From positions 62,001-126,000 of the IMG/VR virus record IMGVR_UViG_3300034050_000451: a DNA stretch of 64,000 nucleotides, one strand, 5' to 3'. The position numbers were made by a program, and so were the translations under genes. This stretch comes from a virus. The notes beneath the pieces were generated by a model. The model did no database searches and was not told the DNA's origin. It was given only the letters and a program-made list of their open reading frames with translations. Numbering within the stretch: position 1 is the stretch's first letter; every line of letters begins with the position of its first letter. Positions 1 to 64,000 of this stretch are shown piece after piece.

Positions 1-54
1 TTCATTTGGTTCGTTAACTTCTTTCATTATATTTTTAAGAGTCTTTATGTTCAT
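1..54 (-). CDS. Unknown protein, N-terminal fragment (cut by window edge)
   Basis: Eighteen codons are visible before the window ends; the predicted start is MNIKTLKNIMKEVNEPNE. The ATG overlaps the stop of the gp15 gene as ATGA, the tight coupling seen elsewhere here, which supports it as a real gene. The basic helix followed by a VNE motif resembles the N-termini of several head-region proteins in this window (candidate capsid-targeting/gp21 cleavage sequence), but 18 residues are too few to assign a function. Confidence 0.55.
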   Translation of the reverse strand, partial: MNIKTLKNIMKEVNEPNE

Positions 55-1133
55 AGTTGTTCAAATTTTCCTACAATATCCACTTCATCATTTATATCAA
101 TATCAAATCCTAATGTATTATTAAATGTAAAAACGATTTCATTTGTAGTTCCGTTAAAAGAATAACTATAAGTTGATGCTGGTTTAAATTCTGAATTAAC
201 ATAAACTCTAAACCAATTTAAAGTATCAAACGAACCAATTAGTTCATTTGGTAATATTGGTTTTCTAACATTTGTTAATTTAACAACACCTCTATTTACC
301 CCACCAGTTATACCTACAAATTGTGCTGCTTGAGAACCCCTTATAGCAACAAAATCTATAACAAACTGATATTCATTATATATGTTAGGATTGGTGAACA
401 TAGTACCACTTAAATCCGTTTCTACACCCCATACAACTTTCTTTGGTGTGAATGATTTTTTAACAACTGGTGCCTCATCACGAGTTTCAGGAAGTAAATA
501 TGCATTTACCACCATTGTGAATGTTGTTCTTATAATTCTTTCCGAACCCTCTCCAACTTCTTGTTGATTATCAAACGAATCAATACGAGTTCTAAATTTG
601 AATCCATTTTCAGTTCCCCAATATCTATCAGTTGCGTATTGAAATTGTTCAACAATTTTATTCATATGCTCGGTGAATGATGACCACACCATTACCTCAT
701 AAGTTACTGTTACATAGTCGGGTACCGAAACTTCATATTGTTCATATGCGGGTTTTGTACCACTTTGTAATGAAAATCGTTCGTATCTATTTGTTTTAGA
801 GTATCTTACATAAGCAGGTAACGTATTAACATCTTTGAATTGAGCCATAGCGGCATCTCTTTCAATAGAGTTTCGTTTGAACATTACTAATGGTATTTGA
901 ATCTTACCTCTAGCATCTCTCAAATACCCATCTACTCTAGCGTTTTTCCAACGTTCTGCATTACCATATATAAGTGGTACTTTAACCGCATTACCATTTT
1001 CTTCCACATCAGGAATAATGGTATCTACCATATACTCAGCTATGGTAGTATCTATATCAATAAGTTTTACACCTTTAGTGAACTCTTTAGATATCGAACG
1101 CTGTAAACCTCTATTTGTTTCTTTTTTATTCAT
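51..1133 (-). CDS. 15: gp15-like tail terminator / sheath-stabilising neck protein
   Basis: A 360-residue protein resembling T4 gp15 (272 residues), which caps the tail tube and sheath and joins the tail to the head. Shared features seen by eye are a segment around VKVPLIYGNAERW, a following IQIPLVMFKRNSIERD block, and the YEVMVWSSFTEHMNKIVEQF helix that precedes FKFRTRIDSF and a final beta strand RTTFTMVVNAYLLPE, the same order as in T4 gp15. About 110 extra residues at the C-terminus form a beta-rich extension absent from T4. The gene follows the gp13- and gp14-like genes directly, as in the T4 13-14-15 block, and overlaps the upstream gene by one base. The assignment is by motif order and context; no alignment was computed. 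Confidence 0.75.
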   Translation of the reverse strand: MNKKETNRGLQRSISKEFTKGVKLIDIDTTIAEYMVDTIIPDVEENGNAVKVPLIYGNAERWKNARVDGYLRDARGKIQIPLVMFKRNSIERDAAMAQFKDVNTLPAYVRYSKTNRYERFSLQSGTKPAYEQYEVSVPDYVTVTYEVMVWSSFTEHMNKIVEQFQYATDRYWGTENGFKFRTRIDSFDNQQEVGEGSERIIRTTFTMVVNAYLLPETRDEAPVVKKSFTPKKVVWGVETDLSGTMFTNPNIYNEYQFVIDFVAIRGSQAAQFVGITGGVNRGVVKLTNVRKPILPNELIGSFDTLNWFRVYVNSEFKPASTYSYSFNGTTNEIVFTFNNTLGFDIDINDEVDIVGKFEQL

Positions 1134-1588
1134 TAGATATCTCTCATTTCAGTTTGTATAGAACTTCTACGTGTCATAAATGTAGAACATATAATTGAGA
1201 ATTTTTCTCCAGTCTGTCCACCAATTAATTGGTCCTCTCTTACATTATCAATTTCAAAGTATGCATTATTATGAGAAATAATATCTCCAATTTCTGGATA
1301 GAATCCCTTTCCCTCTAATGTGAAACGATTAAAACGGAATTGTACAGTCTGTCCACTATCTGGTCCAAATCCTTCATACGAAATACCAGTATCATCTCTC
1401 TCAATTACAGCAGTACATTGTGTTCCTTGAAAATACGATTTATTTAAAGATTCCCCATACAAATTTGTTTTCATATCAGAAATGACAAGTTTGTATAGAA
1501 CTACAGTTGTTTCAATAACTGCATCTACCAATTCTCTTGATATTCCTTCAAAAAATCGGATATCTCTATCTAATGCAAATCTTGGCAT
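1133..1588 (-). CDS. 14: gp14-like neck protein
   Basis: A 151-residue protein between the gp13-like and gp15-like genes. It carries a YGES segment early and a PEIGDIISHNNAYFEIDNV segment late, which parallels the T4 gp14 stretch in which a GD pair is followed by a FEI strand. T4 gp14 has 256 residues, so this would be a compact version lacking the C-terminal extension. In T4, gp13 and gp14 form the neck that seals the filled head and receives the tail. The gene starts one base after the stop of the gp13-like gene. Assignment depends largely on gene order; another head-completion protein is possible. Confidence 0.6.
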   Translation of the reverse strand: MPRFALDRDIRFFEGISRELVDAVIETTVVLYKLVISDMKTNLYGESLNKSYFQGTQCTAVIERDDTGISYEGFGPDSGQTVQFRFNRFTLEGKGFYPEIGDIISHNNAYFEIDNVREDQLIGGQTGEKFSIICSTFMTRRSSIQTEMRDI

Positions 1589-1589
1589 A

Positions 1590-2738
1590 TTATCCTACAT
1601 ATATTAGTAATGGAATTTTTTTCAACATCTCTTGCTGATGTTCTGATTCCTGAGCCTTAACTTCGAATTGGTTTTTTCTACTCAACTCCTCTAAGTTTTC
1701 TCTCAATTGTTCCATTAAATTATCCTTTTCAGTTTGAGCTTCAGCTCTTAGAGCAGCACCATCTAATGAAATTTCAGAACCTGGAATTGGAACTGAACTA
1801 TATTTTTCTCTAATTGCTCCTAATAATTCCTTAGCAAGAGCAAGTGTATATTTTCTAATCCATTGTCTACCAACATCATTTATACTTTCATATTGAATAA
1901 AACTATATCCAATATTAGCATAATCAGAAACTACATTTGGCTTTACCTTTGTAGAATTGGTTACAAATTCATCGGATACAAAATATTCAAAATATAATTT
2001 ACCAGCAGTAGTTGGTATAGGGAATATTTGTAATTTGTTGTTAGTAATATTAAAGGAGTGTGCTGATTTTCTAATTTCATCATTAAATTCAATTGCTTGA
2101 ATTCTTAACATATCTTCGAAAATTGGCATTAAGATAAATTGAGCTGCTGGTGAGAATGAACCAAATCCAAACTCATCAATTAAGTTAAGAGTTCCCTGTC
2201 CACTTACTGAATACGGGTCAAAGAATCTATTGATTGCAGGTGTTGGTTCGTGAAATACTTTTGTTATTTGTATTCGCTTTCCAGACTCGCTTACATCAGC
2301 AAATAAAGTTTGTAAATCGTAATTTTGTTGTCCACCCACTAAATCAACACTACCTTTTTTGATATCAGTACTTCCACCAGCACCAGCTAATGTACCATAT
2401 GCCTCAACAATACCAATAAGAGTTGGTAAGAATGAACCTTCAACAAATTTACCAGTGTAATCGGTACCAGTTGGATTACCCTTAAGTACATCCAAATTGT
2501 TTCTGATATTAAATTGATTTACCTGTGCACCGTATTCAGATACGGATTCTTCGAAACAAGCAAATAAACTTGCATCTACTAATTCCACATTTTGAATTGG
2601 GTATCCCAAACGAGTAGCAACCCAGTGGGCTACCTTTGGAGCATCTTCACTAAATTCATAATCGTTATCATAAGTTCCAAATGGAGTTTCTCCCGGAAAG
2701 AATGATGATGAACCTGGGTATATGTATTCTATTGCCAT
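1590..2738 (-). CDS. 13: gp13-like neck protein
   Basis: A 382-residue protein whose N-terminal third has the pattern RLGYPIQNVELVDASLFACF, matching the T4 gp13 pattern of RRLG-P-I-NVEL-D followed by a helix ending in EYG. This region is the best conserved part of the family in T4-like phages. The C-terminal helix (about residues 320-375) is Glu/Lys-rich and likely coiled coil. gp13 binds the portal side of the filled head with gp14. The gene opens the neck block and has a candidate late promoter motif 30 bases upstream of the start at 2768-2776. It is slightly longer than T4 gp13 (309 residues). Confidence 0.72.
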   Translation of the reverse strand: MAIEYIYPGSSSFFPGETPFGTYDNDYEFSEDAPKVAHWVATRLGYPIQNVELVDASLFACFEESVSEYGAQVNQFNIRNNLDVLKGNPTGTDYTGKFVEGSFLPTLIGIVEAYGTLAGAGGSTDIKKGSVDLVGGQQNYDLQTLFADVSESGKRIQITKVFHEPTPAINRFFDPYSVSGQGTLNLIDEFGFGSFSPAAQFILMPIFEDMLRIQAIEFNDEIRKSAHSFNITNNKLQIFPIPTTAGKLYFEYFVSDEFVTNSTKVKPNVVSDYANIGYSFIQYESINDVGRQWIRKYTLALAKELLGAIREKYSSVPIPGSEISLDGAALRAEAQTEKDNLMEQLRENLEELSRKNQFEVKAQESEHQQEMLKKIPLLIYVG

Positions 2739-2767
2739 TTACTATTCCTTTCTAATTTTATCTTACC

Positions 2768-2776
2768 TATAAATAT
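2768..2776 (-). promoter_or_regulatory. Candidate late promoter motif upstream of gp13-like gene
   Basis: The gene strand reads ATATTTATA, 30 bases before the ATG. This is one member of a family with consensus ATAYTTATA that recurs in the short gaps before most virion genes of the window. It is the reverse complement of the T4 late element TATAAATA, so if it is a promoter it belongs to a different late-recognition system. Function is inferred from position only. Confidence 0.5.
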
Positions 2777-2818
2777 AAGAAAAAAAAGAATAGTGGTTTA
2801 GAATGGGATTATATAAAA

Positions 2819-4768
2819 TTATGCTATTTGAGTTACAGTCACAATTACCGATGGTGTTGCGGGTCTAGTTGGTGATACTTGCGTTCCTTTATATTGCAAT
2901 TGTCCGTTTGCGGTTGTTTTTGACCAATACAATTCTACATAACTTCCGGATGTAATTGGAGTTAAGAAGTTTAATGCTGCCACTTGGAATCCACCACCAC
3001 TTACCTTTTCAATAGAGAAATCCGTATTTGAATTAGCTATATTAGAACCTGTCATAGCAAACCAAACAGAAAAATCACACGACTCGTTTGAGGTGGTATG
3101 TAATTGTGCTGAAAATTGAATGTTATATAATCCGTTATTTTCTACATAAATTCTAGTTGGAAATCCACTACCATTATTACCAACATATATACCTTCAAAT
3201 TCAGGAACCGGCACTTCCAACTTCATAGCGTATGCCGTATTAGCAGAACCAGTTTGAGTTTCTAATGAAGCCCATTGTCCGTAGTTGAATTGTTTGTTAC
3301 CATCCTTATAGATAGAACCACTTACATATACTGAACCACTTATATATTGTGAACCATTAAATTGATTTGAACCAGTTGTTGGTAAATTACGAGCTCCATT
3401 TATACTACCTGTTAAATTAAAATTACCACTTTCTCCAAAAGTCCATTCTCTTAAAGGAGGTCCGGCTTTGATTTTCAATGTCTCATTTCCTACACCAAGT
3501 ATAATTTGTGAGTTTGGTGCTACATTTTCAGCCGAAGTTCCAATTCTAACCGAATAATTTTCATCATCCGCATATATTTCACCAAACCCATTATTTAATT
3601 TTAAGATACCATCATCACCTAATACTATACTATGTTCACCCACTTTAAGTTCTACAGAAGCATCTGAACCAAGTTGGTAATCTGGACTTTCTATAGTCAA
3701 AGGATATGCTGGATTAAGGGATACAGATGAACCAAATGCAATAGTTCTAAAAGACTCTCCAGATGGGACATAATTACCAGTTACCGTCCTTATTGTACCA
3801 TCATAAAATCTAATTATCCATCCATTTTGTACTCCACTACTTTCTGCATTATCAGCTACAATTAATCCACTACCATTCAAACCAGTACCACCATAATAGT
3901 CTTGTGCAATTGTTATTTGTGTACCAACTGTCTCAACACTACTACCTGAAATTATATTGCCTTCAAATGTTAAAGTAGAGTCCAACAATATGGATGTACC
4001 GGAAGTTCCACTTGTACCACTTTCACCGGATGTGCCACTTTCACCAGAAGTTCCAGATGTACCATCTACTCCACTCGTACCACTTTCGCCAGATGTGCCA
4101 CCATTTCCAGATAAACTTGTATAAGTTACTCCATTTAATATAATAGAACCAGTCATTAGTAAAGAACCAGTTAAATTAATATCACCATTAGTAATGTTTA
4201 ATGAACCAGAAGTTAATCCGCTACCCAATGAATTATATCCAATATTAATATCACTAGGAAAATAACTTTTACCATCATAATCAAATACCCAATTAGATTG
4301 GAATGAACCTGATTTTTGAACTAATATTGCTGCAGTAGGTCCATCTGAAACAGGATATGAATTTAATTGATTTGCAAAAAAGGATGCATCATCAGATACA
4401 TTCGTAGGATTAGTAATAGCTCCAATTAATAAAGTTCCATCAGATGTTAGAAATAGTGGAGCTCCATCAGAACCGGTTACTCTTAAACCAAAAGAAGGAC
4501 CTCCAATAAAATTTACGTCTCCTATTGTAAGTGAAATATCACCACTACCACTTATTGTTTGAGTTCCAGTAAAAACGTTAGAACCAGTTGTTGCCAACGA
4601 ATTACTATCTGCAAATACCGAAGTACCAGAAGTTCCATTTACACCCGATGTTCCAGATGTACCAGCTACACCAACTACATCAGGTAAGTGAGATAACGAT
4701 ACTTTACCATCACCATCTAACGGAGCGTATCCATTTACTTTTCCTCTATTTATTTTACTTTCAAACAT
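2819..4768 (-). CDS. Tail fibre-like protein with Gly-Thr-Ser collagen-like repeats
   Basis: A 649-residue protein typical of phage fibre or appendage subunits. Two blocks (about residues 33-55 and 220-260) are built of GTSG and GTSGES repeats, which keep glycine at every third position as in a collagen-like triple helix but with Thr/Ser/Glu instead of proline. Between and after them are SGS/TGS-rich beta segments (ISGSGDISLTIG, TGSLLMTGSIILNG) like those of other fibres in this window, and a C-terminal beta-sandwich-like region (about 510-649) resembling C1q/TNF-like trimeric knobs. The start MFESKINRGKVNGYAPLDG is the usual kind of fibre attachment peptide. It lies between the neck genes and a 2OG-Fe(II) oxygenase gene that it overlaps by 8 bases. 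The receptor is unknown. Confidence 0.7.
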   Translation of the reverse strand: MFESKINRGKVNGYAPLDGDGKVSLSHLPDVVGVAGTSGTSGVNGTSGTSVFADSNSLATTGSNVFTGTQTISGSGDISLTIGDVNFIGGPSFGLRVTGSDGAPLFLTSDGTLLIGAITNPTNVSDDASFFANQLNSYPVSDGPTAAILVQKSGSFQSNWVFDYDGKSYFPSDINIGYNSLGSGLTSGSLNITNGDINLTGSLLMTGSIILNGVTYTSLSGNGGTSGESGTSGVDGTSGTSGESGTSGESGTSGTSGTSILLDSTLTFEGNIISGSSVETVGTQITIAQDYYGGTGLNGSGLIVADNAESSGVQNGWIIRFYDGTIRTVTGNYVPSGESFRTIAFGSSVSLNPAYPLTIESPDYQLGSDASVELKVGEHSIVLGDDGILKLNNGFGEIYADDENYSVRIGTSAENVAPNSQIILGVGNETLKIKAGPPLREWTFGESGNFNLTGSINGARNLPTTGSNQFNGSQYISGSVYVSGSIYKDGNKQFNYGQWASLETQTGSANTAYAMKLEVPVPEFEGIYVGNNGSGFPTRIYVENNGLYNIQFSAQLHTTSNESCDFSVWFAMTGSNIANSNTDFSIEKVSGGGFQVAALNFLTPITSGSYVELYWSKTTANGQLQYKGTQVSPTRPATPSVIVTVTQIA

Positions 4769-5414
4769 TTTCTATTGTTTTTTGGAAATATCTTTCTATT
4801 CTTTTACTCAAACGAACTCTTACATCTGTTTCGGTTCTGCCTACCACATCGTATGGTAATAAAAAACCAAAACTTAGGAAAACTCTTCTTGATTTGAATT
4901 CGTTTGTCCAATGTTTGTATAACGATGCTTCAAATCCGTATAAATCACCTTCATTTATAGTTATAACATCTTTATCTAAAAACAATTCGTAATCCTCTGA
5001 TAAAACACTTATGTTACATTTATAATTAACATATCCTTCAACTGCCGCATCATAGTGAGGATTTATCTTCCCACCACTATTCATATCTACCGCTTGTAAG
5101 AAGATATGATTTTTAGGAAAATGGAATTCTTTTGCAATCCTATCAATGATACTATGAATAAAATCAGGTAGTTTCTCTTTTGAAACATCTGATACGGATT
5201 GGAACTTTGTAATATAATTTGTAAAAGGTGTATCCGAAATATCGAACATATAGGATTTACCTTTTAGTTCTTTTGATAATTCCGAAAGATGATGATTAGC
5301 ACCATTACCACTATGGTCAATCGAGTCTATCCAATTTATTATTTGTTTAGACTCGGTAGGTGTAATAAATCCCCTTTTTATTTTATAATTACTAAAATCC
5401 AAAACTTTTTCCAA
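4761..5414 (-). CDS. 2OG-Fe(II) oxygenase family protein
   Basis: A 217-residue protein with a double-stranded beta-helix dioxygenase signature: the iron-binding pair H120-x-D122 in INPHYDAA, a distal histidine at H168 in LYKHWTNE, and R176/R177 in the next strand as candidate 2-oxoglutarate ligand. The spacing of about 46 residues between the HxD pair and the distal His is usual for the superfamily. Such enzymes hydroxylate amino-acid side chains or nucleic acid bases. The gene overlaps the downstream fibre gene by 8 bases and the upstream 86-residue gene by 23 bases, so the three are translated together; modification of a fibre or capsid protein is therefore possible, but the substrate cannot be read from sequence. 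Confidence 0.72.
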   Translation of the reverse strand: MEKVLDFSNYKIKRGFITPTESKQIINWIDSIDHSGNGANHHLSELSKELKGKSYMFDISDTPFTNYITKFQSVSDVSKEKLPDFIHSIIDRIAKEFHFPKNHIFLQAVDMNSGGKINPHYDAAVEGYVNYKCNISVLSEDYELFLDKDVITINEGDLYGFEASLYKHWTNEFKSRRVFLSFGFLLPYDVVGRTETDVRVRLSKRIERYFQKTIENV

Positions 5415-5652
5415 TTTTTTTCAAACCATACTTTGCTAAAAACTCTTTTGGGTTCATTGCCTCTATTATAGTTAATTCAGCAGAACTCATCATCTGATTA
5501 GCTTTTTCTTCGGTAACTGCCATTACACACAATTTGTGAGTTGCAGGTAATTCTCCGCTTGGTGATAAATCTATTTTTAAGATATTATCATTTTTCATTT
5601 TTTCTCTTGCTTGCTGAACTTTTGATTCTTCGCATAATATACATATTCTCAT
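5392..5652 (-). CDS. Small unknown protein
   Basis: An 86-residue protein that I do not recognise. It begins MRICILCEESK and alternates short beta and alpha segments, with a conserved-looking THKLCVMAVTEEKANQM stretch that gives it a ferredoxin-like (beta-alpha-beta) look. Two cysteines near the start (C4, C7) form a CxxC pair without a partner pair. It is tightly packed between the nonapeptide-repeat fibre gene (15-base gap) and the oxygenase gene (23-base overlap), so translational coupling to the oxygenase is likely. A role as helper or partner of the oxygenase is only a guess from context. Confidence 0.6.
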   Translation of the reverse strand: MRICILCEESKVQQAREKMKNDNILKIDLSPSGELPATHKLCVMAVTEEKANQMMSSAELTIIEAMNPKEFLAKYGLKKIGKSFGF

Positions 5653-5667
5653 ATTTCTTTCGTTTTA

Positions 5668-8328
5668 TTAGTCTATTGCTTCGGTGATGGCTTGAGTTAT
5701 ATAGAATTGATTACTATCATCTAACGCAGTTAATACAATCGTTCCATCAAATCTTCTTTGAATAGTTTTGTTATAATTTCCATAAACCATTGGGGCTGGG
5801 TGTAATTCAGTAACTGTTAATACTAAATCAGTAGTTCCACCAAATGAACCAGATGCTATTGTTATAGTATCATCCACTTCGTATAGATTTCCACTATTTG
5901 TAATTGCAATATTACTAACAATACTTGATGCAACAGTTACTTCAAATACCGAACCCGAACCAAACCCTGCAGTTGAACCAGTTAAATCTGAATAAACTCC
6001 ATCAGTTCCATCGGTTATCGAAGATGATATGGTATTGATTACCCCTAAATATGTGGTAAAATCATAATCATCCAATTCCGTTTCTATTCTATTATATTGG
6101 AAGTCATTACCTATTCTATTGTATGTAAATCTATCTCCAATATTGTTATCGTAGAAGTATTCTCCGATTATATTGTCAGTAAAACTATTTCCAATTACAT
6201 TACCTCTATACGAACTGCCACCAAATCCAAAACCATCACCAATCATATTATCAGTAAAATCATTTCCAATTTTATTACTTTTGAAATCATTAGCAATGGT
6301 GTTATCAATAAAATTATTTAATATAAAATTCTCCACGAACCCATTACCAATATTATTTTCAATAGTATAATCACCAAATATGTTACTGATACAGCCTTCT
6401 CCTATATCGTTTCCGGTAAAAATATTACCAATAGTATTACTATTAAACCCATCTCCAATTTCATTTCCTACAAATGCATAACCAATTTTATTTGAGATAA
6501 AACTACCTGAAATTAAATTTCCTTTCATCTCATTACCTATTTGATTGTACTCAAACGATTCTAGTTCACCATTATTTACTATTGTATTCGATTCAAAATC
6601 ACTTTCAATATTATTGTGTAAAAATTCATTATTAATAGTATTATCGTAAAAACCACTACCGATTACATTATCCTCAAAAGATTGGCTAACAATATTATCA
6701 TAAAAATCATTACCGATTTTGTTTCGGGAAAAATTCGTATCACCATAATCATCAGACTCTCCTATATCGTTATTTCGAAAACTAGAACCTATTTGATTAT
6801 CTTCGGTCCAACTGTAAAAGTTATTATTATAAACTTCATGTCCTATTATTGTATTACCTAAGAATGATGAAAAGAAGTTATTATTATAAACCTCATCCGC
6901 TATTGTATTTTCTCTAAATTCATTGTAGGTCTTATTTCCGTAAAAACTTTCACCTATTCTATTATCACCAAATTCACCACCTAACACATTATTATAAAAC
7001 CCATTAAGAGTATTTTTACTAAATTCATCAAGTATGATGTTGTGGTCAAAACCTCCGTTGATTATGTTATAATAAAAATCATCATCTGATGTGTAGAAGT
7101 TATTATAGAACTCACCATTAATGATATTGTAATCAAAATCATCCTCATCCTCATCTCCAAAATGATTATTGTGGAACTCACCACTAACTGTGTTGTATCT
7201 AAAATCACAAACAATTATATTATTGTAAAAACTATCTTTGATTATGTTATTATCAAAATCGTTATTAATAATATTATTATAAAATCTATCCATAACTATA
7301 TTAGAGTTAGAACTAGCATCATTAAATGTGTTATTTCTAAAAACTTGTGAGAATGAATTATCTCTATAAGTGTTTTCACCTTTGAATACATTGTTTGGTA
7401 ATAGGAAAGTATTTTCATCCCATACCGTAAATGCAGCCGTATTTGTAGATGTGTTATTAAAACAGTCTCCTATATACTCAAAGGTTGGTATTTCTATTGA
7501 AGCTGAATTAGATAGGATGTTATTTTGTTTCCAAGACACTCCTTCTAATAGATTTGCATCTAACAAACGAGTATCACTAGGAGAGTTATATCTACTTCCA
7601 GTAACAACCATACGATAATCATCTTCAATTGATACGATTTCATAGTAAAATACAAGAGGGTCATTATTGATATTCAAAACACCAACAACACTTCCAGTTG
7701 TGAAATTTTCAAAAAATGTTCCACTACCGGTGATAAAAGCAAAACTACCAGATTCTTCAACAGAAATAGTTCCATCATAAACATCTTCAGAATAATATGC
7801 ATCATATCTTTTGAAAAGAACTTCTCTGAAATCGTAATCCATTTCGTTTCCTTGATTATCTTTTCTATATATAATTCTACCAAATGCAGGACTATCAGTT
7901 ACTTCGGTTTGATTAAATGTAATATCGTATTTAATATTATCATTTGGATATTCGGGTTGATATGCATCTGATGCCAAAGAACCGGAGTCTAATGCGAATA
8001 CAATTATAGGTGAAATACTACCTGTTCTATAATTACCAACTTGAATTGAGTTACCATAAACATCATAATCCGGTTGGTCATAACAAGTCCTAAAATCGGT
8101 AATCTTATAGTAAGTACCAGGTGTTAATGAATCAGTCGCTAATGAAGCGGTTAATCCATTATAAGTGGTTTCTACTAATCCACCACCAGCTCCACCACCG
8201 GTTAGATTACCTTCACTATCTTTTGCTTTGATAGAGCCATTTGTTGTATCTATAAACAAATTATACCCACCTTCTAATGGAGTATCTAAATCTGCGGCTA
8301 CTTGCCCTTGTAATTGAATGTATTGCAT
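5668..8328 (-). CDS. Nonapeptide-repeat beta-solenoid fibre protein
   Basis: An 886-residue protein whose middle (about residues 330-750) consists of some 40-45 copies of a nine-residue unit, consensus N-x-I-G-x-x-F-x-x (for example NVIGNSFTD, NIIGEYFYD, NNIGDRFTY). Asn and Ile at positions 1 and 3 and Phe at position 7 are nearly invariant, which fits a beta-solenoid with stacked Asn ladders and an aliphatic/aromatic core, two units per turn. A few units carry short acidic insertions (DEDEDD, SDDYGD). The N-terminal third starts MQYIQLQGQVAADLDTPLEGG, an attachment-type sequence shared by many fibre proteins, and the C-terminal part (about 755-886) is a separate beta domain. It sits in a cluster of fibre-like genes and is most likely a virion appendage; an enzymatic sugar-cleaving role is not indicated by visible catalytic motifs. 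Confidence 0.7.
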   Translation of the reverse strand: MQYIQLQGQVAADLDTPLEGGYNLFIDTTNGSIKAKDSEGNLTGGGAGGGLVETTYNGLTASLATDSLTPGTYYKITDFRTCYDQPDYDVYGNSIQVGNYRTGSISPIIVFALDSGSLASDAYQPEYPNDNIKYDITFNQTEVTDSPAFGRIIYRKDNQGNEMDYDFREVLFKRYDAYYSEDVYDGTISVEESGSFAFITGSGTFFENFTTGSVVGVLNINNDPLVFYYEIVSIEDDYRMVVTGSRYNSPSDTRLLDANLLEGVSWKQNNILSNSASIEIPTFEYIGDCFNNTSTNTAAFTVWDENTFLLPNNVFKGENTYRDNSFSQVFRNNTFNDASSNSNIVMDRFYNNIINNDFDNNIIKDSFYNNIIVCDFRYNTVSGEFHNNHFGDEDEDDFDYNIINGEFYNNFYTSDDDFYYNIINGGFDHNIILDEFSKNTLNGFYNNVLGGEFGDNRIGESFYGNKTYNEFRENTIADEVYNNNFFSSFLGNTIIGHEVYNNNFYSWTEDNQIGSSFRNNDIGESDDYGDTNFSRNKIGNDFYDNIVSQSFEDNVIGSGFYDNTINNEFLHNNIESDFESNTIVNNGELESFEYNQIGNEMKGNLISGSFISNKIGYAFVGNEIGDGFNSNTIGNIFTGNDIGEGCISNIFGDYTIENNIGNGFVENFILNNFIDNTIANDFKSNKIGNDFTDNMIGDGFGFGGSSYRGNVIGNSFTDNIIGEYFYDNNIGDRFTYNRIGNDFQYNRIETELDDYDFTTYLGVINTISSSITDGTDGVYSDLTGSTAGFGSGSVFEVTVASSIVSNIAITNSGNLYEVDDTITIASGSFGGTTDLVLTVTELHPAPMVYGNYNKTIQRRFDGTIVLTALDDSNQFYITQAITEAID

Positions 8329-8332
8329 ATTT

Positions 8333-9097
8333 TTATATTATTGTTCCTGTTCCGTCTATTGATGAATTACCTATTAATATAACTTCTCCACCCACACTTA
8401 TCTTACCATTATTTTCAATAACACTATCTTTAAGTAATAGATTTCCACCTATAAATAGTGTTCCTTCTTTTTTGAATGATTTGTTTGCGGAGTATTCTAC
8501 TTCTTCATCACCACCTTCAATTAATAAAAATCCGTTTTCTAAAATATAATCTCCCGAAAAAGTTAATTGTTCTGTTTTTCTTATTAAATATGAATCGTAT
8601 GTGTTATTCCAATTTGTATTTGCTGATAAATTTGTTAGTTGTCTACCATCTCCTAAATAAGCCGATGCTGTTAGTGCTGCCGTATATTTTACAGTCTTTT
8701 GTCCACCAGCATTATTCTCAATTGAAAATGATGAAGTTTCTTGCGTTACCGCATCTACGAAAATAATTGAACCTTGTGATATATAAAGGTCTTTCCAAGC
8801 ATTTGATGGTGAACCTAAACTAAATGAAGATGTGAATGTTCCTTGTCCAGTTGCCGGTACTAATGAACCACTAATTAGGATTGAGCCACTTATAACTTGC
8901 TCACCTCTAAAGGTATTCGAACCTGTGATTGCAAATTTATTATTTAATGTGGCTTGTGATGCTGTATAATCATTAAAAGAAGATGTTGTTACTAAGAAAG
9001 ATAAATCACTATCTTGTGCAGAATCTCCTTTTGGTCCTTGAACACCAACCGATGATATAGTTACTTTTGTTAAATTTTGTGTTACTTTTATTGCCAT
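8333..9097 (-). CDS. Fibre-like virion protein with short collagen-like segment
   Basis: A 254-residue protein. The N-terminus MAIKVTQNLTKVTISSVG runs into GVQGPKGDS, a short collagen-like stretch, then a long Ser/Gly-rich beta region (TGSNTFRGEQVISGSILISG) shared in style with the fibre at 2.8-4.8 kb. The last 80 residues repeat short beta hairpins with alternating glycine and valine/isoleucine (LFIGGNLLLKDSVIENNG), typical of a beta-helical or trimeric tip. It is separated by only 4 bases from the solenoid gene downstream and 1 base from the gene upstream, so it is probably part of the same appendage module. Confidence 0.6.
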   Translation of the reverse strand: MAIKVTQNLTKVTISSVGVQGPKGDSAQDSDLSFLVTTSSFNDYTASQATLNNKFAITGSNTFRGEQVISGSILISGSLVPATGQGTFTSSFSLGSPSNAWKDLYISQGSIIFVDAVTQETSSFSIENNAGGQKTVKYTAALTASAYLGDGRQLTNLSANTNWNNTYDSYLIRKTEQLTFSGDYILENGFLLIEGGDEEVEYSANKSFKKEGTLFIGGNLLLKDSVIENNGKISVGGEVILIGNSSIDGTGTII

Positions 9098-9098
9098 T

Positions 9099-9482
9099 TT
9101 ATCTCGTTACGTTTTTAGATAATTTAACTTTACCTTCCAATAATCTCGTAACTTCACACCCTTTAACCACTTCTAAATCATAAACTGCTTCACCAAAATC
9201 TAATAAAGATGATGAATATGCTGATATATAGATACCTATTGAACCACTTTGTATTGGTGTTATACCATTTGAACCACTTAGATTAATACCCGTTCCACAA
9301 CTATCCGAAAGTGATGATGATAGTGATAACAATGTTGTTGTTGACTCTACGTGCGGACGTATTTGCATTCTCGCATGATAACCACTCAAATCAATTGCCG
9401 AACCACTTTCATCGGTCCAATCAATTTGAAAATTAGTTGTTGCTCCTTGCTCTATTACAAATGAGTATCTTCCTGCTGCCAT
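9099..9482 (-). CDS. Small beta-sandwich virion protein (BppU-like)
   Basis: A 127-residue protein. Its pattern, an N-terminal QGATTNFQIDWTDESGS strand-turn-strand followed by SGYHARMQIRP and a later YDLEVV strand, matches the N-terminal domain of baseplate upper proteins (BppU-type immunoglobulin-like fold), in which a polymer-like input term is followed by an S-G-Y/x-A-x-M-Q-I-R motif. Such domains anchor fibres to the tail. The ending LLEGKVKLSKNVTR is the usual last strand of this fold. The gene opens the fibre cluster and has a candidate late motif at 9503-9511. Confidence 0.55.
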   Translation of the reverse strand: MAAGRYSFVIEQGATTNFQIDWTDESGSAIDLSGYHARMQIRPHVESTTTLLSLSSSLSDSCGTGINLSGSNGITPIQSGSIGIYISAYSSSLLDFGEAVYDLEVVKGCEVTRLLEGKVKLSKNVTR

Positions 9483-9502
9483 TATAATTGATGTTTAATA
9501 CT

Positions 9503-9511
9503 TATAAATAT
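9503..9511 (-). promoter_or_regulatory. Candidate late promoter motif
   Basis: ATATTTATA on the gene strand, 21 bases before the ATG of the BppU-like gene; it lies between the DUF2589 terminator and this gene, so it could start a transcript covering the fibre cluster. Confidence 0.5.
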
Positions 9512-9539
9512 TGTAAAATTTAGTAATGGAAAAAAAAGC

Positions 9540-9571
9540 ATAAAAAAAGAGGAATAGTTCCCTATCCCTCT
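9540..9571 (-). terminator. Intrinsic terminator after DUF2589 gene
   Basis: On the gene strand a 10-bp stem (AGAGGGATAG pairing with CTATTCCTCT, one G-U pair) with a GGAA loop is followed by a run of seven T. It lies 18 bases after the stop of the gene at 9589. It is nearly the same sequence as the terminator after the capsid gene. Confidence 0.85.
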
Positions 9572-9588
9572 GATTTTATAATAAAATT

Positions 9589-10065
9589 TTATTTTTGATT
9601 CGGGTCTTCCAAATTTTTAATATATTCATCAATTAATCGACTAACCGCTTCCGGCTTTTCATCTGCCTTAAATTTTACTTTAATCTTAGCCATACCAGCT
9701 TCACTTGGATTGTAACCGGAATCAACCTCAATACCTTTGATATTGTGTTCGTATCCCTTTTTCTTAAATAACCCCAATAGAGATTTTTTAAGATTGGAAA
9801 CTTCCTTTTCTTCATCACCAAATATAAGTCTACAAGAGAACTCAATATCTAATTCTTCCAACCCAATAGATGAGTGGTCTGCTAAAATATAAAGAGGAAC
9901 AATCATATCCCTACCACCTATATTAAAGGAAGTAGTTTTGGGTGTACCATCTTCATTGAAATAGTTTCGGAGAGCATTAATATGCTGTCTTTCACTTATA
10001 CCTTGAGAAACCATGGCGGCCTCTAACAGACCGCCAACTAGTTCCTCTACATTTAATCTTGCCAT
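9589..10065 (-). CDS. DUF2589-type protein
   Basis: A 158-residue protein of the DUF2589 type, judged from the opening LNVEELVGGLLEAAMVSQ (the family begins with a helix placing a small set of hydrophobic residues before A-x-x-x-x-Q), the central IVPLYILADHSSIGLEELDI and the strand pair around IEFSCRLIF. It differs from the next gene but belongs to the same family. Function is unknown; the family occurs in bacterial gene clusters and phages, and the late expression suggested by the motif at 10740 and the strong terminator after this gene suggests an abundant protein. It is 26 bases downstream of its paralogue. Confidence 0.6.
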   Translation of the reverse strand: MARLNVEELVGGLLEAAMVSQGISERQHINALRNYFNEDGTPKTTSFNIGGRDMIVPLYILADHSSIGLEELDIEFSCRLIFGDEEKEVSNLKKSLLGLFKKKGYEHNIKGIEVDSGYNPSEAGMAKIKVKFKADEKPEAVSRLIDEYIKNLEDPNQK

Positions 10066-10091
10066 AATATATAACCTTTATTGTTTAATTA

Positions 10092-10694
10092 TTACTTAGC
10101 TGCAGTACCTTCTCCGAATGGAATTAACGATGGCTCTAACATTTGAGTTAGGTAATCAGATAATTTCAACATACCTTCAGTTGCTGGTAATTGCTCAGCA
10201 TGTACTTTTACATTGTATTTTGCTGAGTTATCAGTTGAACGAGTGTTTTCTTTGTTGGTTGAAACTTTACCTGCTACTTTAGCGTTAAAGCTCATTCCCC
10301 ACCATTTTCCACCTGCAGACATTTCATAGCTGTTTTCACTAGCTGATGTATCCTTCGATGCTTCAGATGTTTTAACTTCCATAGCGAATTCGATGTCCGC
10401 TGATGTAATAGCCAATGATGGTAGTGGTACTAATGGTAACATTGGAACTTTACTATACAATTTTTGTATTTCTTGTTCACCTGTATCTGCGTTAGTAACA
10501 ACACGATTCATTTCTACGTCTAATGAACGAGCAGATGTTTTACCTGTCTTTTCATCTTTTACGAAAGCAACTTCAGAAATGTACTTCCAAGTTACTTCAT
10601 TTAATTTTGCTTGCCCTTTAGCCATTCCAATAATAGGAGAAACAATTAGTTCTTCTATTGGAAGACCTGCGAACTGGTCTGCGATTGATGCCAT
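10092..10694 (-). CDS. DUF2589 family protein
   Basis: A 200-residue protein with the DUF2589 layout: FAGLPIEELIVSPIIGMAKGQAKL at the N-terminus, a VTWKYISEVAF strand, PMLPLVPLPSLAI (the characteristic proline-rich loop before a beta strand), then ADIEFAMEVKTSE and a Ser/Lys-rich hydrophilic middle, with a KYNVKVHAEQLPATEGM strand near the end. Family members have no established biochemical activity. The gene is followed by its paralogue and a strong terminator, and preceded by a candidate late motif at 10740-10748, making the two a small independent unit just downstream of the capsid gene. Confidence 0.7.
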   Translation of the reverse strand: MASIADQFAGLPIEELIVSPIIGMAKGQAKLNEVTWKYISEVAFVKDEKTGKTSARSLDVEMNRVVTNADTGEQEIQKLYSKVPMLPLVPLPSLAITSADIEFAMEVKTSEASKDTSASENSYEMSAGGKWWGMSFNAKVAGKVSTNKENTRSTDNSAKYNVKVHAEQLPATEGMLKLSDYLTQMLEPSLIPFGEGTAAK

Positions 10695-10739
10695 AAAATT
10701 TATTTTTTTTTATATTAGTTTAACGTAACCAAAGTTGTT

Positions 10740-10748
10740 TATAAGTAT
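10740..10748 (-). promoter_or_regulatory. Candidate late promoter motif (C variant)
   Basis: ATACTTATA on the gene strand, 46 bases before the first DUF2589 gene. Confidence 0.45.
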
Positions 10749-10774
10749 GTAGTATTTTTTGAAAGCAAATAGCT

Positions 10775-10978
10775 TTATGAAAATTTAACCATACCCTTAT
10801 ATTTCTTTTTTATTTTATCTATTTCCGAAATTGCTTCCGTAAAACTTTTTTTAATTTCTTCATTTACAGTAAAATCCATTATAACTTCACAATGTGGGCA
10901 TGCCATCACTGGATGCTTTATAATAAATTGTAAAGTTAAACCAAGTGGTTGTTTACATGCGGGGCAGGGTAAAGCCAT
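10775..10978 (-). CDS. Small zinc-ribbon protein
   Basis: A 67-residue protein with two CxxC pairs: CPAC at residues 5-8 and CPHC at residues 27-30, separated by an 18-residue linker containing hydrophobic beta residues. This is the arrangement of a zinc ribbon, and the rest is a short basic helix. Such small ribbons bind nucleic acid or protein. It stands alone between the capsid-gene terminator and the DUF2589 pair, with a candidate late motif at 10994-11002 just before it. Role unknown. Confidence 0.65.
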   Translation of the reverse strand: MALPCPACKQPLGLTLQFIIKHPVMACPHCEVIMDFTVNEEIKKSFTEAISEIDKIKKKYKGMVKFS

Positions 10979-10993
10979 AAAATTCTACTTTAT

Positions 10994-11002
10994 TATAAGT
11001 AT
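10994..11002 (-). promoter_or_regulatory. Candidate late promoter motif (C variant)
   Basis: ATACTTATA on the gene strand, 16 bases before the zinc-ribbon gene and just past the capsid-gene terminator, so it may restart transcription there. Confidence 0.45.
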
Positions 11003-11023
11003 AAGAGTTTTAACAAAACCGCA

Positions 11024-11053
11024 TAAAAAAGAGGGATAGTTTCCTATCCCTCT
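11024..11053 (-). terminator. Intrinsic terminator after major capsid gene
   Basis: A perfect 10-bp stem on the gene strand (AGAGGGATAG with CTATCCCTCT, loop GAAA) followed by a run of six or more T, 24 bases after the gp23 stop. Strong termination after the most highly expressed gene is expected. Confidence 0.9.
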
Positions 11054-11076
11054 AATTCTATAAAATTAAGTTTCTA

Positions 11077-12717
11077 TTAAATAGAAGCTAAATCTTTAAC
11101 AAAAATACGACCGTAGTACTCAGGACGAACCATTTTCTTAGCGTATCTTGTCATTACACCTCTACGAGGAGTAAAGTTTGTTGGGTCATACACCAAAGGA
11201 GTCATAATTAATGGAACGTATGGTGCGTAAACAGCTCCAGTTTCCAAGAAGTTTGAACCTCTGAATCCTAACAAGATTTCGTTTGAAGTCATGTAAGGGT
11301 TTTTGTAAACAGTGTATCTATTAGCGATAGCACCAACTTGCGTTACACCAGCTGCGAAAGATGCAGAATCCTTATCAGCGTTCACTGTAAATGCAGGAAT
11401 CGATTCTAAGATAGTACATACATCAGGAGAAGCAACAACGAAGTTAGCTCCACCTCTTAATGTCAATTGGTGAATTTTGTTAGATACTTTGTTTAATTTA
11501 GTACCTAAAGTTTGGAACCAAGTATTCTTTTGGTAAGCCATTCCAGTTGCTGCTCCAGACCATACGCCTGATGCTGCATTGTATTCTTCACCAATAGTTG
11601 CTGACCAATACTCAGTAGTTAAAGCGTTTGATTTTAACATATCTAAGATTTCTAAGTCAATCTCTAAAGAGATATAATCAGATAACATAGAAGTTAATTC
11701 CGCTTCAGCGTCAATTGAGTGGTAAGCGTTCAAATCTTGCGCCAATTCAGGAGTCCATACTGCTTTCAACTTACGAGTCTTAGCAACGATAGCCTCTGAT
11801 TTCAATTCTAAGTCAACCTCAGGAATATCGATATCAGTTCCGATTGTTCCTTCAGTATCTGCTCTTTTACCAGAGTTTTTACCATCTTCAAAATCACCTC
11901 TAGAGTAATCATTTGGTACAACTGAGTAAGTTAATACTACAGTTTGTGCAGCAGTTTTAGCAGTTTGTAAACCAGCAGATGCTGATACGAACATTACTAA
12001 GTTAGCTCCAGATACTTTGTGGAATTGATTTAAGTTAGTAAGTGAACCACTTGCTACGTTAAATGAACGTACACCATCTAAATCAGCTGTTGTTGGAGCT
12101 GTGAAAGTTGCTTTATGCACTTGTCCAGCTGCTACAGAAGCAGAAAGTTCAGATGTAAATCCTACATCAGCCCAAGATGCTGAAGTATAAGTGATTGCAG
12201 AGTGAGCGAAAGATGCAGTTACATCATTTACTGTGTATCCGAATCTACCTTCACCATATAAACCATTTTCAGCTACTGCAGTAGTACCGAAACCAGCACC
12301 AGCAGCAGAATCTTGTCCGTTACCACCAAAAAGTGATTTTCCAGAGAAAGTTGGGTTACCACCTTGAGCAGTACCATATTTGAAATCCAAATAGAATACA
12401 AGTCCAGAAGGTAAGTTCATAGGTTGTACACTAACGAATTCTTTAGAAGCAATCTCACCGAAGATTCTTCTTACTAAAGGTAAAGCTACACCGCTCCACT
12501 CTTCAGAGTTTGCACCAACACCAGTTTGTGTTGCTTCATCAAGCAATTGTTTTGCTTGGTTTTCCAAAAGTACAGCCATTGCACTTTGGTCTTTTGTCTT
12601 TAAGCCTTCAAGAAGTCCAGTTTTTTCCCATTTTGATTTAAGTTGACGAGTTTCGTTCAACATAACCGATTGTGGGTTCTTTCCTTCCATTAACTTAGAT
12701 AAATCGAAATTTGCCAT
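11077..12717 (-). CDS. 23: Major capsid protein gp23
   Basis: A 546-residue protein matching T4 gp23 (521 residues) in length, position after gp22 and recognisable sequence: a helical N-terminal propeptide, then WSGVALPLVRRIFGEIASKE, SVQPMNLPSGLVFYLDFKYG, and the C-terminal half with EVDLELKSEAIVAKTRKLKA and MTPLVYDPTNFTPRRGVMTR. A probable maturation site is LLDE61|A62, close to the known T4 gp23 cleavage after residue 65, which supports gp21 acting on hydrophobic-x-Glu|Ala. An insertion around residues 160-270 rich in Ser/Ala/Thr probably forms a surface domain. Strong terminator at 11024-11053. The leader before the ATG is A-rich with no Shine-Dalgarno sequence, typical for Bacteroidota hosts. 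Confidence 0.95.
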   Translation of the reverse strand: MANFDLSKLMEGKNPQSVMLNETRQLKSKWEKTGLLEGLKTKDQSAMAVLLENQAKQLLDEATQTGVGANSEEWSGVALPLVRRIFGEIASKEFVSVQPMNLPSGLVFYLDFKYGTAQGGNPTFSGKSLFGGNGQDSAAGAGFGTTAVAENGLYGEGRFGYTVNDVTASFAHSAITYTSASWADVGFTSELSASVAAGQVHKATFTAPTTADLDGVRSFNVASGSLTNLNQFHKVSGANLVMFVSASAGLQTAKTAAQTVVLTYSVVPNDYSRGDFEDGKNSGKRADTEGTIGTDIDIPEVDLELKSEAIVAKTRKLKAVWTPELAQDLNAYHSIDAEAELTSMLSDYISLEIDLEILDMLKSNALTTEYWSATIGEEYNAASGVWSGAATGMAYQKNTWFQTLGTKLNKVSNKIHQLTLRGGANFVVASPDVCTILESIPAFTVNADKDSASFAAGVTQVGAIANRYTVYKNPYMTSNEILLGFRGSNFLETGAVYAPYVPLIMTPLVYDPTNFTPRRGVMTRYAKKMVRPEYYGRIFVKDLASI

Positions 12718-12755
12718 TTTATTTTTCTTTTTTAATGTGTTTGTTAATAAATAAA

Positions 12756-13778
12756 TTATTTAATGTTTGCAAGTTCTTTGAATCTTGCAGCCATTAGATT
12801 TGTGTTCTCAGAAATGATTTCTTTCTTAGGTGCAGTTGAACGAGTTGGCTTAGATGCTACGCTTTCAGCGATTGCTCTTTTAGCTTTTCTTTCAGTACCT
12901 GTAAAGTTCATTGATTCTGATAACGTTGCGAAAACTAATTTTACTTCTCTAACAGAAGTTGTTCTGTCAAGATTTTCTACAACTTTACCTTTTTGCTCGT
13001 TAGTTAAATTATAACCTCTAAACAATTTGTTAGCGTAAAGTAATTTTGCGTTCAATAAGTTTACTTCGTTGATTGTAGATTGTAATTTTTTGATTACTGA
13101 ATAAGCTTCTTCTAATTCTGCTTCTAATTCTGCAGAGTTATCAACAACTTCTTCTTCACCTTCAGTTACTTCCTCATCATCCCCGTAACCCATTTCTCTA
13201 AGGATTTCCTCTAAGTCGATTTCATCTTCTTCTTCAGATACAGGAGCTTCTTCTTCAGAACCCATTTCCATTTCTTCCTCTTCAGCTACAGGAGCTTCTT
13301 CGGGAGCAATTTCCATTTCTTCTTCTTCAGTTACTTCCTCTTCTTCAGAGTCCATACCCATTTCAAGTTCTCTGATGATTTCTTCTAAATCTAACTCATC
13401 TTCACCCATCTCATCTTCTTCAGACATTGATGCGTCATCAGCGTTAGTCGGGTCATCATACCCTTCAGCTTCTTCCATTGCTTCTTCAGAGTCCATTTCT
13501 GTTTCCTCTTCTTCAACAACATCAGTAGCTTCTTCTTCATTGCTTACCATAGCAGTTTGTTCTTCGTCATCACCCATGTCTAAATCCATTGAGTCCATCT
13601 CTTCTTCCATAGTTTCTTCCTCTTCACCTTCCATTTCAGCTTGTAGCTTTCTTGATAGGATAGATTGTAAACGTGGAGTAAAAGCTTCCTCTAATGCGAT
13701 TTTAGCGTTAGCGATAGCGGTTTCCCTTACAGCCTTGGCATCAGCAATTGCTTCTTTTAACAATTTTGAATTTGCCAT
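12756..13778 (-). CDS. 22: Prohead scaffold/core protein gp22
   Basis: A 340-residue protein directly before gp23, where T4 has gp22, the prohead core protein degraded by gp21. It starts with an Ala/Lys helix (MANSKLLKEAIADAKAVRET), has a very acidic middle (about residues 48-215) composed of many EEE, EEEME and DDEE runs with a recurring DLEEILREMG-type motif (three copies near residues 128-138, 185-195 and similar), and ends with a basic helical region that includes TNLMAARFKELANIK, similar in role to the conserved C-terminus of gp22. T4 gp22 is 269 residues; the extra length is the acidic region. It is preceded by a structured 240-base leader. Confidence 0.85.
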   Translation of the reverse strand: MANSKLLKEAIADAKAVRETAIANAKIALEEAFTPRLQSILSRKLQAEMEGEEEETMEEEMDSMDLDMGDDEEQTAMVSNEEEATDVVEEEETEMDSEEAMEEAEGYDDPTNADDASMSEEDEMGEDELDLEEIIRELEMGMDSEEEEVTEEEEMEIAPEEAPVAEEEEMEMGSEEEAPVSEEEDEIDLEEILREMGYGDDEEVTEGEEEVVDNSAELEAELEEAYSVIKKLQSTINEVNLLNAKLLYANKLFRGYNLTNEQKGKVVENLDRTTSVREVKLVFATLSESMNFTGTERKAKRAIAESVASKPTRSTAPKKEIISENTNLMAARFKELANIK

Positions 13779-13929
13779 TTCTTTTACCGTGTTTTTTAAA
13801 ATTTTCTGAAGTTATTTGAGGAACCTCAATGTAGTTGGTTTTGAATTGGTTGTTCGGTAACTACACATATAGGTGAGTATTCATTAACCAATAAACCCAT
13901 AAGAATGGGTTATTAACAAAGATAAATAT
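13779..13929 (-). promoter_or_regulatory. Structured leader before gp22
   Basis: Within a 239-base gap there are several inverted repeats that a leftward transcript would contain: TTGAGG-AA-CCTCAA at 13816-13829; TGTAGTT (13830-13836) with AACTACA (13859-13865); and AACCCAT-AAGA-ATGGGTT at 13894-13911. A near copy of the late motif lies at 13921-13929, upstream of the whole set, giving a leader of about 140 bases. This is far longer than other leaders here. Possible roles are translational control or mRNA stability of scaffold and capsid; none is proven. Confidence 0.5.
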
Positions 13930-13988
13930 ACATATTTTTTAGAAAACGATAAAAAATGTATAATTTTCTTTAGTTTTTTTTAAAATAC

Positions 13989-14014
13989 ATAAAAAAAGAT
14001 GGATAAACCACCTT
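13989..14014 (-). terminator. Intrinsic terminator after the 95-residue gene
   Basis: On the gene strand AAGGTGG (14014-14008) pairs with CCATCTT (14002-13996; one G-U pair) across a TTTAT loop and is followed by a T run, four bases after the stop of the gene at 14018. Confidence 0.7.
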
Positions 14015-14017
14015 TTA

Positions 14018-14305
14018 TTAATACGATTGCCCAGTATTTATATTAAATTCAGGTATACCATAATATGCAATACCTACACCAGATGATTGTGTAATCTCAG
14101 TTATACTACCGAATACATCTACTCCAGCTGGTATTGTATTTAAACCAAATGAACCAGATATTTGTGAAGCATTAAATTTAAGGTCAGTTACTGTAGCTGT
14201 TACCGTCTTATAACGATATACATTACTAACTGTTAATTGCCTAGACCCACTTATAATTTGAGCCCCACCTAGCCCATACGCATGTTTGTTAGAATCGATA
14301 TACAT
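14018..14305 (-). CDS. Small beta-rich protein, possible capsid accessory
   Basis: A 95-residue protein that I do not recognise. It is beta-rich and Ser/Gly/Thr-rich (GAQIISGSRQLTVSNVYR), in the style of virion surface proteins, with no charged clusters and no cysteine. It lies inside the head-gene cluster between the gp22 scaffold gene and a head-region protein gene, and ends at its own terminator, which suggests high expression. A capsid decoration protein is a reasonable guess from place and composition; nothing in the sequence proves it. Confidence 0.5.
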   Translation of the reverse strand: MYIDSNKHAYGLGGAQIISGSRQLTVSNVYRYKTVTATVTDLKFNASQISGSFGLNTIPAGVDVFGSITEITQSSGVGIAYYGIPEFNINTGQSY

Positions 14306-14328
14306 AATAAAATTGTTTTTTAATATAG

Positions 14329-15465
14329 TTATTTTTTTAATTTTAAACTTCTTTGTGCGTTGGTTAAACCATCAATGATTGATTGCAATCCCCCCTTAAC
14401 ACCATCAGTATCTTTATCTTTAACTCTCTTATCTAAAATCTTTGTATTCATTTTTAAAAAGTTAATGATTGCATTTTCAACTGCGCTCCATCTAATTTCT
14501 TCTTCATTTACCGATTCATTCTTTTGGTGAAGTTTGATTGTAAGTCTTTGATTTGGATTACCATCGTGTCCAACCAATGCACTAACAAAATTCATTTTAC
14601 CTTGCAAGTTTGCTGATTTAATACTTTTGAAAAGTTTTACACCATCCAAATTATGTTTATCAATAAAGGCTTGAACCGCATCACCTCTTGTAGCAGTTAA
14701 TGCTGCAATTCCCATTGCTTCTTTACCAGCACCTTCAGTTACTACTGATTCTCTTTTATCAAGCTCAAAGTATATTCTACTTTTAACTTTTTGGAATGTA
14801 TCAGCTGCTAACTTAGCGTTACCAGTAAATCCCATCTCCAATCCAATTTCTTTTGAACGAATACCTTTTTTAGCCAATGCCATTATTTGAGCTGCTACTG
14901 GTTTAGAAACTACTTGAGTTGGTGTATCAACGTGAATGATATGTTTGAATGCCTCAGTTACTACTGATTCTAAATATACATATTTACCATCAAATGATGC
15001 TGCTATTTTTTTTGAATTTAAAAAATCTGCTGCTTTTTTAGCATTGTTTGGTGAATCATAAACCATTGCACCATCATCTTCTACCATTTTAAATCCCTTA
15101 TGAATACTACCCATATGTTTAGCAACTTCAGGAGATAACGATTCTTTAATAATATTCTCCATTAATCCAATTGCAATATCTTTAACTTCTCTTTCTGCAC
15201 CAGCTGCATATTTCTTATTTACAATTGCAATAGTGTTTCCAGATACTTTAATTCTATACATCGGTATCATTGAAGTTGAGAAATCATACTTTACACCAAT
15301 TTTCTTTAATTCAGAACCAACGTTCATAAATGATGATGCGTTTTTAACTGCTGCTTCAATTTTATCTAAATCAGCATCGTATCTTCCTTCGTTTACTGAT
15401 TCTATTTCTGAAAGAACTGATTCTTTCATAGTTTCTCTTACTATTTTTCTTAATTGCTCTTTCAT
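14329..15465 (-). CDS. Head-region protein with repeated ESVxE linkers
   Basis: A 378-residue protein of no recognised enzyme family. It starts with a basic helix, MKEQLRKIVRETMKESVLSE, ending in SVNE26|G27, and the same kind of linker recurs between folded segments: SVVTE171|A172, SVVTE244|G245 and ESVNE321. Each resembles the hydrophobic-x-Glu|Ala/Gly sites cut by T4-type prohead protease gp21, which is encoded two genes upstream. The segments between linkers look like small alpha/beta domains (28-165, 172-238, 246-315, 325-378); the third has a helix-turn-helix-like ATRGDAVQAFIDKHNLDGVK stretch. I infer a prohead core/internal protein that is cut into pieces during maturation; the T4 analogues by position are gp67 and gp68, without visible sequence similarity. 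Confidence 0.6.
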   Translation of the reverse strand: MKEQLRKIVRETMKESVLSEIESVNEGRYDADLDKIEAAVKNASSFMNVGSELKKIGVKYDFSTSMIPMYRIKVSGNTIAIVNKKYAAGAEREVKDIAIGLMENIIKESLSPEVAKHMGSIHKGFKMVEDDGAMVYDSPNNAKKAADFLNSKKIAASFDGKYVYLESVVTEAFKHIIHVDTPTQVVSKPVAAQIMALAKKGIRSKEIGLEMGFTGNAKLAADTFQKVKSRIYFELDKRESVVTEGAGKEAMGIAALTATRGDAVQAFIDKHNLDGVKLFKSIKSANLQGKMNFVSALVGHDGNPNQRLTIKLHQKNESVNEEEIRWSAVENAIINFLKMNTKILDKRVKDKDTDGVKGGLQSIIDGLTNAQRSLKLKK

Positions 15466-15467
15466 AA

Positions 15468-16016
15468 TTATTTTTTTCCTAAACGTTCTTTTACAATTTC
15501 ACCATCTAAATCAGAAATTTCATAGTATCTATTTAATATGTTACCCATATCTTCATAAAGTGAATGTAATCTCTCATCTAACTGTCTTGCTTCAGTTGCA
15601 ACCTTTTCAAATGCTTTATCCATTTTATCTAACTCACTCATATTTCTTTTGATGGTTACTTTATCAAACCAATCATCAGCTTCAGAAAGTGTTAGGGTTT
15701 TAGCAGCTTCTACGATTCCACCCAAAGTTTCAGCTACCTCAACGATATCTGAATTTCTTTTCATTTGCTCTTGGAATGTTTTATAAGTTGAAATAATTTC
15801 TAAGAAGTGTTTTTTAACTTCGTTTGATAATGGTCTATTATCTTCTAATGATTCAGCTATACTGAATTTACCATTAACTATTTTTACTTCATTGATATTG
15901 GTTTTACGAATATCATTATATCCCTTAGATACGTTATTACCACCCTTTTGTTCTACTTTTAAAGTAAAGGTGTTATTTGTTACATAATCGTATATGTCAA
16001 AGTTTTTCTTGCTCAT
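15468..16016 (-). CDS. Conserved head-region helical protein
   Basis: A 182-residue, mostly helical protein between the protease gene (one-base overlap) and the ESVxE-linker gene (2-base gap). The N-terminus is beta-rich, then candidate gp21-type sites NINE43|V44 and SIAE55|S56 precede a long helical region containing ADDWFDKVTIKRNMSELD, a segment I associate from memory with proteins of unknown function beside the prohead protease in other T4-like phages. The C-terminal half (about 120-180) is predicted coiled coil. Prohead core component is the likeliest role. Confidence 0.55.
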   Translation of the reverse strand: MSKKNFDIYDYVTNNTFTLKVEQKGGNNVSKGYNDIRKTNINEVKIVNGKFSIAESLEDNRPLSNEVKKHFLEIISTYKTFQEQMKRNSDIVEVAETLGGIVEAAKTLTLSEADDWFDKVTIKRNMSELDKMDKAFEKVATEARQLDERLHSLYEDMGNILNRYYEISDLDGEIVKERLGKK

Positions 16017-16603
16017 TATATTAATCCTGTTATGATTTCTCTCATTAAATCTTGTGCTTTACAAAATTCACCACAAACATCAGTACCAATAGATTTAACT
16101 ACCGATTCGTTCATAGGTGTCATAAATGCACCATGCGTAGATGGATTGGAAACAAAATCCCAACCGATTAATTCAAAGTCCTCTTGAACTTCTACTTTAT
16201 TTCCTTCTAATTGTCTAGTAGAACCCATACCTCTTGATGAGATACCTAATAGGATTCCAGCTCTTAACAATTCTTTTAATATGTTTCCAGATGGTGTTGG
16301 TAAGATTTCAACTGTACCACATAAATCATTACCTTCCCAATGAATTTCTCTCACATTATGAGATACGTTCTTCAAGTTGATTACAGACGAATCAGGGTGG
16401 TCTAATTCACCTAATGCTCGTCTTTCTTTGATAAGTGTTTCATATCTCTTTGCTTCTCTTTGTAAGATTGGCATTGGATATACTCTACCATTTTGGTTTT
16501 CCGCCCCAGCTCTTTGTAGGATTCCTTTAACGATAGTTCTACCAGAGGCATCTTCGTTAACTAATCCCTTAAACAAATTCGTTTCTATTATTAAGCTTTT
16601 CAT
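16016..16603 (-). CDS. 21: Prohead maturation protease gp21
   Basis: A 195-residue serine protease of the T4 gp21 type (herpesvirus-assemblin-like fold; T4 gp21 has 212 residues). Visible motifs are NGRVYPMPILQREAKRY, the histidine site GELDHPDSS (H69) and the serine site GISSRGMGS (S122/S123), followed by the strand LIGWDFVSNPSTHGAFM. It sits inside the immature head, degrades the scaffold and trims capsid proteins after hydrophobic-x-Glu. Its own N-terminus has a LVNE17 site that could be self-cleaved. The flanking genes on both sides encode proteins with many candidate sites for it. Confidence 0.9.
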   Translation of the reverse strand: MKSLIIETNLFKGLVNEDASGRTIVKGILQRAGAENQNGRVYPMPILQREAKRYETLIKERRALGELDHPDSSVINLKNVSHNVREIHWEGNDLCGTVEILPTPSGNILKELLRAGILLGISSRGMGSTRQLEGNKVEVQEDFELIGWDFVSNPSTHGAFMTPMNESVVKSIGTDVCGEFCKAQDLMREIITGLI

Positions 16604-16628
16604 ATCTGCTCCTCTTATTATTTATGGA

Positions 16629-17732
16629 TTAATTTATTGATTTGAATTTAGGATAGCCCCTACCCTCAACAAATTTAAAACCATTTTGTTTTTTCATACT
16701 ACCTAAAAACAAATCTTTGTAGTATATTTCAACATACGCATATCCAGTTACTTTACAAATATGTTCAGCTGCTTTAATTGCGCTTTCCAATGTAGTAGCC
16801 AAAAAGTTTGTTTCTCTTTCGGTATTTCTTTGATTGGAATCCGTATAGAAATCAAACATAAATCTTTTTTTAACGTCTGCTGCTTCATTAAATGTATCAG
16901 TTTCAGAATTTACATTCTCTTCCAATCCAAATGGCTTTAACCAATTAATCCAATTTTTTGTAATCCAATTAGTTCTATTTTGTGGAGATACTGTCCAATA
17001 CTTTTTATATATAGATTTAAATACCGGAATTAAACTACTATTTTTAAAACCTGCAATACCAGACCATCCTTGTCCACCTCTAACTGCTTGTAAAAAATCA
17101 CTATCATCCTCATAATATTCCATTGAGTTGGATAATATATCTACCAATGCTAACATTGATTTATCATTACCAATTGCTTCGTTAACTGATTCTTTGATTA
17201 CAACGATTCCGTTTTCATCACCTCTTTTAGCAGTTTTAATACCACCATCAATATCACCTAAACGATGTCTTACTTTTTTTGAACCCTTTGTATTACCATT
17301 TTTATCAGATGGAACGAATGTTGCTGAAATACTATCCATATCTACAACTTTATAATACTTCCCACCATCTATTCCCTTTAATCGGGTGAATCCTTGTCCT
17401 AATATTACAGAACCGATTTTTAAATCAGTTGGATATGATGCTTCATCTACTTTTTTACCAGCTCTTAAATCTGCTAAATCATCACTACCGATATCACCAT
17501 CTTTATCAACATCTAATTTCTTTTGACCACCAACTAATTCTTCATTCTTTTCACCTCTACCATCCCATGTGGCATCGATTTTATCAAAAAATGCTTTCTT
17601 TTCCTCATCACTCATAGATGGGATAGATTTTCCAGCTTTTTCTAATGCGGCTTTGAAAAATGATTGATACTCCGATTCCTCATTAACGATTGTACGAAGT
17701 GTTTCTTTTAGTTTTGCTCTAGTAATATTCAT
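16629..17732 (-). CDS. Head-region multi-segment protein with EF-hand-like loop and gp21-type linkers
   Basis: A 367-residue protein of no recognised family. The N-terminal helix ends TIVNE18|E19. Residues 72-92 read LDVDKDGDIGSDDLADLR, an EF-hand/dockerin-type calcium loop (D-x-D-x-D-G). Further linkers occur at KKVDE97|A98, ESVNE185|A186 and TFNE283|A284. Between them are a small beta domain (100-178, with KIGSVILGQGF and a YYKVVDMD strand), a helical domain (190-265) and a C-terminal alpha/beta segment (285-367). The layout suggests a chain of small modules separated by prohead protease sites. It is encoded 25 bases upstream of gp21. Function of the modules is unknown. Confidence 0.6.
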   Translation of the reverse strand: MNITRAKLKETLRTIVNEESEYQSFFKAALEKAGKSIPSMSDEEKKAFFDKIDATWDGRGEKNEELVGGQKKLDVDKDGDIGSDDLADLRAGKKVDEASYPTDLKIGSVILGQGFTRLKGIDGGKYYKVVDMDSISATFVPSDKNGNTKGSKKVRHRLGDIDGGIKTAKRGDENGIVVIKESVNEAIGNDKSMLALVDILSNSMEYYEDDSDFLQAVRGGQGWSGIAGFKNSSLIPVFKSIYKKYWTVSPQNRTNWITKNWINWLKPFGLEENVNSETDTFNEAADVKKRFMFDFYTDSNQRNTERETNFLATTLESAIKAAEHICKVTGYAYVEIYYKDLFLGSMKKQNGFKFVEGRGYPKFKSIN

Positions 17733-17747
17733 AGTATAGGTTTCCTA

Positions 17748-18197
17748 TTATAGTTTGCTAATTGATGTAGCAATATTGTTTAATCTCTCTCTTATTCTGA
17801 ATAAGTTTGATTTAGTTCTTTTCCAATATTGGTCAGAGTTTAAATCACCTTCATTTTTAATCTTACCATACCAACCAAGGAATGTTTCGATTTCAGAAAG
17901 TTGTCTATTAACATTAGAAATTCCTCTACCAATTTTTTGTTTTGGAGAGGATTCATCTTTTCTTAATTCATGCCAACGATTTTCATCAACTTTTTTATAT
18001 CCAGTTGATTGATTTATTCTTTTTGTAATTGCATCATCTGGTTCAGCTTCTTCATCAGTACCATCCGTTGCTTTGAATGCATTGGGAGTATTGTATCCAG
18101 CTACATCACCAGTTGTTGTTGCTTCACCTAACTCTAACTCCTCTTGCTGAATCTCTTCTAAAAGTTCATCAATTAGTTCTCTTAGTTTACTTGTCAT
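17748..18197 (-). CDS. Small head-region protein with candidate capsid-targeting N-terminus
   Basis: A 149-residue protein. The acidic/hydrophobic N-terminal helix (LRELIDELLEEIQQEE) ends in LELGE25|A26, an excellent match to a gp21 cleavage site, followed by TTTGDVAGYNTPNAF, a sequence style that recurs in small head-region proteins of T4-like phages, and later a basic helical half (about 80-149) that could bind DNA. It overlaps the next upstream gene by 11 bases. By position and form it may be an internal or core protein processed in the prohead, similar in idea to T4 internal proteins. Confidence 0.55.
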   Translation of the reverse strand: MTSKLRELIDELLEEIQQEELELGEATTTGDVAGYNTPNAFKATDGTDEEAEPDDAITKRINQSTGYKKVDENRWHELRKDESSPKQKIGRGISNVNRQLSEIETFLGWYGKIKNEGDLNSDQYWKRTKSNLFRIRERLNNIATSISKL

Positions 18198-19065
18198 TTA
18201 ATCTACCCTTTAGTTCTTTAATTAATTCGTATGATATCATTAATGATGATACGTGATTATCAGAAACAGTCTTACCAATTTTAGTTTTATTTAAAACAGA
18301 TACAGTCTCAGCTAATTTAATTTTAGTAACTTTGTCATTGATAGACTTATGTAATACTTTTAATTCTTTTACTATTGATGGAATTTCCTTCTCAACGTAT
18401 TCTTTAAATTTAGTAGTATTGGTAATATTATTAATAAACTGCTTTAATAATTCTTTTTGACTTTCATCTAAATTAGAATATTTTTTATTAAACGTTTCTA
18501 CTAATATTTTGTAGGTAAGTAATCTTAAATCTTTATCTTGTTTTTTATAAGATTCTACTAATTTCTGAGCATCATCTGATTTTTCTACAATTACTGTTTG
18601 ATTCGATGTTATATTTTCAATTAAAGTAATTTTAGAATTAAAAATATCTTTAACATCATAATCTACCATATTCTTAGCTTCAAATACTTTATATATTGAT
18701 GCTAATACTTTATAGTTAGTTATTGGAGATGATAAGAAATCATCCATATCGAATGATTCATTAATCTTCTTAATAAGATTATATTTTTCTCTTTGTAATT
18801 TACTTTGATTGATACGGGTATGCGCTTCATTGATTGTATCAATAAATTTTTCAGCTCTGGATTCTGACTTATATTTCTCCTTTAGTAAGAGTTCATATAA
18901 TCTATGTTCTTTATTCAATTCAGTTTTTGGTGAAAAGAATTCTCTAACAATATGCTTTGCTTTTTCAGTCGCATCTCCATTAAGCACTTCTAATGTAATT
19001 TGCCTTACAAGAAGTTCAAATAGAATACCTGTGTTCTTAAATTTCGAATGTTTTACCTTCTTCAT
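18187..19065 (-). CDS. Conserved helical head-region protein of unknown function
   Basis: A 292-residue, Lys/Glu-rich, almost entirely helical protein downstream of the portal gene. It begins MKKVKHSKFKNTGILFELLV, an opening that I recall in proteins of unknown function placed near portal and protease genes in T4-like marine phages. Other landmarks are KTELNKEHRLYELLLKEK and QREKYNLIKKINES. No catalytic or metal motif is seen. Its place between portal and prohead core genes suggests a role in prohead assembly. A candidate late motif is at 19114-19122. Confidence 0.6.
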   Translation of the reverse strand: MKKVKHSKFKNTGILFELLVRQITLEVLNGDATEKAKHIVREFFSPKTELNKEHRLYELLLKEKYKSESRAEKFIDTINEAHTRINQSKLQREKYNLIKKINESFDMDDFLSSPITNYKVLASIYKVFEAKNMVDYDVKDIFNSKITLIENITSNQTVIVEKSDDAQKLVESYKKQDKDLRLLTYKILVETFNKKYSNLDESQKELLKQFINNITNTTKFKEYVEKEIPSIVKELKVLHKSINDKVTKIKLAETVSVLNKTKIGKTVSDNHVSSLMISYELIKELKGRLNDK

Positions 19066-19113
19066 TTATTTTTGTCCTATAATAATATATTCATAAACGA
19101 TGTAATCATTGTG

Positions 19114-19122
19114 TATAAATAT
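19114..19122 (-). promoter_or_regulatory. Candidate late promoter motif
   Basis: ATATTTATA on the gene strand, 49 bases before the helical head-region gene and just past the portal gene stop. Confidence 0.5.
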
Positions 19123-19132
19123 AAGTTTTAAT

Positions 19133-20902
19133 TTATTTACTAATTTTTTCCTCGTCTAACAAATTTGAATCATCTAAAAAGTCAACTTTTTCTTTTATAA
19201 TTTGTTTTTTTGATGATATTCCGTTAATGTATTCTTTTGCAATATTTGCATTAACTCTAACCGCTGAACTTTCTCTTTTCAGAGCTTTTTGGTTTTCTTT
19301 AGCTCCTAATGGGTCTCTACCATAAGGATGTTTATCTTTACCATAAGTATTACCCTCTCTTGGTCTACCACCTTCATCCTTTAATTCCGTTTTAAGTTTT
19401 TCCAAACTTTCTTCGATATCAGTTGGTTGTTGTGGCATTGCCGGGTCATTTCCTTCGTTTTCAATAGCGTTATATCTGAATCTATCTTTGAGGTCATTTA
19501 TCATTCCAGCTTTTTGTTGGTCTACCTCATCTTTACTCATATTGAATATATTTTCATATGCCCAATCTTTAGAAATCATATTTAATGCATTGATATCAGA
19601 AACTAATCTTACTTTCTCACTCCAAAGGTTTACTTTCTCTTGCTCATAGATTGTAGATGGATTTACCAATGATAATTCAAAATCAACCATATCAGCATCT
19701 TCGATACCTTGAGATGCTAAATGTACAATTGCCAATTTAGTAAGTTCGGATACCAATGTTCTTTGGATTCTCTCAATCGTTCTTGCAAATCTTACATCTT
19801 CTGCAGCAAGTGTTGCTTTACCATTTACATTCTCATCATACCCCAAATATGCTTTTGGAATTTTAAGAGCTGCAAACAATTTGTTTTTTAAGTAATCAAT
19901 ATCTTCAATAGCTGTGTATTGTAATCCACCTAATGAATCAATTTGAGTACCACTATCACCACCCCTAACAGGTAAGAAGAAATCTTCAGTTAAGTTTTGG
20001 ATATTATATTTTAAGTTATAATCACCACTATTCTTATCAACAAATGGAACTTTCTTCATTTTGTTGATAATCTTTTGCATGTAGTTATCCACTTCGTTTG
20101 GTGGAATATTACCAATATCAATTTTGAAAACTCTCTTATCCGGTGCTCTCATAATTCTATGAATTAACATAGCATCTTCCATAAGAGAAACTTGTTTCCA
20201 AATTCTTCTACCATTTTCAATCATTGCCTTACCATAAGGTAAGAAGTTGGTATCTGATAATAATCTAAAGTGTACTACTTCATAGTTCTCATATTCACCT
20301 TTTCCAATAGGGTCATGATTAACTTTGAACTTAACATAGTTTGGATTATTTGGGTCAGTATTTTCCAATCTTTCAGTTTCATAAACTGGAAGTGGTTGTA
20401 CATTAATAATACCATTACCTGGTTGTATTTCCACCGAAAGGAAAAAATCACCATACTTAACCATATTACGAGTCCATGCCCATAGGTTAAATTCAATATT
20501 TAAAATATCATAGAAAAGATTTTCTAATAATGCTTTTACTTTTTCGTTTTGAGTTTTGATTTGAATTACATCTCCAAATTCATTCTTTAATGTAGATTCA
20601 TCTGAGTATATATCTAATGCCGATGATATAATCGGGTCATTATCCATAGCATCATAATCTCTAAATAATTCTCTACGAACTTGATGGTATGCCATTGACT
20701 GTGCAGCCATTTGGTCACCAGCAAATCCTCTTTGTAATTTAGTGTACCTATCTCTAAGGTTCAATAAATTAGTACTTCCTTGCTGTCTGTCATCAACATC
20801 AACTACTTTTCTCTTCCCATCCTTGTCAATTTTGACTACGGCTTGAGTAGAAAAGAGTTTTGTTAATCTTTGAAAAAACGTACTTTGTTGTTGTTCTGCC
20901 AT
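19133..20902 (-). CDS. 20: Portal protein gp20
   Basis: The portal ring protein through which DNA enters and leaves the head. With the start at 20902 it has 589 residues (T4 gp20: 524). Recognisable T4-type segments are DNDPIISSALDIYSDESTLK, GDFFLSVEIQPGNGI, RRIWKQVSLMEDAMLIHRIMRAPDKRVFKID, KAYLGYDENVNGKATLAAED and RTIERIQRTLVSELTKLA. The open frame runs 29 codons further upstream, but I prefer MAEQQQSTFFQRLTKLF because the longer form would overlap the preceding gene by 56 bases and begins with an atypical basic stretch. The C-terminal 90 residues are hydrophilic and variable (includes GGRPREGNTYGKDKHPYG). Confidence 0.92.
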   Translation of the reverse strand: MAEQQQSTFFQRLTKLFSTQAVVKIDKDGKRKVVDVDDRQQGSTNLLNLRDRYTKLQRGFAGDQMAAQSMAYHQVRRELFRDYDAMDNDPIISSALDIYSDESTLKNEFGDVIQIKTQNEKVKALLENLFYDILNIEFNLWAWTRNMVKYGDFFLSVEIQPGNGIINVQPLPVYETERLENTDPNNPNYVKFKVNHDPIGKGEYENYEVVHFRLLSDTNFLPYGKAMIENGRRIWKQVSLMEDAMLIHRIMRAPDKRVFKIDIGNIPPNEVDNYMQKIINKMKKVPFVDKNSGDYNLKYNIQNLTEDFFLPVRGGDSGTQIDSLGGLQYTAIEDIDYLKNKLFAALKIPKAYLGYDENVNGKATLAAEDVRFARTIERIQRTLVSELTKLAIVHLASQGIEDADMVDFELSLVNPSTIYEQEKVNLWSEKVRLVSDINALNMISKDWAYENIFNMSKDEVDQQKAGMINDLKDRFRYNAIENEGNDPAMPQQPTDIEESLEKLKTELKDEGGRPREGNTYGKDKHPYGRDPLGAKENQKALKRESSAVRVNANIAKEYINGISSKKQIIKEKVDFLDDSNLLDEEKISK

Positions 20903-20933
20903 TTTTGTTTTTGTTTTTATAACCTTTATTAAT

Positions 20934-21341
20934 TTACCAAGCTTTACAACTCCAATACCTTGCTCCTGTTTTTGGACCAGGTGTATCACAATTGTGTCTT
21001 GCTCTAAATGATGCTCTTCGTTCTGGGTCTGATTTTTTAATTCTCATAGTTTCTTCACCTGCTGATTTTGCTGATGTTCCGCCATGCCCAAAATTTACTT
21101 TTACAACATTCCCTTTTGGATTGTTAACATATACTTTAAACTTCTTAACATCACCTCTCATCGGTTTATTGAGTTTTACCTCTCTTCCCTGATATTCGGC
21201 TTCGTTAACTTCCCCCTTTATGGTTTTTAAGAATTCTATGAATTCTTTTAAATCATCGTAGTTTTCAACATAATATTCAGTAACATCTTCTTCGAAAATG
21301 CCTCTGATTTCATTGTAAAGTTCTAAAGTATAATTTTCCAT
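20934..21341 (-). CDS. Small conserved phage protein with gp21-type N-terminal site
   Basis: A 135-residue protein. An acidic helical N-terminus ends in EVNE47|A48, a candidate prohead protease site, followed by a compact domain: YQGREVKLNKPMRGDVKKF, a KFKVYVNNPKGNVVKVNFG strand pair, and a C-terminal ARHNCDTPGPKTGARYWSC motif with two cysteines and a conserved WSCKAW end. From memory this last domain is common near head genes of T4-like marine phages with unknown function. It lies between the terminase and portal genes. I infer an internal head protein whose N-terminal half is removed during maturation. Confidence 0.6.
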   Translation of the reverse strand: MENYTLELYNEIRGIFEEDVTEYYVENYDDLKEFIEFLKTIKGEVNEAEYQGREVKLNKPMRGDVKKFKVYVNNPKGNVVKVNFGHGGTSAKSAGEETMRIKKSDPERRASFRARHNCDTPGPKTGARYWSCKAW

Positions 21342-21369
21342 ATATTTGACTAAATATTATCTAATACTA

Positions 21370-21378
21370 TATAAATAT
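21370..21378 (-). promoter_or_regulatory. Candidate late promoter motif
   Basis: ATATTTATA on the gene strand, 29 bases before the 135-residue gene and 25 bases after the terminase stop. Confidence 0.5.
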
Positions 21379-21402
21379 CATTTTATATAACTTTACATAA
21401 TT

Positions 21403-22989
21403 TTATAACCATTTACTTAAATCTTCAATACTACCATCCCCAACGTTCATTTGCCAAGGATTACTATCCATATCGTTACCACCATAAACACCACTATAAG
21501 TATATGATGATATACTGTTAATAGCTTGTTTTGTTAAATCAATACCCTCTTGTCTTAATCTAAGTGATGTATCTCTAACCCAAAGTGATATGGCTAATGC
21601 CATCGTAAGGTCATCATTATAACCACGCATTGCCTCAGCTCTACCATTGTTCCAAATGAATGTAAATAACTCATCTATGGTTCTTACTGAACGGATTATG
21701 ATTGATTTTTCTCTTACATACTCCTCCAACTTTGAAATAATCAAAGGTCGGGTTCTTGATGTGGTTGAGAATCCAGCTACCATACTTCTATCCTCCGAAC
21801 GATATTTGTTTGATAATTGATTATCCACATCCACATATTTTAAATCTCGAGATGTATAATACAAATTAGTATATCCCCTATCCAATACTTGTTGAATAGC
21901 TGCCCAACCAATATTTGCGTTTTCAATTACCAATAGTGCGTTGTTATATTCGGTTGCTAATGATACTAAGAAATTTCCAAAATCCTTTGTATCCAACTTA
22001 CCTCTATATTCTGCTACTTGCGCAGATGCTTCAACATCAATAACGTGTGCGGTAGAGTAATCCGAAGAATCTCCCCTCGAAACGTCAGCTGATACTATGT
22101 AAGTTTTATTATAGTTAGGATATTCCCATCTCCAAAGGTTTCCATCAAATCCACCTTTTTCTACTGGGTCTTGCACAAATGTTTCTTTATAAAATTGTAG
22201 GAGTTGTGGTTCGATTACACTATCTCCAGAAGATACGAAATCACAATCACACTCTTGAGCTGCTCCCTTTGTTCCTAATAGAACCTCTTGTTCATCTCGC
22301 CAAGCTTGCTCTCTTTCAGGATGTACACTCCAATGGATTCTAATATTATTAAATGAGTTTGTTCCATCTTCAGAACCTACCCAAGTTTTGTGGAAAAAGT
22401 TTCCAACACCATTTGGTGTAGAAAGGATAATTGCGTTACCCCCAGTTGATAATGTAGATTGTGCAGATACCCATATATCTTCAATCTTATCGATAAATGC
22501 CGCCTCATCAAATACTAATAAAGATAGTGCTTCAGAACGACCAGCATCACTAGCAGCAGATGTTGCTTTGATTTGAGAGCCGTTTGCATATCTAAGTGAT
22601 AATTTGTTATCCTCCACCGTTGTTAGTTTTAACCAACTTGGTAGATATTGATTCATAACCCTTACCTTAGTTACTAAGTTTTTAGCAACCTCTTGCTTTG
22701 TTGCAATAACCAATACGTTAAAATCATCATTAAATAGCATTTTCCAAAGTGAGAAACCAGCAGTCAATGTTGAGATACCAGTTTGTCTTGATTTTAGAAT
22801 AATATTATAACGATGGTCTTTAAACTGAGTTAGTGTATCTTCTTGAAACGGAAAAAGGTGAAAGGGTATTTTACCTTTCACCGGATGTTGAATCATACAA
22901 TATTTTCGCATGAAGTATATCGGGTCTTTTGCACACTTTTGATATTCTTCAGCAATAATTTGTTTTAATGATTTCTTTACTTCAGCCAT
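21403..22989 (-). CDS. 17: Large terminase subunit gp17
   Basis: The DNA-packaging motor ATPase and nuclease, 528 residues (T4 gp17: 610). N-terminal ATPase: Walker A-type LKSRQTGIST at about 65-74, Walker B LLVFDEAAFI with D161 and E162, and a coupling motif around ILSTPNG (189-194). C-terminal RNase H-type nuclease: first acidic residue in YIVSADVSRGDSS (D302), second in LVIENANIGWA, third in YNDDLTMALAISLW. It works at the portal (gp20), encoded two genes downstream. All catalytic acids are present, so it should be active. Confidence 0.95.
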   Translation of the reverse strand: MAEVKKSLKQIIAEEYQKCAKDPIYFMRKYCMIQHPVKGKIPFHLFPFQEDTLTQFKDHRYNIILKSRQTGISTLTAGFSLWKMLFNDDFNVLVIATKQEVAKNLVTKVRVMNQYLPSWLKLTTVEDNKLSLRYANGSQIKATSAASDAGRSEALSLLVFDEAAFIDKIEDIWVSAQSTLSTGGNAIILSTPNGVGNFFHKTWVGSEDGTNSFNNIRIHWSVHPEREQAWRDEQEVLLGTKGAAQECDCDFVSSGDSVIEPQLLQFYKETFVQDPVEKGGFDGNLWRWEYPNYNKTYIVSADVSRGDSSDYSTAHVIDVEASAQVAEYRGKLDTKDFGNFLVSLATEYNNALLVIENANIGWAAIQQVLDRGYTNLYYTSRDLKYVDVDNQLSNKYRSEDRSMVAGFSTTSRTRPLIISKLEEYVREKSIIIRSVRTIDELFTFIWNNGRAEAMRGYNDDLTMALAISLWVRDTSLRLRQEGIDLTKQAINSISSYTYSGVYGGNDMDSNPWQMNVGDGSIEDLSKWL

Positions 22990-22992
22990 AAA

Positions 22993-23412
22993 TTACTTTA
23001 TTAAAAGGACTGTAGTTGCAATTATTCCAACAATTGAAGTTACCTTATAAAATCCAGTTTTAAACTTCTGTCCTTTTAGTTCTTTTATTAAACTTTCCGA
23101 TTTTTGTCTCTCTAATGAAAACTGCTCATCCTTTTTAGTAATGATTAATTCTAAGTTTCCAATCTTTTCGTTTTTAAGAGTATCCTTTTGTTTAAATAAA
23201 CTTATTTGTTCATCTTTAAGTAATACTGTTTTATTTAATTCAACAATCTCCAATTTAGCTCCATCAAAACGAATTAGGTCTTGATAAACTAATCTAGCAA
23301 TTTTTGTTGGTAAAACTACAACACTTGTATCTTTCTTAGTTAGCGTATCTTTCTGTGAATAAGCGCTCGAGCTCAATGTTACCAATAGTAGCAACGTTAT
23401 TAACTTTCTCAT
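22993..23412 (-). CDS. Membrane-associated coiled-coil protein, possible spanin partner
   Basis: A 139-residue protein with an N-terminal signal peptide (MRKLITLLLLVTLSSSAYSQ, likely cut after AYS), a long Lys/Glu/Leu coiled coil (about 55-115) and a C-terminal hydrophobic segment (YKVTSIVGIIATTVLLIK) that could be a membrane anchor. The 5' end overlaps the preceding gene by 77 bases in another frame, an arrangement reminiscent of Rz/Rz1 spanin genes. However there is no lipobox cysteine, so it is not a classical outer-membrane spanin. An envelope role, perhaps in lysis, is inferred from topology only. Confidence 0.5.
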   Translation of the reverse strand: MRKLITLLLLVTLSSSAYSQKDTLTKKDTSVVVLPTKIARLVYQDLIRFDGAKLEIVELNKTVLLKDEQISLFKQKDTLKNEKIGNLELIITKKDEQFSLERQKSESLIKELKGQKFKTGFYKVTSIVGIIATTVLLIK

Positions 23413-23674
23413 CTGTATTATTTTTAATTATAGTTATGTTTTTTGTTACTTGTTGAATATCTTTATCTACATTAGAGATATGTGTATCAACTAAATCAAT
23501 TTGAGTATCTATCAAATCATTTTTTGTATAAACCGAATCAATATCCTTTTGGATTGAATCAATTTTTTGATTATAGCCAGCTATATCAGTTTTAATTTGG
23601 CTGGTTGTAAATATACTCCACCCTATTAACACTGCGATAATAACCAATAAAATTACCAATTTGTTGTCTTTCAT
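23336..23674 (-). CDS. Membrane-anchored coiled-coil protein, possible inner-membrane spanin
   Basis: About 112 residues from MKDNKLVILLVIIAVLIGW: an N-terminal transmembrane segment (residues 5-22) followed by an Asp/Ile/Gln-rich coiled coil with heptads (DSIQKDIDSVYTKNDLIDTQ) to the end. This single-anchor plus periplasmic coiled coil is the form of Rz-type inner-membrane spanins. The frame is open upstream to 23707 (11 more residues), but the chosen start avoids overlap with the preceding gene. It overlaps the next gene by 77 bases out of frame. Position beside terminase is unusual for T4 lysis genes but not for other phages. Confidence 0.5.
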   Translation of the reverse strand: MKDNKLVILLVIIAVLIGWSIFTTSQIKTDIAGYNQKIDSIQKDIDSVYTKNDLIDTQIDLVDTHISNVDKDIQQVTKNITIIKNNTDEKVNNVATIGNIELERLFTERYAN

Positions 23675-23684
23675 ATTATTAAAT

Positions 23685-24362
23685 TTAAAGTTTTGAAACC
23701 AATTCATAATTCTTATCTTTTAATAATTCATATGCTGCGTTTCGTTTTTCTATAACTTCGATAAGTTCCAACTTACCACTATCAATATCTTTTTGTATTT
23801 CAGTTTTTAACTGCTCTACATCTTTATCATTTTGCCATCTTTCAACTGAGCCATCTTCGTTTACATACTCATGTATATTGGATACCTCTTTATATGCGTT
23901 GTTTAATTTTTCCAAAACATCCGTACCATAAGCTGCCATATTTGAATAAATTCTATATTCACTATATGCTTCCCATAAACCATCTTGTTTTATTTGAAAT
24001 TCTCGTCTAGCTAAACAGCCAGCACAATATCCAGTCTTTGAAATTAACTTCTTATCTGCATTTGAGTAGTTACCACTAACATCACAATCATTTGATTTAC
24101 AACTTGAAATTTGTTGTAAATAATTTCTAACTTCAGACATGGTATCACTACTCTTAGATTGTCTTACTCTACCATATTCTTTTTGTTCCCAAAGATAACC
24201 ATCTTTATCTTCCCAAATATCTCCAATGGTTCTGGAAACTTCCTCTTTTATATTAGAGAATCCAACTTGCGTATTTTTTTCGTATTCACCAGTCTGAACC
24301 ATATCAGCCAACTTTCTACGAGTTGGATGCATGAAACTTTTCTTAAATTCTGTATTAGCCAT
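23685..24362 (-). CDS. Unknown protein with four-cysteine (zinc-finger-like) motif, upstream of terminase genes
   Basis: A 225-residue protein not recognised. It has a helical N-terminal part (FMHPTRRKLADMVQTGEYEK), a Trp-rich patch (IGDIWEDKDGYLWEQK), four cysteines in two pairs (SSCKSNDC and YCAGC, about residues 87-117) fit to bind zinc, and a helical, charged C-terminal half. The gene is the first of the cluster leading into the terminase. A small-terminase role (gp16) would fit its position, but the zinc-like motif is not a feature of T4 gp16, so this is only a possibility. Candidate late motif at 24387-24395. Confidence 0.5.
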   Translation of the reverse strand: MANTEFKKSFMHPTRRKLADMVQTGEYEKNTQVGFSNIKEEVSRTIGDIWEDKDGYLWEQKEYGRVRQSKSSDTMSEVRNYLQQISSCKSNDCDVSGNYSNADKKLISKTGYCAGCLARREFQIKQDGLWEAYSEYRIYSNMAAYGTDVLEKLNNAYKEVSNIHEYVNEDGSVERWQNDKDVEQLKTEIQKDIDSGKLELIEVIEKRNAAYELLKDKNYELVSKL

Positions 24363-24386
24363 AAATTGTTCTTATATATTCATATA

Positions 24387-24395
24387 TATAAGTAT
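24387..24395 (-). promoter_or_regulatory. Candidate late promoter motif (C variant)
   Basis: ATACTTATA on the gene strand, 25 bases before the four-cysteine gene; would serve the terminase cluster. Confidence 0.5.
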
Positions 24396-24406
24396 TGAAT
24401 TTTTTA

Positions 24407-27400
24407 CTATTCGTAAAATAATCCAAGAATTTGATTTAATGGTGCAAATGTACCTGTTAGTTTCATTGTATTTCCATTGTACACAAATACGATACCTTCG
24501 TTTGGAACTATTTTATCTTTTCCACCAATAGCGTTTAATCTTTGTAATTCCATTTTAAGTTTTGCTATCTTCTTTTCATCACCACCAGTCTTAACATCTG
24601 ATATAGTTTTATCTAATCTATCCTTCATAGCTCTAACCGCAGAATCAGGGTTTGCTGTAAGTACTGAACTCATAAATGAAAGTACTTCAGAGCCAACACC
24701 CAAAAATATATCCTCAAAAGGTCTAATATTATCCTTTGCTATCTTAGCGTGGTCATTCTTATCAATACCAGTTGCCCAACTTAATACTTTAGCATCGGTA
24801 ATGTTTTTATTGTCTAAACGGAATGATTTATCATAGAATGCCCATCTCTTAACCAATCCCATTAGAGTTCTATTATCAATCGGAGATGGTGATTTCTTAG
24901 TTACAAAATCAGTCCACCATGCTTGATGATAATCAGCAATACCATCCGTATCGGATAGTTTAAACTTAGATTGTAGTTTTGTAATCTGTCCACTATATTT
25001 TCCTTTTAATGAAGTTAAGTTTTTTGATTGTGGTAACTTAACAACTGGAGGTCCTTGTATTGTATAAGCCGATTGTACGTTTTGATTTACTTGCTTAATC
25101 ATACCAGCCAAAACTTTAGCTGCTTCTTGATTTTCACCAATTGCTATACCAGCTTCATTATATTCCATTGTTCCATGAAATACTAATAGTGCTTGTCCAT
25201 AAGGAATTACATTTACCGAAGTTGGATATATTACCTCCAAATTCATAAAACATGCACCATTCTTAAAAACTTTTTCTCTTTGTTTTTCTGAAAGTGATTT
25301 TATTGCTTTTGATAAATCACTCATAGCAAAGTTGTATGCTTTTTCTAACTCACCTCTTCCGGCAAACTTAGTAGCTACTCCATTTATATCCAATGCCTTC
25401 TCACCTCTATTAGCTAGATGTCCTTTGTTTCTAGCAGCAACTAATCTTCCATTCACCCAACTGATTGCTAATGCTTGTCCATCAGTTTTTTCTCTTGTCA
25501 ATTCCAACTTACCTTCTAATGCACGATTCACAATATCTTTAAGTTGTCCAAATGTTAAGTTAATTTCAGTATCAAATGGATGATTCATATGTCCATACGC
25601 ACCACCTTCAGTTAATAACCCCTCAGTTATGTTTGGGTTATTATCAGTTCCACATTTGTGACACATATAGGTATCACTTCCACCTTCAGAAATTTTCCAA
25701 CTCCAACCACAATTATCACAAATTACTTTACCATTTTCTACTCTTTCACTAATCCCACCACCCAATGCGTATGGTTCGTTATATTGTAATTTCTCAGCGT
25801 TAAATTTCTTTCTTAATCTTTTAAGAACTTCTTTATGTTTATCAATCCATGCTTGGTCTGGGTAACCCATTCCAATTCCTTCAAATGCTGATTTGGTTTT
25901 TACTTTATACCAACCACCACCCGGTGTTCTGAATATTCTTGCAGGTATTTCTAATATTCCATTTGATGGTAATTTAGAATGATACTTTGAATCAATATGA
26001 ACAACCTTTACAATGAATACTTTTTTCTTATTATCAGCTCCAATCAATTCAACTTCTAATGGAACTGCTACTCCACCTATTTTAAGTTTACCACCAAAGA
26101 TATTACCTTTAGTGTATGCTTCTTCTACTGATTTTTTAACCATTTCATATCCTTTATCTTCGGTATCCTTTGTATTTGTTTGATGACCAGGTTCTGTTTT
26201 TTTACTATCATCAAAATCAATTGTATCCAATTCTGCACCATATCCCATATCAGGTGTATATGTTCCCGATTTGTGATGTTGTAAAAAATTATGGTCTATT
26301 GTACCATCCGATTTATGATTTTTTGAATTAATATTTTCATTTTTACTTATTTCAATTGCTCTTAATTGCTTAAGTGCTTTCTCTTTAGTATCATGTGTTC
26401 CTAATCTATCACCACCATCCTTTGGATATACCACCCACTTACCATCAATATGTTTGATTGTTTCAACAGTCAATTTCATTGATTCTTTGCTTCTAAAATC
26501 TCTAGTTCCACCTTTATTATCTTTAAATCCGAATGATTTATAGAATTGGATTAATCTTCCCTTAGAACCCCCAAAATCAGATGATGGAGTTAAGAATACA
26601 TCTTTTTTGGTTTTCTTTGCATAAGTAATAATATCATTCATTACTTTTGTACCAATACCCTCACTTCTTTTTTCTTTTGGAACAACTATTCTGTGAATTT
26701 CTAAGTATTCTGGATATTCATATACATCCAATTCCACACCATGTTTTTTCCCCAAATGAGAGTCTAACGTTTCAGCAATTACTGATTCAAATTTATATTC
26801 AGGTGTTGTTGTTTTGAATTCACCTTTTCTCATTATAGTTTTTGCAATAGCTTTATTAGCTTGAAGCATAAATGGTATATTGATATTAGTTCTATTATCC
26901 TTTGCTACAACTTGGTTGTATTGAGTTAAGAATTCAACAAATTTCTTTTTATTTCTACCTAATCTTTTAAAGAACCCAGTTAGTTCTGCTGCTGATATTT
27001 CCTTACCATTTCTCGTATCATTTAATCTATCGAAAAAATGTTTATCAGTAAGAACGATATCAATTGGATTTAATTGTCTATCAGCGTATTTATCAATTTG
27101 TTGTAAATCAGCCATTGGGATTTCGTTAATTACCGATTCGTTTTTACCAGTATCTGCTTTTTTAGCAGCAACACCAATTTCTTCTGCAAATTTATTTGAC
27201 ATTGGTATCACATCCTTTATATCGGCATCAATAACAATAACTTTCATATTAGCAGGTTTCCCATCTCTAATTGCGTTTGTTGTTACAGCTGCCCAACGAT
27301 GATGACCATCCACTACATATCCATCTCTACTTACATAGATTGGAGCAGTAATCTTTGGATGATTCGGGTCATTCTCTAATGCCTTTGCCATACCAGCTAC

Positions 27401-28879
27401 CTTTGCACCAACTAATTCAGATTGAGTTGCTTTTAGAGAATCCGATGGTAATTCAGTTTGGATAGTTTTAATACCCTTTCTTTTCAATAGTTCTCTAAAC
27501 ATTGGTTCCGTATCAACTTCACCATTTATATCTTTTTCCATACTTGCCGCAGGTGAACCTTCGGTTGGTTTGCCTTTAAATTGTGGCATTTCCTCACGAG
27601 GAATTCCAGCATTACCAGCACAATATAAGTTTGTTCCAGCTACAGTTATTTTACATAAATTGTAATTAGGAGCTGCTTCACCATTTTCTTTTGCCTGATT
27701 TGTTAGTTGAACCAACTTATCAATCTGCATTGAAATTTCTCTTTGTTGCTTATTTGAAATTTTAGGAATATCCGATTCTGAACTAAATGTATCTGAATCT
27801 GCTTTTGGTAATACCTTAGTTACATTATCTAATGCAACATTTGGTATTTCAGTTTTGGGTTTTTCTTTTTGCTTAACATCAGGTGCATGTTTAAACATAT
27901 CCGAACCGGCTACTTTAGTTCCTTTAGATGGTTCCGATTTTGTATCACTAGCTCCATCTATTTTAACATACTTACCACCATCATTCTTTGAAAAAGATGG
28001 AGAAGATTCATCATCCTCTTTACCTTTTTGTTTATACACACCATGTCCAATATGAGTGTATTTGGAATCATCATTTTCATCTTCAAAGATTACTTGATAT
28101 CCTTCCTTTATCATTCTAAAAGTTGCTACCTTTTTACCATTGATAGTTGGCATTCCATGTTCATCTTTTCCAATAGTTTTTACAATAACTTTTTTATTTT
28201 TAAATCTACCCATTAAAATGGTATCTCCGATTTCAACATCTAATGTAATACCTTCATCTAAATTAATTGATTCTGGTAATTTGGAAAGTTTATCAACAAC
28301 CATATCAAAAATTGATTGATTGAATTTACCATAAGCTTTCTTTACAAAGAAATCTTTTTTATCCTCAGTACTACCTTTTTTTAAACCAATCCTAACATCA
28401 GTACCACTAATTGCATTTGGTTGTGCTGGTGATATAAAAACATACCCCCTATCAGCATATCCTTCCAATTCAATACTATCTTTGTATTTTTCAAAATACT
28501 TCCCACCCAAACGACTTGAATCTTTCTCACCAACCACAGTTATAAATGCAGTAGTTTCTTTATTGAATTTGCTTAGGATTTCAGTTGGAGCATAGGGATT
28601 TTTGACCTGAGCTATTTTGTTTGATGGGATACCAAACATAGTGGTCATTACCTTTACTTTCTCCTTAAAATTGAATGGGGATTTTTGATTGTCTGTTTTA
28701 TCAGAGGTTCCGATATAAACATTATTTTTTCCAAACTTTTTTACTAATGTTTGGTAAGTAGCGAAGTGCCCTTTATGAAAAGGTTGAAAGCGACCAGAGT
28801 AAACAACAACTAAGTCCTTTACACTGCTCGCTTCTCCTAATAATATACTCTCTACTAAAAACTTTGATAAATCACTCAT
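24407..28879 (-). CDS. 1490-residue multidomain protein: nucleotidyltransferase, ParB-like, GNAT and ligase-like domains
   Basis: Domains in order: an N-terminal helix ending LLGE16|A17; a HxGH cytidylyltransferase/NMN adenylyltransferase-like domain (22-190; HKGH 35-38, ISGTDVR 157-163); a small beta domain (210-258); a hydrophilic linker; a ParB/sulfiredoxin-like domain (about 470-560, VVDGHHRW with D524, H526, H527, R528); a helical domain (595-690); a GNAT acetyltransferase domain (about 710-800, RSEGIGTKV as the acetyl-CoA loop); a beta domain (925-1010); a zinc ribbon (CDNC 1054-1057, CHKC 1073-1076); and a covalent nucleotidyltransferase (ligase/capping-type) domain with motif I KTDG (K1131), motif III around NLEVIYP (1213-1219), motif IV EGIVFV (E1461) and motif V MKLTG (K1473), with a long insertion between III and IV. 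Linkers carry gp21-like sites at E209|G210, E586|I587, E703|T704, E920|A921, E1086|G1087 and E1091|G1092. I infer a capsid-packaged polyprotein cut by gp21; substrates are unknown. Confidence 0.7.
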   Translation of the reverse strand: MSDLSKFLVESILLGEASSVKDLVVVYSGRFQPFHKGHFATYQTLVKKFGKNNVYIGTSDKTDNQKSPFNFKEKVKVMTTMFGIPSNKIAQVKNPYAPTEILSKFNKETTAFITVVGEKDSSRLGGKYFEKYKDSIELEGYADRGYVFISPAQPNAISGTDVRIGLKKGSTEDKKDFFVKKAYGKFNQSIFDMVVDKLSKLPESINLDEGITLDVEIGDTILMGRFKNKKVIVKTIGKDEHGMPTINGKKVATFRMIKEGYQVIFEDENDDSKYTHIGHGVYKQKGKEDDESSPSFSKNDGGKYVKIDGASDTKSEPSKGTKVAGSDMFKHAPDVKQKEKPKTEIPNVALDNVTKVLPKADSDTFSSESDIPKISNKQQREISMQIDKLVQLTNQAKENGEAAPNYNLCKITVAGTNLYCAGNAGIPREEMPQFKGKPTEGSPAASMEKDINGEVDTEPMFRELLKRKGIKTIQTELPSDSLKATQSELVGAKVAGMAKALENDPNHPKITAPIYVSRDGYVVDGHHRWAAVTTNAIRDGKPANMKVIVIDADIKDVIPMSNKFAEEIGVAAKKADTGKNESVINEIPMADLQQIDKYADRQLNPIDIVLTDKHFFDRLNDTRNGKEISAAELTGFFKRLGRNKKKFVEFLTQYNQVVAKDNRTNINIPFMLQANKAIAKTIMRKGEFKTTTPEYKFESVIAETLDSHLGKKHGVELDVYEYPEYLEIHRIVVPKEKRSEGIGTKVMNDIITYAKKTKKDVFLTPSSDFGGSKGRLIQFYKSFGFKDNKGGTRDFRSKESMKLTVETIKHIDGKWVVYPKDGGDRLGTHDTKEKALKQLRAIEISKNENINSKNHKSDGTIDHNFLQHHKSGTYTPDMGYGAELDTIDFDDSKKTEPGHQTNTKDTEDKGYEMVKKSVEEAYTKGNIFGGKLKIGGVAVPLEVELIGADNKKKVFIVKVVHIDSKYHSKLPSNGILEIPARIFRTPGGGWYKVKTKSAFEGIGMGYPDQAWIDKHKEVLKRLRKKFNAEKLQYNEPYALGGGISERVENGKVICDNCGWSWKISEGGSDTYMCHKCGTDNNPNITEGLLTEGGAYGHMNHPFDTEINLTFGQLKDIVNRALEGKLELTREKTDGQALAISWVNGRLVAARNKGHLANRGEKALDINGVATKFAGRGELEKAYNFAMSDLSKAIKSLSEKQREKVFKNGACFMNLEVIYPTSVNVIPYGQALLVFHGTMEYNEAGIAIGENQEAAKVLAGMIKQVNQNVQSAYTIQGPPVVKLPQSKNLTSLKGKYSGQITKLQSKFKLSDTDGIADYHQAWWTDFVTKKSPSPIDNRTLMGLVKRWAFYDKSFRLDNKNITDAKVLSWATGIDKNDHAKIAKDNIRPFEDIFLGVGSEVLSFMSSVLTANPDSAVRAMKDRLDKTISDVKTGGDEKKIAKLKMELQRLNAIGGKDKIVPNEGIVFVYNGNTMKLTGTFAPLNQILGLFYE

Positions 28880-28906
28880 TATATGATAATTATTTCTCTT
28901 ATACCA

Positions 28907-28915
28907 TATAAATAT
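28907..28915 (-). promoter_or_regulatory. Candidate late promoter motif
   Basis: ATATTTATA on the gene strand, 28 bases before the start of the 1490-residue protein, in line with late (virion) expression of that gene. Confidence 0.5.
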
Positions 28916-28937
28916 AATAATTTATTGTTTTAGTTTT

Positions 28938-29264
28938 TTATTTAGCCGCTTGCTCTTTAAAAGCTGGATTATAAGTAATAGTACCTTCTCTTAAATCGAT
29001 TTGACCTCTTGGGTATTCCTTTTCAAGACCAGCTACTAATTCTCTCATCGCATCATTTTGAGATTTAAAATCAGCTTCAGCTCTTTCTAAACCATCATGT
29101 AGTTTATCCATTTCTTCTTCTAATTCTTTTCTTCTCAAATAGATTTGCCCGAAAGCGTTTACTAATTCTTGAATTTTACCATTGCCTTCTCTTAGTGGAG
29201 TAAGGATATCTTCGGTTAATTCTACTGTAACTAACTCGATTTTTTGAATTGTTTCGTTTGCCAT
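28938..29264 (-). CDS. Small coiled-coil protein (paralogue of the protein at 33.8-34.1 kb)
   Basis: A 108-residue protein: a helical coiled coil (about residues 30-85, Glu/Lys/Arg-rich with RRKELEEEMDKL) followed by EYPRGQIDLREGTITY. The ending is nearly the same as KYPNGQIDLEAGTVVY in the protein at 33811-34083, and both carry QxxxRKxxL before the coiled coil, so the two are paralogues. They flank the sugar-transfer operon. Function unknown; the two could form a heterodimer or be alternative subunits of the same virion or assembly factor. A candidate late motif lies 36 bases upstream. Confidence 0.6.
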   Translation of the reverse strand: MANETIQKIELVTVELTEDILTPLREGNGKIQELVNAFGQIYLRRKELEEEMDKLHDGLERAEADFKSQNDAMRELVAGLEKEYPRGQIDLREGTITYNPAFKEQAAK

Positions 29265-29299
29265 TGTTTTTTTAATTAAAAATTGTTTTTGAATTCATA

Positions 29300-29308
29300 T
29301 ATAAATAT
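29300..29308 (-). promoter_or_regulatory. Candidate late promoter motif
   Basis: ATATTTATA on the gene strand, 36 bases before the coiled-coil gene at 28938, and only 3 bases from the end of the sugar kinase gene. Confidence 0.45.
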
Positions 29309-29310
29309 AT

Positions 29311-30063
29311 CTAACTGAAATTTTCAGAAATTACACTTACCCCACGTTTTTGTATAACCTGAGATGAACATCGATTTCCAAATATAATTGATTCATTAAT
29401 ATTATTTGTTTCCAAATACTTTGTAGTGAATCCTGCTACAAAAGTATCACCTGCTCCTGAGATATCCATTATCTCAACTTTATCAGTTGGATACATATTG
29501 TTTAAATACATACATCCATCTTTATCTAATGTGATTATTAGTTTTTCTAAAATCCATTCATTATTTTCAATAAATGATTTATTATTTTGATATTCGGTTC
29601 TGTTTAATTTAATGAACTTTAAATCAGTGCACCATTCTCCTAATTTTTTTTTAGTATCACAAATTGTATTAGGGTGATTAAATGCTATTTTAGCAATATC
29701 AGTATCACTTAGAAATCCTTTGTTATAATCCGATATGACTATCATATCAAAATCATAAAAATTTATTTCAGAAAGTGTATTACCAATAGGCGGAACTACA
29801 TCATCAATATCAACTCGTAAAAGTAAATGATTAAAACTTTCCTCAACATATCTCTTTTTTACAATCAATTGAGTATTACAAATCAATTCAGTTTTACAAC
29901 CCAATGCTTCTAAATTTTCTTTAACATTATAAGCCATACCACCATTGGTGATTGTATGTGATTCTATAAAAACAGGTGCAGGTCCTTCAGGTGATAATCG
30001 TGTAGCTTTTCCATAAACGAATTCATCTAAACATCCCTCACCTATAATTAATACTTTACTCAT
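29311..30063 (-). CDS. HldE-type heptose-7-phosphate kinase (PfkB family)
   Basis: A 250-residue ribokinase/PfkB-fold kinase most like the N-terminal half of HldE (RfaE), which phosphorylates D-glycero-beta-D-manno-heptose 7-phosphate at C1. Visible motifs are the sugar-binding GGMAYNV (41-47), SDYNKGFL (111-118; compare SDYGKG in HldE), LNRTEY and the catalytic/anion-hole DISGAGDTF (200-208, D206). It is shorter than the HldE kinase domain (about 320 residues), so part of the lid is reduced. It overlaps the nucleotidyltransferase gene by 8 bases, the reverse of the single fused HldE of bacteria. Together the pair would make an activated heptose (ADP or CDP form). Other sugars are possible since the family is broad. 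Confidence 0.72.
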   Translation of the reverse strand: MSKVLIIGEGCLDEFVYGKATRLSPEGPAPVFIESHTITNGGMAYNVKENLEALGCKTELICNTQLIVKKRYVEESFNHLLLRVDIDDVVPPIGNTLSEINFYDFDMIVISDYNKGFLSDTDIAKIAFNHPNTICDTKKKLGEWCTDLKFIKLNRTEYQNNKSFIENNEWILEKLIITLDKDGCMYLNNMYPTDKVEIMDISGAGDTFVAGFTTKYLETNNINESIIFGNRCSSQVIQKRGVSVISENFS

Positions 30064-30445
30064 TTGTTAATATTTTAGTTGTACTGAAATCATCCATTCG
30101 ATTAAAATACACAATTGATTTTGCGTATTGTTCTCCCACTATTGGTTTATTTTTATAATCAGACCCAATTACAAATATATCAGGGTTATATGTTTTAATT
30201 ACATTTTCTAATAATTCAGCTGAATCAAATATAACTACTTTACTAACTCCTTTAATTCTTTCCAAATTATACTTTCGTTCTTCTTCAGTATGGAACGGTC
30301 TATCTTCTCCTTTTAATTCCTTTACTCTCCTATCGGAATCAATTCCAATAATAACAATATCACCAAAGGCAGATGCGAACTCAATCATCTTAAAATGCGC
30401 ATGATGTAAAACATCAAAACATCCATTTAACCAAACCTTTTTCAT
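30056..30445 (-). CDS. HldE-type sugar nucleotidyltransferase (split C-terminal half)
   Basis: A 129-residue cytidylyltransferase-like protein matching the C-terminal domain of HldE, which adds AMP to heptose 1-phosphate. It has NGCFDVLHHAHFKMIEFA (the HxGH nucleotide-binding site, here HHAH at 14-17 with Ala in place of Gly), GIDSDRRVKELKG, RPFHTEEER, and the final STTKIL (compare STT-I-I in HldE). The Gly-to-Ala change in HxGH is unusual and could lower or change activity; glycerol-3-phosphate cytidylyltransferase is the main alternative family. The start overlaps the heptosyltransferase gene by 4 bases (ATGA), and its end overlaps the kinase gene by 8. Confidence 0.75.
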   Translation of the reverse strand: MKKVWLNGCFDVLHHAHFKMIEFASAFGDIVIIGIDSDRRVKELKGEDRPFHTEEERKYNLERIKGVSKVVIFDSAELLENVIKTYNPDIFVIGSDYKNKPIVGEQYAKSIVYFNRMDDFSTTKILTNE

Positions 30446-31593
30446 AGAAACTTTTCTAATTCATTAATAACCATCTGAGATGTAATTGCTTTAGTACATT
30501 CAAATTGCCTATCCGTACCTTTATGGTCTGGACACCAATTCCAATCACCAGCATCTAATTTTAATCGGTTAAAGCATCCACCACATTTATCTTTAGGTGA
30601 AGTTATTCTAACACAATCTTGCATTTCTGCCCAATCATATGAGAATCCACTAATCAATACCGTCTTTGTACCCAATGCCCAACTTAACCAACTTAACCCA
30701 CTACCAATACCAATGAATGCTTTTGATTTTCTCATTTCATCCATTACTTTTTCCAAAGAACCGGCTGGGTGTTTGACTACTCCAGTTGGGTGTTTATTAC
30801 CCATATAATCATTATTCTCTTGTGATAATAGTTTAACTGTATAACCTTTATCATTTAACCAATTCACTACTTCTTGCCAACCATTTGGGTTATTCCAATA
30901 CTTAGATTGAGCAGTTCCATGTATTGCTATTGTTATTAACTTATCATCTTTAACAATATCTGATGATGGTAACTTTGGTTTTATTTCTTTATATGGTAAT
31001 CCCAATATATCAGAACCCATTTTTTGCATTGTTTGGGATTTAAAATCGTTTGGATTTTTTCTGTTATTTACACTACCATCTTCATTATAGAATAAACCAA
31101 CAGTATACATTGCGTATAAATTTTCAACACTTTGACCTGGTTTTACAAATTCTATATTTGGATATTGTGACTCTAACATTTCGTTATGAAATGTAGATAC
31201 AATTAATTCACAATTATGTACTTTCTGAAATTCGTCAAAGTATGGAAACCATGCTAATGTATCACCCAATGCTTTTGATGATAGTGCTAGATAAACTCTC
31301 TTATTAGTTGCGGTATAATCATGTTCAAAAAATAAAGTATTACCTTCCCATATTTCAATTCTCCAATCTATAAAATACTCAATATTACATTTAGCCCAAG
31401 TATTGTTTGATAATTCGGTTGTGAATAAAACATTACCATTACGTTTGTTTATAAACTTAACATTGTATTTACCCGTTTGGTTTCCCAATACTTCAGCCCA
31501 AGGACCATTTACGAAATGATAATTTACTTTATTTCGTACTTCAACAATGTTATTTAAATTTTTAGTTAATTTATCGTAAATCATTAATTCCAT
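30442..31593 (-). CDS. Autotransporter-type O-heptosyltransferase (BAHT/TibC-like, GT9-related)
   Basis: A 383-residue protein resembling bacterial autotransporter heptosyltransferases (TibC, Aah), which move heptose from ADP-heptose onto Ser residues of a protein. Features: a beta-rich N-terminal domain (1-97), YLALSSKALGDTLAWFPYF at 101-119 with the conserved Asp111 in the place of the TibC catalytic Asp (from memory), a GT-B C-terminal domain with AIHGTAQSKYWNN and IGIGSGLSWLSWALGTK, and a C-terminal metal finger formed by C337, C340, C354 and C366 (KCGGC, WNWC, FEC), the hallmark of this family. The neighbours that make an activated heptose support the call. A start at Met4 (31584) is also possible and would nearly remove the 10-base overlap with the upstream gene. 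The acceptor protein is not known. Confidence 0.75.
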   Translation of the reverse strand: MELMIYDKLTKNLNNIVEVRNKVNYHFVNGPWAEVLGNQTGKYNVKFINKRNGNVLFTTELSNNTWAKCNIEYFIDWRIEIWEGNTLFFEHDYTATNKRVYLALSSKALGDTLAWFPYFDEFQKVHNCELIVSTFHNEMLESQYPNIEFVKPGQSVENLYAMYTVGLFYNEDGSVNNRKNPNDFKSQTMQKMGSDILGLPYKEIKPKLPSSDIVKDDKLITIAIHGTAQSKYWNNPNGWQEVVNWLNDKGYTVKLLSQENNDYMGNKHPTGVVKHPAGSLEKVMDEMRKSKAFIGIGSGLSWLSWALGTKTVLISGFSYDWAEMQDCVRITSPKDKCGGCFNRLKLDAGDWNWCPDHKGTDRQFECTKAITSQMVINELEKFL

Positions 31594-33746
31594 TTTTTTA
31601 CTTCTCTATCAATAAGAGAAAATCCATCTGCTTGTTTAACATACATTTTATTTGTAGTATATCGTAATTTAGATTCTTTATTAAACACATCAGTTAACCA
31701 TAAATCATATCCCTCCCATAGGGTATCATTAAATCTATCAATCCACCAACTCTTTGTTCTATTTGGTATTAGATACGCATGTGCTAAATCTTGGTTTGAT
31801 GCAGTTTTACTGAATAAATCATCAATGTATTCTTTACTTCTGGAATTATTGTTTGATAATCCAATAAAGTAAACATCATCTCTTTCAGAAATAAAACATG
31901 CTTTATGAACTGCTTCAACAAATTCTTTTAATCCAGTGAATATAAACGCATCAGCTTCAAATACTAATGTATAATCAAATTCATCATCCATAGCTTCTAA
32001 TGCTCCCCTATGTGCGTTAAAGCACCCATAATGCCTACCCGTTAATGGACCTAATCCATTCCCAAAGTTTCCCGGCTTATCCGATATCTGATTTGGTCTT
32101 TTACAAAAATCAGATGGTGGTGTTCCATCAAATGGAGTATTTACAATTGGTTGATACACCATTCCATAACTTTCCAATTGTTTTAGTGATTCTGAACTAA
32201 TTTGTTCTCTCAAATCATTTGGCTTAGTCATCAAATGTTTAATTTGAATCTTTGGTTTTTTTCTAACAAATGAACGATATACGTGCTTTGCTTGATTATA
32301 AAAAAATTCATCAGCTGCTCTAGTAACCCCCGGAAAGAAACTTCCACCATAATCATCTCCACTAATAACACCACCCGGTTTTACTTTATGATACCAAAAG
32401 TTTAAATCGGATTTTAAAGAATCATAAGTATGACCCGCATCCAACATAATAAAATCAATTGAGTTATGTTGAAATTGATTTGATGCGTTTTCAGATGTAT
32501 CCTTTATTACGTTAAATAATTTTGAGTTATTACTTAACATAGTATTTTCCATAAATTCTGAAAATATATCCCCACCAAATCCACCAACTATTGTATCATG
32601 TATTTCTTCACCATCGGTACCTTTCCAAGTATCAACAGTTGTAAATTTAATATCTTTATTAGAATCTTTAATTAAGGTAGCCATATGATTGGTTGATTTA
32701 CCCAACCATGCACCCAACTCAACAAATACATCACCATCGGTTCCATTTTCAACCATTTCATTATACAAATGTTCATATGAAAACCAACCAGGAATTTCAT
32801 TAAATTCAGGTTGTAGTTTTTCTAATATAATTTGTTTGGTTTGATTTAGGTTATCATCGATATAAGTAACCAATTCATTATTATCATATGAATCCAAATA
32901 TGTGTGTAGTTTTCTGAATATAGATGGTAATCCATATCCCAATGCCTCTTTAATAGATAATGGATTTAATTCCAATTTAGAACTAAAGTAAAACATATCC
33001 GATGCTTTGTAGAATTTATCTACATCACTACGTTCACCCCATACAATACAATTATCAGGTTTGTGTTTCATTATTGGTCCCCAATATGATTCAAAGTTCA
33101 TAGCTTGGTTTCCGATAAAATGAAATTTAATTTTATATTTTTCTAATAATCTAGCTACGTTGAATATTTCACCCTGATTCTTACCTTCAGTAAATAATCC
33201 AACCATAAGAACATGCTTCCAATCAGATTCAAATCCCAATTCGTTTTTGAATTCGTTTTTATCATACTCAATAGTTTCTATTGGATAATCCCATACACGT
33301 GTATCTACTCCCACCAATTCAAATCTTCGTCTACTCCATTCAGATACTAAAACATATCTATCTGGATGATATTTGATTTCATTTGGATTTGTATGAGAAC
33401 CATGTGTAGATGCTACAATATAGTAATTTCTACTATTGTCAAAAATAGTATCTAATATATTGTGAGCTAAAAAATGTTCGGGGATTTCCGTAAAATGAAT
33501 TATGTTTGGTTGAGTTGATTTAATAATATCCACAAGTTCGGATTTATTATCACCCAATGTGTACAACTTACATAAATCAGCTATTTGATTCTTTTGTACT
33601 ACAAAGGCATCACCAGAGTGATTGTTTACCTCAACTACCTCAATATCAAATTTATCTTTAAAGATTTGAATTTGCTTTAAAAGGTATTGTGGCATCCCAC
33701 CAGTTGAGAGATGGGATGCTATATATAACAATTTTTGTTTTGACAT
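31584..33746 (-). CDS. Fusion of GT4 glycosyltransferase, methyltransferase and GT25-like transferase
   Basis: A 720-residue three-part enzyme. Residues 1-310: GT-B glycosyltransferase of GT4 type (LLYIASHLSTGGMPQYLLKQ, VLMVGLFTEGKNQ, and an EX7E-type site ELNPLSIKEALGYGLPS at 259-275). Residues 325-490: class I SAM methyltransferase (FVELGAWLGKST 342-352, VDTWKG, DFIMLDAGHTYDS 431-443, KPGGVISGDDY). Residues about 515-720: a GT25/LPS-type transferase (GPLTGRHYGCFNAHRGALEA, FEADAFIF 597-604 as metal site). It is the first gene of the sugar operon, with its own promoter at 33772-33803. The combination would build and methylate a glycan, or work in steps after a first heptose is added. Confidence 0.75.
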   Translation of the reverse strand: MSKQKLLYIASHLSTGGMPQYLLKQIQIFKDKFDIEVVEVNNHSGDAFVVQKNQIADLCKLYTLGDNKSELVDIIKSTQPNIIHFTEIPEHFLAHNILDTIFDNSRNYYIVASTHGSHTNPNEIKYHPDRYVLVSEWSRRRFELVGVDTRVWDYPIETIEYDKNEFKNELGFESDWKHVLMVGLFTEGKNQGEIFNVARLLEKYKIKFHFIGNQAMNFESYWGPIMKHKPDNCIVWGERSDVDKFYKASDMFYFSSKLELNPLSIKEALGYGLPSIFRKLHTYLDSYDNNELVTYIDDNLNQTKQIILEKLQPEFNEIPGWFSYEHLYNEMVENGTDGDVFVELGAWLGKSTNHMATLIKDSNKDIKFTTVDTWKGTDGEEIHDTIVGGFGGDIFSEFMENTMLSNNSKLFNVIKDTSENASNQFQHNSIDFIMLDAGHTYDSLKSDLNFWYHKVKPGGVISGDDYGGSFFPGVTRAADEFFYNQAKHVYRSFVRKKPKIQIKHLMTKPNDLREQISSESLKQLESYGMVYQPIVNTPFDGTPPSDFCKRPNQISDKPGNFGNGLGPLTGRHYGCFNAHRGALEAMDDEFDYTLVFEADAFIFTGLKEFVEAVHKACFISERDDVYFIGLSNNNSRSKEYIDDLFSKTASNQDLAHAYLIPNRTKSWWIDRFNDTLWEGYDLWLTDVFNKESKLRYTTNKMYVKQADGFSLIDREVKKWN

Positions 33747-33771
33747 AACTTATTTATATGTTCATATCTTA

Positions 33772-33803
33772 CAAAGATACAAAATTAATTTGGTATTTCC
33801 AAA
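33772..33803 (-). promoter_or_regulatory. Bacteroidota-type promoter of the sugar operon
   Basis: On the gene strand TTTG (33803-33800), a 20-base spacer and TATCTTTG (33779-33772) match the consensus TTTG-N19-21-TAnnTTTG of the Bacteroidota primary sigma factor exactly. The -7 box lies 26 bases before the ATG at 33746. This differs from the motif before virion genes and points to transcription by the unmodified host RNA polymerase. Confidence 0.75.
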
Positions 33804-33810
33804 TTATTTA

Positions 33811-34083
33811 TTAATAAACTACCGTCCCAGCTTCTAAATCAATTTGTCCATTTGGATATTTAATATCCAATTCAGCAAGTTCGGTATTCATATCAGCAAT
33901 AGATTTATCGATTCTATTACCAAATTCTTTTTCTTGAGATTCAATATCTGCAATTTGAGATTGTAATTGTCTTTTACGAACAGCCGATTGTCCCAATGCA
34001 ATAATCATATTGTTTTGTTCTTCTTGAATTGATTTTAATTTATCAATTACCGATTGTTCTAATTGTTCAGTTTTTTGTTCCAT
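33811..34083 (-). CDS. Small coiled-coil protein (paralogue of the protein at 28.9-29.3 kb)
   Basis: A 90-residue protein: helical from residue 5 to about 70, with QSAVRKRQLQSQIADIES in the centre, then DIKYPNGQIDLEAGTVVY at the very end. The ending and the basic centre match the 108-residue protein on the other side of the sugar operon. Candidate late motif at 34108-34116, 25 bases before the start. The protein ends at the conserved VVY, lacking the extra 10 residues of its paralogue. Role unknown. Confidence 0.6.
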   Translation of the reverse strand: MEQKTEQLEQSVIDKLKSIQEEQNNMIIALGQSAVRKRQLQSQIADIESQEKEFGNRIDKSIADMNTELAELDIKYPNGQIDLEAGTVVY

Positions 34084-34107
34084 AATTATTGTGTTTGTAT
34101 ATTCATA

Positions 34108-34116
34108 TATAAGTAT
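34108..34116 (-). promoter_or_regulatory. Candidate late promoter motif (C variant)
   Basis: ATACTTATA on the gene strand, 25 bases before the coiled-coil gene at 33811. Confidence 0.45.
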
Positions 34117-34138
34117 ATACTTTTTTATTTAAACGAAA

Positions 34139-34525
34139 TTATTCAGGTTGTATTGGGTAAATATATGGAGTTGTATTTGTAATATCTCGTAATGCTTGTC
34201 TATAAGTTGCCCACTCCAATTTCTTTTCAGCTGATAGTGGTGAATCATTAAATTGAGTCCAATCGGATTCAGATAATAGATTATTTCGTTTCAGTCTAAC
34301 CGTAAATAAATCCCGTTCAGCTTGTTCATCATTAGTAAGTGGGTTTTTAGTATGTACACTATTTACATATTTACATCGAGTACTAATTGCCTCTTGCCAC
34401 TCATCATAGGTGAGTTCAATTCGATTTTCCGTAGGAATATACTTAATATCCCAAACATCAGTTGGGTAAAATCCAGTGTAATTCCCATCAGAATCGTATG
34501 TTGCAAAAATTTGTCTTTCAGTCAT
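34139..34525 (-). CDS. Phage tail fibre assembly chaperone-like protein
   Basis: A 128-residue protein with the motif LLSESDWTQ (83-91) followed by DSPLS and YRQALRDI (108-115), the signature of tail assembly chaperone proteins of the Phage_tail_APC type. The N-terminal half (DGNYTGFYPTDVW) is a short beta domain that often binds fibre ends in this family. It lies 26 bases downstream of the giant fibre gene, the usual place for a fibre chaperone, so it probably helps that fibre fold or trimerise. Confidence 0.75.
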   Translation of the reverse strand: MTERQIFATYDSDGNYTGFYPTDVWDIKYIPTENRIELTYDEWQEAISTRCKYVNSVHTKNPLTNDEQAERDLFTVRLKRNNLLSESDWTQFNDSPLSAEKKLEWATYRQALRDITNTTPYIYPIQPE

Positions 34526-34551
34526 AATTTAATTTTAATTAATATAATATA

Positions 34552-37500
34552 TTATCCCGTTGGAAGATTACCAATAGCTATCCAATACCCATCAACACTA
34601 TCTAATACTAAACTAACACCAGATGTGGTAAGGTTATATATATGATTATATCCATTTGAACCATTTGAACTTCTATAAGATGCACAAGTTACAACCGGTG
34701 GTGAACCAAATGTTACAGGGAATGTTACGTTAGCAGAACTATTTATTCTTCCCCATTGTATAATACTACCATCTGATAATTTTTGGTAATTATTTGTAGA
34801 CATTGAACTAGCAACCGTATTTGTTTGGTGTTGGTTTCCTAATCCAATAAGGTTATCGGTATAAGTATATGCAAACCTATTTGATGAGTTACCAATATTG
34901 TACAATGAATCAGATTCAGGTATAATATCACCCTTTGAATTAATAGCTGTTGAGGTATCAACCCCAAGACCAACTGTTTTTTCAAAATATGATATACCAC
35001 CGGCTGCTTTAAGTACTTCTTGATTAGCTGAACCTGCTGGTTTTCTTGGTATTCTAACATAGGTATCAGGTGTTGATACTACTTGAATACCACCGGCTTT
35101 AATCTCAACGAAATTGGATGGAACAGATACATTTAATATAGTATCGTATGTTGGTGTATTTGCTAAAGTTGGCCCAACAGTATGTGATTGGTATGTAAAT
35201 GAATATGAATTAATACTGGAACCAATATTTGCTCTTTGACCCGAATACCCATAAAATCTAATTGAATATCTAAATCTAATATTACCAGTAGATGTTAGAT
35301 TCATTGAGCGCGTTACACCAGTTTGGGCAGAAACATTATTTTGATAACCACTTATAGTGTTGGTTGAAATATATGTCCAAGTACCATCATTATGTGATAT
35401 AATATCATCTGAAACATAGTTATGAACTCCAGGTACAGAAAATGTATATACCCATTCATCGGTTTTAATAATTTCAACACTATCAACTAATACCAATTTA
35501 ATACCATTACCATCTTTGATGTTAATCATACTTTTACCAGCAACTAATTCAACAGTCTTTATTTGTTTATTATCGTTTAACCAAAATCCATGCGAATCAG
35601 ATACTCTAATAGTTTTACCACCGGCTGATACTTTGTAAACTTTATCAACTTTTCTCTTTTTAATTTTAGCTATTTCAAATTCACTAAATTTGTTTACTTC
35701 AGTATTATCTAATTTATCATTCCAACTCCATGCTATTATTTTTTCACCTTCAACAACATCTTTAGCAAGAATAGTTTCACCAGATGATAATATAATTTTA
35801 GTATCACCAGTTACGGATACAAAACTTTCAAGTTTTACGTTGTGGGTTAATATACCATTAACATAATAAGTATGCTTACCAGATACTCTAATGTTATAAA
35901 CATCATCGGTTTTCTCATTTATAGTTATTGATGTTATCTCAACTTCTTCATTTTCTGAATTTAGGAATATATCTCCAACATTTATTTTATCAGTTGTTTT
36001 AATACACCAAACACCATTTTGTTTAATAATATGTTTGTGTGAGTGTGTACATTCAATTAATCCATTATTTATATTGTAAATTTCATTATCAGCATATGAT
36101 TTGATATCCAACACCTCTTCAATTGTTTTTTCGGAATCGGATATATGGGTTGCAGTCCAATCATTTTCTTCGGAATATTTTGGTGTTAATGAATCAATAT
36201 CTAATGATTTAATAAAATCACCAATTTGAATATCTTTAATTTGTTTGAATGAACCATCACCCATTTCAATTAGTGATGTTCCAACTAAACACGTTCCACC
36301 TCCCCCTTCTTCTATATATTCTCCGGTATAATAATTACCAGCATTATATGAACTAACAGCTGCGGCTGTTCCAAGTAAAGTTCTACCCACAACAACACCA
36401 GTAGAAATATTAACTGCTTCTAAATTTAATTCTGCGTATGCAACAGATGGTGATGAATACCCACCATGGAATTGCCCATTGAATGTAGGTAAATACGATG
36501 GGTATGATGTGGTATGACTAACTCCTGCTGGAATTGATACAGATACGGCTGGTATATTTAGTGCAACTTCAAGTGCTCCTGCTGCTGTAACATTATATGA
36601 ACCCGTTGATGGTAATGATACCATATAACTCGAATAAACAAAATTGGCATTAGATGTATTTGTTGTTACCGATTGTGGTGTTGGATATACAACCCCCGAA
36701 CCCGTAAACTGAAAGTATTTAACATCACCTGTGGTTGTTGTTAATTCATTTGAAGGTGATATAATTACCTTTTTTTCACTACCAGTATAAAATTGTAATT
36801 CAGGTAAAGATGGGTCAAATATTATTTCACTATTATCATCACGTAAATTACCACTATCAGCATCAATAATCCAATCTCCGATTCTACCATCAGTTGCGTT
36901 AATACTACCAGATAAACCTGCATTATTAGCGTTTACATTTCCATTAGCATCAACAGTAAAATTATATCTAATTGGATTTGAACCAGAAATTATTCCTATG
37001 TTAATAGCTCCTCCATTTATTTCAGAACCATTAATTGTTGAACCTTGAACGTTTCCTGAGAAATTAACACCATCACCCGTATAGTTCAAATATGCACCAT
37101 CTTTACTTCGTAATGAGAATAACGGGTCATCTGACCCAGATGGAAATCCTAAAAATACACCAACCTCATCAAAACTTTGACTTAATTGCCCCATTGAAAG
37201 GTATGGTTTATCGGATTGATTTAATGTTGAACCTGATGTTGATAATCGCAATCCCTCACCAGAAATTATTCTAAATTCACGACTACCCGCTGATAATGAA
37301 CCTTGTGTATATGTGTAATCACCATTGGTATTGGGATAATAATAAGAGGCACTTGCGGCGGAATTAAATTTAATTGTTTGACCATATGGATTTGATGCTG
37401 ATAGAAATAATCGAGTTTCATCTTCAGAAATTCCATAAATTTTCATTGCAGGGAAATTCAAAACATTACCAATACCCAATACAGCTACATCAAATGCTTT

Positions 37501-40500
37501 TATAATATGAGATTTTAAATCACTTGGTACTTCTGGATATGCACTTTCAGGTTGGTCATAAAGTAATTCTTGTATAAAATCATAATATGATAATGGAAAA
37601 TCACCAGTTTGCCTTACTTCTAAATAATTTGCACCAGATGGCCATGCAATATATGAGTCTAAAGAAGAAGATACGACTTGCAGTGATGATGTTGTGTGGA
37701 ATGCAATTTGATAAGATGAACTATCTGCATATAATCCATTTGATAAAAATAATTTTGAATTACCAATTTCACTATTACTTGCACTATTACTTGCGCTTAA
37801 TATTCTATGATTCGTAGTAAGTGTACCAAATACCGTTAAAAGTGCAGAACCACTACCATCAAATGGATTAGGTCCTTTAAGTGCTCTATTTGCTCCAAAA
37901 CCTACTAGATTATTCAACCCAGCATATACATCATTATGTAGAGATGCTGTTACTTCCGTATTATATTGATATCCAACGGGGAATGTAGTTGGGAAGTAGA
38001 TACCAGATGGGTCAATTATCCATCCACCAAATTTACCAGCAGATGCTGATACAATACCAGATACATTTAATTCATTTCCATCCCAACGTAAGTGTCTTGT
38101 ACCATCACCATTTTCAATTGATAATAATCCAGTTGTTCCAGCAGTTCCAGTAGGTCCACCATCTTCAGTTACACCAATATAAACTCCCTTTTGTCCATAA
38201 CCTTGAATTGATTGTCCGATTGATATATATGGTTCACTATCTCCACCATAAATTGTAATTTGTGGATTAACATCATATGAAGTTGCTGGTGAACCTACAT
38301 TAATTGTATTTTTAATAAATGATTCTTCGAAGATACCAATCTTAGCTGCTACAAAGAAATCTTCTTCTCCTAACTCTTCCCAATAATCAGTTTGAGTATT
38401 AGGTTGTTTGGCGCCAATTAAAGTATATCCAGAGGGTACAGTATCAATTGATTGAGTATATAATCCAGAAACAGTATTTGATAAATAAGTATGAGGACCC
38501 GATGGTAATTTAGTTGCGTAATACATCTCAGGTGTACCATCTCCATTCTTATCAAATAAAACTGCATCTCTCCTTTTCTGATTTAAATCAAAAAGATAAT
38601 TAGTTGAACCACTCCACTCTCCTCTAAATACAACACCAGGACCAGTTGCTCCTTCAAATACTGTTGTTAATGATTGTGATAAGAAATAAGTTGCTCTACC
38701 ATTTTCTATATCAACTTTATAAACAATTGTAGCTGCTTTATTATCTTGTGGATTTGCCCAAGTTTGAATTGGTGCCACCGTAGCAGGACTTCCTGTTGGT
38801 CGATTTGTTTGAGTTATAAATCCGGGTTTACTATATAATGATGCTGAGAATTCTCCCAATGTACCAATAACATTACCAATTAAATCTAATGTTTCCTCAG
38901 AGTAAGTACTAACATGCGTTAATTCAGTAGTTCCTTTAAATGCTCTAATTTGTGTACCAGTACCAGTTAACGTTGTACTTCCATCAGTTTCAACTAATAC
39001 AGCAGTTGCTGGATTTGTTAATGAAACTTGATAGTTATCAGCTCCCGCTTTTATACCAGTAATAGTTACTTCAGATGTAGCAATTACCCCAGAGGTAGTA
39101 TTACCATCTCTAATTTGAACTTGCCATGTTGCATTTTCGCCAGGAGATGTAGCATCACCGGAACCAATTTCAAATACATTATCAGTACTAATTGTACTAT
39201 AAGCAAATCCATCTTTAAAATATTGGTAATAAGTTTGAGATGCGGTAACATTAAATGCAGTTGCCGTTAAAAATATTGAATCTAAGGGAGAAGTTACTAC
39301 ACCATCTCCATCAAAATTAACTACTAATGATGATGCAGCCAAACTAACCGAACGAGCATTTACTCCTTCTTTTTGTTTTGTAAAAGATTGTGTACGAGTT
39401 ACATATTGTGAACCAGTTACAATACCATTTGTAATTGAAAATGGTCTTATTAAAATTGAATAATCAATACTAGCTGAATCATCCGTCATATTACTCATTG
39501 ATACAAATAACATTGTATCATTTAACCCATTATCAGTTGTTTCCGTTTTTGATGCAGTTAATAAACCAACAGTAATATTATTTACCGAAATAGATGCGGT
39601 AAATGTTCCTGGTAATTCTTGTGAATTAAACTCTAAATATTCATCACCTTGCTTAACTTTTAAAGTTGTGTTTGTTGTTGTGTAATCATATACACCACCA
39701 TTTTCATCAGCAGATAACGCGAGTATTGTTGGGGCTAATTCAATATTGATTGCAGCTGCCCCATCAACACTTTTTTGGAATTGTTGAAAGAAACTTTGTG
39801 TATAATAAGATGCGGTATAGAATGGATGAATTTCTAATTTATATTCAACACTAGCGGTTAAATCAGTCATATTGCTAAATCCACTTATACTCATAGATGC
39901 ATCTCCCATTATTTCATCAAAGGTAGAATATTGAATTCCTTTTGTAATAATAGATGCAGTTGTAAATGTACCCGGTTTTTTACTACTTGTAAATATAAGT
40001 GGTAAGAATCCCTGCGTTATAGTAATATCCGTAGCTGCTGTTTCATAACTAAATACTCTACCTCTTTGGTCAGCATTTAAAGTTATTGGATTTGGATTAA
40101 TTTTTACTACAATTGCATCATCACCCGGGTCTCCATCGGGTACAGATACGAATGTTTTATCAATACTAATAGATGCTGATGTATAATCTTCTAAATAAGT
40201 AAATTTAGTACTTAATTGTTTTGTTTGAACTGCTTCATAAAATGGAATACCATTTTGACCGGGAATACCACTATTAATTATATTATTATCAAAATCCGTT
40301 ACCTCAACACTAATTCTTCTATCAAATGTACCGGTAACATAAAACATATAGTAATATGGTTCAATTGTTTCCGGGTCAACAGACATCGATGGGAATATAT
40401 TCAATGTACCACTTATAGGTGCTTCGTTTGTTCCTCTCAAATAGAATGAACCAGTTACTCTACCAATATTTGGAGTAAACTCTCTTTCGGTTCTTGATTT

Positions 40501-42921
40501 AATACCAAATTGTTCGGTATCGATTGGTATAAATCCAGATGCTAAACCATCTTGTAAATCGGTTAGGATAATTGAAGTTAAAATATCATTTTGAGTTGGA
40601 CCATCCATAAGGAAAACCGTCAACTCCCCATCAATAGAATCTCTATTAAATGTTGCGTTATAATTCAACTCACCACTACCAGTTGTACCAGCTTTTAATC
40701 CTCTAATAAATCCACTACTACTTGCTTCAGATAATAGATAATATGATGATGTTGGTTGTCCTAATGGTGTTAATGATGATGATAATACTCTTAACTTTGC
40801 ATCGGAGAATCCAATTTGTGGTAATCCATTTTTTAATATAATTTCATTTGTACCATCAATACGAATAGCTTGTAGTTCTAAATCGTTATCAGAACTATTC
40901 TTTATAAATGTTCCTCTATAAGGTCTAATTTCAAAGTTTACACCACCCTTACCATCAGCAACTCTTGTAATTACAACTTCATCAGTTACTCCTTCTACTT
41001 CTCCAGTAAATCTGATATATTGTACAGTGATATCATTTCTAGAACCAGTAAAATTAGAAACGTTTAATGTTGGAGTAAGTGTGTTTATATTATTTAATAA
41101 ACCCGGATATCTTCCACCAATATATTCAGATGGTAATATATAATCACCAAACTCATCATAGGCACCAGACGTATATGTGATTGAACCAGTTATTACACTT
41201 GTTTCAACATTAAATATAATTGTAGTTGGTGGTAATGGATTAGCAGGTGCAGATGCGGAATCAAACGCAAAATATAATTGATTTGGTGTAATTGTAAGAC
41301 TCTTATTATAAAGATTCAAATTACCACCATCAAATGTTTTTGTTTTTTCTACTGCTACTGGAATGTAATTATTGTTAATATCGTAGAATTCAAAACGATA
41401 ATCAAATGTTTCTTTTTGTAATGTTTTTGGTACAGTTTGTACAAATGTTATTTCATCAGGTGAAAATGAAGTTTCTTGCGATGCTTTAAAACTAATATCA
41501 CTTATATACCAATCACTTCCCTTAACTTCAAAATATAATCTAGCATTATCAAAATCATTAGCTATAATATTTTCACTTAAGTTTACTTTTTGTAATACTG
41601 AAGTTGATGAATCAATTGTAGTAATTGTTTGAGATGTAGGTGTTCCATTTAATGAACCACTTAAAAATACTTTAATAAAATCACCAGTTGTATTTTGTGA
41701 TTTTCTTGCATTTAAATTTAATGTATATTCAACACCTTGTTGGATACTTAAACTTTGAGTTGTATAAAAATACGTTCCCGCATTTGAATTTATTTTGGCC
41801 GAATTAAATAAGAAATCTCTATTAAATTCAACCGAAACTGCATTTGATGAGGTTAACCAATAATTATCTAACCTAATATCAGTTAAATTACCATAGTATT
41901 CTTCAGTAGCAGTTACAGTTTCAATATCTCTTAATAATTCATTAGATTCTAATTGTAAATCTTGAACAAATTCATAATCAGTAAGATTTGATTGAGAACG
42001 TCTAAATACTTTAACTCTTGCCGCATCACCAACGAATGTTTTCATATCGGTGATATTGATTTTTGCAAATGAACCAGTAAGTGCAGTTGCTAAATCAGAA
42101 ACCCCCTCCAAATAATTGAATGTTACTGAGTAGTTTTGATTTGTAAATGATTTTACAATACCATTTTGAGAATATGGTGTAGTTACTATAATTTCAGTAT
42201 CGCTTACAATATCATCAATTATACTACTATAATTTAAGCTATCTACCGTAATAGTTTGACCAACAACAGACCCTGTCCAATTATCACCACTAGCTACATT
42301 TAATCTGTATGATGTTGGTAATGTGAATCCCGTTAATTTTGCGTTTTCATTTGGTACTAAAGGAACACCATTAACAGTACCTGTCTTAGTTATTGCTAAT
42401 GAATTATTATTAAAAATTGGTTTATTTATTTCAGTAATCTCAACTTGAGGTCTACGATAAAATCTAACTCTATCTTCATTGGCAAGGTTTTTATTAACTT
42501 GAAAAGTTCTTTCCCATTTAACATTATATGCACCCTTCCATTCAGCAGGAATATCTCTTGTTACACCATTGTCAACATATTGATTAAGTTCACCTAATAC
42601 AGTAACTTTACCTAATCCAATTGGAGTATCTTCATAAATGTAAACTGCTATTAGTTTGGAAATTCCTTCATAATATTCAGGTATACCATTTCCAGGTTCG
42701 TAATAGATAGGGTCACCATTAACATCTAATATTTCAATTTTGATTTCAGTAGATGGTTGCAAGTATTGCGAACCTTCAATTAGGAATCCATTTTTACCAC
42801 CTGTAAACGTATCATTAAATTCAGTAATTCTGAAATAATCCGAATTTGGGTTATTATCTATTACAAATGTACCAAATGATGATAAATTTTGTTCTGGTGA
42901 ATATTTTTTAATTCTAGCCAT
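34552..42921 (-). CDS. Giant tail fibre protein with two tandem Hint (intein-like) domains
   Basis: A 2789-residue fibre. Most of residues 1-2200 consist of repeated beta-sandwich modules (several copies with DNxxITVELKINP-like and SFSNMTDLTASVEY-like strands), then a region of GSGSLL/SGS beta repeats. Residues 2211-2361 form a Hint domain: C2211 in CLVGTSLIEMGDG, a block-B ECTHSHKH and the end YYVNGILTHN (H2360, N2361) followed by Val. A second Hint domain, 2369-2511, starts with Ser in SVTGDTKIIL, has RVSDSHGFW and ends YVSDDIISHN (H2510, N2511) followed by Asp. Neither has a Cys/Ser/Thr at the +1 position, so they look like self-cleaving intein-like domains rather than standard inteins. 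After them a tip (2512-2789) ends in DGSIIQWGRINSS, a gp53-like fibre end. Chaperone gene follows. Confidence 0.75.
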   Translation of the reverse strand: MARIKKYSPEQNLSSFGTFVIDNNPNSDYFRITEFNDTFTGGKNGFLIEGSQYLQPSTEIKIEILDVNGDPIYYEPGNGIPEYYEGISKLIAVYIYEDTPIGLGKVTVLGELNQYVDNGVTRDIPAEWKGAYNVKWERTFQVNKNLANEDRVRFYRRPQVEITEINKPIFNNNSLAITKTGTVNGVPLVPNENAKLTGFTLPTSYRLNVASGDNWTGSVVGQTITVDSLNYSSIIDDIVSDTEIIVTTPYSQNGIVKSFTNQNYSVTFNYLEGVSDLATALTGSFAKINITDMKTFVGDAARVKVFRRSQSNLTDYEFVQDLQLESNELLRDIETVTATEEYYGNLTDIRLDNYWLTSSNAVSVEFNRDFLFNSAKINSNAGTYFYTTQSLSIQQGVEYTLNLNARKSQNTTGDFIKVFLSGSLNGTPTSQTITTIDSSTSVLQKVNLSENIIANDFDNARLYFEVKGSDWYISDISFKASQETSFSPDEITFVQTVPKTLQKETFDYRFEFYDINNNYIPVAVEKTKTFDGGNLNLYNKSLTITPNQLYFAFDSASAPANPLPPTTIIFNVETSVITGSITYTSGAYDEFGDYILPSEYIGGRYPGLLNNINTLTPTLNVSNFTGSRNDITVQYIRFTGEVEGVTDEVVITRVADGKGGVNFEIRPYRGTFIKNSSDNDLELQAIRIDGTNEIILKNGLPQIGFSDAKLRVLSSSLTPLGQPTSSYYLLSEASSSGFIRGLKAGTTGSGELNYNATFNRDSIDGELTVFLMDGPTQNDILTSIILTDLQDGLASGFIPIDTEQFGIKSRTEREFTPNIGRVTGSFYLRGTNEAPISGTLNIFPSMSVDPETIEPYYYMFYVTGTFDRRISVEVTDFDNNIINSGIPGQNGIPFYEAVQTKQLSTKFTYLEDYTSASISIDKTFVSVPDGDPGDDAIVVKINPNPITLNADQRGRVFSYETAATDITITQGFLPLIFTSSKKPGTFTTASIITKGIQYSTFDEIMGDASMSISGFSNMTDLTASVEYKLEIHPFYTASYYTQSFFQQFQKSVDGAAAINIELAPTILALSADENGGVYDYTTTNTTLKVKQGDEYLEFNSQELPGTFTASISVNNITVGLLTASKTETTDNGLNDTMLFVSMSNMTDDSASIDYSILIRPFSITNGIVTGSQYVTRTQSFTKQKEGVNARSVSLAASSLVVNFDGDGVVTSPLDSIFLTATAFNVTASQTYYQYFKDGFAYSTISTDNVFEIGSGDATSPGENATWQVQIRDGNTTSGVIATSEVTITGIKAGADNYQVSLTNPATAVLVETDGSTTLTGTGTQIRAFKGTTELTHVSTYSEETLDLIGNVIGTLGEFSASLYSKPGFITQTNRPTGSPATVAPIQTWANPQDNKAATIVYKVDIENGRATYFLSQSLTTVFEGATGPGVVFRGEWSGSTNYLFDLNQKRRDAVLFDKNGDGTPEMYYATKLPSGPHTYLSNTVSGLYTQSIDTVPSGYTLIGAKQPNTQTDYWEELGEEDFFVAAKIGIFEESFIKNTINVGSPATSYDVNPQITIYGGDSEPYISIGQSIQGYGQKGVYIGVTEDGGPTGTAGTTGLLSIENGDGTRHLRWDGNELNVSGIVSASAGKFGGWIIDPSGIYFPTTFPVGYQYNTEVTASLHNDVYAGLNNLVGFGANRALKGPNPFDGSGSALLTVFGTLTTNHRILSASNSASNSEIGNSKLFLSNGLYADSSSYQIAFHTTSSLQVVSSSLDSYIAWPSGANYLEVRQTGDFPLSYYDFIQELLYDQPESAYPEVPSDLKSHIIKAFDVAVLGIGNVLNFPAMKIYGISEDETRLFLSASNPYGQTIKFNSAASASYYYPNTNGDYTYTQGSLSAGSREFRIISGEGLRLSTSGSTLNQSDKPYLSMGQLSQSFDEVGVFLGFPSGSDDPLFSLRSKDGAYLNYTGDGVNFSGNVQGSTINGSEINGGAINIGIISGSNPIRYNFTVDANGNVNANNAGLSGSINATDGRIGDWIIDADSGNLRDDNSEIIFDPSLPELQFYTGSEKKVIISPSNELTTTTGDVKYFQFTGSGVVYPTPQSVTTNTSNANFVYSSYMVSLPSTGSYNVTAAGALEVALNIPAVSVSIPAGVSHTTSYPSYLPTFNGQFHGGYSSPSVAYAELNLEAVNISTGVVVGRTLLGTAAAVSSYNAGNYYTGEYIEEGGGGTCLVGTSLIEMGDGSFKQIKDIQIGDFIKSLDIDSLTPKYSEENDWTATHISDSEKTIEEVLDIKSYADNEIYNINNGLIECTHSHKHIIKQNGVWCIKTTDKINVGDIFLNSENEEVEITSITINEKTDDVYNIRVSGKHTYYVNGILTHNVKLESFVSVTGDTKIILSSGETILAKDVVEGEKIIAWSWNDKLDNTEVNKFSEFEIAKIKKRKVDKVYKVSAGGKTIRVSDSHGFWLNDNKQIKTVELVAGKSMINIKDGNGIKLVLVDSVEIIKTDEWVYTFSVPGVHNYVSDDIISHNDGTWTYISTNTISGYQNNVSAQTGVTRSMNLTSTGNIRFRYSIRFYGYSGQRANIGSSINSYSFTYQSHTVGPTLANTPTYDTILNVSVPSNFVEIKAGGIQVVSTPDTYVRIPRKPAGSANQEVLKAAGGISYFEKTVGLGVDTSTAINSKGDIIPESDSLYNIGNSSNRFAYTYTDNLIGLGNQHQTNTVASSMSTNNYQKLSDGSIIQWGRINSSANVTFPVTFGSPPVVTCASYRSSNGSNGYNHIYNLTTSGVSLVLDSVDGYWIAIGNLPTG
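35390..36291 (-). other. Tandem Hint domains within the fibre gene
   Basis: The two Hint domains are encoded side by side: the first from 36291 (Cys2211) to 35839 (Asn2361), the second from about 35817 (Ser2369) to 35389 (Asn2511), with seven residues between them. Domain lengths (151 and 143 residues) equal that of mini-inteins or bacterial intein-like domains without a homing endonuclease. Sequence similarity between the two is low, so they did not arise by recent duplication. Flanks are a Gly-rich extein end (EEGGGGT) and DGTWTYIS. Confidence 0.75.
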
Positions 42922-42950
42922 TTAACTAAGATTTCTTTGTTGTTTCTCTT

Positions 42951-42959
42951 TATAAGTAT
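42951..42959 (-). promoter_or_regulatory. Candidate late promoter motif of the fibre gene
   Basis: ATACTTATA on the gene strand, 30 bases before the fibre ATG. A near copy (ATACTTATT) in the opposite direction lies at 42979-42987, 52 bases before the rightward gene at 43039, so this gap may hold two divergent promoters. Confidence 0.5.
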
Positions 42960-43038
42960 TTGTATTTTTTAAATATACATACTTATTCTAAAGAAAACTA
43001 AAGAGTTCTAAAGAATGGTTAGTTTAATACGATAAATT

Positions 43039-43212
43039 ATGAATAAGAAATATGCTATGTTACAAATTGATGCTGAGGTTCATCAATTGTTAAAAGATTT
43101 TTGTAAAGATAAGGGTTATAAAATGAATGGGTTGGTTGAGAGTCTAATTAAAGATAAAGTATCCCCATTTAAAACTCAACAACCAACCAATATTTTAAGA
43201 ACTAGAACTTAA
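43039..43212 (+). CDS. Ribbon-helix-helix (Arc/CopG-like) small DNA-binding protein
   Basis: A 57-residue protein, the only rightward gene I can support. MNKKYAMLQIDAEVHQLLKD begins with a short beta strand (YAMLQID) followed by two helices (DAEVHQLLKDFCKDKG and MNGLVESLIKDK), the exact pattern of ribbon-helix-helix repressors, which bind DNA as dimers through the strand. The C-terminal tail is basic (NILRTRT). The gene meets the nuclease gene end to end with an 11-base convergent overlap. A phage transcription regulator is likely; possible targets are the repeated AAAATTTTCCA sites at 47565-47678, but that is only a guess. Confidence 0.65.
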   Translation: MNKKYAMLQIDAEVHQLLKDFCKDKGYKMNGLVESLIKDKVSPFKTQQPTNILRTRT

Positions 43213-46200
43213 CGCTAGAGAACCCATTCACTTTTTTAATTTCCATTAAGGAATCTACTACATCTCGCATTGAATCAATATGTGATATAATCATCACAAA
43301 GTCAAATTGAGTTTTAAGATAAGCGAACAACATATACAATGATGTTAAGTTCTCATTATCTAATGTTCCAAATCCTTCATCCACTACTAAGAAGTTTGGA
43401 CGAGGCAGGTTACATACGTTGATTAGAGCGATTCTAATTGCCAATCCTGATATAAACTTCTCCATACCACTACACATCTCTAAACTCCATTTCTGGTCAT
43501 CATAGACAATATTAGCGTTGATGTTTTTACCATCCATATCCAATTGAACTCCGAACTCTACAATTTGACCTAAGATATTATTAACCTCACCTTCAATCAT
43601 AGGAAGTGCCTTTGATATCAATTCATATGATATACCATCCTTACTTAATGCATTTAAATAGTATTCATATAATCCAAATTGTTCTTCTAACTCCTCAACC
43701 TCTTTTATTCTCGCCTCAATAGTTTCCTTTTGATTTGTAAGGGATGATACATCACCATTTAAGTTAAGAAGTAATTTATTCTTTTGCTCTACTAATGTTT
43801 TAGAAGATGCTAAATCAGTTCTTACAATTTGAATTTCAGTTCTGATTTCTTTGTTCTTTTGGATTTGTTTTTCATTCTCCAAATAATCAGCTATAAGTTG
43901 TGTAACTTCCTTAACTTCATTCTCTAGCTTAACTTCTTGAGTTTCAATTGTTGATAACTTGTTAATAAGTGTTGATAACTCTCGTTCTACCTTAGTTTCA
44001 TCTGATTTGGTATCACTTAACAACTTCCAACTTACTTCATAATTCAATAATGAATTTACAGATGATTCTAATTCTAACTTAGTTTCATTATACTGAGATT
44101 GCCTTTCCTTAAATTCTTTAATAGATTCAACGGCTTCCTTTTTAGCTTCTAAAATAGTTGCTGAGTTTTCCATACAAACATTACAATCTTCATTGTACTT
44201 ATGGGAATCTAAATGTTCCTTTTTATCATATAAAGATTCTAACTTAATATCAATCTTTTCAATTTCGTTTGTAAGGGTTTGTAATTGCTCCCTTTGAGTT
44301 TTTAATCTACCAATACCACTTTCTATATCTGCTTCATCAAATCCCTCCAATGCCCCTAATAACCTATCTCTATCGGATTGTAATATAACGATATCAGCTT
44401 TAGTTTTAGATTGTTGTTTCAACAAGTCGATTAAATTATTTCCTAATGTCGATTTTTTATTTTCTAATTCAGTTAATGAATATGTATCCGATTTTAAAGG
44501 AACTATTTTTTCGTTGAGAGAAATTAATTTTTGATTGTAGGTATCCACACTTCCAGTTGCTTCATTAAGTTGAGCTTCTATCAAACTATACTCTTTGTTC
44601 TTACTAATAAGGTTAGTTTCTATATCAGCTAATCGTTGAGTGAAATCATCCTGCTTAAACTTTCTGATTAGAGAAGCGTTATCCCTATTTTCATCCGATG
44701 CTATGGTGTATAACTTATCAAATACATCAACTCCCATAAACTGAGCAAGAATCTCTTTACGTTCGGTTTGTGATTTATCAATAAATAGTGCGTTATTACC
44801 CTGAAGTGATAATGTAGTTAATACAAAATCCTCATAACTTCCCATATATTGTTGGATGATGGAATTGGTTTCCCTCCTTTGCTCTCCATTCAAAGAGGTA
44901 ACCAACCCATCTTCAACTTTCCAAAAGTCAACATCAACTTTGATGTTTTTTCCTTTATTAATTATTTTTGCTTTCCTTTCAATAAAGTAATTAATCCCAT
45001 CGATTTGGAAATTAAGTTTACAGTCAAATTCCGTTTTTCTATTATTAAGAATGTTCTTTGCTAAATACGTTCTACTTGTCTTGTCAAAAATACAAAATGA
45101 AATAGCATCAAATAGAGATGATTTACCACTAGCATTTGGTGCAAATACACCAACCATTCCCTTAGCGTTATCAAAACGAATTAAGTTGTTTGGTCCATAT
45201 GAAAACATATTTGAAAACTCAAATGTCTTTGGTATCCATTGTATATTAGGAATACTTTCCTCATCAACTAATCGAGTATTTAATTCTCTATTAATTTGTT
45301 GAATCTTATCAATCGTATCAGCATCAGCGAAGTATTGTCTTTTTAGATAATCTCTAATCAATTCATTTTGGAATTCAACATCCCTAACATTACCAATAGA
45401 AAGTTTATCATCATAATTACCAGTCTTTTGTTTGGATAATGTATCCATTCTAGTTACTGTAAATTCTTCAACTTTGTATTTCTTTTTGATATCAGTTAAT
45501 ACTCTTTTAATTTTAGATGGGTCAGTATTGGAAATACGAACTCTCAAACGAGGTTTTGCCGGCATATCCGTAACCGCTGGTACAACCCCATTAATTACAT
45601 CTAATGTATAAAACCCATAATCATTTTCAATATCAAATTCCTCAAATGTTCTTGATTCAACATCCCATAAAAGGTAACCATGCTTATCCAATGATTCTCC
45701 GTGGTTTTGTTGGATAAGTGAACCAGCATATGCAATGGTAGGAATACCCAACGTTTGTCTTTTATGGATATCACCTAACATAACCATATCAAATCCTTCA
45801 AACATATCAGTTGTAAATGAATTTGATGATACAGTATAACCAATATCAGTTTCTGCATTATTTACAGGCCCGTGAAATAAACAAATTTTATTCTCACCTT
45901 CTACCACTTCAGCCTTTGGCCAATTCTCTTTTTTGTCAAGTATCGAATACACAACAAAAGTAATATTGTTAAAGGGATAGATGCCAGTATCTCTAAGATA
46001 GTGAATTCTTTCATTATTTAAGTTTTCTACGATTGGTGTAAGTACATCCAATCTATAATTATTATTTAAGTTACAGTCGTGATTTCCGGTAATTAAAAAT
46101 GTTTCTTTTAAATTAGCACATTCGGTTAGAAACCAACTAATCTCTCTAACCAATTCCGGACTCATTTCAGTTTTAGCATGGGCAATATCACCAGCCAAAT

Positions 46201-46333
46201 AGATAATAGAATTTTCAATATTATCTTTTCTAACATTTTCTAAAAACTTATTGAATACATCTCTGTACTCATTATGTCTTTTTAAGTTACGGATATGTAA
46301 ATCCGCTAAGTGATAGATTTTTTCTACTTTCAT
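43202..46333 (-). CDS. Single-chain gp47-gp46 (SbcD-SbcC / Mre11-Rad50) recombination nuclease
   Basis: A 1043-residue fusion. Residues 1-340: calcineurin-type phosphoesterase of Mre11/SbcD/T4 gp47 with DLHIR (11-15), GDIAH (48-52), GNHD (83-86), HGPVN (154-158) and GDIHKR (187-192). Residues about 365-1043: SbcC/Rad50/T4 gp46 ABC ATPase with Walker A APNASGKSS (398-406), long coiled coils broken by a zinc hook CNVC (717-720), the signature region LEMCSGMEKF and Walker B FLVVDEGFG (about 978-987). In T4 and bacteria these are two proteins; here one frame with no stop covers both. It resects DNA ends for recombination-dependent replication. The start overlaps the primase gene stop by 4 bases, so both are one unit. 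Confidence 0.9.
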   Translation of the reverse strand: MKVEKIYHLADLHIRNLKRHNEYRDVFNKFLENVRKDNIENSIIYLAGDIAHAKTEMSPELVREISWFLTECANLKETFLITGNHDCNLNNNYRLDVLTPIVENLNNERIHYLRDTGIYPFNNITFVVYSILDKKENWPKAEVVEGENKICLFHGPVNNAETDIGYTVSSNSFTTDMFEGFDMVMLGDIHKRQTLGIPTIAYAGSLIQQNHGESLDKHGYLLWDVESRTFEEFDIENDYGFYTLDVINGVVPAVTDMPAKPRLRVRISNTDPSKIKRVLTDIKKKYKVEEFTVTRMDTLSKQKTGNYDDKLSIGNVRDVEFQNELIRDYLKRQYFADADTIDKIQQINRELNTRLVDEESIPNIQWIPKTFEFSNMFSYGPNNLIRFDNAKGMVGVFAPNASGKSSLFDAISFCIFDKTSRTYLAKNILNNRKTEFDCKLNFQIDGINYFIERKAKIINKGKNIKVDVDFWKVEDGLVTSLNGEQRRETNSIIQQYMGSYEDFVLTTLSLQGNNALFIDKSQTERKEILAQFMGVDVFDKLYTIASDENRDNASLIRKFKQDDFTQRLADIETNLISKNKEYSLIEAQLNEATGSVDTYNQKLISLNEKIVPLKSDTYSLTELENKKSTLGNNLIDLLKQQSKTKADIVILQSDRDRLLGALEGFDEADIESGIGRLKTQREQLQTLTNEIEKIDIKLESLYDKKEHLDSHKYNEDCNVCMENSATILEAKKEAVESIKEFKERQSQYNETKLELESSVNSLLNYEVSWKLLSDTKSDETKVERELSTLINKLSTIETQEVKLENEVKEVTQLIADYLENEKQIQKNKEIRTEIQIVRTDLASSKTLVEQKNKLLLNLNGDVSSLTNQKETIEARIKEVEELEEQFGLYEYYLNALSKDGISYELISKALPMIEGEVNNILGQIVEFGVQLDMDGKNINANIVYDDQKWSLEMCSGMEKFISGLAIRIALINVCNLPRPNFLVVDEGFGTLDNENLTSLYMLFAYLKTQFDFVMIISHIDSMRDVVDSLMEIKKVNGFSSVKF

Positions 46334-47268
46334 AAATTATTAAGTTTGGATAGGATTAAGGAATCCCATTCCGTTATATTTGCGTTTTTAACTAAATCAT
46401 TAACCTCATCAAATCCCATATCACCAGCATCTTTACCAATTGGAATAATGTTTTTAACACTTATCCCATTTTTAGTAAAGTATTCAGAATGTTTAACTGA
46501 ATCACTAACAGCATCCGAATCTAATATGATTGTGATTTCCTTAACGCCTCTTTCAAATATTTTCTTCTTTAATGTTTTTGGTAAAAACTTACCTAAGATT
46601 GGAATTACATTTCTCTTAACTGAGAATGAATCAAATACACCTTCCACCAATGTAATAGGTTCGTTCCAATTGATTTGATTATCAAATACAATTACATCTC
46701 TACTAACAGGTGGATTTTTATATTTCATTGTAGCATCTTCATAAAACGAACGAGCTACAAAATAATTTAATTCATCATTCTCATTATAAGATGGTACAAT
46801 TACTCTACCACCATATAATCCATCTTCACAATACCCCATACCATATTTAAGAATCTCATCTTTAGAAATTCCTCTACGATGTAGATATCCCAACGCTTGG
46901 TTGTATGCGATGTTGATTGATTTTGGTTTGATGTGTAATGGTTTGAATTCTTTTGGAAGTTGTAGTTTAATTACTTCCTCATTCTCATCCGAACTAGTTG
47001 GTGTGTAATCACCATAAATGGATATTATTTTACCCAACTCATTTCTATCCACATTTAATTTGCGGAGTAATGATTGGATACTACGTCCTTTTGAATCACA
47101 AACCCAACAATGCCAATATTGGGTATCCAAATTGACTTGTAGTTTCTTTTTGTGGTGATGACAAAATGGACAATGATGGGTTTGTTCGTTGCCCTTCAAA
47201 GAAGTACCAACGCCTAAAACACCATCTAATACATTTATAACAATTAATTTATTTCTAGCGGAGAGCAT
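46330..47268 (-). CDS. 61: DNA primase (gp61-like, CHC2 zinc finger + TOPRIM)
   Basis: A 312-residue primase. The N-terminal zinc finger has CPFC (33-36) and CWVC (54-57) with the strand pair between (KLQVNLDTQYWHC). The TOPRIM catalytic core shows LVEGVFDSF (E209) and IILDSDAVSDS (D250, D252), the metal-binding acids. Length is near T4 gp61 (342). It makes RNA primers for lagging-strand synthesis with a helicase not seen in this window. A Bacteroidota-type promoter at 47290-47321 lies just upstream and would drive the primase and the nuclease gene together. Confidence 0.9.
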   Translation of the reverse strand: MLSARNKLIVINVLDGVLGVGTSLKGNEQTHHCPFCHHHKKKLQVNLDTQYWHCWVCDSKGRSIQSLLRKLNVDRNELGKIISIYGDYTPTSSDENEEVIKLQLPKEFKPLHIKPKSINIAYNQALGYLHRRGISKDEILKYGMGYCEDGLYGGRVIVPSYNENDELNYFVARSFYEDATMKYKNPPVSRDVIVFDNQINWNEPITLVEGVFDSFSVKRNVIPILGKFLPKTLKKKIFERGVKEITIILDSDAVSDSVKHSEYFTKNGISVKNIIPIGKDAGDMGFDEVNDLVKNANITEWDSLILSKLNNL

Positions 47269-47289
47269 ATATTTAAATTATGGTTTATA

Positions 47290-47321
47290 CAAATATACGA
47301 ATAATATTTGATATATCCAAA
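47290..47321 (-). promoter_or_regulatory. Bacteroidota-type promoter of primase and recombination nuclease
   Basis: TTTG (47321-47318), 20-base spacer, TATATTTG (47297-47290) on the gene strand; the -7 box is 22 bases before the ATG at 47268. Exact match to the TTTG/TAnnTTTG consensus. The -33 box overlaps the end of the preceding gene. Confidence 0.75.
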
Positions 47322-47522
47322 TTAAATACCAGAATTCTTTACTTCTCTTAAAAATTCAGCTAATAGTTCTAATTGCTTGATTACATTTGTATCACCATTA
47401 CGTGCTTGCATTCCCCTAACAATATCTTGGATTGAAGTTGCTGCTACAATTAGAGCATCATCCTTTGAATTTAAGAATGCTTCCGAAATATTGAATTTTT
47501 GTGCTACTTGTGTTAAGTTCAT
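47322..47522 (-). CDS. Small unknown protein
   Basis: A 66-residue protein, mainly helical, not recognised. It begins MNLTQVAQKFNISEAFLNSK, which resembles the start of a small helix-turn-helix, and ends KQLELLAEFLREVKNSG. No cysteine and no membrane segment. It is transcribed from the duplicated promoter region at 47554-47681, so it is likely an early gene. A regulatory role would fit its size and place but cannot be shown. Confidence 0.5.
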   Translation of the reverse strand: MNLTQVAQKFNISEAFLNSKDDALIVAATSIQDIVRGMQARNGDTNVIKQLELLAEFLREVKNSGI

Positions 47523-47553
47523 AATATGTTCTATTTAATTTATAGTTTATACT

Positions 47554-47681
47554 CAAATATACGAAAAATTTCCCAGTATACCAAATATTTTTGATAAAAT
47601 TTTCCACTATAAATTGATTTAAGTACAAATATAGTGAAAATTTTCCATTATACCAAGTCTTTTCGGTAAAATTTTCCACTA
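47554..47681 (-). promoter_or_regulatory. Duplicated promoter/operator region (two 56-bp units)
   Basis: Two units of 56 bases (47554-47609 and 47626-47681, period 72, about 47 of 56 bases equal) each contain a Bacteroidota-type promoter on the gene strand: TTTG-N20-TATATTTG (boxes at 47585-47582 and 47561-47554) and CTTG-N20-TATATTTG (47657-47654 and 47633-47626). The plus-strand word AAAATTTTCCA occurs exactly at 47596, 47637 and 47668 and with one change at 47565, two per unit and 31 bases apart within each. This looks like paired promoters with four operator sites before the 66-residue gene. Confidence 0.65.
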
Positions 47682-48109
47682 ATATTGCCATTTAGGCAAT
47701 TGTCATCTGAAAGGACATCGTATTTGAACATCCAATATACCTCATAATAAGATAGTGATTTTTTAGAATTGCAGAATTGGATGATTTCTCGTTTGAACTC
47801 ATCTTGCTTTCCTTCTTTAACTTGTTCGTTTATCCACTCATTAGATGAGTAGTATTTTTCCCAATCGGATGTTTTACGAACCTTCTTTTTAAGAGGAGCT
47901 CTACCACCCATTCCGGCTGCCTTACGCTCCCCCTTAATTTTTGCAAGTTCTCTTACTCCGATTTTTACATTACGAACACTTTCAAGTGATTTCTTTCCAA
48001 TGTAGTATTTGCCGCTTGGGGTGTGTGTTATCATATAGATAAACCCAACAGCTTCTTCAGAGATTACATCTTCGGTAATCTCTTTATTTTCACATAACCA
48101 ATTTGACAT
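47648..48109 (-). CDS. GIY-YIG-like endonuclease
   Basis: A 153-residue protein with a GIY-YIG-type opening: GFIYMITHTPSGKYYIGKKS (residues 22-41), where FIY and YYIG take the GIY and YIG positions, followed by a basic region with KLSLESVRN and a KKKVRKTSDWEKYY segment and a C-terminal YYEVYWMFKYDVLSDDN helix with the Glu expected for metal binding. This form occurs in phage Seg-type and related endonucleases. Whether it is a free-standing homing nuclease or takes part in DNA repair cannot be told. The next gene downstream is far, and it shares a late-type transcript with the 70-residue gene upstream. Confidence 0.65.
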   Translation of the reverse strand: MSNWLCENKEITEDVISEEAVGFIYMITHTPSGKYYIGKKSLESVRNVKIGVRELAKIKGERKAAGMGGRAPLKKKVRKTSDWEKYYSSNEWINEQVKEGKQDEFKREIIQFCNSKKSLSYYEVYWMFKYDVLSDDNCLNGNISGKFYRKDLV

Positions 48110-48112
48110 AAA

Positions 48113-48325
48113 CTATTTTTTAAATTTATCAGAATAAGGTTTACCTGGAGCAAATCCAGAGGCACCTTGTCCTAATTTTCTTCCGCCAGCAGCTTCAATT
48201 GCTTTTTCATCTTTTGATAAATCTCTTCCGCCATCAGCTTCAAGTGGAGTTTTGTCACCACCTTTAATATTTGCTTTAGATGCAGCGGGTGGAGTTTTTG
48301 CTAATAATTCTTCTAATGTTGCCAT
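48113..48325 (-). CDS. Small Gly/Ala/Lys-rich protein of unknown function
   Basis: A 70-residue, probably disordered protein: a short helix at the N-terminus (MATLEELLAKTPPAAS) and then repeats of a GGR/GGK type (IKGGDKTPLEADGGRDLSKD, AAGGRKLGQGASG) without hydrophobic core. Candidate late motif at 48339-48347, 14 bases before the start. Its position after the tail genes and late motif suggests a minor virion or assembly protein. Confidence 0.5.
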   Translation of the reverse strand: MATLEELLAKTPPAASKANIKGGDKTPLEADGGRDLSKDEKAIEAAGGRKLGQGASGFAPGKPYSDKFKK

Positions 48326-48338
48326 AATTTTTGTTTAT

Positions 48339-48347
48339 TATAAATAT
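48339..48347 (-). promoter_or_regulatory. Candidate late promoter motif
   Basis: ATATTTATA on the gene strand, 14 bases before the 70-residue gene and directly after the stop region of the tail protein gene. Confidence 0.45.
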
Positions 48348-48350
48348 TAT

Positions 48351-49289
48351 TTAAGTATCGAAACGTACAATAAAATTAATAGGATAATCCGGTAATGATT
48401 TTATTGGTTTTGGTAATTTAGCTACTGCTACCATATTAAGTCCATCATCATATAATCCAATTGTTGTAATATATGGTGCTAAGTATGAACCAGTAGGGTC
48501 AACTGAACCACTATTGATATAATCATCAAAACTTCCAATAGATACCCCATCTAATTGAGAAACGTATGGATGTTGTGAATCACGAATTAATTTAAACCCA
48601 GGTTTATAATATGATGCAGTGGTAAACTGATTTGATGATAGTTTTTTATCTCTTCTATTTGTTACAATATCAATTTTTTCTGCACCTTGCTCATAAACAG
48701 CAGTTGGGTTTTGTGATACGTTAAATTCATTCTCATTAACTGATAGGAATATTTCATTCTCATAAATTGTCATTGTAGAACGATATGATATTTCAAAATT
48801 ACTAAGAGTTGTTTCATCAACAACATCTTTAGTAACTACAACTAATCCCCTATCGTAAAATACATTTCCTTTTATATTACCAGAATTATCTACCAAATTA
48901 GAATTACCATCATCAGTTACACTAACCGCTCCATATTGTAATTCCATTGTTCCTATTTTTATACCCTCACCATAATACTCCTGTGGTATTGATATTACAC
49001 CAATAGCATTACCCATAATTCTTTCATTAGTGGATGCATATGATTCACGATTACCAACTTCAGTTAATACCGATGCGGTTGCTGGATTTAAATAGAATTG
49101 TGCATATATTGAATCATACAAAGTTCGTTTGGATATACCATTGGAATTTGTATCGTCTGTTTCAGAATCATACAAATCACTTTGTAGTGTTCCATACAAT
49201 GGGGTAATATCAGTCTCATCCAAAGTCCACTCTTTGTAAACTTTGAAAGGTCTAACGATTACATCCGATTTTGGAATTTCTTTTATCAT
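48351..49289 (-). CDS. Virion structural protein (paralogue of the 401-residue protein)
   Basis: A 312-residue protein starting MIKEIPKSDVIVRPF. The frame is open 12 codons further to 49325, but those codons include the candidate late motif at 49306-49314 and lie close to the terminator of the previous gene, so the inner Met at 49289 is the better start. The C-terminal strand TTIGLYDDGLNMVAVAKLPKPI matches TTVGLLNDSNELIAVAKTSQPI of the 401-residue protein upstream, and both share an NREFNYS/ENEFNVSQNPT element, so they are paralogues with the same fold at the end. A baseplate or tail-fibre-adaptor role is likely in view of the neighbours. Confidence 0.65.
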   Translation of the reverse strand: MIKEIPKSDVIVRPFKVYKEWTLDETDITPLYGTLQSDLYDSETDDTNSNGISKRTLYDSIYAQFYLNPATASVLTEVGNRESYASTNERIMGNAIGVISIPQEYYGEGIKIGTMELQYGAVSVTDDGNSNLVDNSGNIKGNVFYDRGLVVVTKDVVDETTLSNFEISYRSTMTIYENEIFLSVNENEFNVSQNPTAVYEQGAEKIDIVTNRRDKKLSSNQFTTASYYKPGFKLIRDSQHPYVSQLDGVSIGSFDDYINSGSVDPTGSYLAPYITTIGLYDDGLNMVAVAKLPKPIKSLPDYPINFIVRFDT

Positions 49290-49305
49290 TCGAAATATAC
49301 TTTCA

Positions 49306-49314
49306 TATAAATAT
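49306..49314 (-). promoter_or_regulatory. Candidate late promoter motif that decides a start
   Basis: ATATTTATA on the gene strand, 17 bases before the start at 49289 of the 312-residue tail protein; it lies within the longer open frame, which argues against the upstream Met. Confidence 0.5.
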
Positions 49315-49320
49315 CTAATA

Positions 49321-49349
49321 AACAAAAAACCCCCTTATTCAGGGGGTTT
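49321..49349 (-). terminator. Intrinsic terminator after the 401-residue structural gene
   Basis: On the gene strand AAACCCCCT (49349-49341) pairs perfectly with AGGGGGTTT (49335-49327) over a 5-base loop, followed by T-rich sequence; 30 bases after the stop. Confidence 0.9.
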
Positions 49350-49379
49350 CTATAATTTAGGGTTTATTAATTTCTAATT

Positions 49380-50585
49380 TTAGAATGATAATTTAACTTT
49401 TATAAGTACCTCTTTATCAAATGATTTGTTTATAGGTTGAGATGTTTTAGCTACTGCGATTAATTCGTTTGAATCGTTTAATAATCCTACTGTTGTTATG
49501 AATGTTTGTGGGTCAGTTTCGAAAGTTGTTTCTACAAATGTTCCATCAGTATTTGTGTACGTTGGGTTATTTGAATAGTTGAACTCTCTATTTGTTGCTC
49601 TAACAAAGAAATGTTGTGTAGAAACGTTTTCAGTTCTACGAGCTTCAAAATCTGCACCATTAGCAATTGCTTGTACTAATCTTTTGTGATTTTGTTGTTC
49701 TGCTGCTACTGATATAGAACCACTAACATTAACAGACGTTGTTCCCCAAGGTTTAACAGTACCAATTGTTGTACCAATTGCGGTTGGGTTTAATATAATA
49801 ATACCTCTATCAGGATAGAACAATCCAAATCCTTCGTTTGTAGAAGATGTTGTTGTATTGATTGTAGCTTCGTTTTCAGTACCTAAGTTAAGTGAACCAC
49901 TTACTACTTTAAATACTCTACCAGCTTTACCTAATGTATCACCAAATTTCTTACCACTATCATCAATGAAAGTGAAAACTCCATTTGAACCAGAAACGGT
50001 CATTGACCAGTTTCCTGCATCCATCTTTTCTCTATATCTTGCTCTATTTAATGTGATAGCGTAGATTGAATTTGAATCATTAGCTATACCACTTCCATTT
50101 TCAAATGAGAATTGTGTATCAGTTGGGTCTAATAGAATAGAACGATATTGTGCGTAAGTTGCTTTAGAAGCAAGTAATGCATTATCATCATTCTGAAGTG
50201 ATACTGAACCACTACCATTCACATGTCCATAAGCTACACCGAATTGAACTTCAGCAGCAGTATCCGTTCTTGGGTCAGTACTATACACATCATAATAGTA
50301 ATTACCACTTTGGGCTACTTGCGTTGATGAAGTATAAGCTGCGGTTAGGGAACCAGCATCTCCACTCCATATTCCAGTTGTTACGATTTCTACTTTTGCA
50401 TTTACTTTATCGAATTCACCGAATCTTTTGTAAACTCCAGTAGATACTCCAGCACCTGCTTGTAGTTGTTGTCCAGCCGGTAGGGCTGAATTTAAAAGAG
50501 CTACGATATCATTACTATCGATTTGCCCTCCAGCTGCTAGTGCTGCGATTTGGGATGCGATTTGTGGGTTGTTTATAATTGCCAT
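49380..50585 (-). CDS. Abundant virion structural protein (tail/baseplate)
   Basis: A 401-residue protein of beta-rich, Ser/Thr/Asn-rich virion type. The N-terminal helix region (MAIINNPQIASQIAALAAGG, DIVALLNSALPAGQQLQAG) is followed by a beta domain with VYKRFGEFDKVNAKVEI, and the end carries the NREFNYSNNPTYTN and TTVGLLNDSNELIAVAK elements shared with the paralogue next to it. A strong terminator follows the gene, which suggests a high-copy product, for example a baseplate or tail-spike component. It does not show the marks of T4 sheath gp18 or tube gp19. Confidence 0.65.
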   Translation of the reverse strand: MAIINNPQIASQIAALAAGGQIDSNDIVALLNSALPAGQQLQAGAGVSTGVYKRFGEFDKVNAKVEIVTTGIWSGDAGSLTAAYTSSTQVAQSGNYYYDVYSTDPRTDTAAEVQFGVAYGHVNGSGSVSLQNDDNALLASKATYAQYRSILLDPTDTQFSFENGSGIANDSNSIYAITLNRARYREKMDAGNWSMTVSGSNGVFTFIDDSGKKFGDTLGKAGRVFKVVSGSLNLGTENEATINTTTSSTNEGFGLFYPDRGIIILNPTAIGTTIGTVKPWGTTSVNVSGSISVAAEQQNHKRLVQAIANGADFEARRTENVSTQHFFVRATNREFNYSNNPTYTNTDGTFVETTFETDPQTFITTVGLLNDSNELIAVAKTSQPINKSFDKEVLIKVKLSF

Positions 50586-50599
50586 ATCTTATTTTCCTT

Positions 50600-51223
50600 T
50601 TATGCTCTATATGTTACAGTTACAGGAATAGTTTGTGAACCTCCAGTTTCGTTACCATAAACAGTTATTGTTGTTGAAATATTTGTAGTTAACGATGGAT
50701 TTGGTGTAAATGCAAATGATAAACCATTTACTACTTGTGCAGTAGTTGTGATTTCCTCACCTAAAAATACCGGTACAGTTCCTGCCCCAGCTGCCCCTTG
50801 CGATACTGATAATGTTCCAGCTCTTTGGTCAGCTAATACAACAGTGTATCCAGCGTTTGTATTTCCAGCAGGAGAAGTTGTTGGAGAAAGAGAAACGATT
50901 CCCTCATTCTGAAAAACTCCTATTGATGGAATACCCAATGATACAATTGGAATTTGTGTTGTACCCTTTGGTAGTGTAACTAATTTATAACGTAATACCT
51001 GCGTTTCATCAGGCGATGCTTCCAAAATTGGAATTGCTTTTATTGCCGAATCATAATATGCACTTCCTTTTGGATGAGCTGGTTCGTACAATGTATAATC
51101 AATCTCATCATCACCTAATGCAAATTTGGTTATGTTAAGAGATTGACCCGATGCCAATTTTTGTCTACCTTTTTTGGTAAGAATAGCATCTACTGTAATT
51201 GATGTGTTATTTAAATATCCCAT
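50600..51223 (-). CDS. Virion structural protein, T4-like phage tail type
   Basis: A 207-residue protein. Its start, LNNTSITVDAILTKKGRQKL followed by ITKFALGDDEIDYTLY, is a motif I associate with tail proteins of T4-like phages and with the N-terminal segments of phage collar or fibre-adaptor proteins (an LTxxGRxxL segment, then FxxGDDxIDY). The second half is a beta domain. Candidate late motif at 51251-51259; 14 bases separate it from the 401-residue gene, which probably shares its transcript and terminator. Confidence 0.6.
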   Translation of the reverse strand: MGYLNNTSITVDAILTKKGRQKLASGQSLNITKFALGDDEIDYTLYEPAHPKGSAYYDSAIKAIPILEASPDETQVLRYKLVTLPKGTTQIPIVSLGIPSIGVFQNEGIVSLSPTTSPAGNTNAGYTVVLADQRAGTLSVSQGAAGAGTVPVFLGEEITTTAQVVNGLSFAFTPNPSLTTNISTTITVYGNETGGSQTIPVTVTYRA

Positions 51224-51250
51224 AATTTTTTATTATCCCTTTTGATATAC

Positions 51251-51259
51251 TATAAATAT
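51251..51259 (-). promoter_or_regulatory. Candidate late promoter motif
   Basis: ATATTTATA on the gene strand, 28 bases before the 207-residue structural gene. Confidence 0.5.
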
Positions 51260-51287
51260 AACTTTTTTTAAATTTAATTAATTTTGA

Positions 51288-54200
51288 TTAGTCAACCTCC
51301 AATATTGGTTCACCTGAACCTCTACCAGTATTAGCCACTCTAAGAATGTTAGGATTAGTAGTAAATATTTCAACCGGGTCTAATCCATCAGGCGTTGTAG
51401 TTGATGTTTGTTGTGAACCTTCGAAAAATGAATATTTTAATCCTTGTGTTAAATTATTTTTATAACGATAATGTGATGGGAAGTAACCATTTAATGGAGT
51501 TACCTCTATTACATTATTACCAATCGATGGTGGAGTTGCCCCAACCGGTACAATTGATACATTATACCTATAATTAGTTACTTCTTGAATTTCGTACTTA
51601 ATTTGTTCATTATTTGTTGTTGCCGGCCAACCTTCAGTTTGAACACTTACTTTTTCTATATAAGATTCCTTAACTTTATATATTTGCTTTCTTGATGAAG
51701 TCATATTACCAAATATATCTAATGTTGTCAACGAACCAGTTCCATTTAATGCATATAATCCAAATCCTGCCAAATCCAATGATTTATCATCCATTCCAAT
51801 TTGTGTAGATGAGAATGAATCAACAGTAGATTCTAATTTGGAACCATTTGGAATTTCAATTTCTACTTCATAAGTTGGATATGAACCTTCTAATACCGTA
51901 ACATCTTCTAATTCAATTAATGAATCATATGTAGGATAATCAACTAATAATCTTGTAATTTCATCTGAATTAATGGTTGCTTCATAGTTATCCATTTGAA
52001 ATGAAAACTCAACATTATCAGTTGTATTAATAGATGTATCATGTACATTATAAGTAGATTCAACTTCTATATTATCACGTGTATCAATTGATGATTCATA
52101 ATCACCCCTTTCAGCTGCTGGTTGTTTCCATTTAGTTTTACTTCTTTCTAAATAATGTGGTTCAATTAATAAACCTTTAGAAACACTAGCTCTAGCCGGA
52201 ACTAAATCTTGTAATACATCAAATAATGATTTGTCGATTTGTCTAACTAACTGAATGTATTCATAAATATCTCTATCTAATCTTTCAAAATAGTATTCTC
52301 TTAAAATTCTAAGTTCGTTGTAATCATCCTTATATTCATCAGCAGGTGCACCAATATAATTGTCAATGTTGAATGAACCAAATGATTTTAAGATATCCAT
52401 ATTCAATTCCTTAACAGGCGAAAAGAATAATCCTAATCTATTTGAATCAACTGGTGCTCTATCAAATGCTTTTTTGGTTGCTCTAACTTTGTGAGATAAA
52501 TCACCAACTAAAGTTTGTTGTTCAAATCTAATTTTATCAGATTGATTAAATCCTAATGACGGTACGTTTGCCGTTACAGTCCTATCATATGGAGTATATT
52601 GGTATGGATAAATGCTTGATGATGGGAATGATACAGTTGTACCATATGTTACACCATAAGCTTGAGAAACCGCAACATTCAATAAGTTGTTATCGGCTGT
52701 TCTATCTTTTGGGTATTCAAAATCAAATCTAACCCATAAATCTTCAGTAGATGCTGTATATGAATTTCCATTGGTTGCATCAGGTAGAAGTGTATGTGTT
52801 TCAATTACACCATCTTCCAATGGTTGTTTCCATAAACGGAACTCATCCATTGAACCACTTAATGCATATCCAATTTTAATCAAACTACCAGTATTCCAAG
52901 AAGTATTACCAGTTAATACTAATGGTGCCGATGTTACTTGCGTTCTAATTCTATCACCCAATGCATCCTTTGCAATAATTTGAAAAGATGAATTAGCTCC
53001 AACTAATGTTCTATTAATTACAATCTCAGTATATTCATCATTGAATATATTAAATTCAGATGTGGATGCGGATGCTACTAATCCAGTCGATGCTGATACA
53101 TAAAAATCTAATGTACCAAATGTACCCTTTGTATTAGTAACTCCCAGTTTCCAATTTTGAATAGAACCACTTTCAGCTTTTACAATACCATAATTACCCG
53201 GCTGAGTTAGATTAACTCTTAACTCAACTGAATTTGGATATGTACCACTTACTTCTTTCCAATCCGTTTGAACATATTCATTTGTATTGGTAAAGTTAAT
53301 AGCTGCCGTTCTATCATCAAATGTAAATTTGGTGCTACCACCCAATGTTGGGTCTTGTGGTCCACCAAACTCCATAATAGTTAATAGAGATTGTGGTACT
53401 CCATAACAAGCCATTACAGCTTTTAAAGAACGAGCCGTACCTTTATGTTTTAATAAATAAGGTAAGTTGTTTAATATTCTTCTCCAAACTTCTTCGTTTG
53501 CAGATTTTAAACTTGTACCATATTTTTCAGTTCCATCTTTGTTTTGTCCAAATGCATACTCCCATAGGAATTGAGAATCGTATGCACGTTTCCCCTCCCA
53601 TCCCATTGATTCCAACATTTGGAATACCAATTCATCTGAGAATCCATTTGAAGTGGCTTGGTTAAGATTTTTTAATTGTTTTAATGAATTTATGTATGCC
53701 CAAATGATATCAAAGTGCTGTCCAATCATATCTAAGAATAACATATATTCTTCATTGTCATAATCCTCTTTGATAAATCTAGGAAGATTATTATTTAGAT
53801 AGTTTGGATTATACTTATCATAATCATCAGCCACACTTATAATAGTATCATACCAATCAATTGCCGTATTACTTGTAGTTGCTACAATTGTATTAGAAAC
53901 TTTTGGATATGCTAAAGAATTTGTTGATGTATATAAGAATGTTTCAAATCCATCAAATGAACCAATTAAATTATTAATATTATCTAATTGTTTATTTGCT
54001 TCAATTTGAGATAGAATATTGTAAGAAGGAGTTTCGTACTCTAAAAATAAATCATTTTCGGTTAATAAATAATAATCATTCTCCGTTGTTAAATAAGTTA
54101 ATACAACATTTTGAGAAGAAACTGAGTTATAGGTTGTTTGGTATGTTTCTAATAATTGAATCTTATACCAAAAGTTTTTAACTCTTTCAGCAGATGAACC

Positions 54201-55544
54201 AAAATGTACATAGTTATCAAAGGTATATGTTGAACCAGATACATATTCAATATTTAATTGAGATGTATCAATATCATTATTTGTTATATACTTTTGTATT
54301 AATGATGTTGATGTAGTTGAACCACTTGCAATCAAATCAGCAAAGATTTGCATTCCAGTTCCATTATCAGTTTCTAATGTAAAATTAGGTCCTTTTAATG
54401 GTTGACATAAACTATCTAATTTACCAACCAATGTAACCATTTCAATCATTGGTTCCGTTTGTGCCTTTGTTATCCAAACTTTTTGGTTTGGTTGCACAGA
54501 CGTTGGTAATGGTTCGTATAATTTAAGGATTAATGAATCCTCAGTTGGAGATAATACTGCTTTATCAATATTACTCTCATCTAATCCAGTCCAAGTTGTA
54601 ATTACTTTGTTATCACCATTACCTAAATGTAATAAGTGAGTTAAGAATTTAGATTCATCAAATATTTTTCTATCGAACTGAGCAACAAATCCTTCAACAA
54701 TTCTATTGATTGCTAAATCTCTTGGTATCTCTAAGTCACCCTTATCAAATAGGATAGGAATAAATTCAATAGGCCCCGTTACAACTTCTTTACCTGCAGT
54801 ATTATATGGTATTAATTTAAGAGGAATTGTTACTTTATCAGTAGTAGATTGGTTTATATTAACCATATCTCCATTTCTTCTAAAATCAGATTGAGCTATG
54901 CCATCTTCCAAATTAACTGAAATTTCTTTTTTAGTTAATTTAGTACTAATTGGAGTAGCCGTTTCAAAAACACTAGCTGGGTATTTCTCAACTAATTGTT
55001 TTACATTAAATGTTTGCGTACCCTTTGGTGAAACTTGAATATAATCAGTTGAATTACCAACATATATTCTAACATATGTAGTATCAACAGAATTCCAACT
55101 AATATCAAAGTTTACATCATACCCAATAAAATCAGCACCTCTAACTACTTTAGGATAACTAATTTCTCTAATATCAGGCACATTTACAAATACATCATCA
55201 ACTACATTAATGAAAATATCTAAACCAAATTCAGATACATTTATTGATTCTTGAGTAGGTTGATTTGTAACAATACTTTGAGCTACAGTTATTGGAGCTG
55301 GTTTGATTTGTTCCCTTATAGGATTATTTGTAAGTAATCCAATTTCATTTTTAGGTGTTGTTGGAAATGTAATTGGTGTTATTGGAATTGTTATAGGTGG
55401 TTGTGATACAATTGTCGCACCTCCACCGCCGCCTCCTCCTCCATAATTTGGAAAATTAAAGCCACCGCCTCCACCACCATCATTGATGAATGAAAATCCA
55501 CCCTCTGTGTTGGAACCTAAATCCGTTTGTAGTGCTCTTATCAT
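51288..55544 (-). CDS. Large baseplate/tail protein with LamG-like domain
   Basis: A 1418-residue protein. Residues 8-45 hold two glycine runs (GGGGGGFNF, GGGGGGGG) and a Pro/Ile/Thr-rich stretch. The next region has beta domains and a helical segment (about 560-720) with RFIKEDYDNEEYMLFLDMIG and FQMLESMGWEGKRAYDSQF. Residues about 745-960 look like a LamG/concanavalin-type sandwich (FDDRTAAINFTNT, GSMDEFRLWKQPLEDG), often used for sugar binding. The C-terminal 400 residues are beta-rich. It starts MIRALQTDLGSN, alike the MIQALQYDDFN of the next gene. A baseplate arm or periphery protein is likely. Confidence 0.65.
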   Translation of the reverse strand: MIRALQTDLGSNTEGGFSFINDGGGGGGFNFPNYGGGGGGGGATIVSQPPITIPITPITFPTTPKNEIGLLTNNPIREQIKPAPITVAQSIVTNQPTQESINVSEFGLDIFINVVDDVFVNVPDIREISYPKVVRGADFIGYDVNFDISWNSVDTTYVRIYVGNSTDYIQVSPKGTQTFNVKQLVEKYPASVFETATPISTKLTKKEISVNLEDGIAQSDFRRNGDMVNINQSTTDKVTIPLKLIPYNTAGKEVVTGPIEFIPILFDKGDLEIPRDLAINRIVEGFVAQFDRKIFDESKFLTHLLHLGNGDNKVITTWTGLDESNIDKAVLSPTEDSLILKLYEPLPTSVQPNQKVWITKAQTEPMIEMVTLVGKLDSLCQPLKGPNFTLETDNGTGMQIFADLIASGSTTSTSLIQKYITNNDIDTSQLNIEYVSGSTYTFDNYVHFGSSAERVKNFWYKIQLLETYQTTYNSVSSQNVVLTYLTTENDYYLLTENDLFLEYETPSYNILSQIEANKQLDNINNLIGSFDGFETFLYTSTNSLAYPKVSNTIVATTSNTAIDWYDTIISVADDYDKYNPNYLNNNLPRFIKEDYDNEEYMLFLDMIGQHFDIIWAYINSLKQLKNLNQATSNGFSDELVFQMLESMGWEGKRAYDSQFLWEYAFGQNKDGTEKYGTSLKSANEEVWRRILNNLPYLLKHKGTARSLKAVMACYGVPQSLLTIMEFGGPQDPTLGGSTKFTFDDRTAAINFTNTNEYVQTDWKEVSGTYPNSVELRVNLTQPGNYGIVKAESGSIQNWKLGVTNTKGTFGTLDFYVSASTGLVASASTSEFNIFNDEYTEIVINRTLVGANSSFQIIAKDALGDRIRTQVTSAPLVLTGNTSWNTGSLIKIGYALSGSMDEFRLWKQPLEDGVIETHTLLPDATNGNSYTASTEDLWVRFDFEYPKDRTADNNLLNVAVSQAYGVTYGTTVSFPSSSIYPYQYTPYDRTVTANVPSLGFNQSDKIRFEQQTLVGDLSHKVRATKKAFDRAPVDSNRLGLFFSPVKELNMDILKSFGSFNIDNYIGAPADEYKDDYNELRILREYYFERLDRDIYEYIQLVRQIDKSLFDVLQDLVPARASVSKGLLIEPHYLERSKTKWKQPAAERGDYESSIDTRDNIEVESTYNVHDTSINTTDNVEFSFQMDNYEATINSDEITRLLVDYPTYDSLIELEDVTVLEGSYPTYEVEIEIPNGSKLESTVDSFSSTQIGMDDKSLDLAGFGLYALNGTGSLTTLDIFGNMTSSRKQIYKVKESYIEKVSVQTEGWPATTNNEQIKYEIQEVTNYRYNVSIVPVGATPPSIGNNVIEVTPLNGYFPSHYRYKNNLTQGLKYSFFEGSQQTSTTTPDGLDPVEIFTTNPNILRVANTGRGSGEPILEVD

Positions 55545-55548
55545 ATCT

Positions 55549-55557
55549 TATAAATAT
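55549..55557 (-). promoter_or_regulatory. Late-type motif directly before ATG
   Basis: ATATTTATA on the gene strand only 5 bases before the ATG at 55544. If it is a promoter, the mRNA would be nearly leaderless; alternatively it is a translation signal. Confidence 0.35.
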
Positions 55558-55591
55558 CCAATTTATAATTCTTATTTGTCTTATTTACCAC

Positions 55592-57004
55592 TTATCTAAA
55601 GTTTTGTTCCCTATTTCTACTAGGTCCTCCACCTCCACCATAAGGTGAACCACCTCCACCTGATGATGGTTTTGGTGTTACTGTAACTGGTTTTGGTGTT
55701 CCTATTGATGGAGTTCCTCCACCAGCATAAGGATTAGATACTACCTTTGGTGGTGTTGATACTACTACCTCAGTAAGAACTTCACGAGATGGTCCTCCAC
55801 CTCCACTATATGGATTTGTTGTTATTTTTATAGGTGCTTCAACCGGTCTTACTTCATTTTCATAATCACTTAATGAAAATGGAAAAATCTTAGCACCATA
55901 TTTACCAATATTTTTAAATACAGAATGTGGTATTGTTATTCCAGCTACATCACCATCCTGTAAATCATCAAACTCCAATATATCTTGTCCAATAATAACA
56001 GTAACAGCTTTAACATCTGCGTTTTTTAAAAATCCAATAGGTACACCTAACTTAGAATTTATGTTATATATTATTGATTGCTTTTTTAATAATGTTATTT
56101 GTGGGTTTAATGCAGGTCTAGGTGCTTTAACCAACTCAGTTGTAATTGTTATTGATGCGTTATTATTTAATGTTATATTATAACTTAAACTTTCATTTGG
56201 CGCTGCTGATATTGGTGGTCTTGTATTTGATTGTATTTGTGTTATTCTGTATAGTGAAGTATTTGCGGATTCTACTTTAAATGTAGTTCCACTAATATCA
56301 GAATATGGAGTTGAACCATTATCAGGAAAAAACTCAACACTTCCATTTTTTACAACCCTAACCGAATTACCAGCACCACTTACGTTTACAGTAAAATTAT
56401 ATAAAGCGGTATCATTTTCAACTGATTGTTGGGTTAAATTAAAATTTAAATTTGAAACAACAGATGAAACAGCGGCTGTTGTATTTGTTGATTGTTCCAC
56501 ATCATTTATATAATGCTTTACTTTCATTTGAGTTGATGTAATTCCCAATGTACCCAATGATGATAAATCAGGTAAATTAAATATATTAAGGAATGGTCTA
56601 TTAATAATAGTTGCACCATTTGGATTTTCTAATGAAATTACATATTTATCACTACTGGTGTATCCTTGTTTTTCTATTGTTATTACCTTATCACCATTTT
56701 TTAATTCTTCTTTACTAAAAGTTAAATTTTCTGATGTTGTTTTTGATGAATTTATACCATTAATATAAATACTTGCACCAGCTATGTTTGATGTTATTTG
56801 AAATGTTCTATTAGATGGTGTTGCTATAATTGTTGGCGTAGGTACAGCTATTGGTGTTGGTGTAATAAAAGTACTACCACCACCGCCGCCACCGCCGCCA
56901 CCACCAAAAGATAAGTTTGAACCGAAATTACCAAATTGGTTTTCGCCAAACCCATTACCAAAGGAGTTTAAATTAAAATCATCATATTGTAATGCTTGTA
57001 TCAT
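55592..57004 (-). CDS. PEGA-domain virion protein with Gly-rich ends
   Basis: A 470-residue protein. It starts MIQALQYDDFNLNSFGNGFG, has a run of ten glycines near residue 36-45, then a PEGA domain at about 66-125 (FQITSNIAGASIYINGINS ... VITIEKQGYTS), a carbohydrate- or cell-surface-binding beta fold. A second beta region follows, and the C-terminal 90 residues are Pro/Gly/Ser-rich with repeats of NPYSGGGGPSREV and NPYAGGGTPS. The ending GPSRNREQNFR pairs with similar C-terminal SGGG elements in the next protein. It belongs to the baseplate cluster; the Gly-rich parts may mediate protein contacts in the structure. Confidence 0.65.
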   Translation of the reverse strand: MIQALQYDDFNLNSFGNGFGENQFGNFGSNLSFGGGGGGGGGGSTFITPTPIAVPTPTIIATPSNRTFQITSNIAGASIYINGINSSKTTSENLTFSKEELKNGDKVITIEKQGYTSSDKYVISLENPNGATIINRPFLNIFNLPDLSSLGTLGITSTQMKVKHYINDVEQSTNTTAAVSSVVSNLNFNLTQQSVENDTALYNFTVNVSGAGNSVRVVKNGSVEFFPDNGSTPYSDISGTTFKVESANTSLYRITQIQSNTRPPISAAPNESLSYNITLNNNASITITTELVKAPRPALNPQITLLKKQSIIYNINSKLGVPIGFLKNADVKAVTVIIGQDILEFDDLQDGDVAGITIPHSVFKNIGKYGAKIFPFSLSDYENEVRPVEAPIKITTNPYSGGGGPSREVLTEVVVSTPPKVVSNPYAGGGTPSIGTPKPVTVTPKPSSGGGGSPYGGGGGPSRNREQNFR

Positions 57005-57008
57005 ATCT

Positions 57009-57017
57009 TATAAATAT
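57009..57017 (-). promoter_or_regulatory. Late-type motif directly before ATG
   Basis: ATATTTATA on the gene strand 5 bases before the ATG at 57004, the same spacing and flanks (AAGATATG) as at 55549. Confidence 0.35.
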
Positions 57018-57022
57018 CAAAT

Positions 57023-58225
57023 TTAAGAATCTCTACTAATTCCACCACCACCTCCATATCCACCACCGCTAGTTTCGGTTGGTGTTGGTGTTATTTGGCT
57101 TGGGGTTGGTATTGTTACTGGGTCAGGAGACACTACCGTTGATTTAACTGGGTTAGGTGTTGAAAATACAGGTATAGGAATTCCAACAGGTATAGCATCT
57201 TGAATACTAACATCTCGTGTTGGATTACTAACTTCAGTTTTTTGTTTGGTTACCATTACCACAGCAGGTTTAGCTCCAATCATAACATCCGATTCTCTTC
57301 TTTGTAATACAACACCAACATCATCTTTACTTTCATCAAAGCCAGCATCGATTTCAGTTTTTGTTTGTATCGTTCTCATTGGTAAATAAACTTGTACAAT
57401 TTCTATTAAGATTATTTGTGCTATTTTAAACACATCTTCTCTGGATAATTGTAGTGGTAAACTTATCGATTTTTTATTTCCATAATTTGCCGATTTAATT
57501 GATGACTCTCTACCAGCAAATTCATATTTAACTGCTTCAACAAATTTAGTATGTATTTTAGTAGCTAATGTATCCAATCCAGCTATACCAAATTCAGCAA
57601 CTAATTTATTATACCATTGTTGACTATAAGTTCTTTTAATAAAATCATCAACTATTGATGGATTTATTGATTCCAAAAAAGTTGGAACATATGGAATAAC
57701 ATCATCTTTAAAATCTCCACCATTAATTAATATATTAAATCTCTGAAGTAAATCAGTTTTTTTAGATACATCATTTATTAATGGTAATAGTTTAACTTCA
57801 GTTCTGGATGGTGATATTTGCTTAATCCACATTTTTTCATTTGGTGATTCAAACCCAACTCGTTTATTTAATAAAGTTATTTGAGTTTTAAATATACCAT
57901 TATCATAACCACTTTCTTTTAACAATCTTTCTATATCAATAAAGTATTCTTTTGGGAATTGCAATGCTTGAAATAATGTGTTATCTGCAATTAAAAAGTA
58001 ATCACTAATATTTTGTGAGTTTAATGGGACATACCTAACTAATTCACCAAATTCACCCTGTGGTAATTGTGTATCGTTAACATCATAGATGATAAATTCA
58101 ATCATATCCGAATCAGAAAAACCAAAGAATGATTGAAGAGTTCCCTGTTCAAAAATTGCTCGGTCTTTAGCACTAATTCTAAATGCTTGATTATCAATTA
58201 TTTGTTTAAATGTTTGTATTGCCAT
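57023..58225 (-). CDS. Baseplate/tail structural protein with Pro/Gly-rich tail
   Basis: A 400-residue protein. The N-terminal domain has MIEFIIYDVNDTQLPQGEFG, YVPLNSQNISDYFLI and MWIKQISPSRTEVKLLPL, a pattern also partly present in the 1418-residue protein (LSPTEDSLILKLY), so the two share a domain that probably makes contacts in the baseplate. A helical middle (about 175-300) follows, and the C-terminus (340-400) is Pro/Thr-rich and ends GGGYGGGGGISRDS. The conserved ISPSRTE element is found in structural proteins of other T4-like phages as I recall. No enzyme motif is visible. Confidence 0.6.
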   Translation of the reverse strand: MAIQTFKQIIDNQAFRISAKDRAIFEQGTLQSFFGFSDSDMIEFIIYDVNDTQLPQGEFGELVRYVPLNSQNISDYFLIADNTLFQALQFPKEYFIDIERLLKESGYDNGIFKTQITLLNKRVGFESPNEKMWIKQISPSRTEVKLLPLINDVSKKTDLLQRFNILINGGDFKDDVIPYVPTFLESINPSIVDDFIKRTYSQQWYNKLVAEFGIAGLDTLATKIHTKFVEAVKYEFAGRESSIKSANYGNKKSISLPLQLSREDVFKIAQIILIEIVQVYLPMRTIQTKTEIDAGFDESKDDVGVVLQRRESDVMIGAKPAVVMVTKQKTEVSNPTRDVSIQDAIPVGIPIPVFSTPNPVKSTVVSPDPVTIPTPSQITPTPTETSGGGYGGGGGISRDS

Positions 58226-58239
58226 TTTTATATTTTATA

Positions 58240-59304
58240 TTATGTAGCCCTTCTACGTCTTGCTTGCCAATAATGTGTGTTTAATGTAAGTGTACCTTTT
58301 GAATTAGCATCTTTTAAAACTACTTTACCATCAAATGTACCTTCATTATCATATTTACCACCTCTTCTAGAAACTACTATGGCTACTTTACCAGGTGTAC
58401 TACCACCATCAGTTGATTTTGGTATTGTTATTTTACCACCAACAACATTACTAAAATCAAATGCATTATTTCCTTGTTCTGATACTGTTAATACCGCATC
58501 AATATCACCCACATTATACAAATCAAATCCATTTCCAATAAGAAATCCCCTAGCATCTTTTTTTCTATCATCATACCAAATCTGGAAACCTTCATTAAAC
58601 TTATCTGCAATTTGTACTTGTATAACTTTATATCCGATTTTTTCCGATATTGCGTATTGGTTTGGTAATCCATTTATAAAATCTAATAAACTAGCTTTCT
58701 TAGCAGCATCAGTTGCTAACTCTTGTTGCTCTTTAAGTTTTCTTTCAAGTTTAAATGCTTCCTGCAATGCCTCAACCCTAGCTTCTAAGGATACCCTTTG
58801 TATTGCTTCATTTAATGAATTAACAATTGCGTTTTGTAAATCAATTGTAGTTGTTGCTATTTGTGAGTTAGCAACTGTAGATTGATTTTCAGCAATACTA
58901 GCTTTAAGCTTTTCACCATCAACTTCAACTCTCAAACTTTGTGTTACAATTTCAAGACCACTAACCTTAGAACGTAAATCTGATACTGTCCTAGTTAAAT
59001 CCTTTACCTGAAGTGTTAAATCAAATACACTTTGAGTTGCTTCATTATATATAGGTCTAGCTACACCATCAAATGGTTGAACACGTCTTTGTGGTATTAA
59101 TTCAAATATAGTTGTATCAACTGCTTTAGTTAACTCATCTATATTATAGTTAGGTTTAACCAATTTACCAGAAATAATACCATCTGCCAAATCTGATTCT
59201 TGAAACAAACGGACACCAGCTGCGTTCTTCTCATTTAATGCTTGAGAACCACTAACTATTATTCTACCAACTTGTTGTTCGTTTTTTAAACCGGAATCTT
59301 TCAT
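58240..59304 (-). CDS. Virion structural protein with coiled coil
   Basis: A 354-residue protein, not recognised. Residues about 88-205 form a long coiled coil (VKDLTRTVSDLRSKVSGLEI, REAALEE-like ALQEAFKLERKLKEQQELAT), which suggests a trimeric or dimeric stalk. The N-terminus (VGRIIVSGSQALNEKNAAGV) has a fibre-style beta segment and the C-terminal third (about 230-354) is a beta domain ending LTLNTHYWQARRRRAT. It lies between two baseplate genes with gaps of 2 and 14 bases. Confidence 0.6.
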   Translation of the reverse strand: MKDSGLKNEQQVGRIIVSGSQALNEKNAAGVRLFQESDLADGIISGKLVKPNYNIDELTKAVDTTIFELIPQRRVQPFDGVARPIYNEATQSVFDLTLQVKDLTRTVSDLRSKVSGLEIVTQSLRVEVDGEKLKASIAENQSTVANSQIATTTIDLQNAIVNSLNEAIQRVSLEARVEALQEAFKLERKLKEQQELATDAAKKASLLDFINGLPNQYAISEKIGYKVIQVQIADKFNEGFQIWYDDRKKDARGFLIGNGFDLYNVGDIDAVLTVSEQGNNAFDFSNVVGGKITIPKSTDGGSTPGKVAIVVSRRGGKYDNEGTFDGKVVLKDANSKGTLTLNTHYWQARRRRAT

Positions 59305-59306
59305 AA

Positions 59307-60371
59307 TTATGCTATAACACTAAATGTATAATCTTCATCAAAAAATTGAGGTGTTCCATCAACCACAACTTTAATTTCTATTTTATATACTCTGTCAACT
59401 TCCCAATTAGATAAATTTAATTTAAAGAAGTTTCCATCCGTATCACAACTTACTTTAGTAAATTCACCAAATGGTACAATTACATCACCACTGTGGTAAT
59501 CTGATATTTGGTAATACGTTTGTTCATTTAAGAACTTTGATGTTGAGTATTGAGCGGTTGAACTAAATGTTTTAATTGGATATAATTCTCTACCAACTAC
59601 TCTTATTTTAGGAGTTGTATTTACTTTATATTCCTTTTTAAAATTTCTTAATCCAACTTTTATTTCTTCTGCTACCAATTCAGTCATTGAACCAGTTACA
59701 AAAGTTGTATCATCCCAACCAATTCTAATTTTTGGTTGATGTATTGTTTTTGTTTCTTTACTAAAGAATTTTAAAATACCATAATCAGATGTATTATATT
59801 CATTTGCAAATGGTAGTTTTAAAATAAGACCATCATTTGGAATTGAACCACTAATCCAATCTTGCATAATATCGTTGATATCCATATTGACATCAGTTGT
59901 ACGATATTCAAAATCTTGCGTAGCAAATACATTTGAATAAAATGTACCACCTAAACCAGCATAAGAACCAGTAGATACTTCAGAAAATTCTGCGGTTTGT
60001 AACCAACGTAATACTGAATCTCCCTCTCTATTGTTCCAAGTTACCCCAGCGGTTGTGATATCATCAAATCGAGTACCCTTGCCCATTTCCCAACTTTGTG
60101 AGATTGGATATGCCTCCAATGTAAATTCCAATGGTAGTTCCTCAGAATCAGTTTCTCTCAAAACTAACTCAGCAGAACTCATTGTTACATCACCACTAGC
60201 TATACTAGCTGAGAGTGGCTCTATATCGAATTTAAGGAGTGCTCTTGATATATCTTTTATGTTACCATAAAATACCTTACTCACTTCCAATACTTCATCT
60301 AAACCAGTGTTTTGGTCTGGTTGTTGTAAGTACACCGATGCATCTTTTGATGCTGTTAAAAAGTATATCAT
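59307..60371 (-). CDS. Virion structural protein with DNRLRE-like domain
   Basis: A 354-residue protein. The first 200 residues have the DNRLRE/CBM96-type pattern: KDASVYLQQPDQNTG, then SRALLKFDIEPL, a set of strands with SSAELVLRETDSEEL and a WNNREGD segment, common in extracellular beta-sandwich proteins that bind surfaces. The C-terminal part is another beta domain (HSGDVIVPFGEFTKV, VYKIEIKVVVDGTPQFF). The gene follows gp6 with one-base overlap, so it is a likely baseplate component made in step with gp6. Confidence 0.65.
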   Translation of the reverse strand: MIYFLTASKDASVYLQQPDQNTGLDEVLEVSKVFYGNIKDISRALLKFDIEPLSASIASGDVTMSSAELVLRETDSEELPLEFTLEAYPISQSWEMGKGTRFDDITTAGVTWNNREGDSVLRWLQTAEFSEVSTGSYAGLGGTFYSNVFATQDFEYRTTDVNMDINDIMQDWISGSIPNDGLILKLPFANEYNTSDYGILKFFSKETKTIHQPKIRIGWDDTTFVTGSMTELVAEEIKVGLRNFKKEYKVNTTPKIRVVGRELYPIKTFSSTAQYSTSKFLNEQTYYQISDYHSGDVIVPFGEFTKVSCDTDGNFFKLNLSNWEVDRVYKIEIKVVVDGTPQFFDEDYTFSVIA

Positions 60372-62404
60372 TATTTAGCTCTTCCTTTTATATCCACGTC
60401 CGGAAACTTAACTTCAAAAACCGATGGGTCCAATGATGGATAAATTACTTTATCTTTAGTTGCCGCCATTATATTATATGAATTAGCAGAATATTGTCCA
60501 CCACATTTATTTACAATTTCCATTTTTGGTACTGAACTTACCCCATCCACATTAGCTACTATTAATTCCAATTCACTTAAGTTGATAGTATTATTAAATG
60601 TCCAATTATCAATATTAAAATAATCTTTTAATTCTTGAATACAATTAGATAGTACTTCACTATTGTTGTAATTTCTAAGTGTAATAATTTCAAAATTAAT
60701 TCCAATGTTTATAATATATCCATTTGATATATTTACACCATCGGTAAGAATTTTATATTCTGTTAAATATGTTTTTAAGTTTTCCTTAACTGCTCTATTC
60801 AGTTCCGAAAGTTTACCATCTGCATCATATCCTAATAAATAAAGATTGATTGCGAATGGGTTATTTTTTTCATTATCATTTGAAGTTTTACCAACTAAGA
60901 AATCTCTAATTTCAGTTTGTACACTTCTCCTATCAGGTTCTTCATTATCCGGCTTATTAACAAAACTCATTACCAAATCAGTAAACTCATTTAGAGCCGA
61001 TGGTGATGATAATATTGCTGATGGGGAGTTGTTATCCAATGTACCATCTGCCGTAGCGTATGCCTTTGCAATACCCCCAAATTTGGATGGCATTGCCAAT
61101 ACTCTAATTTGATAATCTTTAGCAGTTACTGCTCTATTTTGTGAACCAAAGTTTGCTAATGCATTTTGTCTAATCTCTTCAATTGCTTCACCATCTCTAC
61201 CACCAGTTGCAGGTACTTCATTATCAACGGCAATTGATGCTTTTGTTGTATTATAAATTGCACGTTCCGTATCAGTAAATAATTGTGTATCTTCTTCAAA
61301 TTGAATACCAGTAATTCTAGTAAGTGTACCTTTACCAACATTTGATGAAACACCACCACCAACTAAATACTTAAGAGTTATAGTTGTATTTGATGGTGAA
61401 GTACCATAAGTTTTAGTATGTAAGAAATTGGTTGGGTCAAATGATGCTTCCAATCTATTGATTGAATTTGGTAAACCTAATCCAACATTTTTTAAATTTG
61501 GAATTAAAGTTTCATCATTTGCAGTTGGGTCACCAGCACCAAATTGAACAGTAGTTGTACTATCTGAATTTACTTTCTTTACAAAACGTTTTGGTGTTTT
61601 TATTGTTTTAAGAATGTAAGGTACTGTTGTTTTAAATTGATATAAGTCCGGGTCATTATTTTCAGTATTTGGGTAATCCACAAATACCATTTCTTGTCCT
61701 AAATATGGAACCTCATAATATTTGTTTCCGTTTAAATCTCTTACATCATAAATATCAATTACATTAGTATCAGCAATATCAATTTTTTGAAATGCTTCAT
61801 ATGAACCAAAATCAAAATCTTGCGTTTTTATTTCAGCTGAAATTGCGTTTACATATTTCTTAACTAAATAAAATGATGGTTCACCAGAAATGGCATCCCT
61901 TTCATATAAAGTTAGTTCTCTATCAGTTGAATCGGTAAAATCTATAACATTTTGAGTAATGAATTTAATACCACTTGCTGATTCAACCTGCATACCCTCT
62001 TTAATCCTAAGTAAAAACTTAGTATCAATTGTATTATTAACACCAGTACCAATAGCTGGTACTAATTGGTAAACCGATAATGTTGTAATTGCAGGTGATG
62101 TTACTTTTGGAGTGTATCCTAAATATTGTGATAATGCAATAACATTTTCAATATCTTCCGCATGAACCATTAATGATTCCTTTAACGTATCATCAATGTA
62201 ATATGAAAGTGAATCACCTATATACGATGCCATTTCAATGAACATCATACCAGGAGATGATTCATTAAAATCAGAATATGTTTTAGGGAAATAAGTTTTA
62301 CTAAACTCTATTAAATTATTTCTAAAGTCCGTAAAATCTTTATTAAGGTATTTTATATCCTTACCCTTATTCTTAAAATTCTTATTTGTTTTAGTTATTG
62401 CCAT
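60371..62404 (-). CDS. 6: Baseplate wedge protein gp6 (baseplate J-like)
   Basis: A 677-residue protein close to T4 gp6 in length (660) and place after gp25. Recognisable pieces: LNKDFTDFRNNLIEFSKTYFP and NESSPGMMFIEMASYIGDSLSYYIDDTLKES, the gp6/gpJ-type N-terminal core, then GRDGEAIEEIRQNALANFGSQNRAVTAKDYQIRVL, a hallmark of baseplate J proteins. gp6 forms the inner ring of the wedge with gp7 and gp53 and drives the sheath-contraction change. Start is ATG 6 bases after the gp25 stop. Confidence 0.9.
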   Translation of the reverse strand: MAITKTNKNFKNKGKDIKYLNKDFTDFRNNLIEFSKTYFPKTYSDFNESSPGMMFIEMASYIGDSLSYYIDDTLKESLMVHAEDIENVIALSQYLGYTPKVTSPAITTLSVYQLVPAIGTGVNNTIDTKFLLRIKEGMQVESASGIKFITQNVIDFTDSTDRELTLYERDAISGEPSFYLVKKYVNAISAEIKTQDFDFGSYEAFQKIDIADTNVIDIYDVRDLNGNKYYEVPYLGQEMVFVDYPNTENNDPDLYQFKTTVPYILKTIKTPKRFVKKVNSDSTTTVQFGAGDPTANDETLIPNLKNVGLGLPNSINRLEASFDPTNFLHTKTYGTSPSNTTITLKYLVGGGVSSNVGKGTLTRITGIQFEEDTQLFTDTERAIYNTTKASIAVDNEVPATGGRDGEAIEEIRQNALANFGSQNRAVTAKDYQIRVLAMPSKFGGIAKAYATADGTLDNNSPSAILSSPSALNEFTDLVMSFVNKPDNEEPDRRSVQTEIRDFLVGKTSNDNEKNNPFAINLYLLGYDADGKLSELNRAVKENLKTYLTEYKILTDGVNISNGYIINIGINFEIITLRNYNNSEVLSNCIQELKDYFNIDNWTFNNTINLSELELIVANVDGVSSVPKMEIVNKCGGQYSANSYNIMAATKDKVIYPSLDPSVFEVKFPDVDIKGRAK

Positions 62405-62410
62405 ATTATA

Positions 62411-62839
62411 TTATCCTTGTACATTAAATGTTACTTCATTTAAATCTACACTACCATTAACTTGAAACTTTAGTGAAATATTTATTTGATTCCTATCTTT
62501 TAATGCATCTGTTTGTTCAACTACTATATCAGCTATTGTAACATAAGGTAGCCATTGTTCAAATGCCTCATTTATAGCATCCTCAATTTTGCCCTCAATA
62601 TCATCATTATTAAAATCAAATAGTATTTCATGTAATCCACTACCAAATTCAGGTTGTAAAATTCTTTCACCTCTTTGTGTTAATAATAAATTTTTTATGT
62701 TTGACTTTATTTGGTCGGTTGTATTATATGTTTGAGTGAATCCATTTCCTCCAATTTGAAGAGGCAAAGATATACCTATCGCATAATCATTGTACGTTTG
62801 GGTATCTTTTACTATCTTTGAACCTAATTCAATTGCCAT
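62411..62839 (-). CDS. 25: Baseplate wedge protein gp25
   Basis: A 142-residue protein of the gpW/gp25 family (T4 gp25: 132 residues). It contains the expected segment from TDQIKSNIKNLLLTQRGERI through LQPEFGSGLHEILFDFNND and the final strand with ISLKFQVNGSVDLNEVTFNV. gp25 joins the baseplate wedge to the first sheath ring. It is directly before gp6, as expected from interaction of the products. Confidence 0.92.
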   Translation of the reverse strand: MAIELGSKIVKDTQTYNDYAIGISLPLQIGGNGFTQTYNTTDQIKSNIKNLLLTQRGERILQPEFGSGLHEILFDFNNDDIEGKIEDAINEAFEQWLPYVTIADIVVEQTDALKDRNQINISLKFQVNGSVDLNEVTFNVQG

Positions 62840-62848
62840 ATCTTATAA

Positions 62849-63397
62849 TTACATTCCAGGTCTCCAACCACCTTTTGATTTATCAAATGCTTTAACTAAT
62901 GCTGAGTTATCTCTATTAAGAATTCTATCCAATCCAGCTAATCCAGTTGTTATACCCAATCCAGCTTTAGATGGACCTGAGCTCATATCACCATATCCCA
63001 TTTTTTCTGCTATATTTTGTGCACCCATTGTATGAACATCTGATGTATTAAAATTTAATGTTTTATATTCATCTCCCATTGGAGCCCCAGCGTATGGTGA
63101 TTCCGTATGTTGTGTTCCATTAAATGGCTGTGTTTGGTTTAACACTTCATTCAATAAAGGATTTTTACTTAACATTCTAGTTGGTTGTGGAGTATGTTGA
63201 ATACCCTCACTAACCTCATTATCCATAAATGTTGGTTGAGCAGGTTTTTTAGTTAGAGCTCCTCTTAATTGAGAATTCTCTCTTAATAACTTTTTCATTT
63301 CAGCCTTTACACCTTCTTTAACTAAGGTTGGTAATACGGCTTTTATTTCATCTTTAACAATAATTTGTATTGCTTTTACTAATTTATCAGTATCCAT
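62849..63397 (-). CDS. Tail/baseplate protein of unknown function
   Basis: A 182-residue protein. A helical N-terminus (about 1-45, MDTDKLVKAIQIIVKDEIKA) is followed by a proline/threonine-rich low-complexity middle, and a C-terminal MGYGDMSSGPSKAGLGITTG with LNRDNSALVKAFDKSKGGWRPG end. I recall proteins with such a GWRP end beside gp25 in other T4-like phages. No catalytic motif is seen. Candidate late motif at 63424-63432. Confidence 0.55.
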   Translation of the reverse strand: MDTDKLVKAIQIIVKDEIKAVLPTLVKEGVKAEMKKLLRENSQLRGALTKKPAQPTFMDNEVSEGIQHTPQPTRMLSKNPLLNEVLNQTQPFNGTQHTESPYAGAPMGDEYKTLNFNTSDVHTMGAQNIAEKMGYGDMSSGPSKAGLGITTGLAGLDRILNRDNSALVKAFDKSKGGWRPGM

Positions 63398-63423
63398 ACT
63401 TGTTTAGTTTTTATTCCCTTCAC

Positions 63424-63432
63424 TATAAATAT
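63424..63432 (-). promoter_or_regulatory. Candidate late promoter motif
   Basis: ATATTTATA on the gene strand, 27 bases before the 182-residue gene; it would lead into gp25 and gp6. Confidence 0.5.
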
Positions 63433-63477
63433 CTTATTATAATTTTTTGGTTATTGAAGTGATAGGTACGTTATGTT

Positions 63478-64000
63478 CTATTTTTTTACACAAGGAGGTG
63501 GTATAACAAACCCATCATATTTTTTTGGTGCTTTTGAAAATACACCACATCCATTTCTATTAAATCCACCACCACCAGTGTTTCCTTCTATTGTTGTTAT
63601 TGAACCATTTGGTAAAACCGCTGATACAATTCCAATATGATGTGCATGTCCTGTCTTATCTGAATATATTACAGCTGCTCCTAATACTGGTTTAGATGAC
63701 CAATATCCTTTTGATTTTGCCCAAGATTTCCAACTTGCACAAGCTGCTGCTCCGGGTGGAGTTGGTAAACCGGCTTCTTTCCACCAAGTAGTTACAGCAC
63801 CCGCACACCAATAATAACCAGAACCAGATGATTTAACTTTCGCTTGATTATTTAATCCAGCAAATCCAATCATAGCATCAATTCTACCTGCTTTTGGTAA
63901 TTGCCTACCTCCAGTAAAACCACCATAGTTTTTACCAGGTGGAGTACCAGTTTCTAATATACCAATATCCTTTTTGGCCGCATTAACTACCTTAGCCCCA
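63478..64000 (-). CDS. CHAP-type peptidoglycan hydrolase, C-terminal part (cut by window edge)
   Basis: The frame is open to the window edge, adding 42 residues before the first visible Met, so the true start lies outside. The visible 173 residues form a CHAP domain: AKKDIGILETG, then YYWCAGAVTTWWKEAG with the catalytic Cys, an entry GAAVIYSDKTGHAHHIGIV with the catalytic His, and ITTIEGNTGGGGF with the polar residue of the triad. CHAP enzymes cut peptide or amide bonds in peptidoglycan. Placed before the baseplate genes it is likely part of the tail tip or hub that opens the cell wall at infection (compare T4 gp5 lysozyme), but a free endolysin is possible. Confidence 0.8.
   Translation of the reverse strand, partial: GAKVVNAAKKDIGILETGTPPGKNYGGFTGGRQLPKAGRIDAMIGFAGLNNQAKVKSSGSGYYWCAGAVTTWWKEAGLPTPPGAAACASWKSWAKSKGYWSSKPVLGAAVIYSDKTGHAHHIGIVSAVLPNGSITTIEGNTGGGGFNRNGCGVFSKAPKKYDGFVIPPPCVKK

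Follow-up and report, generated by a model that had tools for sequence, protein, structure and literature searches.

Prohead proteases are known for trimming head proteins, and RNA-virus proteases process polyproteins. In phage T4, the internal head proteins Alt and IPI-III carry a short, capsid-targeting N-terminal leader that ends in IxE or LxE; T4 propeptides are 10–20 residues long, and gp21 cuts Alt at both ends, at ITE-6 and LTE-619 (PMC5694885). Polyvalent proteins, such as DdrB/DarB of phage P1 and the PLxRFG proteins, contain many unrelated effector-type domains per chain and are encoded beside virion genes (PMC5512222). Multiple xxE-type protease sites are found in the head proteins, including ejection proteins, of phiKZ and SPN3US (PMC10052503). 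The gene studied here, P0001, lies in a window of 64,000 nucleotides (positions 62,001 to 126,000 of IMG/VR record IMGVR_UViG_3300034050_000451) and resembles these systems in its unrelated domains, its leader, its T4-like head cassette and its E-type sites. We consider it probable that P0001 is a head-packaged polyprotein of injected enzymes, cut at [LIV]xE by a gp21-like protease.

P0001 is a single reading frame with 0 internal stops, as determined from the ORF list and translation (Table 1), and because several other IMG/VR contigs contain the gene at 100% identity, it is no assembly chimera. The source genome is that of a T4-like jumbo phage of 270.9 kb, in which the gene belongs to a head cassette with terL, portal and gp21-like prohead protease genes. 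The first and last domains and the position before terL are conserved in approximately 150 related phages, whose middle modules differ in order and content; both the module swapping and the fixed location are direct observations. The prohead protease gene is close by in those relatives whose loci have long enough flanks. The earlier note on this DNA had described several unrelated enzyme-like domains, joined by low-complexity linkers, in one late-phage protein. The 1490-aa frame and the domain matches agree with this, and linkers do lie between the domains, but the evidence favors a polyprotein with prohead-protease-type [LIV]xE sites over one multi-domain protein. Absent from that description were the 14–16-residue leader, the modules at residues 587–703 and ~921–1010, and the DUF2188-like domain at ~807–865.

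Table 1. Coordinates (window positions) of the P0001 gene, its predicted parts and two neighboring head genes.
Feature	Positions	Strand	Residues	Preceding junction	Basis or remark
Whole gene P0001, putative polyprotein	24407..28879	-	1490 aa		ORF list and translation
Leader MSDLSKFLVESILLGE, capsid-targeting-like	28832..28879	-	1-16		ends LGE before A17
HIGH-type nucleotidyltransferase, NMNAT-like	28253..28831	-	17-209		Pfam PF01467, PDB profile matches, alignment
Small GDTILMG...GKKVATFR module	28082..28252	-	210-266	LDE (209)
SKYTHIGHG segment and ParB-like DGHHR region	27122..28081	-	267-586	IFE (266)
HFFDR module	26771..27121	-	587-703	INE (586)
GNAT acetyltransferase	26462..26770	-	704-806	IAE (703)	Pfam
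DUF2188-like small domain	26285..26461	-	~807-865	TVE
NIFGGKLKIGG...PGGGWYKVK module	25745..26119	-	921-1045	VEE (920)
Zinc ribbon CxxC-x18-CxxC	25607..25744	-	1046-1091	ISE (1045)
Covalent nucleotidyltransferase, RNA-ligase-like	24410..25606	-	1092-1490		alignment, AlphaFold2 model, fold matches
gp21-like prohead protease, presumed cutter	16016..16603	-			PHROG head maturation protease, 1.7e-50
Terminase large subunit, fixed neighbor	21403..22989	-			PHROG 1.1e-48; downstream of the polyprotein gene in ~150 loci

The HxGH nucleotidyltransferase noticed earlier was confirmed at the N-terminus, which scored above the family cut-off of Pfam CTP_transf_like (PF01467; E 4.4e-8). When the profile of this family was compared with the PDB, the best matches were all NMN/NaMN adenylyltransferases (E down to 7.6e-7), covering the first ~64 residues. 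GRFQPFHKGH and SGTxxR are both found in P0001, whereas alignment revealed that the first H of HxGH is replaced in some distant family members (GPHH). NCBIfam NMNAT models gave at most 31.3 bits against curated cut-offs of at least 127; hence the label NMNAT-like and not NMNAT. A NAPRTase, sought in the phage record as support for an NAD pathway, was not found.

The C-terminal domain contains the KxDG, R, E, EGI and K signatures common to ATP-dependent RNA ligases, namely K1131 xDG, R1150, E1215, E1461 GI and K1473. The catalytic signatures are intact: across 56 sequences, the most distant of them at 37% identity, KTDG, the motif Ia R, the central E, EGI and the terminal K do not vary, so the loss of catalytic residues that the earlier note had named as a refutation was not seen for this domain. 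In the AlphaFold2 model (pLDDT 78.5), K52 coincides in position with the catalytic Lys of T4 Rnl2 (2hvr), the Palaeococcus ligase (8uch) and T4 Rnl1 (2c5u), and the first 22 Foldseek matches are RNA or DNA ligases, with modest scores (E of 2.5e-3 or above, VIA Z of 5.2 or below). In contrast to RNA ligases, the P0001 domain has its central and EGI motifs separated by a long segment that is mostly helical. The sequence profile gave chance matches only against the PDB, and the sequence family is absent from PHROGs and below the Pfam cut-off. No homologs of this last domain were found on plasmids, and those in cellular genomes are limited to four contigs, all in MAGs, which are probably binned phage.

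The middle modules are supported to varying degrees. The GNAT domain described earlier is supported by a match to Acetyltransf_7 (4.8e-5) just 0.7 bits short of the cut-off, a homologous module in L029 at or above the cut-offs of Acetyltransf_7 and Acetyltransf_1, and an RxxGxG motif that reads RSEGIG in P0001. The putative zinc ribbon has weak profile matches to HypA/DZR, and similar CxxC...CxxC ribbons are found in other polyproteins. For the ParB-like region, the DGHHRW string is invariant across eight relatives, but profile matches are weak (PHROG ParB 0.0017; Pfam ParBc_2 E 0.12 at best) and the module profile had no match in the PDB, so the ParB-like assignment is weak. The DUF2188-like domain matched Pfam PF09954 (0.029) and PADLOC PDC-S16 (4.3e-4). 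The modules starting at residues 210 and 921 are mobile; some copies of the former open an ORF behind their own leader, and conservation of the latter runs to about residue 1000. The HFFDR module occurs in at least 581 related loci. Its invariant H, R, K, T and R residues and a weak Pfam RegB match in two of 13 members (0.0017) suggested a RegB/BECR-type RNase. The HFFDR profile had no PDB match, however, and structure prediction, which gave modest support to the C-terminal ligase fold, returned a low-confidence model here (pLDDT 49), so this assignment is at most tentative.

An [LIV]xE motif recurs in the linkers. Modules without detected mutual similarity start right after a Glu, which mostly closes an [LIV]xE site. 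At the junction before the last domain, which lies outside the peptide patterns used for locus retrieval, P1 is Glu in 102 of 106 distinct contexts (two Met and two Cys in the other four) and P3 is Leu or Ile in all 106, with a variable P2 and 96 distinct strings at P5–P12. Glu directly precedes the 210 module in 32/32 distinct contexts, and at the HFFDR junction it stands immediately before the module in 43 of 50 and one residue earlier in seven; these context counts are not independent, as the contexts are related by descent. In the same proteins, the background is 2.3% for [LIVA]xE and 8.2% for E. At some junctions P3 is not hydrophobic although Glu is present (KKNE, KVE, TVE), one retrieval pattern (IFEDENDD) spans the 266 site, and further sites are located at the zinc ribbon (ITE at 1086, LTE at 1091). 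At the start of the 921 module, the junction shifts about a conserved Glu; the module ends in xAFE, after which various other modules follow. The density of [LI]xE in the middle regions was 1.45 times the expectation, close to that of some other spacings; whole-region density was therefore set aside as proof of cleavage sites, and the case rests on position.

The same sites could be read as remnants of gene fusion in an ordinary polyvalent protein, injected as one uncut chain after removal of the leader alone. Fusion of separate leader-bearing genes would leave such [LIV]xE remnants, and large injected proteins are exemplified by the N4 virion RNA polymerase (PMC5512222) and P1 DarB (PMC9024508). 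Remnants should decay, yet P1 Glu and P3 Leu/Ile persist in nearly all contexts, and P2 and P5–P12 vary freely across unrelated modules; we regard the uncut chain as unlikely. The cleaved polyprotein also accommodates the modules that occur alone. At least four exist in other phages as single proteins, each with a leader that closes with this site: the ligase-like domain in L078/L083 follows MKFLKSYEEFLNENLILE, which is succeeded by GG, GNAT in L198/L199 follows a leader ending LKNFITE before N, the SKYTHIGHG/ParB-like segment is encoded in L173 and L177 by separate genes whose leaders terminate in LLE and VNE, and the fourth is the 210 module. Among cultured relatives, Microcystis phage Mel-JY01 has a two-domain form in which IAE precedes GG at the domain boundary, and Flavobacterium phage immuto has the form with separate genes.

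Packaging is suggested by the leader, which [LI]xE closes at residue 14–16 in 36 of 36 distinct N-termini. In the source genome, leaders are enriched in the head cassette (Fisher p 5e-4), and ES[VI]x1-3E occurs six times in the remaining cassette proteins (4,268 aa) vs five times in 74,853 aa elsewhere, although the ES[VI]xE motif was itself derived from the same protein set. With the test applied here, half of the head-cassette proteins lack a leader, and the neighborhood alone is therefore no proof of packaging. This leaves some room for an unpackaged late intracellular multifunctional enzyme that serves RNA or NAD metabolism and is encoded among head genes by coincidence; the literature search found no virion proteomics for these phages, including Sinorhizobium phage phiM12 and Flavobacterium phage immuto. 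Such an enzyme would explain neither the fixed position before terL nor the leader in all N-termini, nor the modules shared with head-packaged proteins, as tblastn matched the ParB-like, GNAT and 617–801 regions to DarB-like and PLxRFG phage proteins (E 2e-16, 5e-6), and it appears very improbable. That the junction Glu and Leu/Ile are part of each domain fold, for instance as an N-terminal strand or helix cap, and are unconnected with proteolysis, as their position right next to conserved domains and a mostly Leu/Ile P4 before the last domain might imply, is the least probable reading, since the same signature precedes several modules without detected similarity, residues 1–18 of the ligase-like model, which span the last junction, are disordered (pLDDT <50), and in stand-alone proteins the same residues close a short capsid-leader-like N-terminus.

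Taken together, the leader, the junction Glu, the cuts in T4 Alt and the stand-alone modules argue that a gp21-like protease probably frees the enzymes in the prohead. In this polyprotein model, the 16-residue leader would target the chain to the prohead core, and the protease would remove it and then cut the linkers, yielding some eight to ten individual mature products: the NMNAT-like nucleotidyltransferase, the small modules, the ParB-like, HFFDR, GNAT and zinc ribbon products, and the RNA-ligase-like adenylyltransferase. These would exit the head together with the DNA and could immediately target RNA, NAD or proteins of the host or the phage, most likely to counter host defenses or take control of the host's metabolism. 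With somewhat less confidence, we favor extending this to a widespread uncultured T4-like clade with interchangeable effectors between two fixed nucleotidyltransferases, freed in the head by the prohead protease, where new effectors are gained by inserting a site-flanked module. If so, the prohead protease doubles as a polyprotein processor in a dsDNA phage group, and a constant leader and a constant last domain, with a site at the module boundaries, provide a simple rule for reading injected phage proteins. This rule would yield a catalog of early anti-host functions, including modules without a known fold such as HFFDR.

The comparison with T4 Alt, whose role the earlier note had proposed by analogy, needs to be narrowed. 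Capsid delivery is now better supported by the T4-sized leader ending in [LI]xE and the fixed place before terL/portal in ~150 loci; Pfam, PHROG and NCBIfam profile scans detected no ADP-ribosyltransferase domain in P0001, so P0001 resembles Alt in how it would be delivered and processed but not in the kind of enzyme it carries. Moreover, Alt and IPI-III are each a single product, whereas P0001 has many modules and several internal sites. The extra sites of phiKZ and SPN3US head proteins lie in discarded propeptides (PMC10052503), while the putative sites of P0001 lie between enzyme domains. The HExxH peptidase motif, found in L044, L047 and L050, was not found in P0001; as the metallopeptidase hub is common but not universal in polyvalent proteins, its absence is compatible with membership among them. 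The constant NMNAT-like and RNA-ligase-like ends are not among the features reported in the consulted portion of Iyer et al. (2017, PMC5512222). Unlike polyvalent proteins with a metallopeptidase, P0001 apparently leaves separation to the prohead protease at [LIV]xE. Judged from sequence, P0001 is akin to both polyvalent and T4 internal proteins and is set apart from them by having no peptidase of its own and by its probable use of the prohead protease as separator.

The strongest support for reading the 1490-aa window protein as a polyprotein appears to come, on sequence evidence, from modules that occur alone in related loci (L-numbers; a slash marks the proposed cut). In a 462-kb phage the ligase-like domain is a gene of its own that starts MKFLKSYEEFLNENLILE/GGSYGH, and in L198/L199 the GNAT stands alone behind the start MKQNSISENTSLVNILKNFITE/N. 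The ParB-module gene follows leaders ending LLE and VNE in L173 and L177, and the small 210 module also heads an ORF, following MKKLTEWLVKPFL(E/K)E. For these four modules the end of the leader corresponds to the junction position in the polyprotein. Flavobacterium phage immuto carries a run of small genes ahead of the terminase large subunit gene (terL), several of them with similar N-termini.

The junctions themselves are marked in a similar way. All 36 distinct N-termini have a leader with [LI]xE at residue 14–16, and before the last domain Leu or Ile stands two residues ahead of the final position in 106/106 distinct contexts, with Glu at the final position in 102 of the 106; the residue between them and those further upstream are variable. 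Glu precedes the 210 module in 32/32 contexts and the HFFDR module (587–703) in 43 of 50, the other seven having Glu one residue earlier. The 920 module follows xxE, and its conserved end, xAFE, leads into different modules. A hydrophobic residue is absent at some junctions. By chance, a random position in the same regions would show [LIVA]xE 2.3% of the time, and the junction contexts are not independent of each other. One boundary signature common to several modules without detected mutual similarity would be hard to explain by domain structure. Two contexts from seven loci (L162, L163 and relatives) lack Glu at the last junction, which reads ELLLM/GGAYGHM, and are natural exceptions to the site rule.

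The T4 prohead protease gp21 strips 10–20-residue leaders off internal proteins and cleaves Alt twice, at ITE-6 and, close to the C-terminus, at LTE-619 (PMC5694885); in the window protein, ITE (1086) and LTE (1091) sit immediately ahead of the last domain. An xxE specificity with variable P3 is usual in this protease family, given that the SPN3US protease cleaves after A-x-E (PMC10052503). Within this genome, ES[VI]x1-3E motifs number 6 in 4,268 aa of other head-cassette proteins and 5 in 74,853 aa elsewhere, a density about 20-fold higher for a motif picked after the data were seen. Five such motifs (ESVLSEI, ESVNEG, ESVVTEA, ESVVTEG and ESVNEEEI) occur in a 378-aa protein whose gene lies between those for the core protein and the protease. 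This protein has the look of a second head polyprotein, smaller than the first.

The window covers bases 62001-126000 of a viral record of 270,865 bases. To judge from their predicted products, the minus-strand genes surrounding the proposed polyprotein gene are a T4-like head cassette. In transcription order the polyprotein gene is upstream of terL, with three small genes between. The multi-domain frame noticed earlier holds: its 4.5-kb ORF is open and intact, and identical copies lie in several other contigs. Searching viral contigs at the protein level gave 74 related loci, and a search with a Microcystis phage homologue gave 80 more. In about 150 loci the gene precedes terL; where the flank reaches far enough, the protease gene lies downstream.

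Genes of the window (window numbering) and one gene elsewhere in the same phage
Feature	Position	Strand	Match
Major head protein	11077-12717	-	5.5e-72
378-aa protein	14329-15465	-	
Head maturation protease	16016-16603	-	1.7e-50
Portal	19133-20989	-	Pfam Portal_T4, 5.6e-69
Terminase large subunit (terL)	21403-22989	-	PHROG, 1.1e-48
Proposed polyprotein	24407-28879	-	
Split-HldE-like pair	29311-30445	-	PF01467, 5.2e-21 (nucleotidyltransferase)
Putative tail-fibre protein	34552-42921	-	
SbcD-like/SbcC-like ORF	43202-46333	-	
Conventional RNA ligase (outside the window; numbering of phage record G000)	174659-175252		RNA_ligase family, 5.4e-16

Among the other genes, the 2789-aa putative tail-fibre protein has a gp53-like C-terminus and an intein/Hint-type match around residues 2209–2511. 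An SbcD-like nuclease and an SbcC-like ATPase, the equivalents of T4 gp47 and gp46, appear fused in one 1043-aa ORF. A sugar-kinase-like gene adjoins an RfaE/HldE-type nucleotidyltransferase gene, split-HldE-like by sequence; their late-region neighbours include glycosyltransferase-like genes.

Protein lengths among the relatives run from about 765 to 2000 aa: the two end domains are kept throughout, and it is the middle whose length, composition and order differ. Among the domains seen in other members are a CCA/poly(A)-polymerase head (L034, 2.8e-29; L063, 4.8e-31), a DUF5661 domain and an HExxH module. Mel-JY01, in a two-domain version, is the only named isolate in the phage collection with both end domains; the last domain was also matched there in two uncultured phage records.

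The proposed HxGH nucleotidyltransferase is backed by Pfam as a cytidylyltransferase-like N-terminus (4.4e-8). Its family profile matched NMN and NaMN adenylyltransferases in the PDB over the first ~64 residues only, and it scores far under the NCBIfam cut-offs of NMNAT models; we therefore name it NMNAT-like. The GNAT assignment, slightly under the Pfam cut-off in the window protein (4.8e-5), is supported by the homologous module of relative L029, which meets or exceeds the cut-offs of two models. The tentatively ParB-like module has an invariant DGHHRW with weak profile matches, and the zinc ribbon pattern is CxxC-x18-CxxC.

For the last domain, which the earlier note took for a covalent nucleotidyltransferase, loss of catalytic residues was sought in homologues, and the signature proved invariant across 56 sequences with identities as low as 37%: the KxDG residues K1131, D1133 and G1134, the following R (R1150), the central E (E1215), EG of EGIVF (E1461, G1462) and a late K (K1473). 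Pfam RNA_ligase is touched by 29 of the 56 (best E 9.4e-4), and PHROGs holds no real family for the domain. With an AlphaFold2 model (pLDDT 78.5), the first 22 Foldseek rows were all RNA/DNA ligases, at a modest best E of 2.5e-3. VIA alignments, also of modest score, place model residue 53 on residues 36 of T4 Rnl2, 93 of the Palaeococcus ligase (8uch) and 100 of T4 Rnl1, which in the model puts K52 (K1131) on the catalytic lysines K35, K92 and K99; the latter two are named by mutant entries K92A and K99M, and K35 we take to be that of T4 Rnl2. Signatures and register agree, but with fold-match scores this modest the ligase fold is a candidate. Unlike classical ligases, the domain has a long stretch, mostly helical, separating the central motif from EGI. 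The phage of the window also has a conventional RNA_ligase family gene.

We propose that the polyprotein would be packed into the prohead core, directed by its leader, and cut by the protease during head maturation, and that the separate enzymes would then be injected. The NMNAT-like enzyme, the ligase-like adenylyltransferase and, in some relatives, the CCA/poly(A)-polymerase head hint at a role that is less likely than not: repair of NAD or of RNA ends, to counter defence systems acting by NAD depletion or tRNA cleavage. NAD-restoring pathways are known in phages (PMC12774641); a NAPRTase was sought in the window's phage record and none was found.

Neither a prohead protease as separator nor this fixed two-ended architecture was found described in the passages of PMC5512222 covered or in the other open literature searched. 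Among the closest known systems are the polyvalent proteins of PMC5512222, multi-domain injected proteins whose domains are suggested to be freed by an embedded metallopeptidase, and which are there likened to RNA-virus polyproteins.

Follow-up and report, generated by a model that had tools for sequence, protein, structure and literature searches.

A phage gene cassette with a TibC-type glycosyltransferase, probably for O-glycosylation of collagen-like fibre shafts

We analysed a window of 64,000 nucleotides (positions 62,001 to 126,000 of IMG/VR record IMGVR_UViG_3300034050_000451), part of a 271-kb phage record that contains an O-heptosylation-type gene cassette. The cassette is best explained as a virion-glycosylation module, which would place heptose on collagen-like fibre shafts and whose partner enzyme would extend and methylate the glycan; we put the probability of this reading at about 0.58. 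It consists of four minus-strand ORFs with successive overlaps of exactly 10, 4 and 8 bases, an arrangement that the initial annotation had described and that we confirmed, and it lies in the late structural region between the giant tail-fibre gene and the packaging genes (Table 1). The 108-aa protein that flanks it downstream is a distant relative of the 90-aa protein that flanks it upstream.

Table 1. Features of the cassette and its surroundings (window coordinates)
Feature	Coordinates	Strand	Evidence or remark
GT4-SAM methyltransferase (Methyltransf_24)-GT25-type fusion, 720 aa, first cassette gene	31584..33746	-	domains, fold, synteny
Putative BAHT/TibC-type O-heptosyltransferase, 383 aa	30442..31593	-	D111, T227, K231, W302, Cys finger; V283
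HldE domain II-like nucleotidyltransferase, 129 aa (putative heptose-1-P adenylyltransferase half), optional	30056..30445	-	HHAH, STT motifs
HldE domain I-like short PfkB kinase, 250 aa (putative heptose-7-P kinase half), optional	29311..30063	-	SGAGDTF kept
Small coiled-coil-like protein, 90 aa	33811..34083	-	conserved flank upstream of cassette
Small coiled-coil-like protein, 108 aa	28938..29264	-	conserved flank downstream of cassette
Tail-fibre assembly chaperone (Phage_tail_APC)	34139..34525	-	cassette absent beside sister-group homologue
Giant tail fibre, 2789 aa, second candidate acceptor	34552..42921	-	upstream of cassette
649-aa protein with collagen-like block GTSGESGTSGVDGTSGTSGESGTSGESGTSGTSGTS (about 3992-4099)	2819..4768	-	PF01391 6.9e-6, just below cut-off

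Several lines of evidence support assignment of the 383-aa protein as a TibC/BAHT-type protein glycosyltransferase, its activity being predicted from sequence and fold. It scored 285.6 bits against TIGR04414 (equivalog cut-off 200) and matched TibC at 3.4e-55 in phmmer, whereas its score against the LPS heptosyltransferase equivalog (WaaC/WaaF, GT9) was 29.7 bits, below the cut-off of 185.3. The predicted structure (pLDDT 87.8) has the TibC protomer fold, i.e. an N-terminal beta-barrel plus a GT-B domain, and superimposed on TibC (4rap) with a TM-score of 0.86 and an rmsd of 2.4 A, compared with a TM-score of only about 0.45 for WaaC. The four-cysteine finger noticed in the initial annotation is genuine: C337, C340, C354 and C366 align with C339, C342, C358 and C370 of TibC, and this iron finger, which the dodecameric ring of TibC needs, shows no substitution in 52 homologues or in either clade of the alignment. 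The catalytic base D111 and K231 were likewise unchanged across the 52 sequences, and D111, T227, K231 and W302 (TibC D110, T226, K230 and W305) were invariant in 47/47 phage-clade rows. In the phylogeny, which had been proposed as a check against placement with LPS-only GT9 enzymes, the transferase grouped apart from these, and the phage-type BAHTs formed a clade separate from the autotransporter BAHTs (support 100/100).

The 720-aa product of the first gene had been described as a GT4-SAM methyltransferase-GT25 fusion, and this description held. The GT4 (PF00534, 1.2e-10) and Methyltransf_24 (2e-18) domains were found directly. In this one sequence the C-terminal domain barely touched GT25 (0.058); its identity comes from homologues, 16 of 17 of which matched GT25 (best 1.9e-5), and from its predicted structure (pLDDT 84), which Foldseek matched to the GT25 collagen galactosyltransferase COLGALT1 (1.7e-5). 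A PDB sequence search with the fusion gave no match. Fusion and transferase genes are adjacent, with the fusion upstream, in 42/42 unique loci reaching that far, which excludes a chance association; the methyltransferase domain is present in 35/35, and in other phages too BAHTs are paired with GT/MT partners, some of them as fusions.

LPS synthesis, too, makes use of GT4 and GT25 domains. The cassette might act on LPS or an adhesin at the surface of the host rather than on the virion, causing a superinfection block or a receptor change, and phage glycosyltransferases can modify O-antigen (PMC7029224). We consider this very improbable, since the enzyme resembles TibC and not the LPS heptosyltransferases, the cassette lies beside fibre genes in the late structural region, and the enzyme clade is associated with virion repeat proteins (see below).

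The remaining two proteins are, judged by their sequences, HldE-related but divergent. The 129-aa protein scored 100.7 bits against HldE domain II (TIGR02199, equivalog cut-off 181.5) and the 250-aa protein 116.9 bits against domain I (TIGR02198, cut-off 345), and both belong to PHROG 8133/7878. The proposed split HldE thus stands as two separate HldE-like proteins, although both fall under the equivalog cut-offs. The initial annotation had also taken the alanine in HHAH of the nucleotidyltransferase and the shortness of the kinase as signs of specialised activity, for which we found no support: HHAH is shared by this protein and a few close relatives, most orthologues within the same phage group retain HxGH, the STT motif is kept, the kinase keeps its GAGD motif, and short split HldE kinases are an old cyanophage feature (31 records). 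HHAH is therefore better regarded as variation within the family than as a mark of special chemistry. No GmhA was found in the phage record.

The search for the same four genes in other phages showed that they are not one fixed set: the fusion-transferase pair is constant, but both HldE halves are missing in 18/45 unique loci, and the HldE kinase is missing even from whole longer records. This bears on whether the donor is ADP-heptose. Arg-286 of TibC, which contacts adenine N1 and is needed for TibC activity, is present in 48/48 autotransporter-clade rows but is replaced by V, I or L in most of the 47 phage-clade rows (R in 2), the equivalent here being V283 by sequence alignment only; ADP as the donor nucleotide is therefore not assured. 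The clade may have changed its nucleotide or its sugar, with HldE serving another branch, and the loci without HldE genes, together with the occurrence of HldE kinases without BAHT in cyanophages and in one further record (L232, where the kinase lies beside other sugar genes), fit such a change. However, the Thr, Lys, Trp and base residues are invariant, both HldE halves lie directly downstream of the BAHT in 25/45 unique loci, and the GRSTT motif, which has been reported to go with CTP/UTP use, is absent from the nucleotidyltransferase, so we regard a donor other than ADP-heptose as somewhat unlikely. Such a donor would in any case be compatible with a collagen-like acceptor.

As for the acceptor, the initial annotation had noted several fibres very rich in Ser/Thr. 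Within the window we found a single short Gly-Thr-Ser block, which makes the 649-aa protein the only collagen-like candidate there; the fibres that are very rich in Ser/Thr are encoded outside it, as two giant collagen-like proteins, one of 3927 aa (Collagen, 6.6e-54) and one of >1631 aa (49% Ser/Thr, 334 triplets). Both lack proline at the X and Y positions and have Ser at most Y positions. Over the whole phage record, runs of three G-[ST]-[ST] codon triplets in succession matched 302 times, in these two proteins, compared with 0 for a reversed-pattern control. A strand-loop-strand acceptor of the autotransporter type was rejected, as TIGR04415 matched neither of two window proteins nor any of three bacterial neighbours tested; as a positive control, this known target repeat was found in the neighbour of an autotransporter-clade enzyme.

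We then performed a reciprocal test, in which viral records were picked solely for 8 proline-free G-[ST]-[ST]-type triplets and a BAHT was sought in them. After removal of 3 records coding Cys-containing repeats from 46, a BAHT was present in 22/43 records compared with 0/35 controls (p=7e-8), the controls being 32 Gly-Pro-X records (0/32, so these are not BAHT carriers) and 3 decoys (0/3); as the Gly-Pro-X pattern is partly palindromic, some of the 32 may not be true collagens. The BAHTs recovered vary widely, with a median identity of 38% and 19 clusters at 70%, and the 21 repeat-bearing records in which none was found were mostly fragments. Among complete phage genomes, repeats occurred in 2/3 with a BAHT, the third (LR756504) having a divergent enzyme and no such repeats, and a genuine Ser/Thr repeat occurred in 0/8 without one; several BAHT-positive fragments also had no such repeats. 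In bacterial loci of the phage-type clade a repeat-protein gene was directly adjacent in 6/6 cases (five by a strict rule, 8-172 bp away, and a sixth with GTN/GTS triplets), compared with 0/71 autotransporter-clade loci. In Methylobacter luteus (L085), for example, the repeat-protein gene occupies 6935-7798 and the BAHT gene 7839-9137. Three MAG contigs with a bacterial label (L086, L089 and L104) have phage-like tail genes and were left out of the bacterial count. In phages that are not related to one another, as in a small number of bacteria, the BAHT clade accompanies Gly-Thr-Ser/Gly-Ser-Ser proteins; this points to sugar-coating of proline-free collagen-like fibres by the viruses, although the co-occurrence could partly reflect common phage ancestry. 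Of the acceptors first proposed, a virion protein thereby gains statistical support.

The collagen-like fibres lie about 50 kb from the cassette, and the adjoining 2789-aa fibre has no such repeats. This fibre or another virion protein could itself be the acceptor, the link to repeats being indirect because both are common in large aquatic phages. The transferase does travel with tail-fibre genes, the fibre being upstream in 17/17 loci reaching that far. Its residues 1-1650 are conserved among BAHT-positive relatives and its C-terminal part is variable; BAHT-positive fibres align over 1-1648, whereas the homologue in a BAHT-negative record (L278, 120 kb), which lacks GTS repeats as well, is conserved mainly over 1-659. 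This comparison rests on one BAHT-negative record, and an adjoining-fibre acceptor leaves unexplained both why repeat genes directly adjoin the BAHT gene in bacteria and why the enrichment extends over BAHTs that share only 38% identity; we therefore judge it unlikely. Relatives without the cassette carry other sugar-type genes at the equivalent site, and in the sister group the chaperone homologue is followed directly by a 1490-aa-type gene with no cassette between.

In the preferred reading of a virion-glycosylation module, the HldE halves, where present, would perform the two ATP-dependent steps toward nucleotide-activated D,D-heptose, with the isomerase and phosphatase steps supplied by the host. 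The TibC-fold enzyme would add the first sugar, most likely D-glycero-D-manno-heptose, to Ser/Thr of the proline-free (Gly-Thr/Ser-Ser)n triplets of giant tail fibres, and the GT4-methyltransferase-GT25 protein would then extend and methylate the glycan, giving a sugar sheath that may stabilise or shield the long proline-lacking shafts. More tentatively, and at slightly less than even odds, we propose a widespread type of protein glycosylation not described before, in which a TibC-fold clade, maybe untied from ADP, O-glycosylates such repeats in phage fibres and in the secreted proteins of a few bacteria, the extended, methylated coat replacing stabilisation by proline/hydroxyproline.

The assignment to a Bacteroidota phage remains a guess: Shine-Dalgarno-like sites (11/45, compared with a 15% background) and A-rich upstream regions are compatible with such a host but are not proof. 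Among cultured phages, the terminase is closest to those of Microcystis phage Mel-JY01 (56%) and Flavobacterium phage immuto (55%). The candidate enzyme-acceptor pair, with its simple repeated substrate, is concrete and testable, and its occurrence in cultured Mel-JY01 and in cultured Methylobacter makes its chemistry open to a direct check. If true, the proposal would give a role to virus-encoded heptose-activation genes, which is an open question (PMC11573728). It would also explain the long proline-free Gly-Thr-Ser/Gly-Ser-Ser repeats of many large aquatic phages and offer a recombinant glyco-collagen system.

To our knowledge phage protein glycosylation has been documented in few cases, and no published precedent for such a phage system was found in the literature searched. 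The T4-like cyanophages P-SSM2, S-SM2 and S-CAM1 likewise have split HldE genes (PHROG 8133, 7878; up to 48% identity for the short PfkB kinase and 47% for the nucleotidyltransferase), but BAHT was not found in them, and P-SSM2 and S-SM2 have no GTS repeats and an annotated phosphoheptose isomerase. In mycobacteriophage Che8 (Freeman et al. 2023, cited in PMC11256854) phage-encoded glycosyltransferases are likewise linked to virion-protein glycans, although the account given there concerns capsid glycans and names neither a BAHT nor heptose genes nor a collagen-like acceptor. With TibC/AAH (TIGR04414; PMC4358343) the phage enzyme shares the fold, the catalytic Asp, the Thr/Lys phosphate contacts, the Trp, the four-Cys iron finger and partner heptose-activation genes; it differs in its separate clade, in the absence of the adenine-contacting Arg, in its pairing or fusion with GT4/methyltransferase/GT25 domains, and in its genomic neighbours, which in the phage clade encode collagen-like repeats or phage fibres and not strand-loop-strand autotransporters. 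BclA and the mimivirus collagens (PMC8968730) are surface or virion proteins with sugars on their collagen-like Gly-X-Y repeats, as proposed here, and the GT25 domain of the fusion is similar to COLGALT1, but the triplets here are Gly-Ser/Thr-Ser without proline, the putative linking enzyme is TibC-like, and the proposed acceptor is Ser/Thr rather than hydroxylysine.

The four genes of the cassette are minus-strand open frames that overlap by exactly 10, 4 and 8 bases, as the initial annotation had stated, and domain searches matched the domain assignments made there. The GT25 match of the fusion's C-terminal domain was weak when its own sequence was searched alone (E 0.058), but GT25 was matched by 16 of 17 homologues of the fusion (best 1.9e-5), and the closest structure to the predicted model of this domain was the GT25 collagen galactosyltransferase COLGALT1. 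As few GT25 structures exist, the 'collagen' in that name is no evidence on the acceptor. The GAGD motif of the kinase and the STT motif of the nucleotidyltransferase are both retained. Specialised activity had been suggested from the HHAH motif and the short kinase; neither sign was supported, because HHAH is only one of several variants among the nucleotidyltransferase orthologues and a short split kinase is already present in 31 cyanophage records.

Features of the IMG/VR virus record (270,865 bp; the window is its positions 62001-126000)
Feature	Coordinates	Strand	Remarks
GT4/MT/GT25 fusion gene	window 33746-31584	minus	open frame
BAHT gene	window 31593-30442	minus	open frame
Nucleotidyltransferase gene (HldE half)	window 30445-30056	minus	open frame
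Kinase gene (HldE half)	window 30063-29311	minus	open frame
Giant repeat protein 1, 3927 aa	record 26246-38029		Collagen 6.6e-54; Peptidase_S74 chaperone domain
Giant repeat protein 2	record ~40104-45000		incomplete at fetched-stretch end; 49% Ser/Thr
Giant 2789-aa fibre, residues ~2204-2514	window 35380-36312	minus	two tandem Hint/intein-like domains
1490-aa multi-domain protein	window 24407-28879		N-terminal NadR/CTP-transferase-like domain; GNAT domain
153-aa ORF	window 47648-48109		matches homing-endonuclease PHROGs and one PHROG annotated NAD synthetase; adjoins primase gene

The central 383-aa enzyme is predicted to be a TibC-type protein glycosyltransferase. It scored 285.6 bits against TIGR04414 (cut-off 200), while scores for LPS heptosyltransferase models were far under cut-off; phmmer matched it to TibC at 3.4e-55, and its predicted model superposed on TibC with TM 0.86 and rmsd 2.4 A (WaaC ~0.45). 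The key TibC residues, i.e. the base D110, T226, K230 and W305 (PMC4358343), correspond to D111, T227, K231 and W302, and finger cysteines 339, 342, 358 and 370 to C337, C340, C354 and C366. The BAHT tree separates an autotransporter clade (48 rows) from a phage clade (38 rows from phages, 9 'bacterial') with support 100/100, and all eight of these residues are invariant across the 47 phage-clade rows. In TibC, Arg-286 makes contact with N1 of adenine, and its replacement by alanine removes most of the activity (PMC4358343). This position is Arg in 48/48 autotransporter-clade rows vs V283 in the cassette enzyme and V/I/L in most of the phage clade. The cassette enzyme thus looks BAHT-like in fold and chemistry, although its donor nucleotide is not to be presumed.

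Fusions of BAHT to GT4, in some cases with methyltransferase domains as well, occur in other phages and fit a single multi-step module. An intein-like stretch (residues 274-608; Intein_splicing 3.5e-7) is present in one 1375-aa BAHT-containing ORF (contig L609:1187-5314).

Scanning viral contigs yielded 166 relatives. The group nearest to this phage has the order giant fibre, (fibre chaperone), small coiled-coil, GT4/MT/GT25 fusion, BAHT, [nucleotidyltransferase, kinase], small coiled-coil, large multi-domain protein, terminase. The four genes do not form one fixed set. Counted over unique loci, BAHT comes directly after the fusion in 42/42, and a fibre lies upstream in all 17 whose sequence extends that far; the HldE halves are optional (both in 25 of 45, nucleotidyltransferase alone in 2, neither in 18). 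Three whole but possibly incomplete BAHT-positive records (133, 111 and 136 kb) yielded no HldE kinase. The 1490-aa protein keeps both ends across relatives and varies in the middle.

Gene order indicates that the cassette position is a swap site for sugar cassettes. In a sister group (terminase ~60% identical) the large multi-domain gene directly follows the fibre chaperone, without the cassette, and other enzyme genes lie ahead of the chaperone; phages with terminases 78-81% identical carry NAD-dependent epimerase-like, half-transketolase-like and ~480-aa ORFs at the site, as judged by eye from sequence. BAHT is absent from the whole records of these relatives. By eye, other sugar-type genes lie upstream of the 1490-aa homologue in eight relative contigs (L232, L234, L237, L246, L254, L290, L299 and L301); L232 has an HldE kinase alongside epimerase/half-transketolase-type genes and lacks BAHT. 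Another BAHT-negative relative has a 538-aa GroEL-like ORF (by eye) at the site (L278:1075-2691 = L310:1868-3484).

Collagen-like Gly-[Ser/Thr]-[Ser/Thr/Ala] triplets recur in the neighbours of phage-clade BAHTs, and all three neighbours tested matched Pfam Collagen. On contigs with ordinary bacterial genes, a repeat gene lies directly beside BAHT in all six phage-clade loci (Methylobacter x2, Methylococcaceae x2, Polaromonas and one gammaproteobacterium). Under a strict rule this became 5/6, at 8-172 bp from BAHT (the sixth has GTN/GTS triplets), vs 0/71 autotransporter-clade loci (p = 3e-7); as a positive control, the known heptosylation repeat TIGR04415 was present in an autotransporter-clade neighbour. 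Four Methylococcaceae contigs carry a two-gene unit (L085:6935-9137, L088:6990-9146, L090:6917-9137, L091:6907-9146), in which BAHT follows a gene for a protein that looks secreted and has GTS/GTA repeats placed between small conserved domains; we found no description of this unit. Beside an autotransporter-clade BAHT of Gluconacetobacter, L128:9141-11480 encodes weak O-heptosylation target repeats and a Hint_2 domain.

For the reciprocal comparison, viral contigs were chosen solely for coding eight consecutive G-[ST]-[ST] triplets. Of 46 picked records, 43 genuinely coded Ser/Thr triplets, and BAHT was present in 22 of these, in none of the three Cys-containing decoys and in 0/32 records picked for Gly-Pro-X (Fisher p = 7e-8, a statistic that ignores phylogeny). 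These BAHTs do not form a single lineage, falling into 19 clusters at 70% identity with a pairwise median of 38%; a repeat gene lay within ~8 kb of BAHT in 13/20. Larger phage records fetched otherwise, unequal in length and non-independent, had repeats in 14/20 with BAHT vs 1/11 without (p = 0.0015). Among complete BAHT-positive genomes, Mel-JY01 has 43 matches to the repeat pattern, LR756501 has 1642 and LR756504, whose enzyme is divergent, has none; eight BAHT-negative complete genomes lack genuine repeats. The co-occurrence is strong as computed without phylogeny correction, and absences are soft because most records are fragments.

This phage itself shows 302 matches to the repeat pattern, all of them on a single strand, against 0 for the control. 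The matches are in two giant proteins beyond the window, which are separated by a fibre-chaperone-like ORF; inside the window there is only a short repeat block in a 649-aa ORF. The triplets are nearly all GTS and GSS, with mostly Ser at Y and no proline. The Hint region of the 2789-aa fibre matched Pfam Intein_splicing (8.5e-8), PT-HINT and Hint and the NCBIfam intein N- and C-terminal regions; each domain ends in HN with no Cys/Ser/Thr next, so that these domains may be expected to cleave and not to splice.

We propose that activated heptose would be supplied by the HldE halves or by the host, that BAHT would attach the first sugar to Ser/Thr of the collagen-like shafts, and that the GT4/MT/GT25 partner would extend and methylate the glycan, which might stabilise the proline-free triple helix or serve as a shield. 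In BclA, a bacterial collagen-like protein, glycosylation is thought to aid hydration networks (PMC8968730).

Among open-licence papers we found none that connects BAHT to phages, or collagen-like proteins to heptosyltransferases. Mycobacteriophages are known to encode the glycosylation of their virions (PMC11256854). Heptose enzymes encoded by viruses are also known, with roles that are unexplained (PMC11573728). Autotransporter BAHTs combine Arg-286 with a strand-loop-strand acceptor; the cassette enzyme has V283 at the aligned position, and the acceptor repeat TIGR04415 matched none of two window proteins and three bacterial neighbours. We therefore assign the enzyme to a sister clade of BAHT and not to autotransporter BAHT proper.
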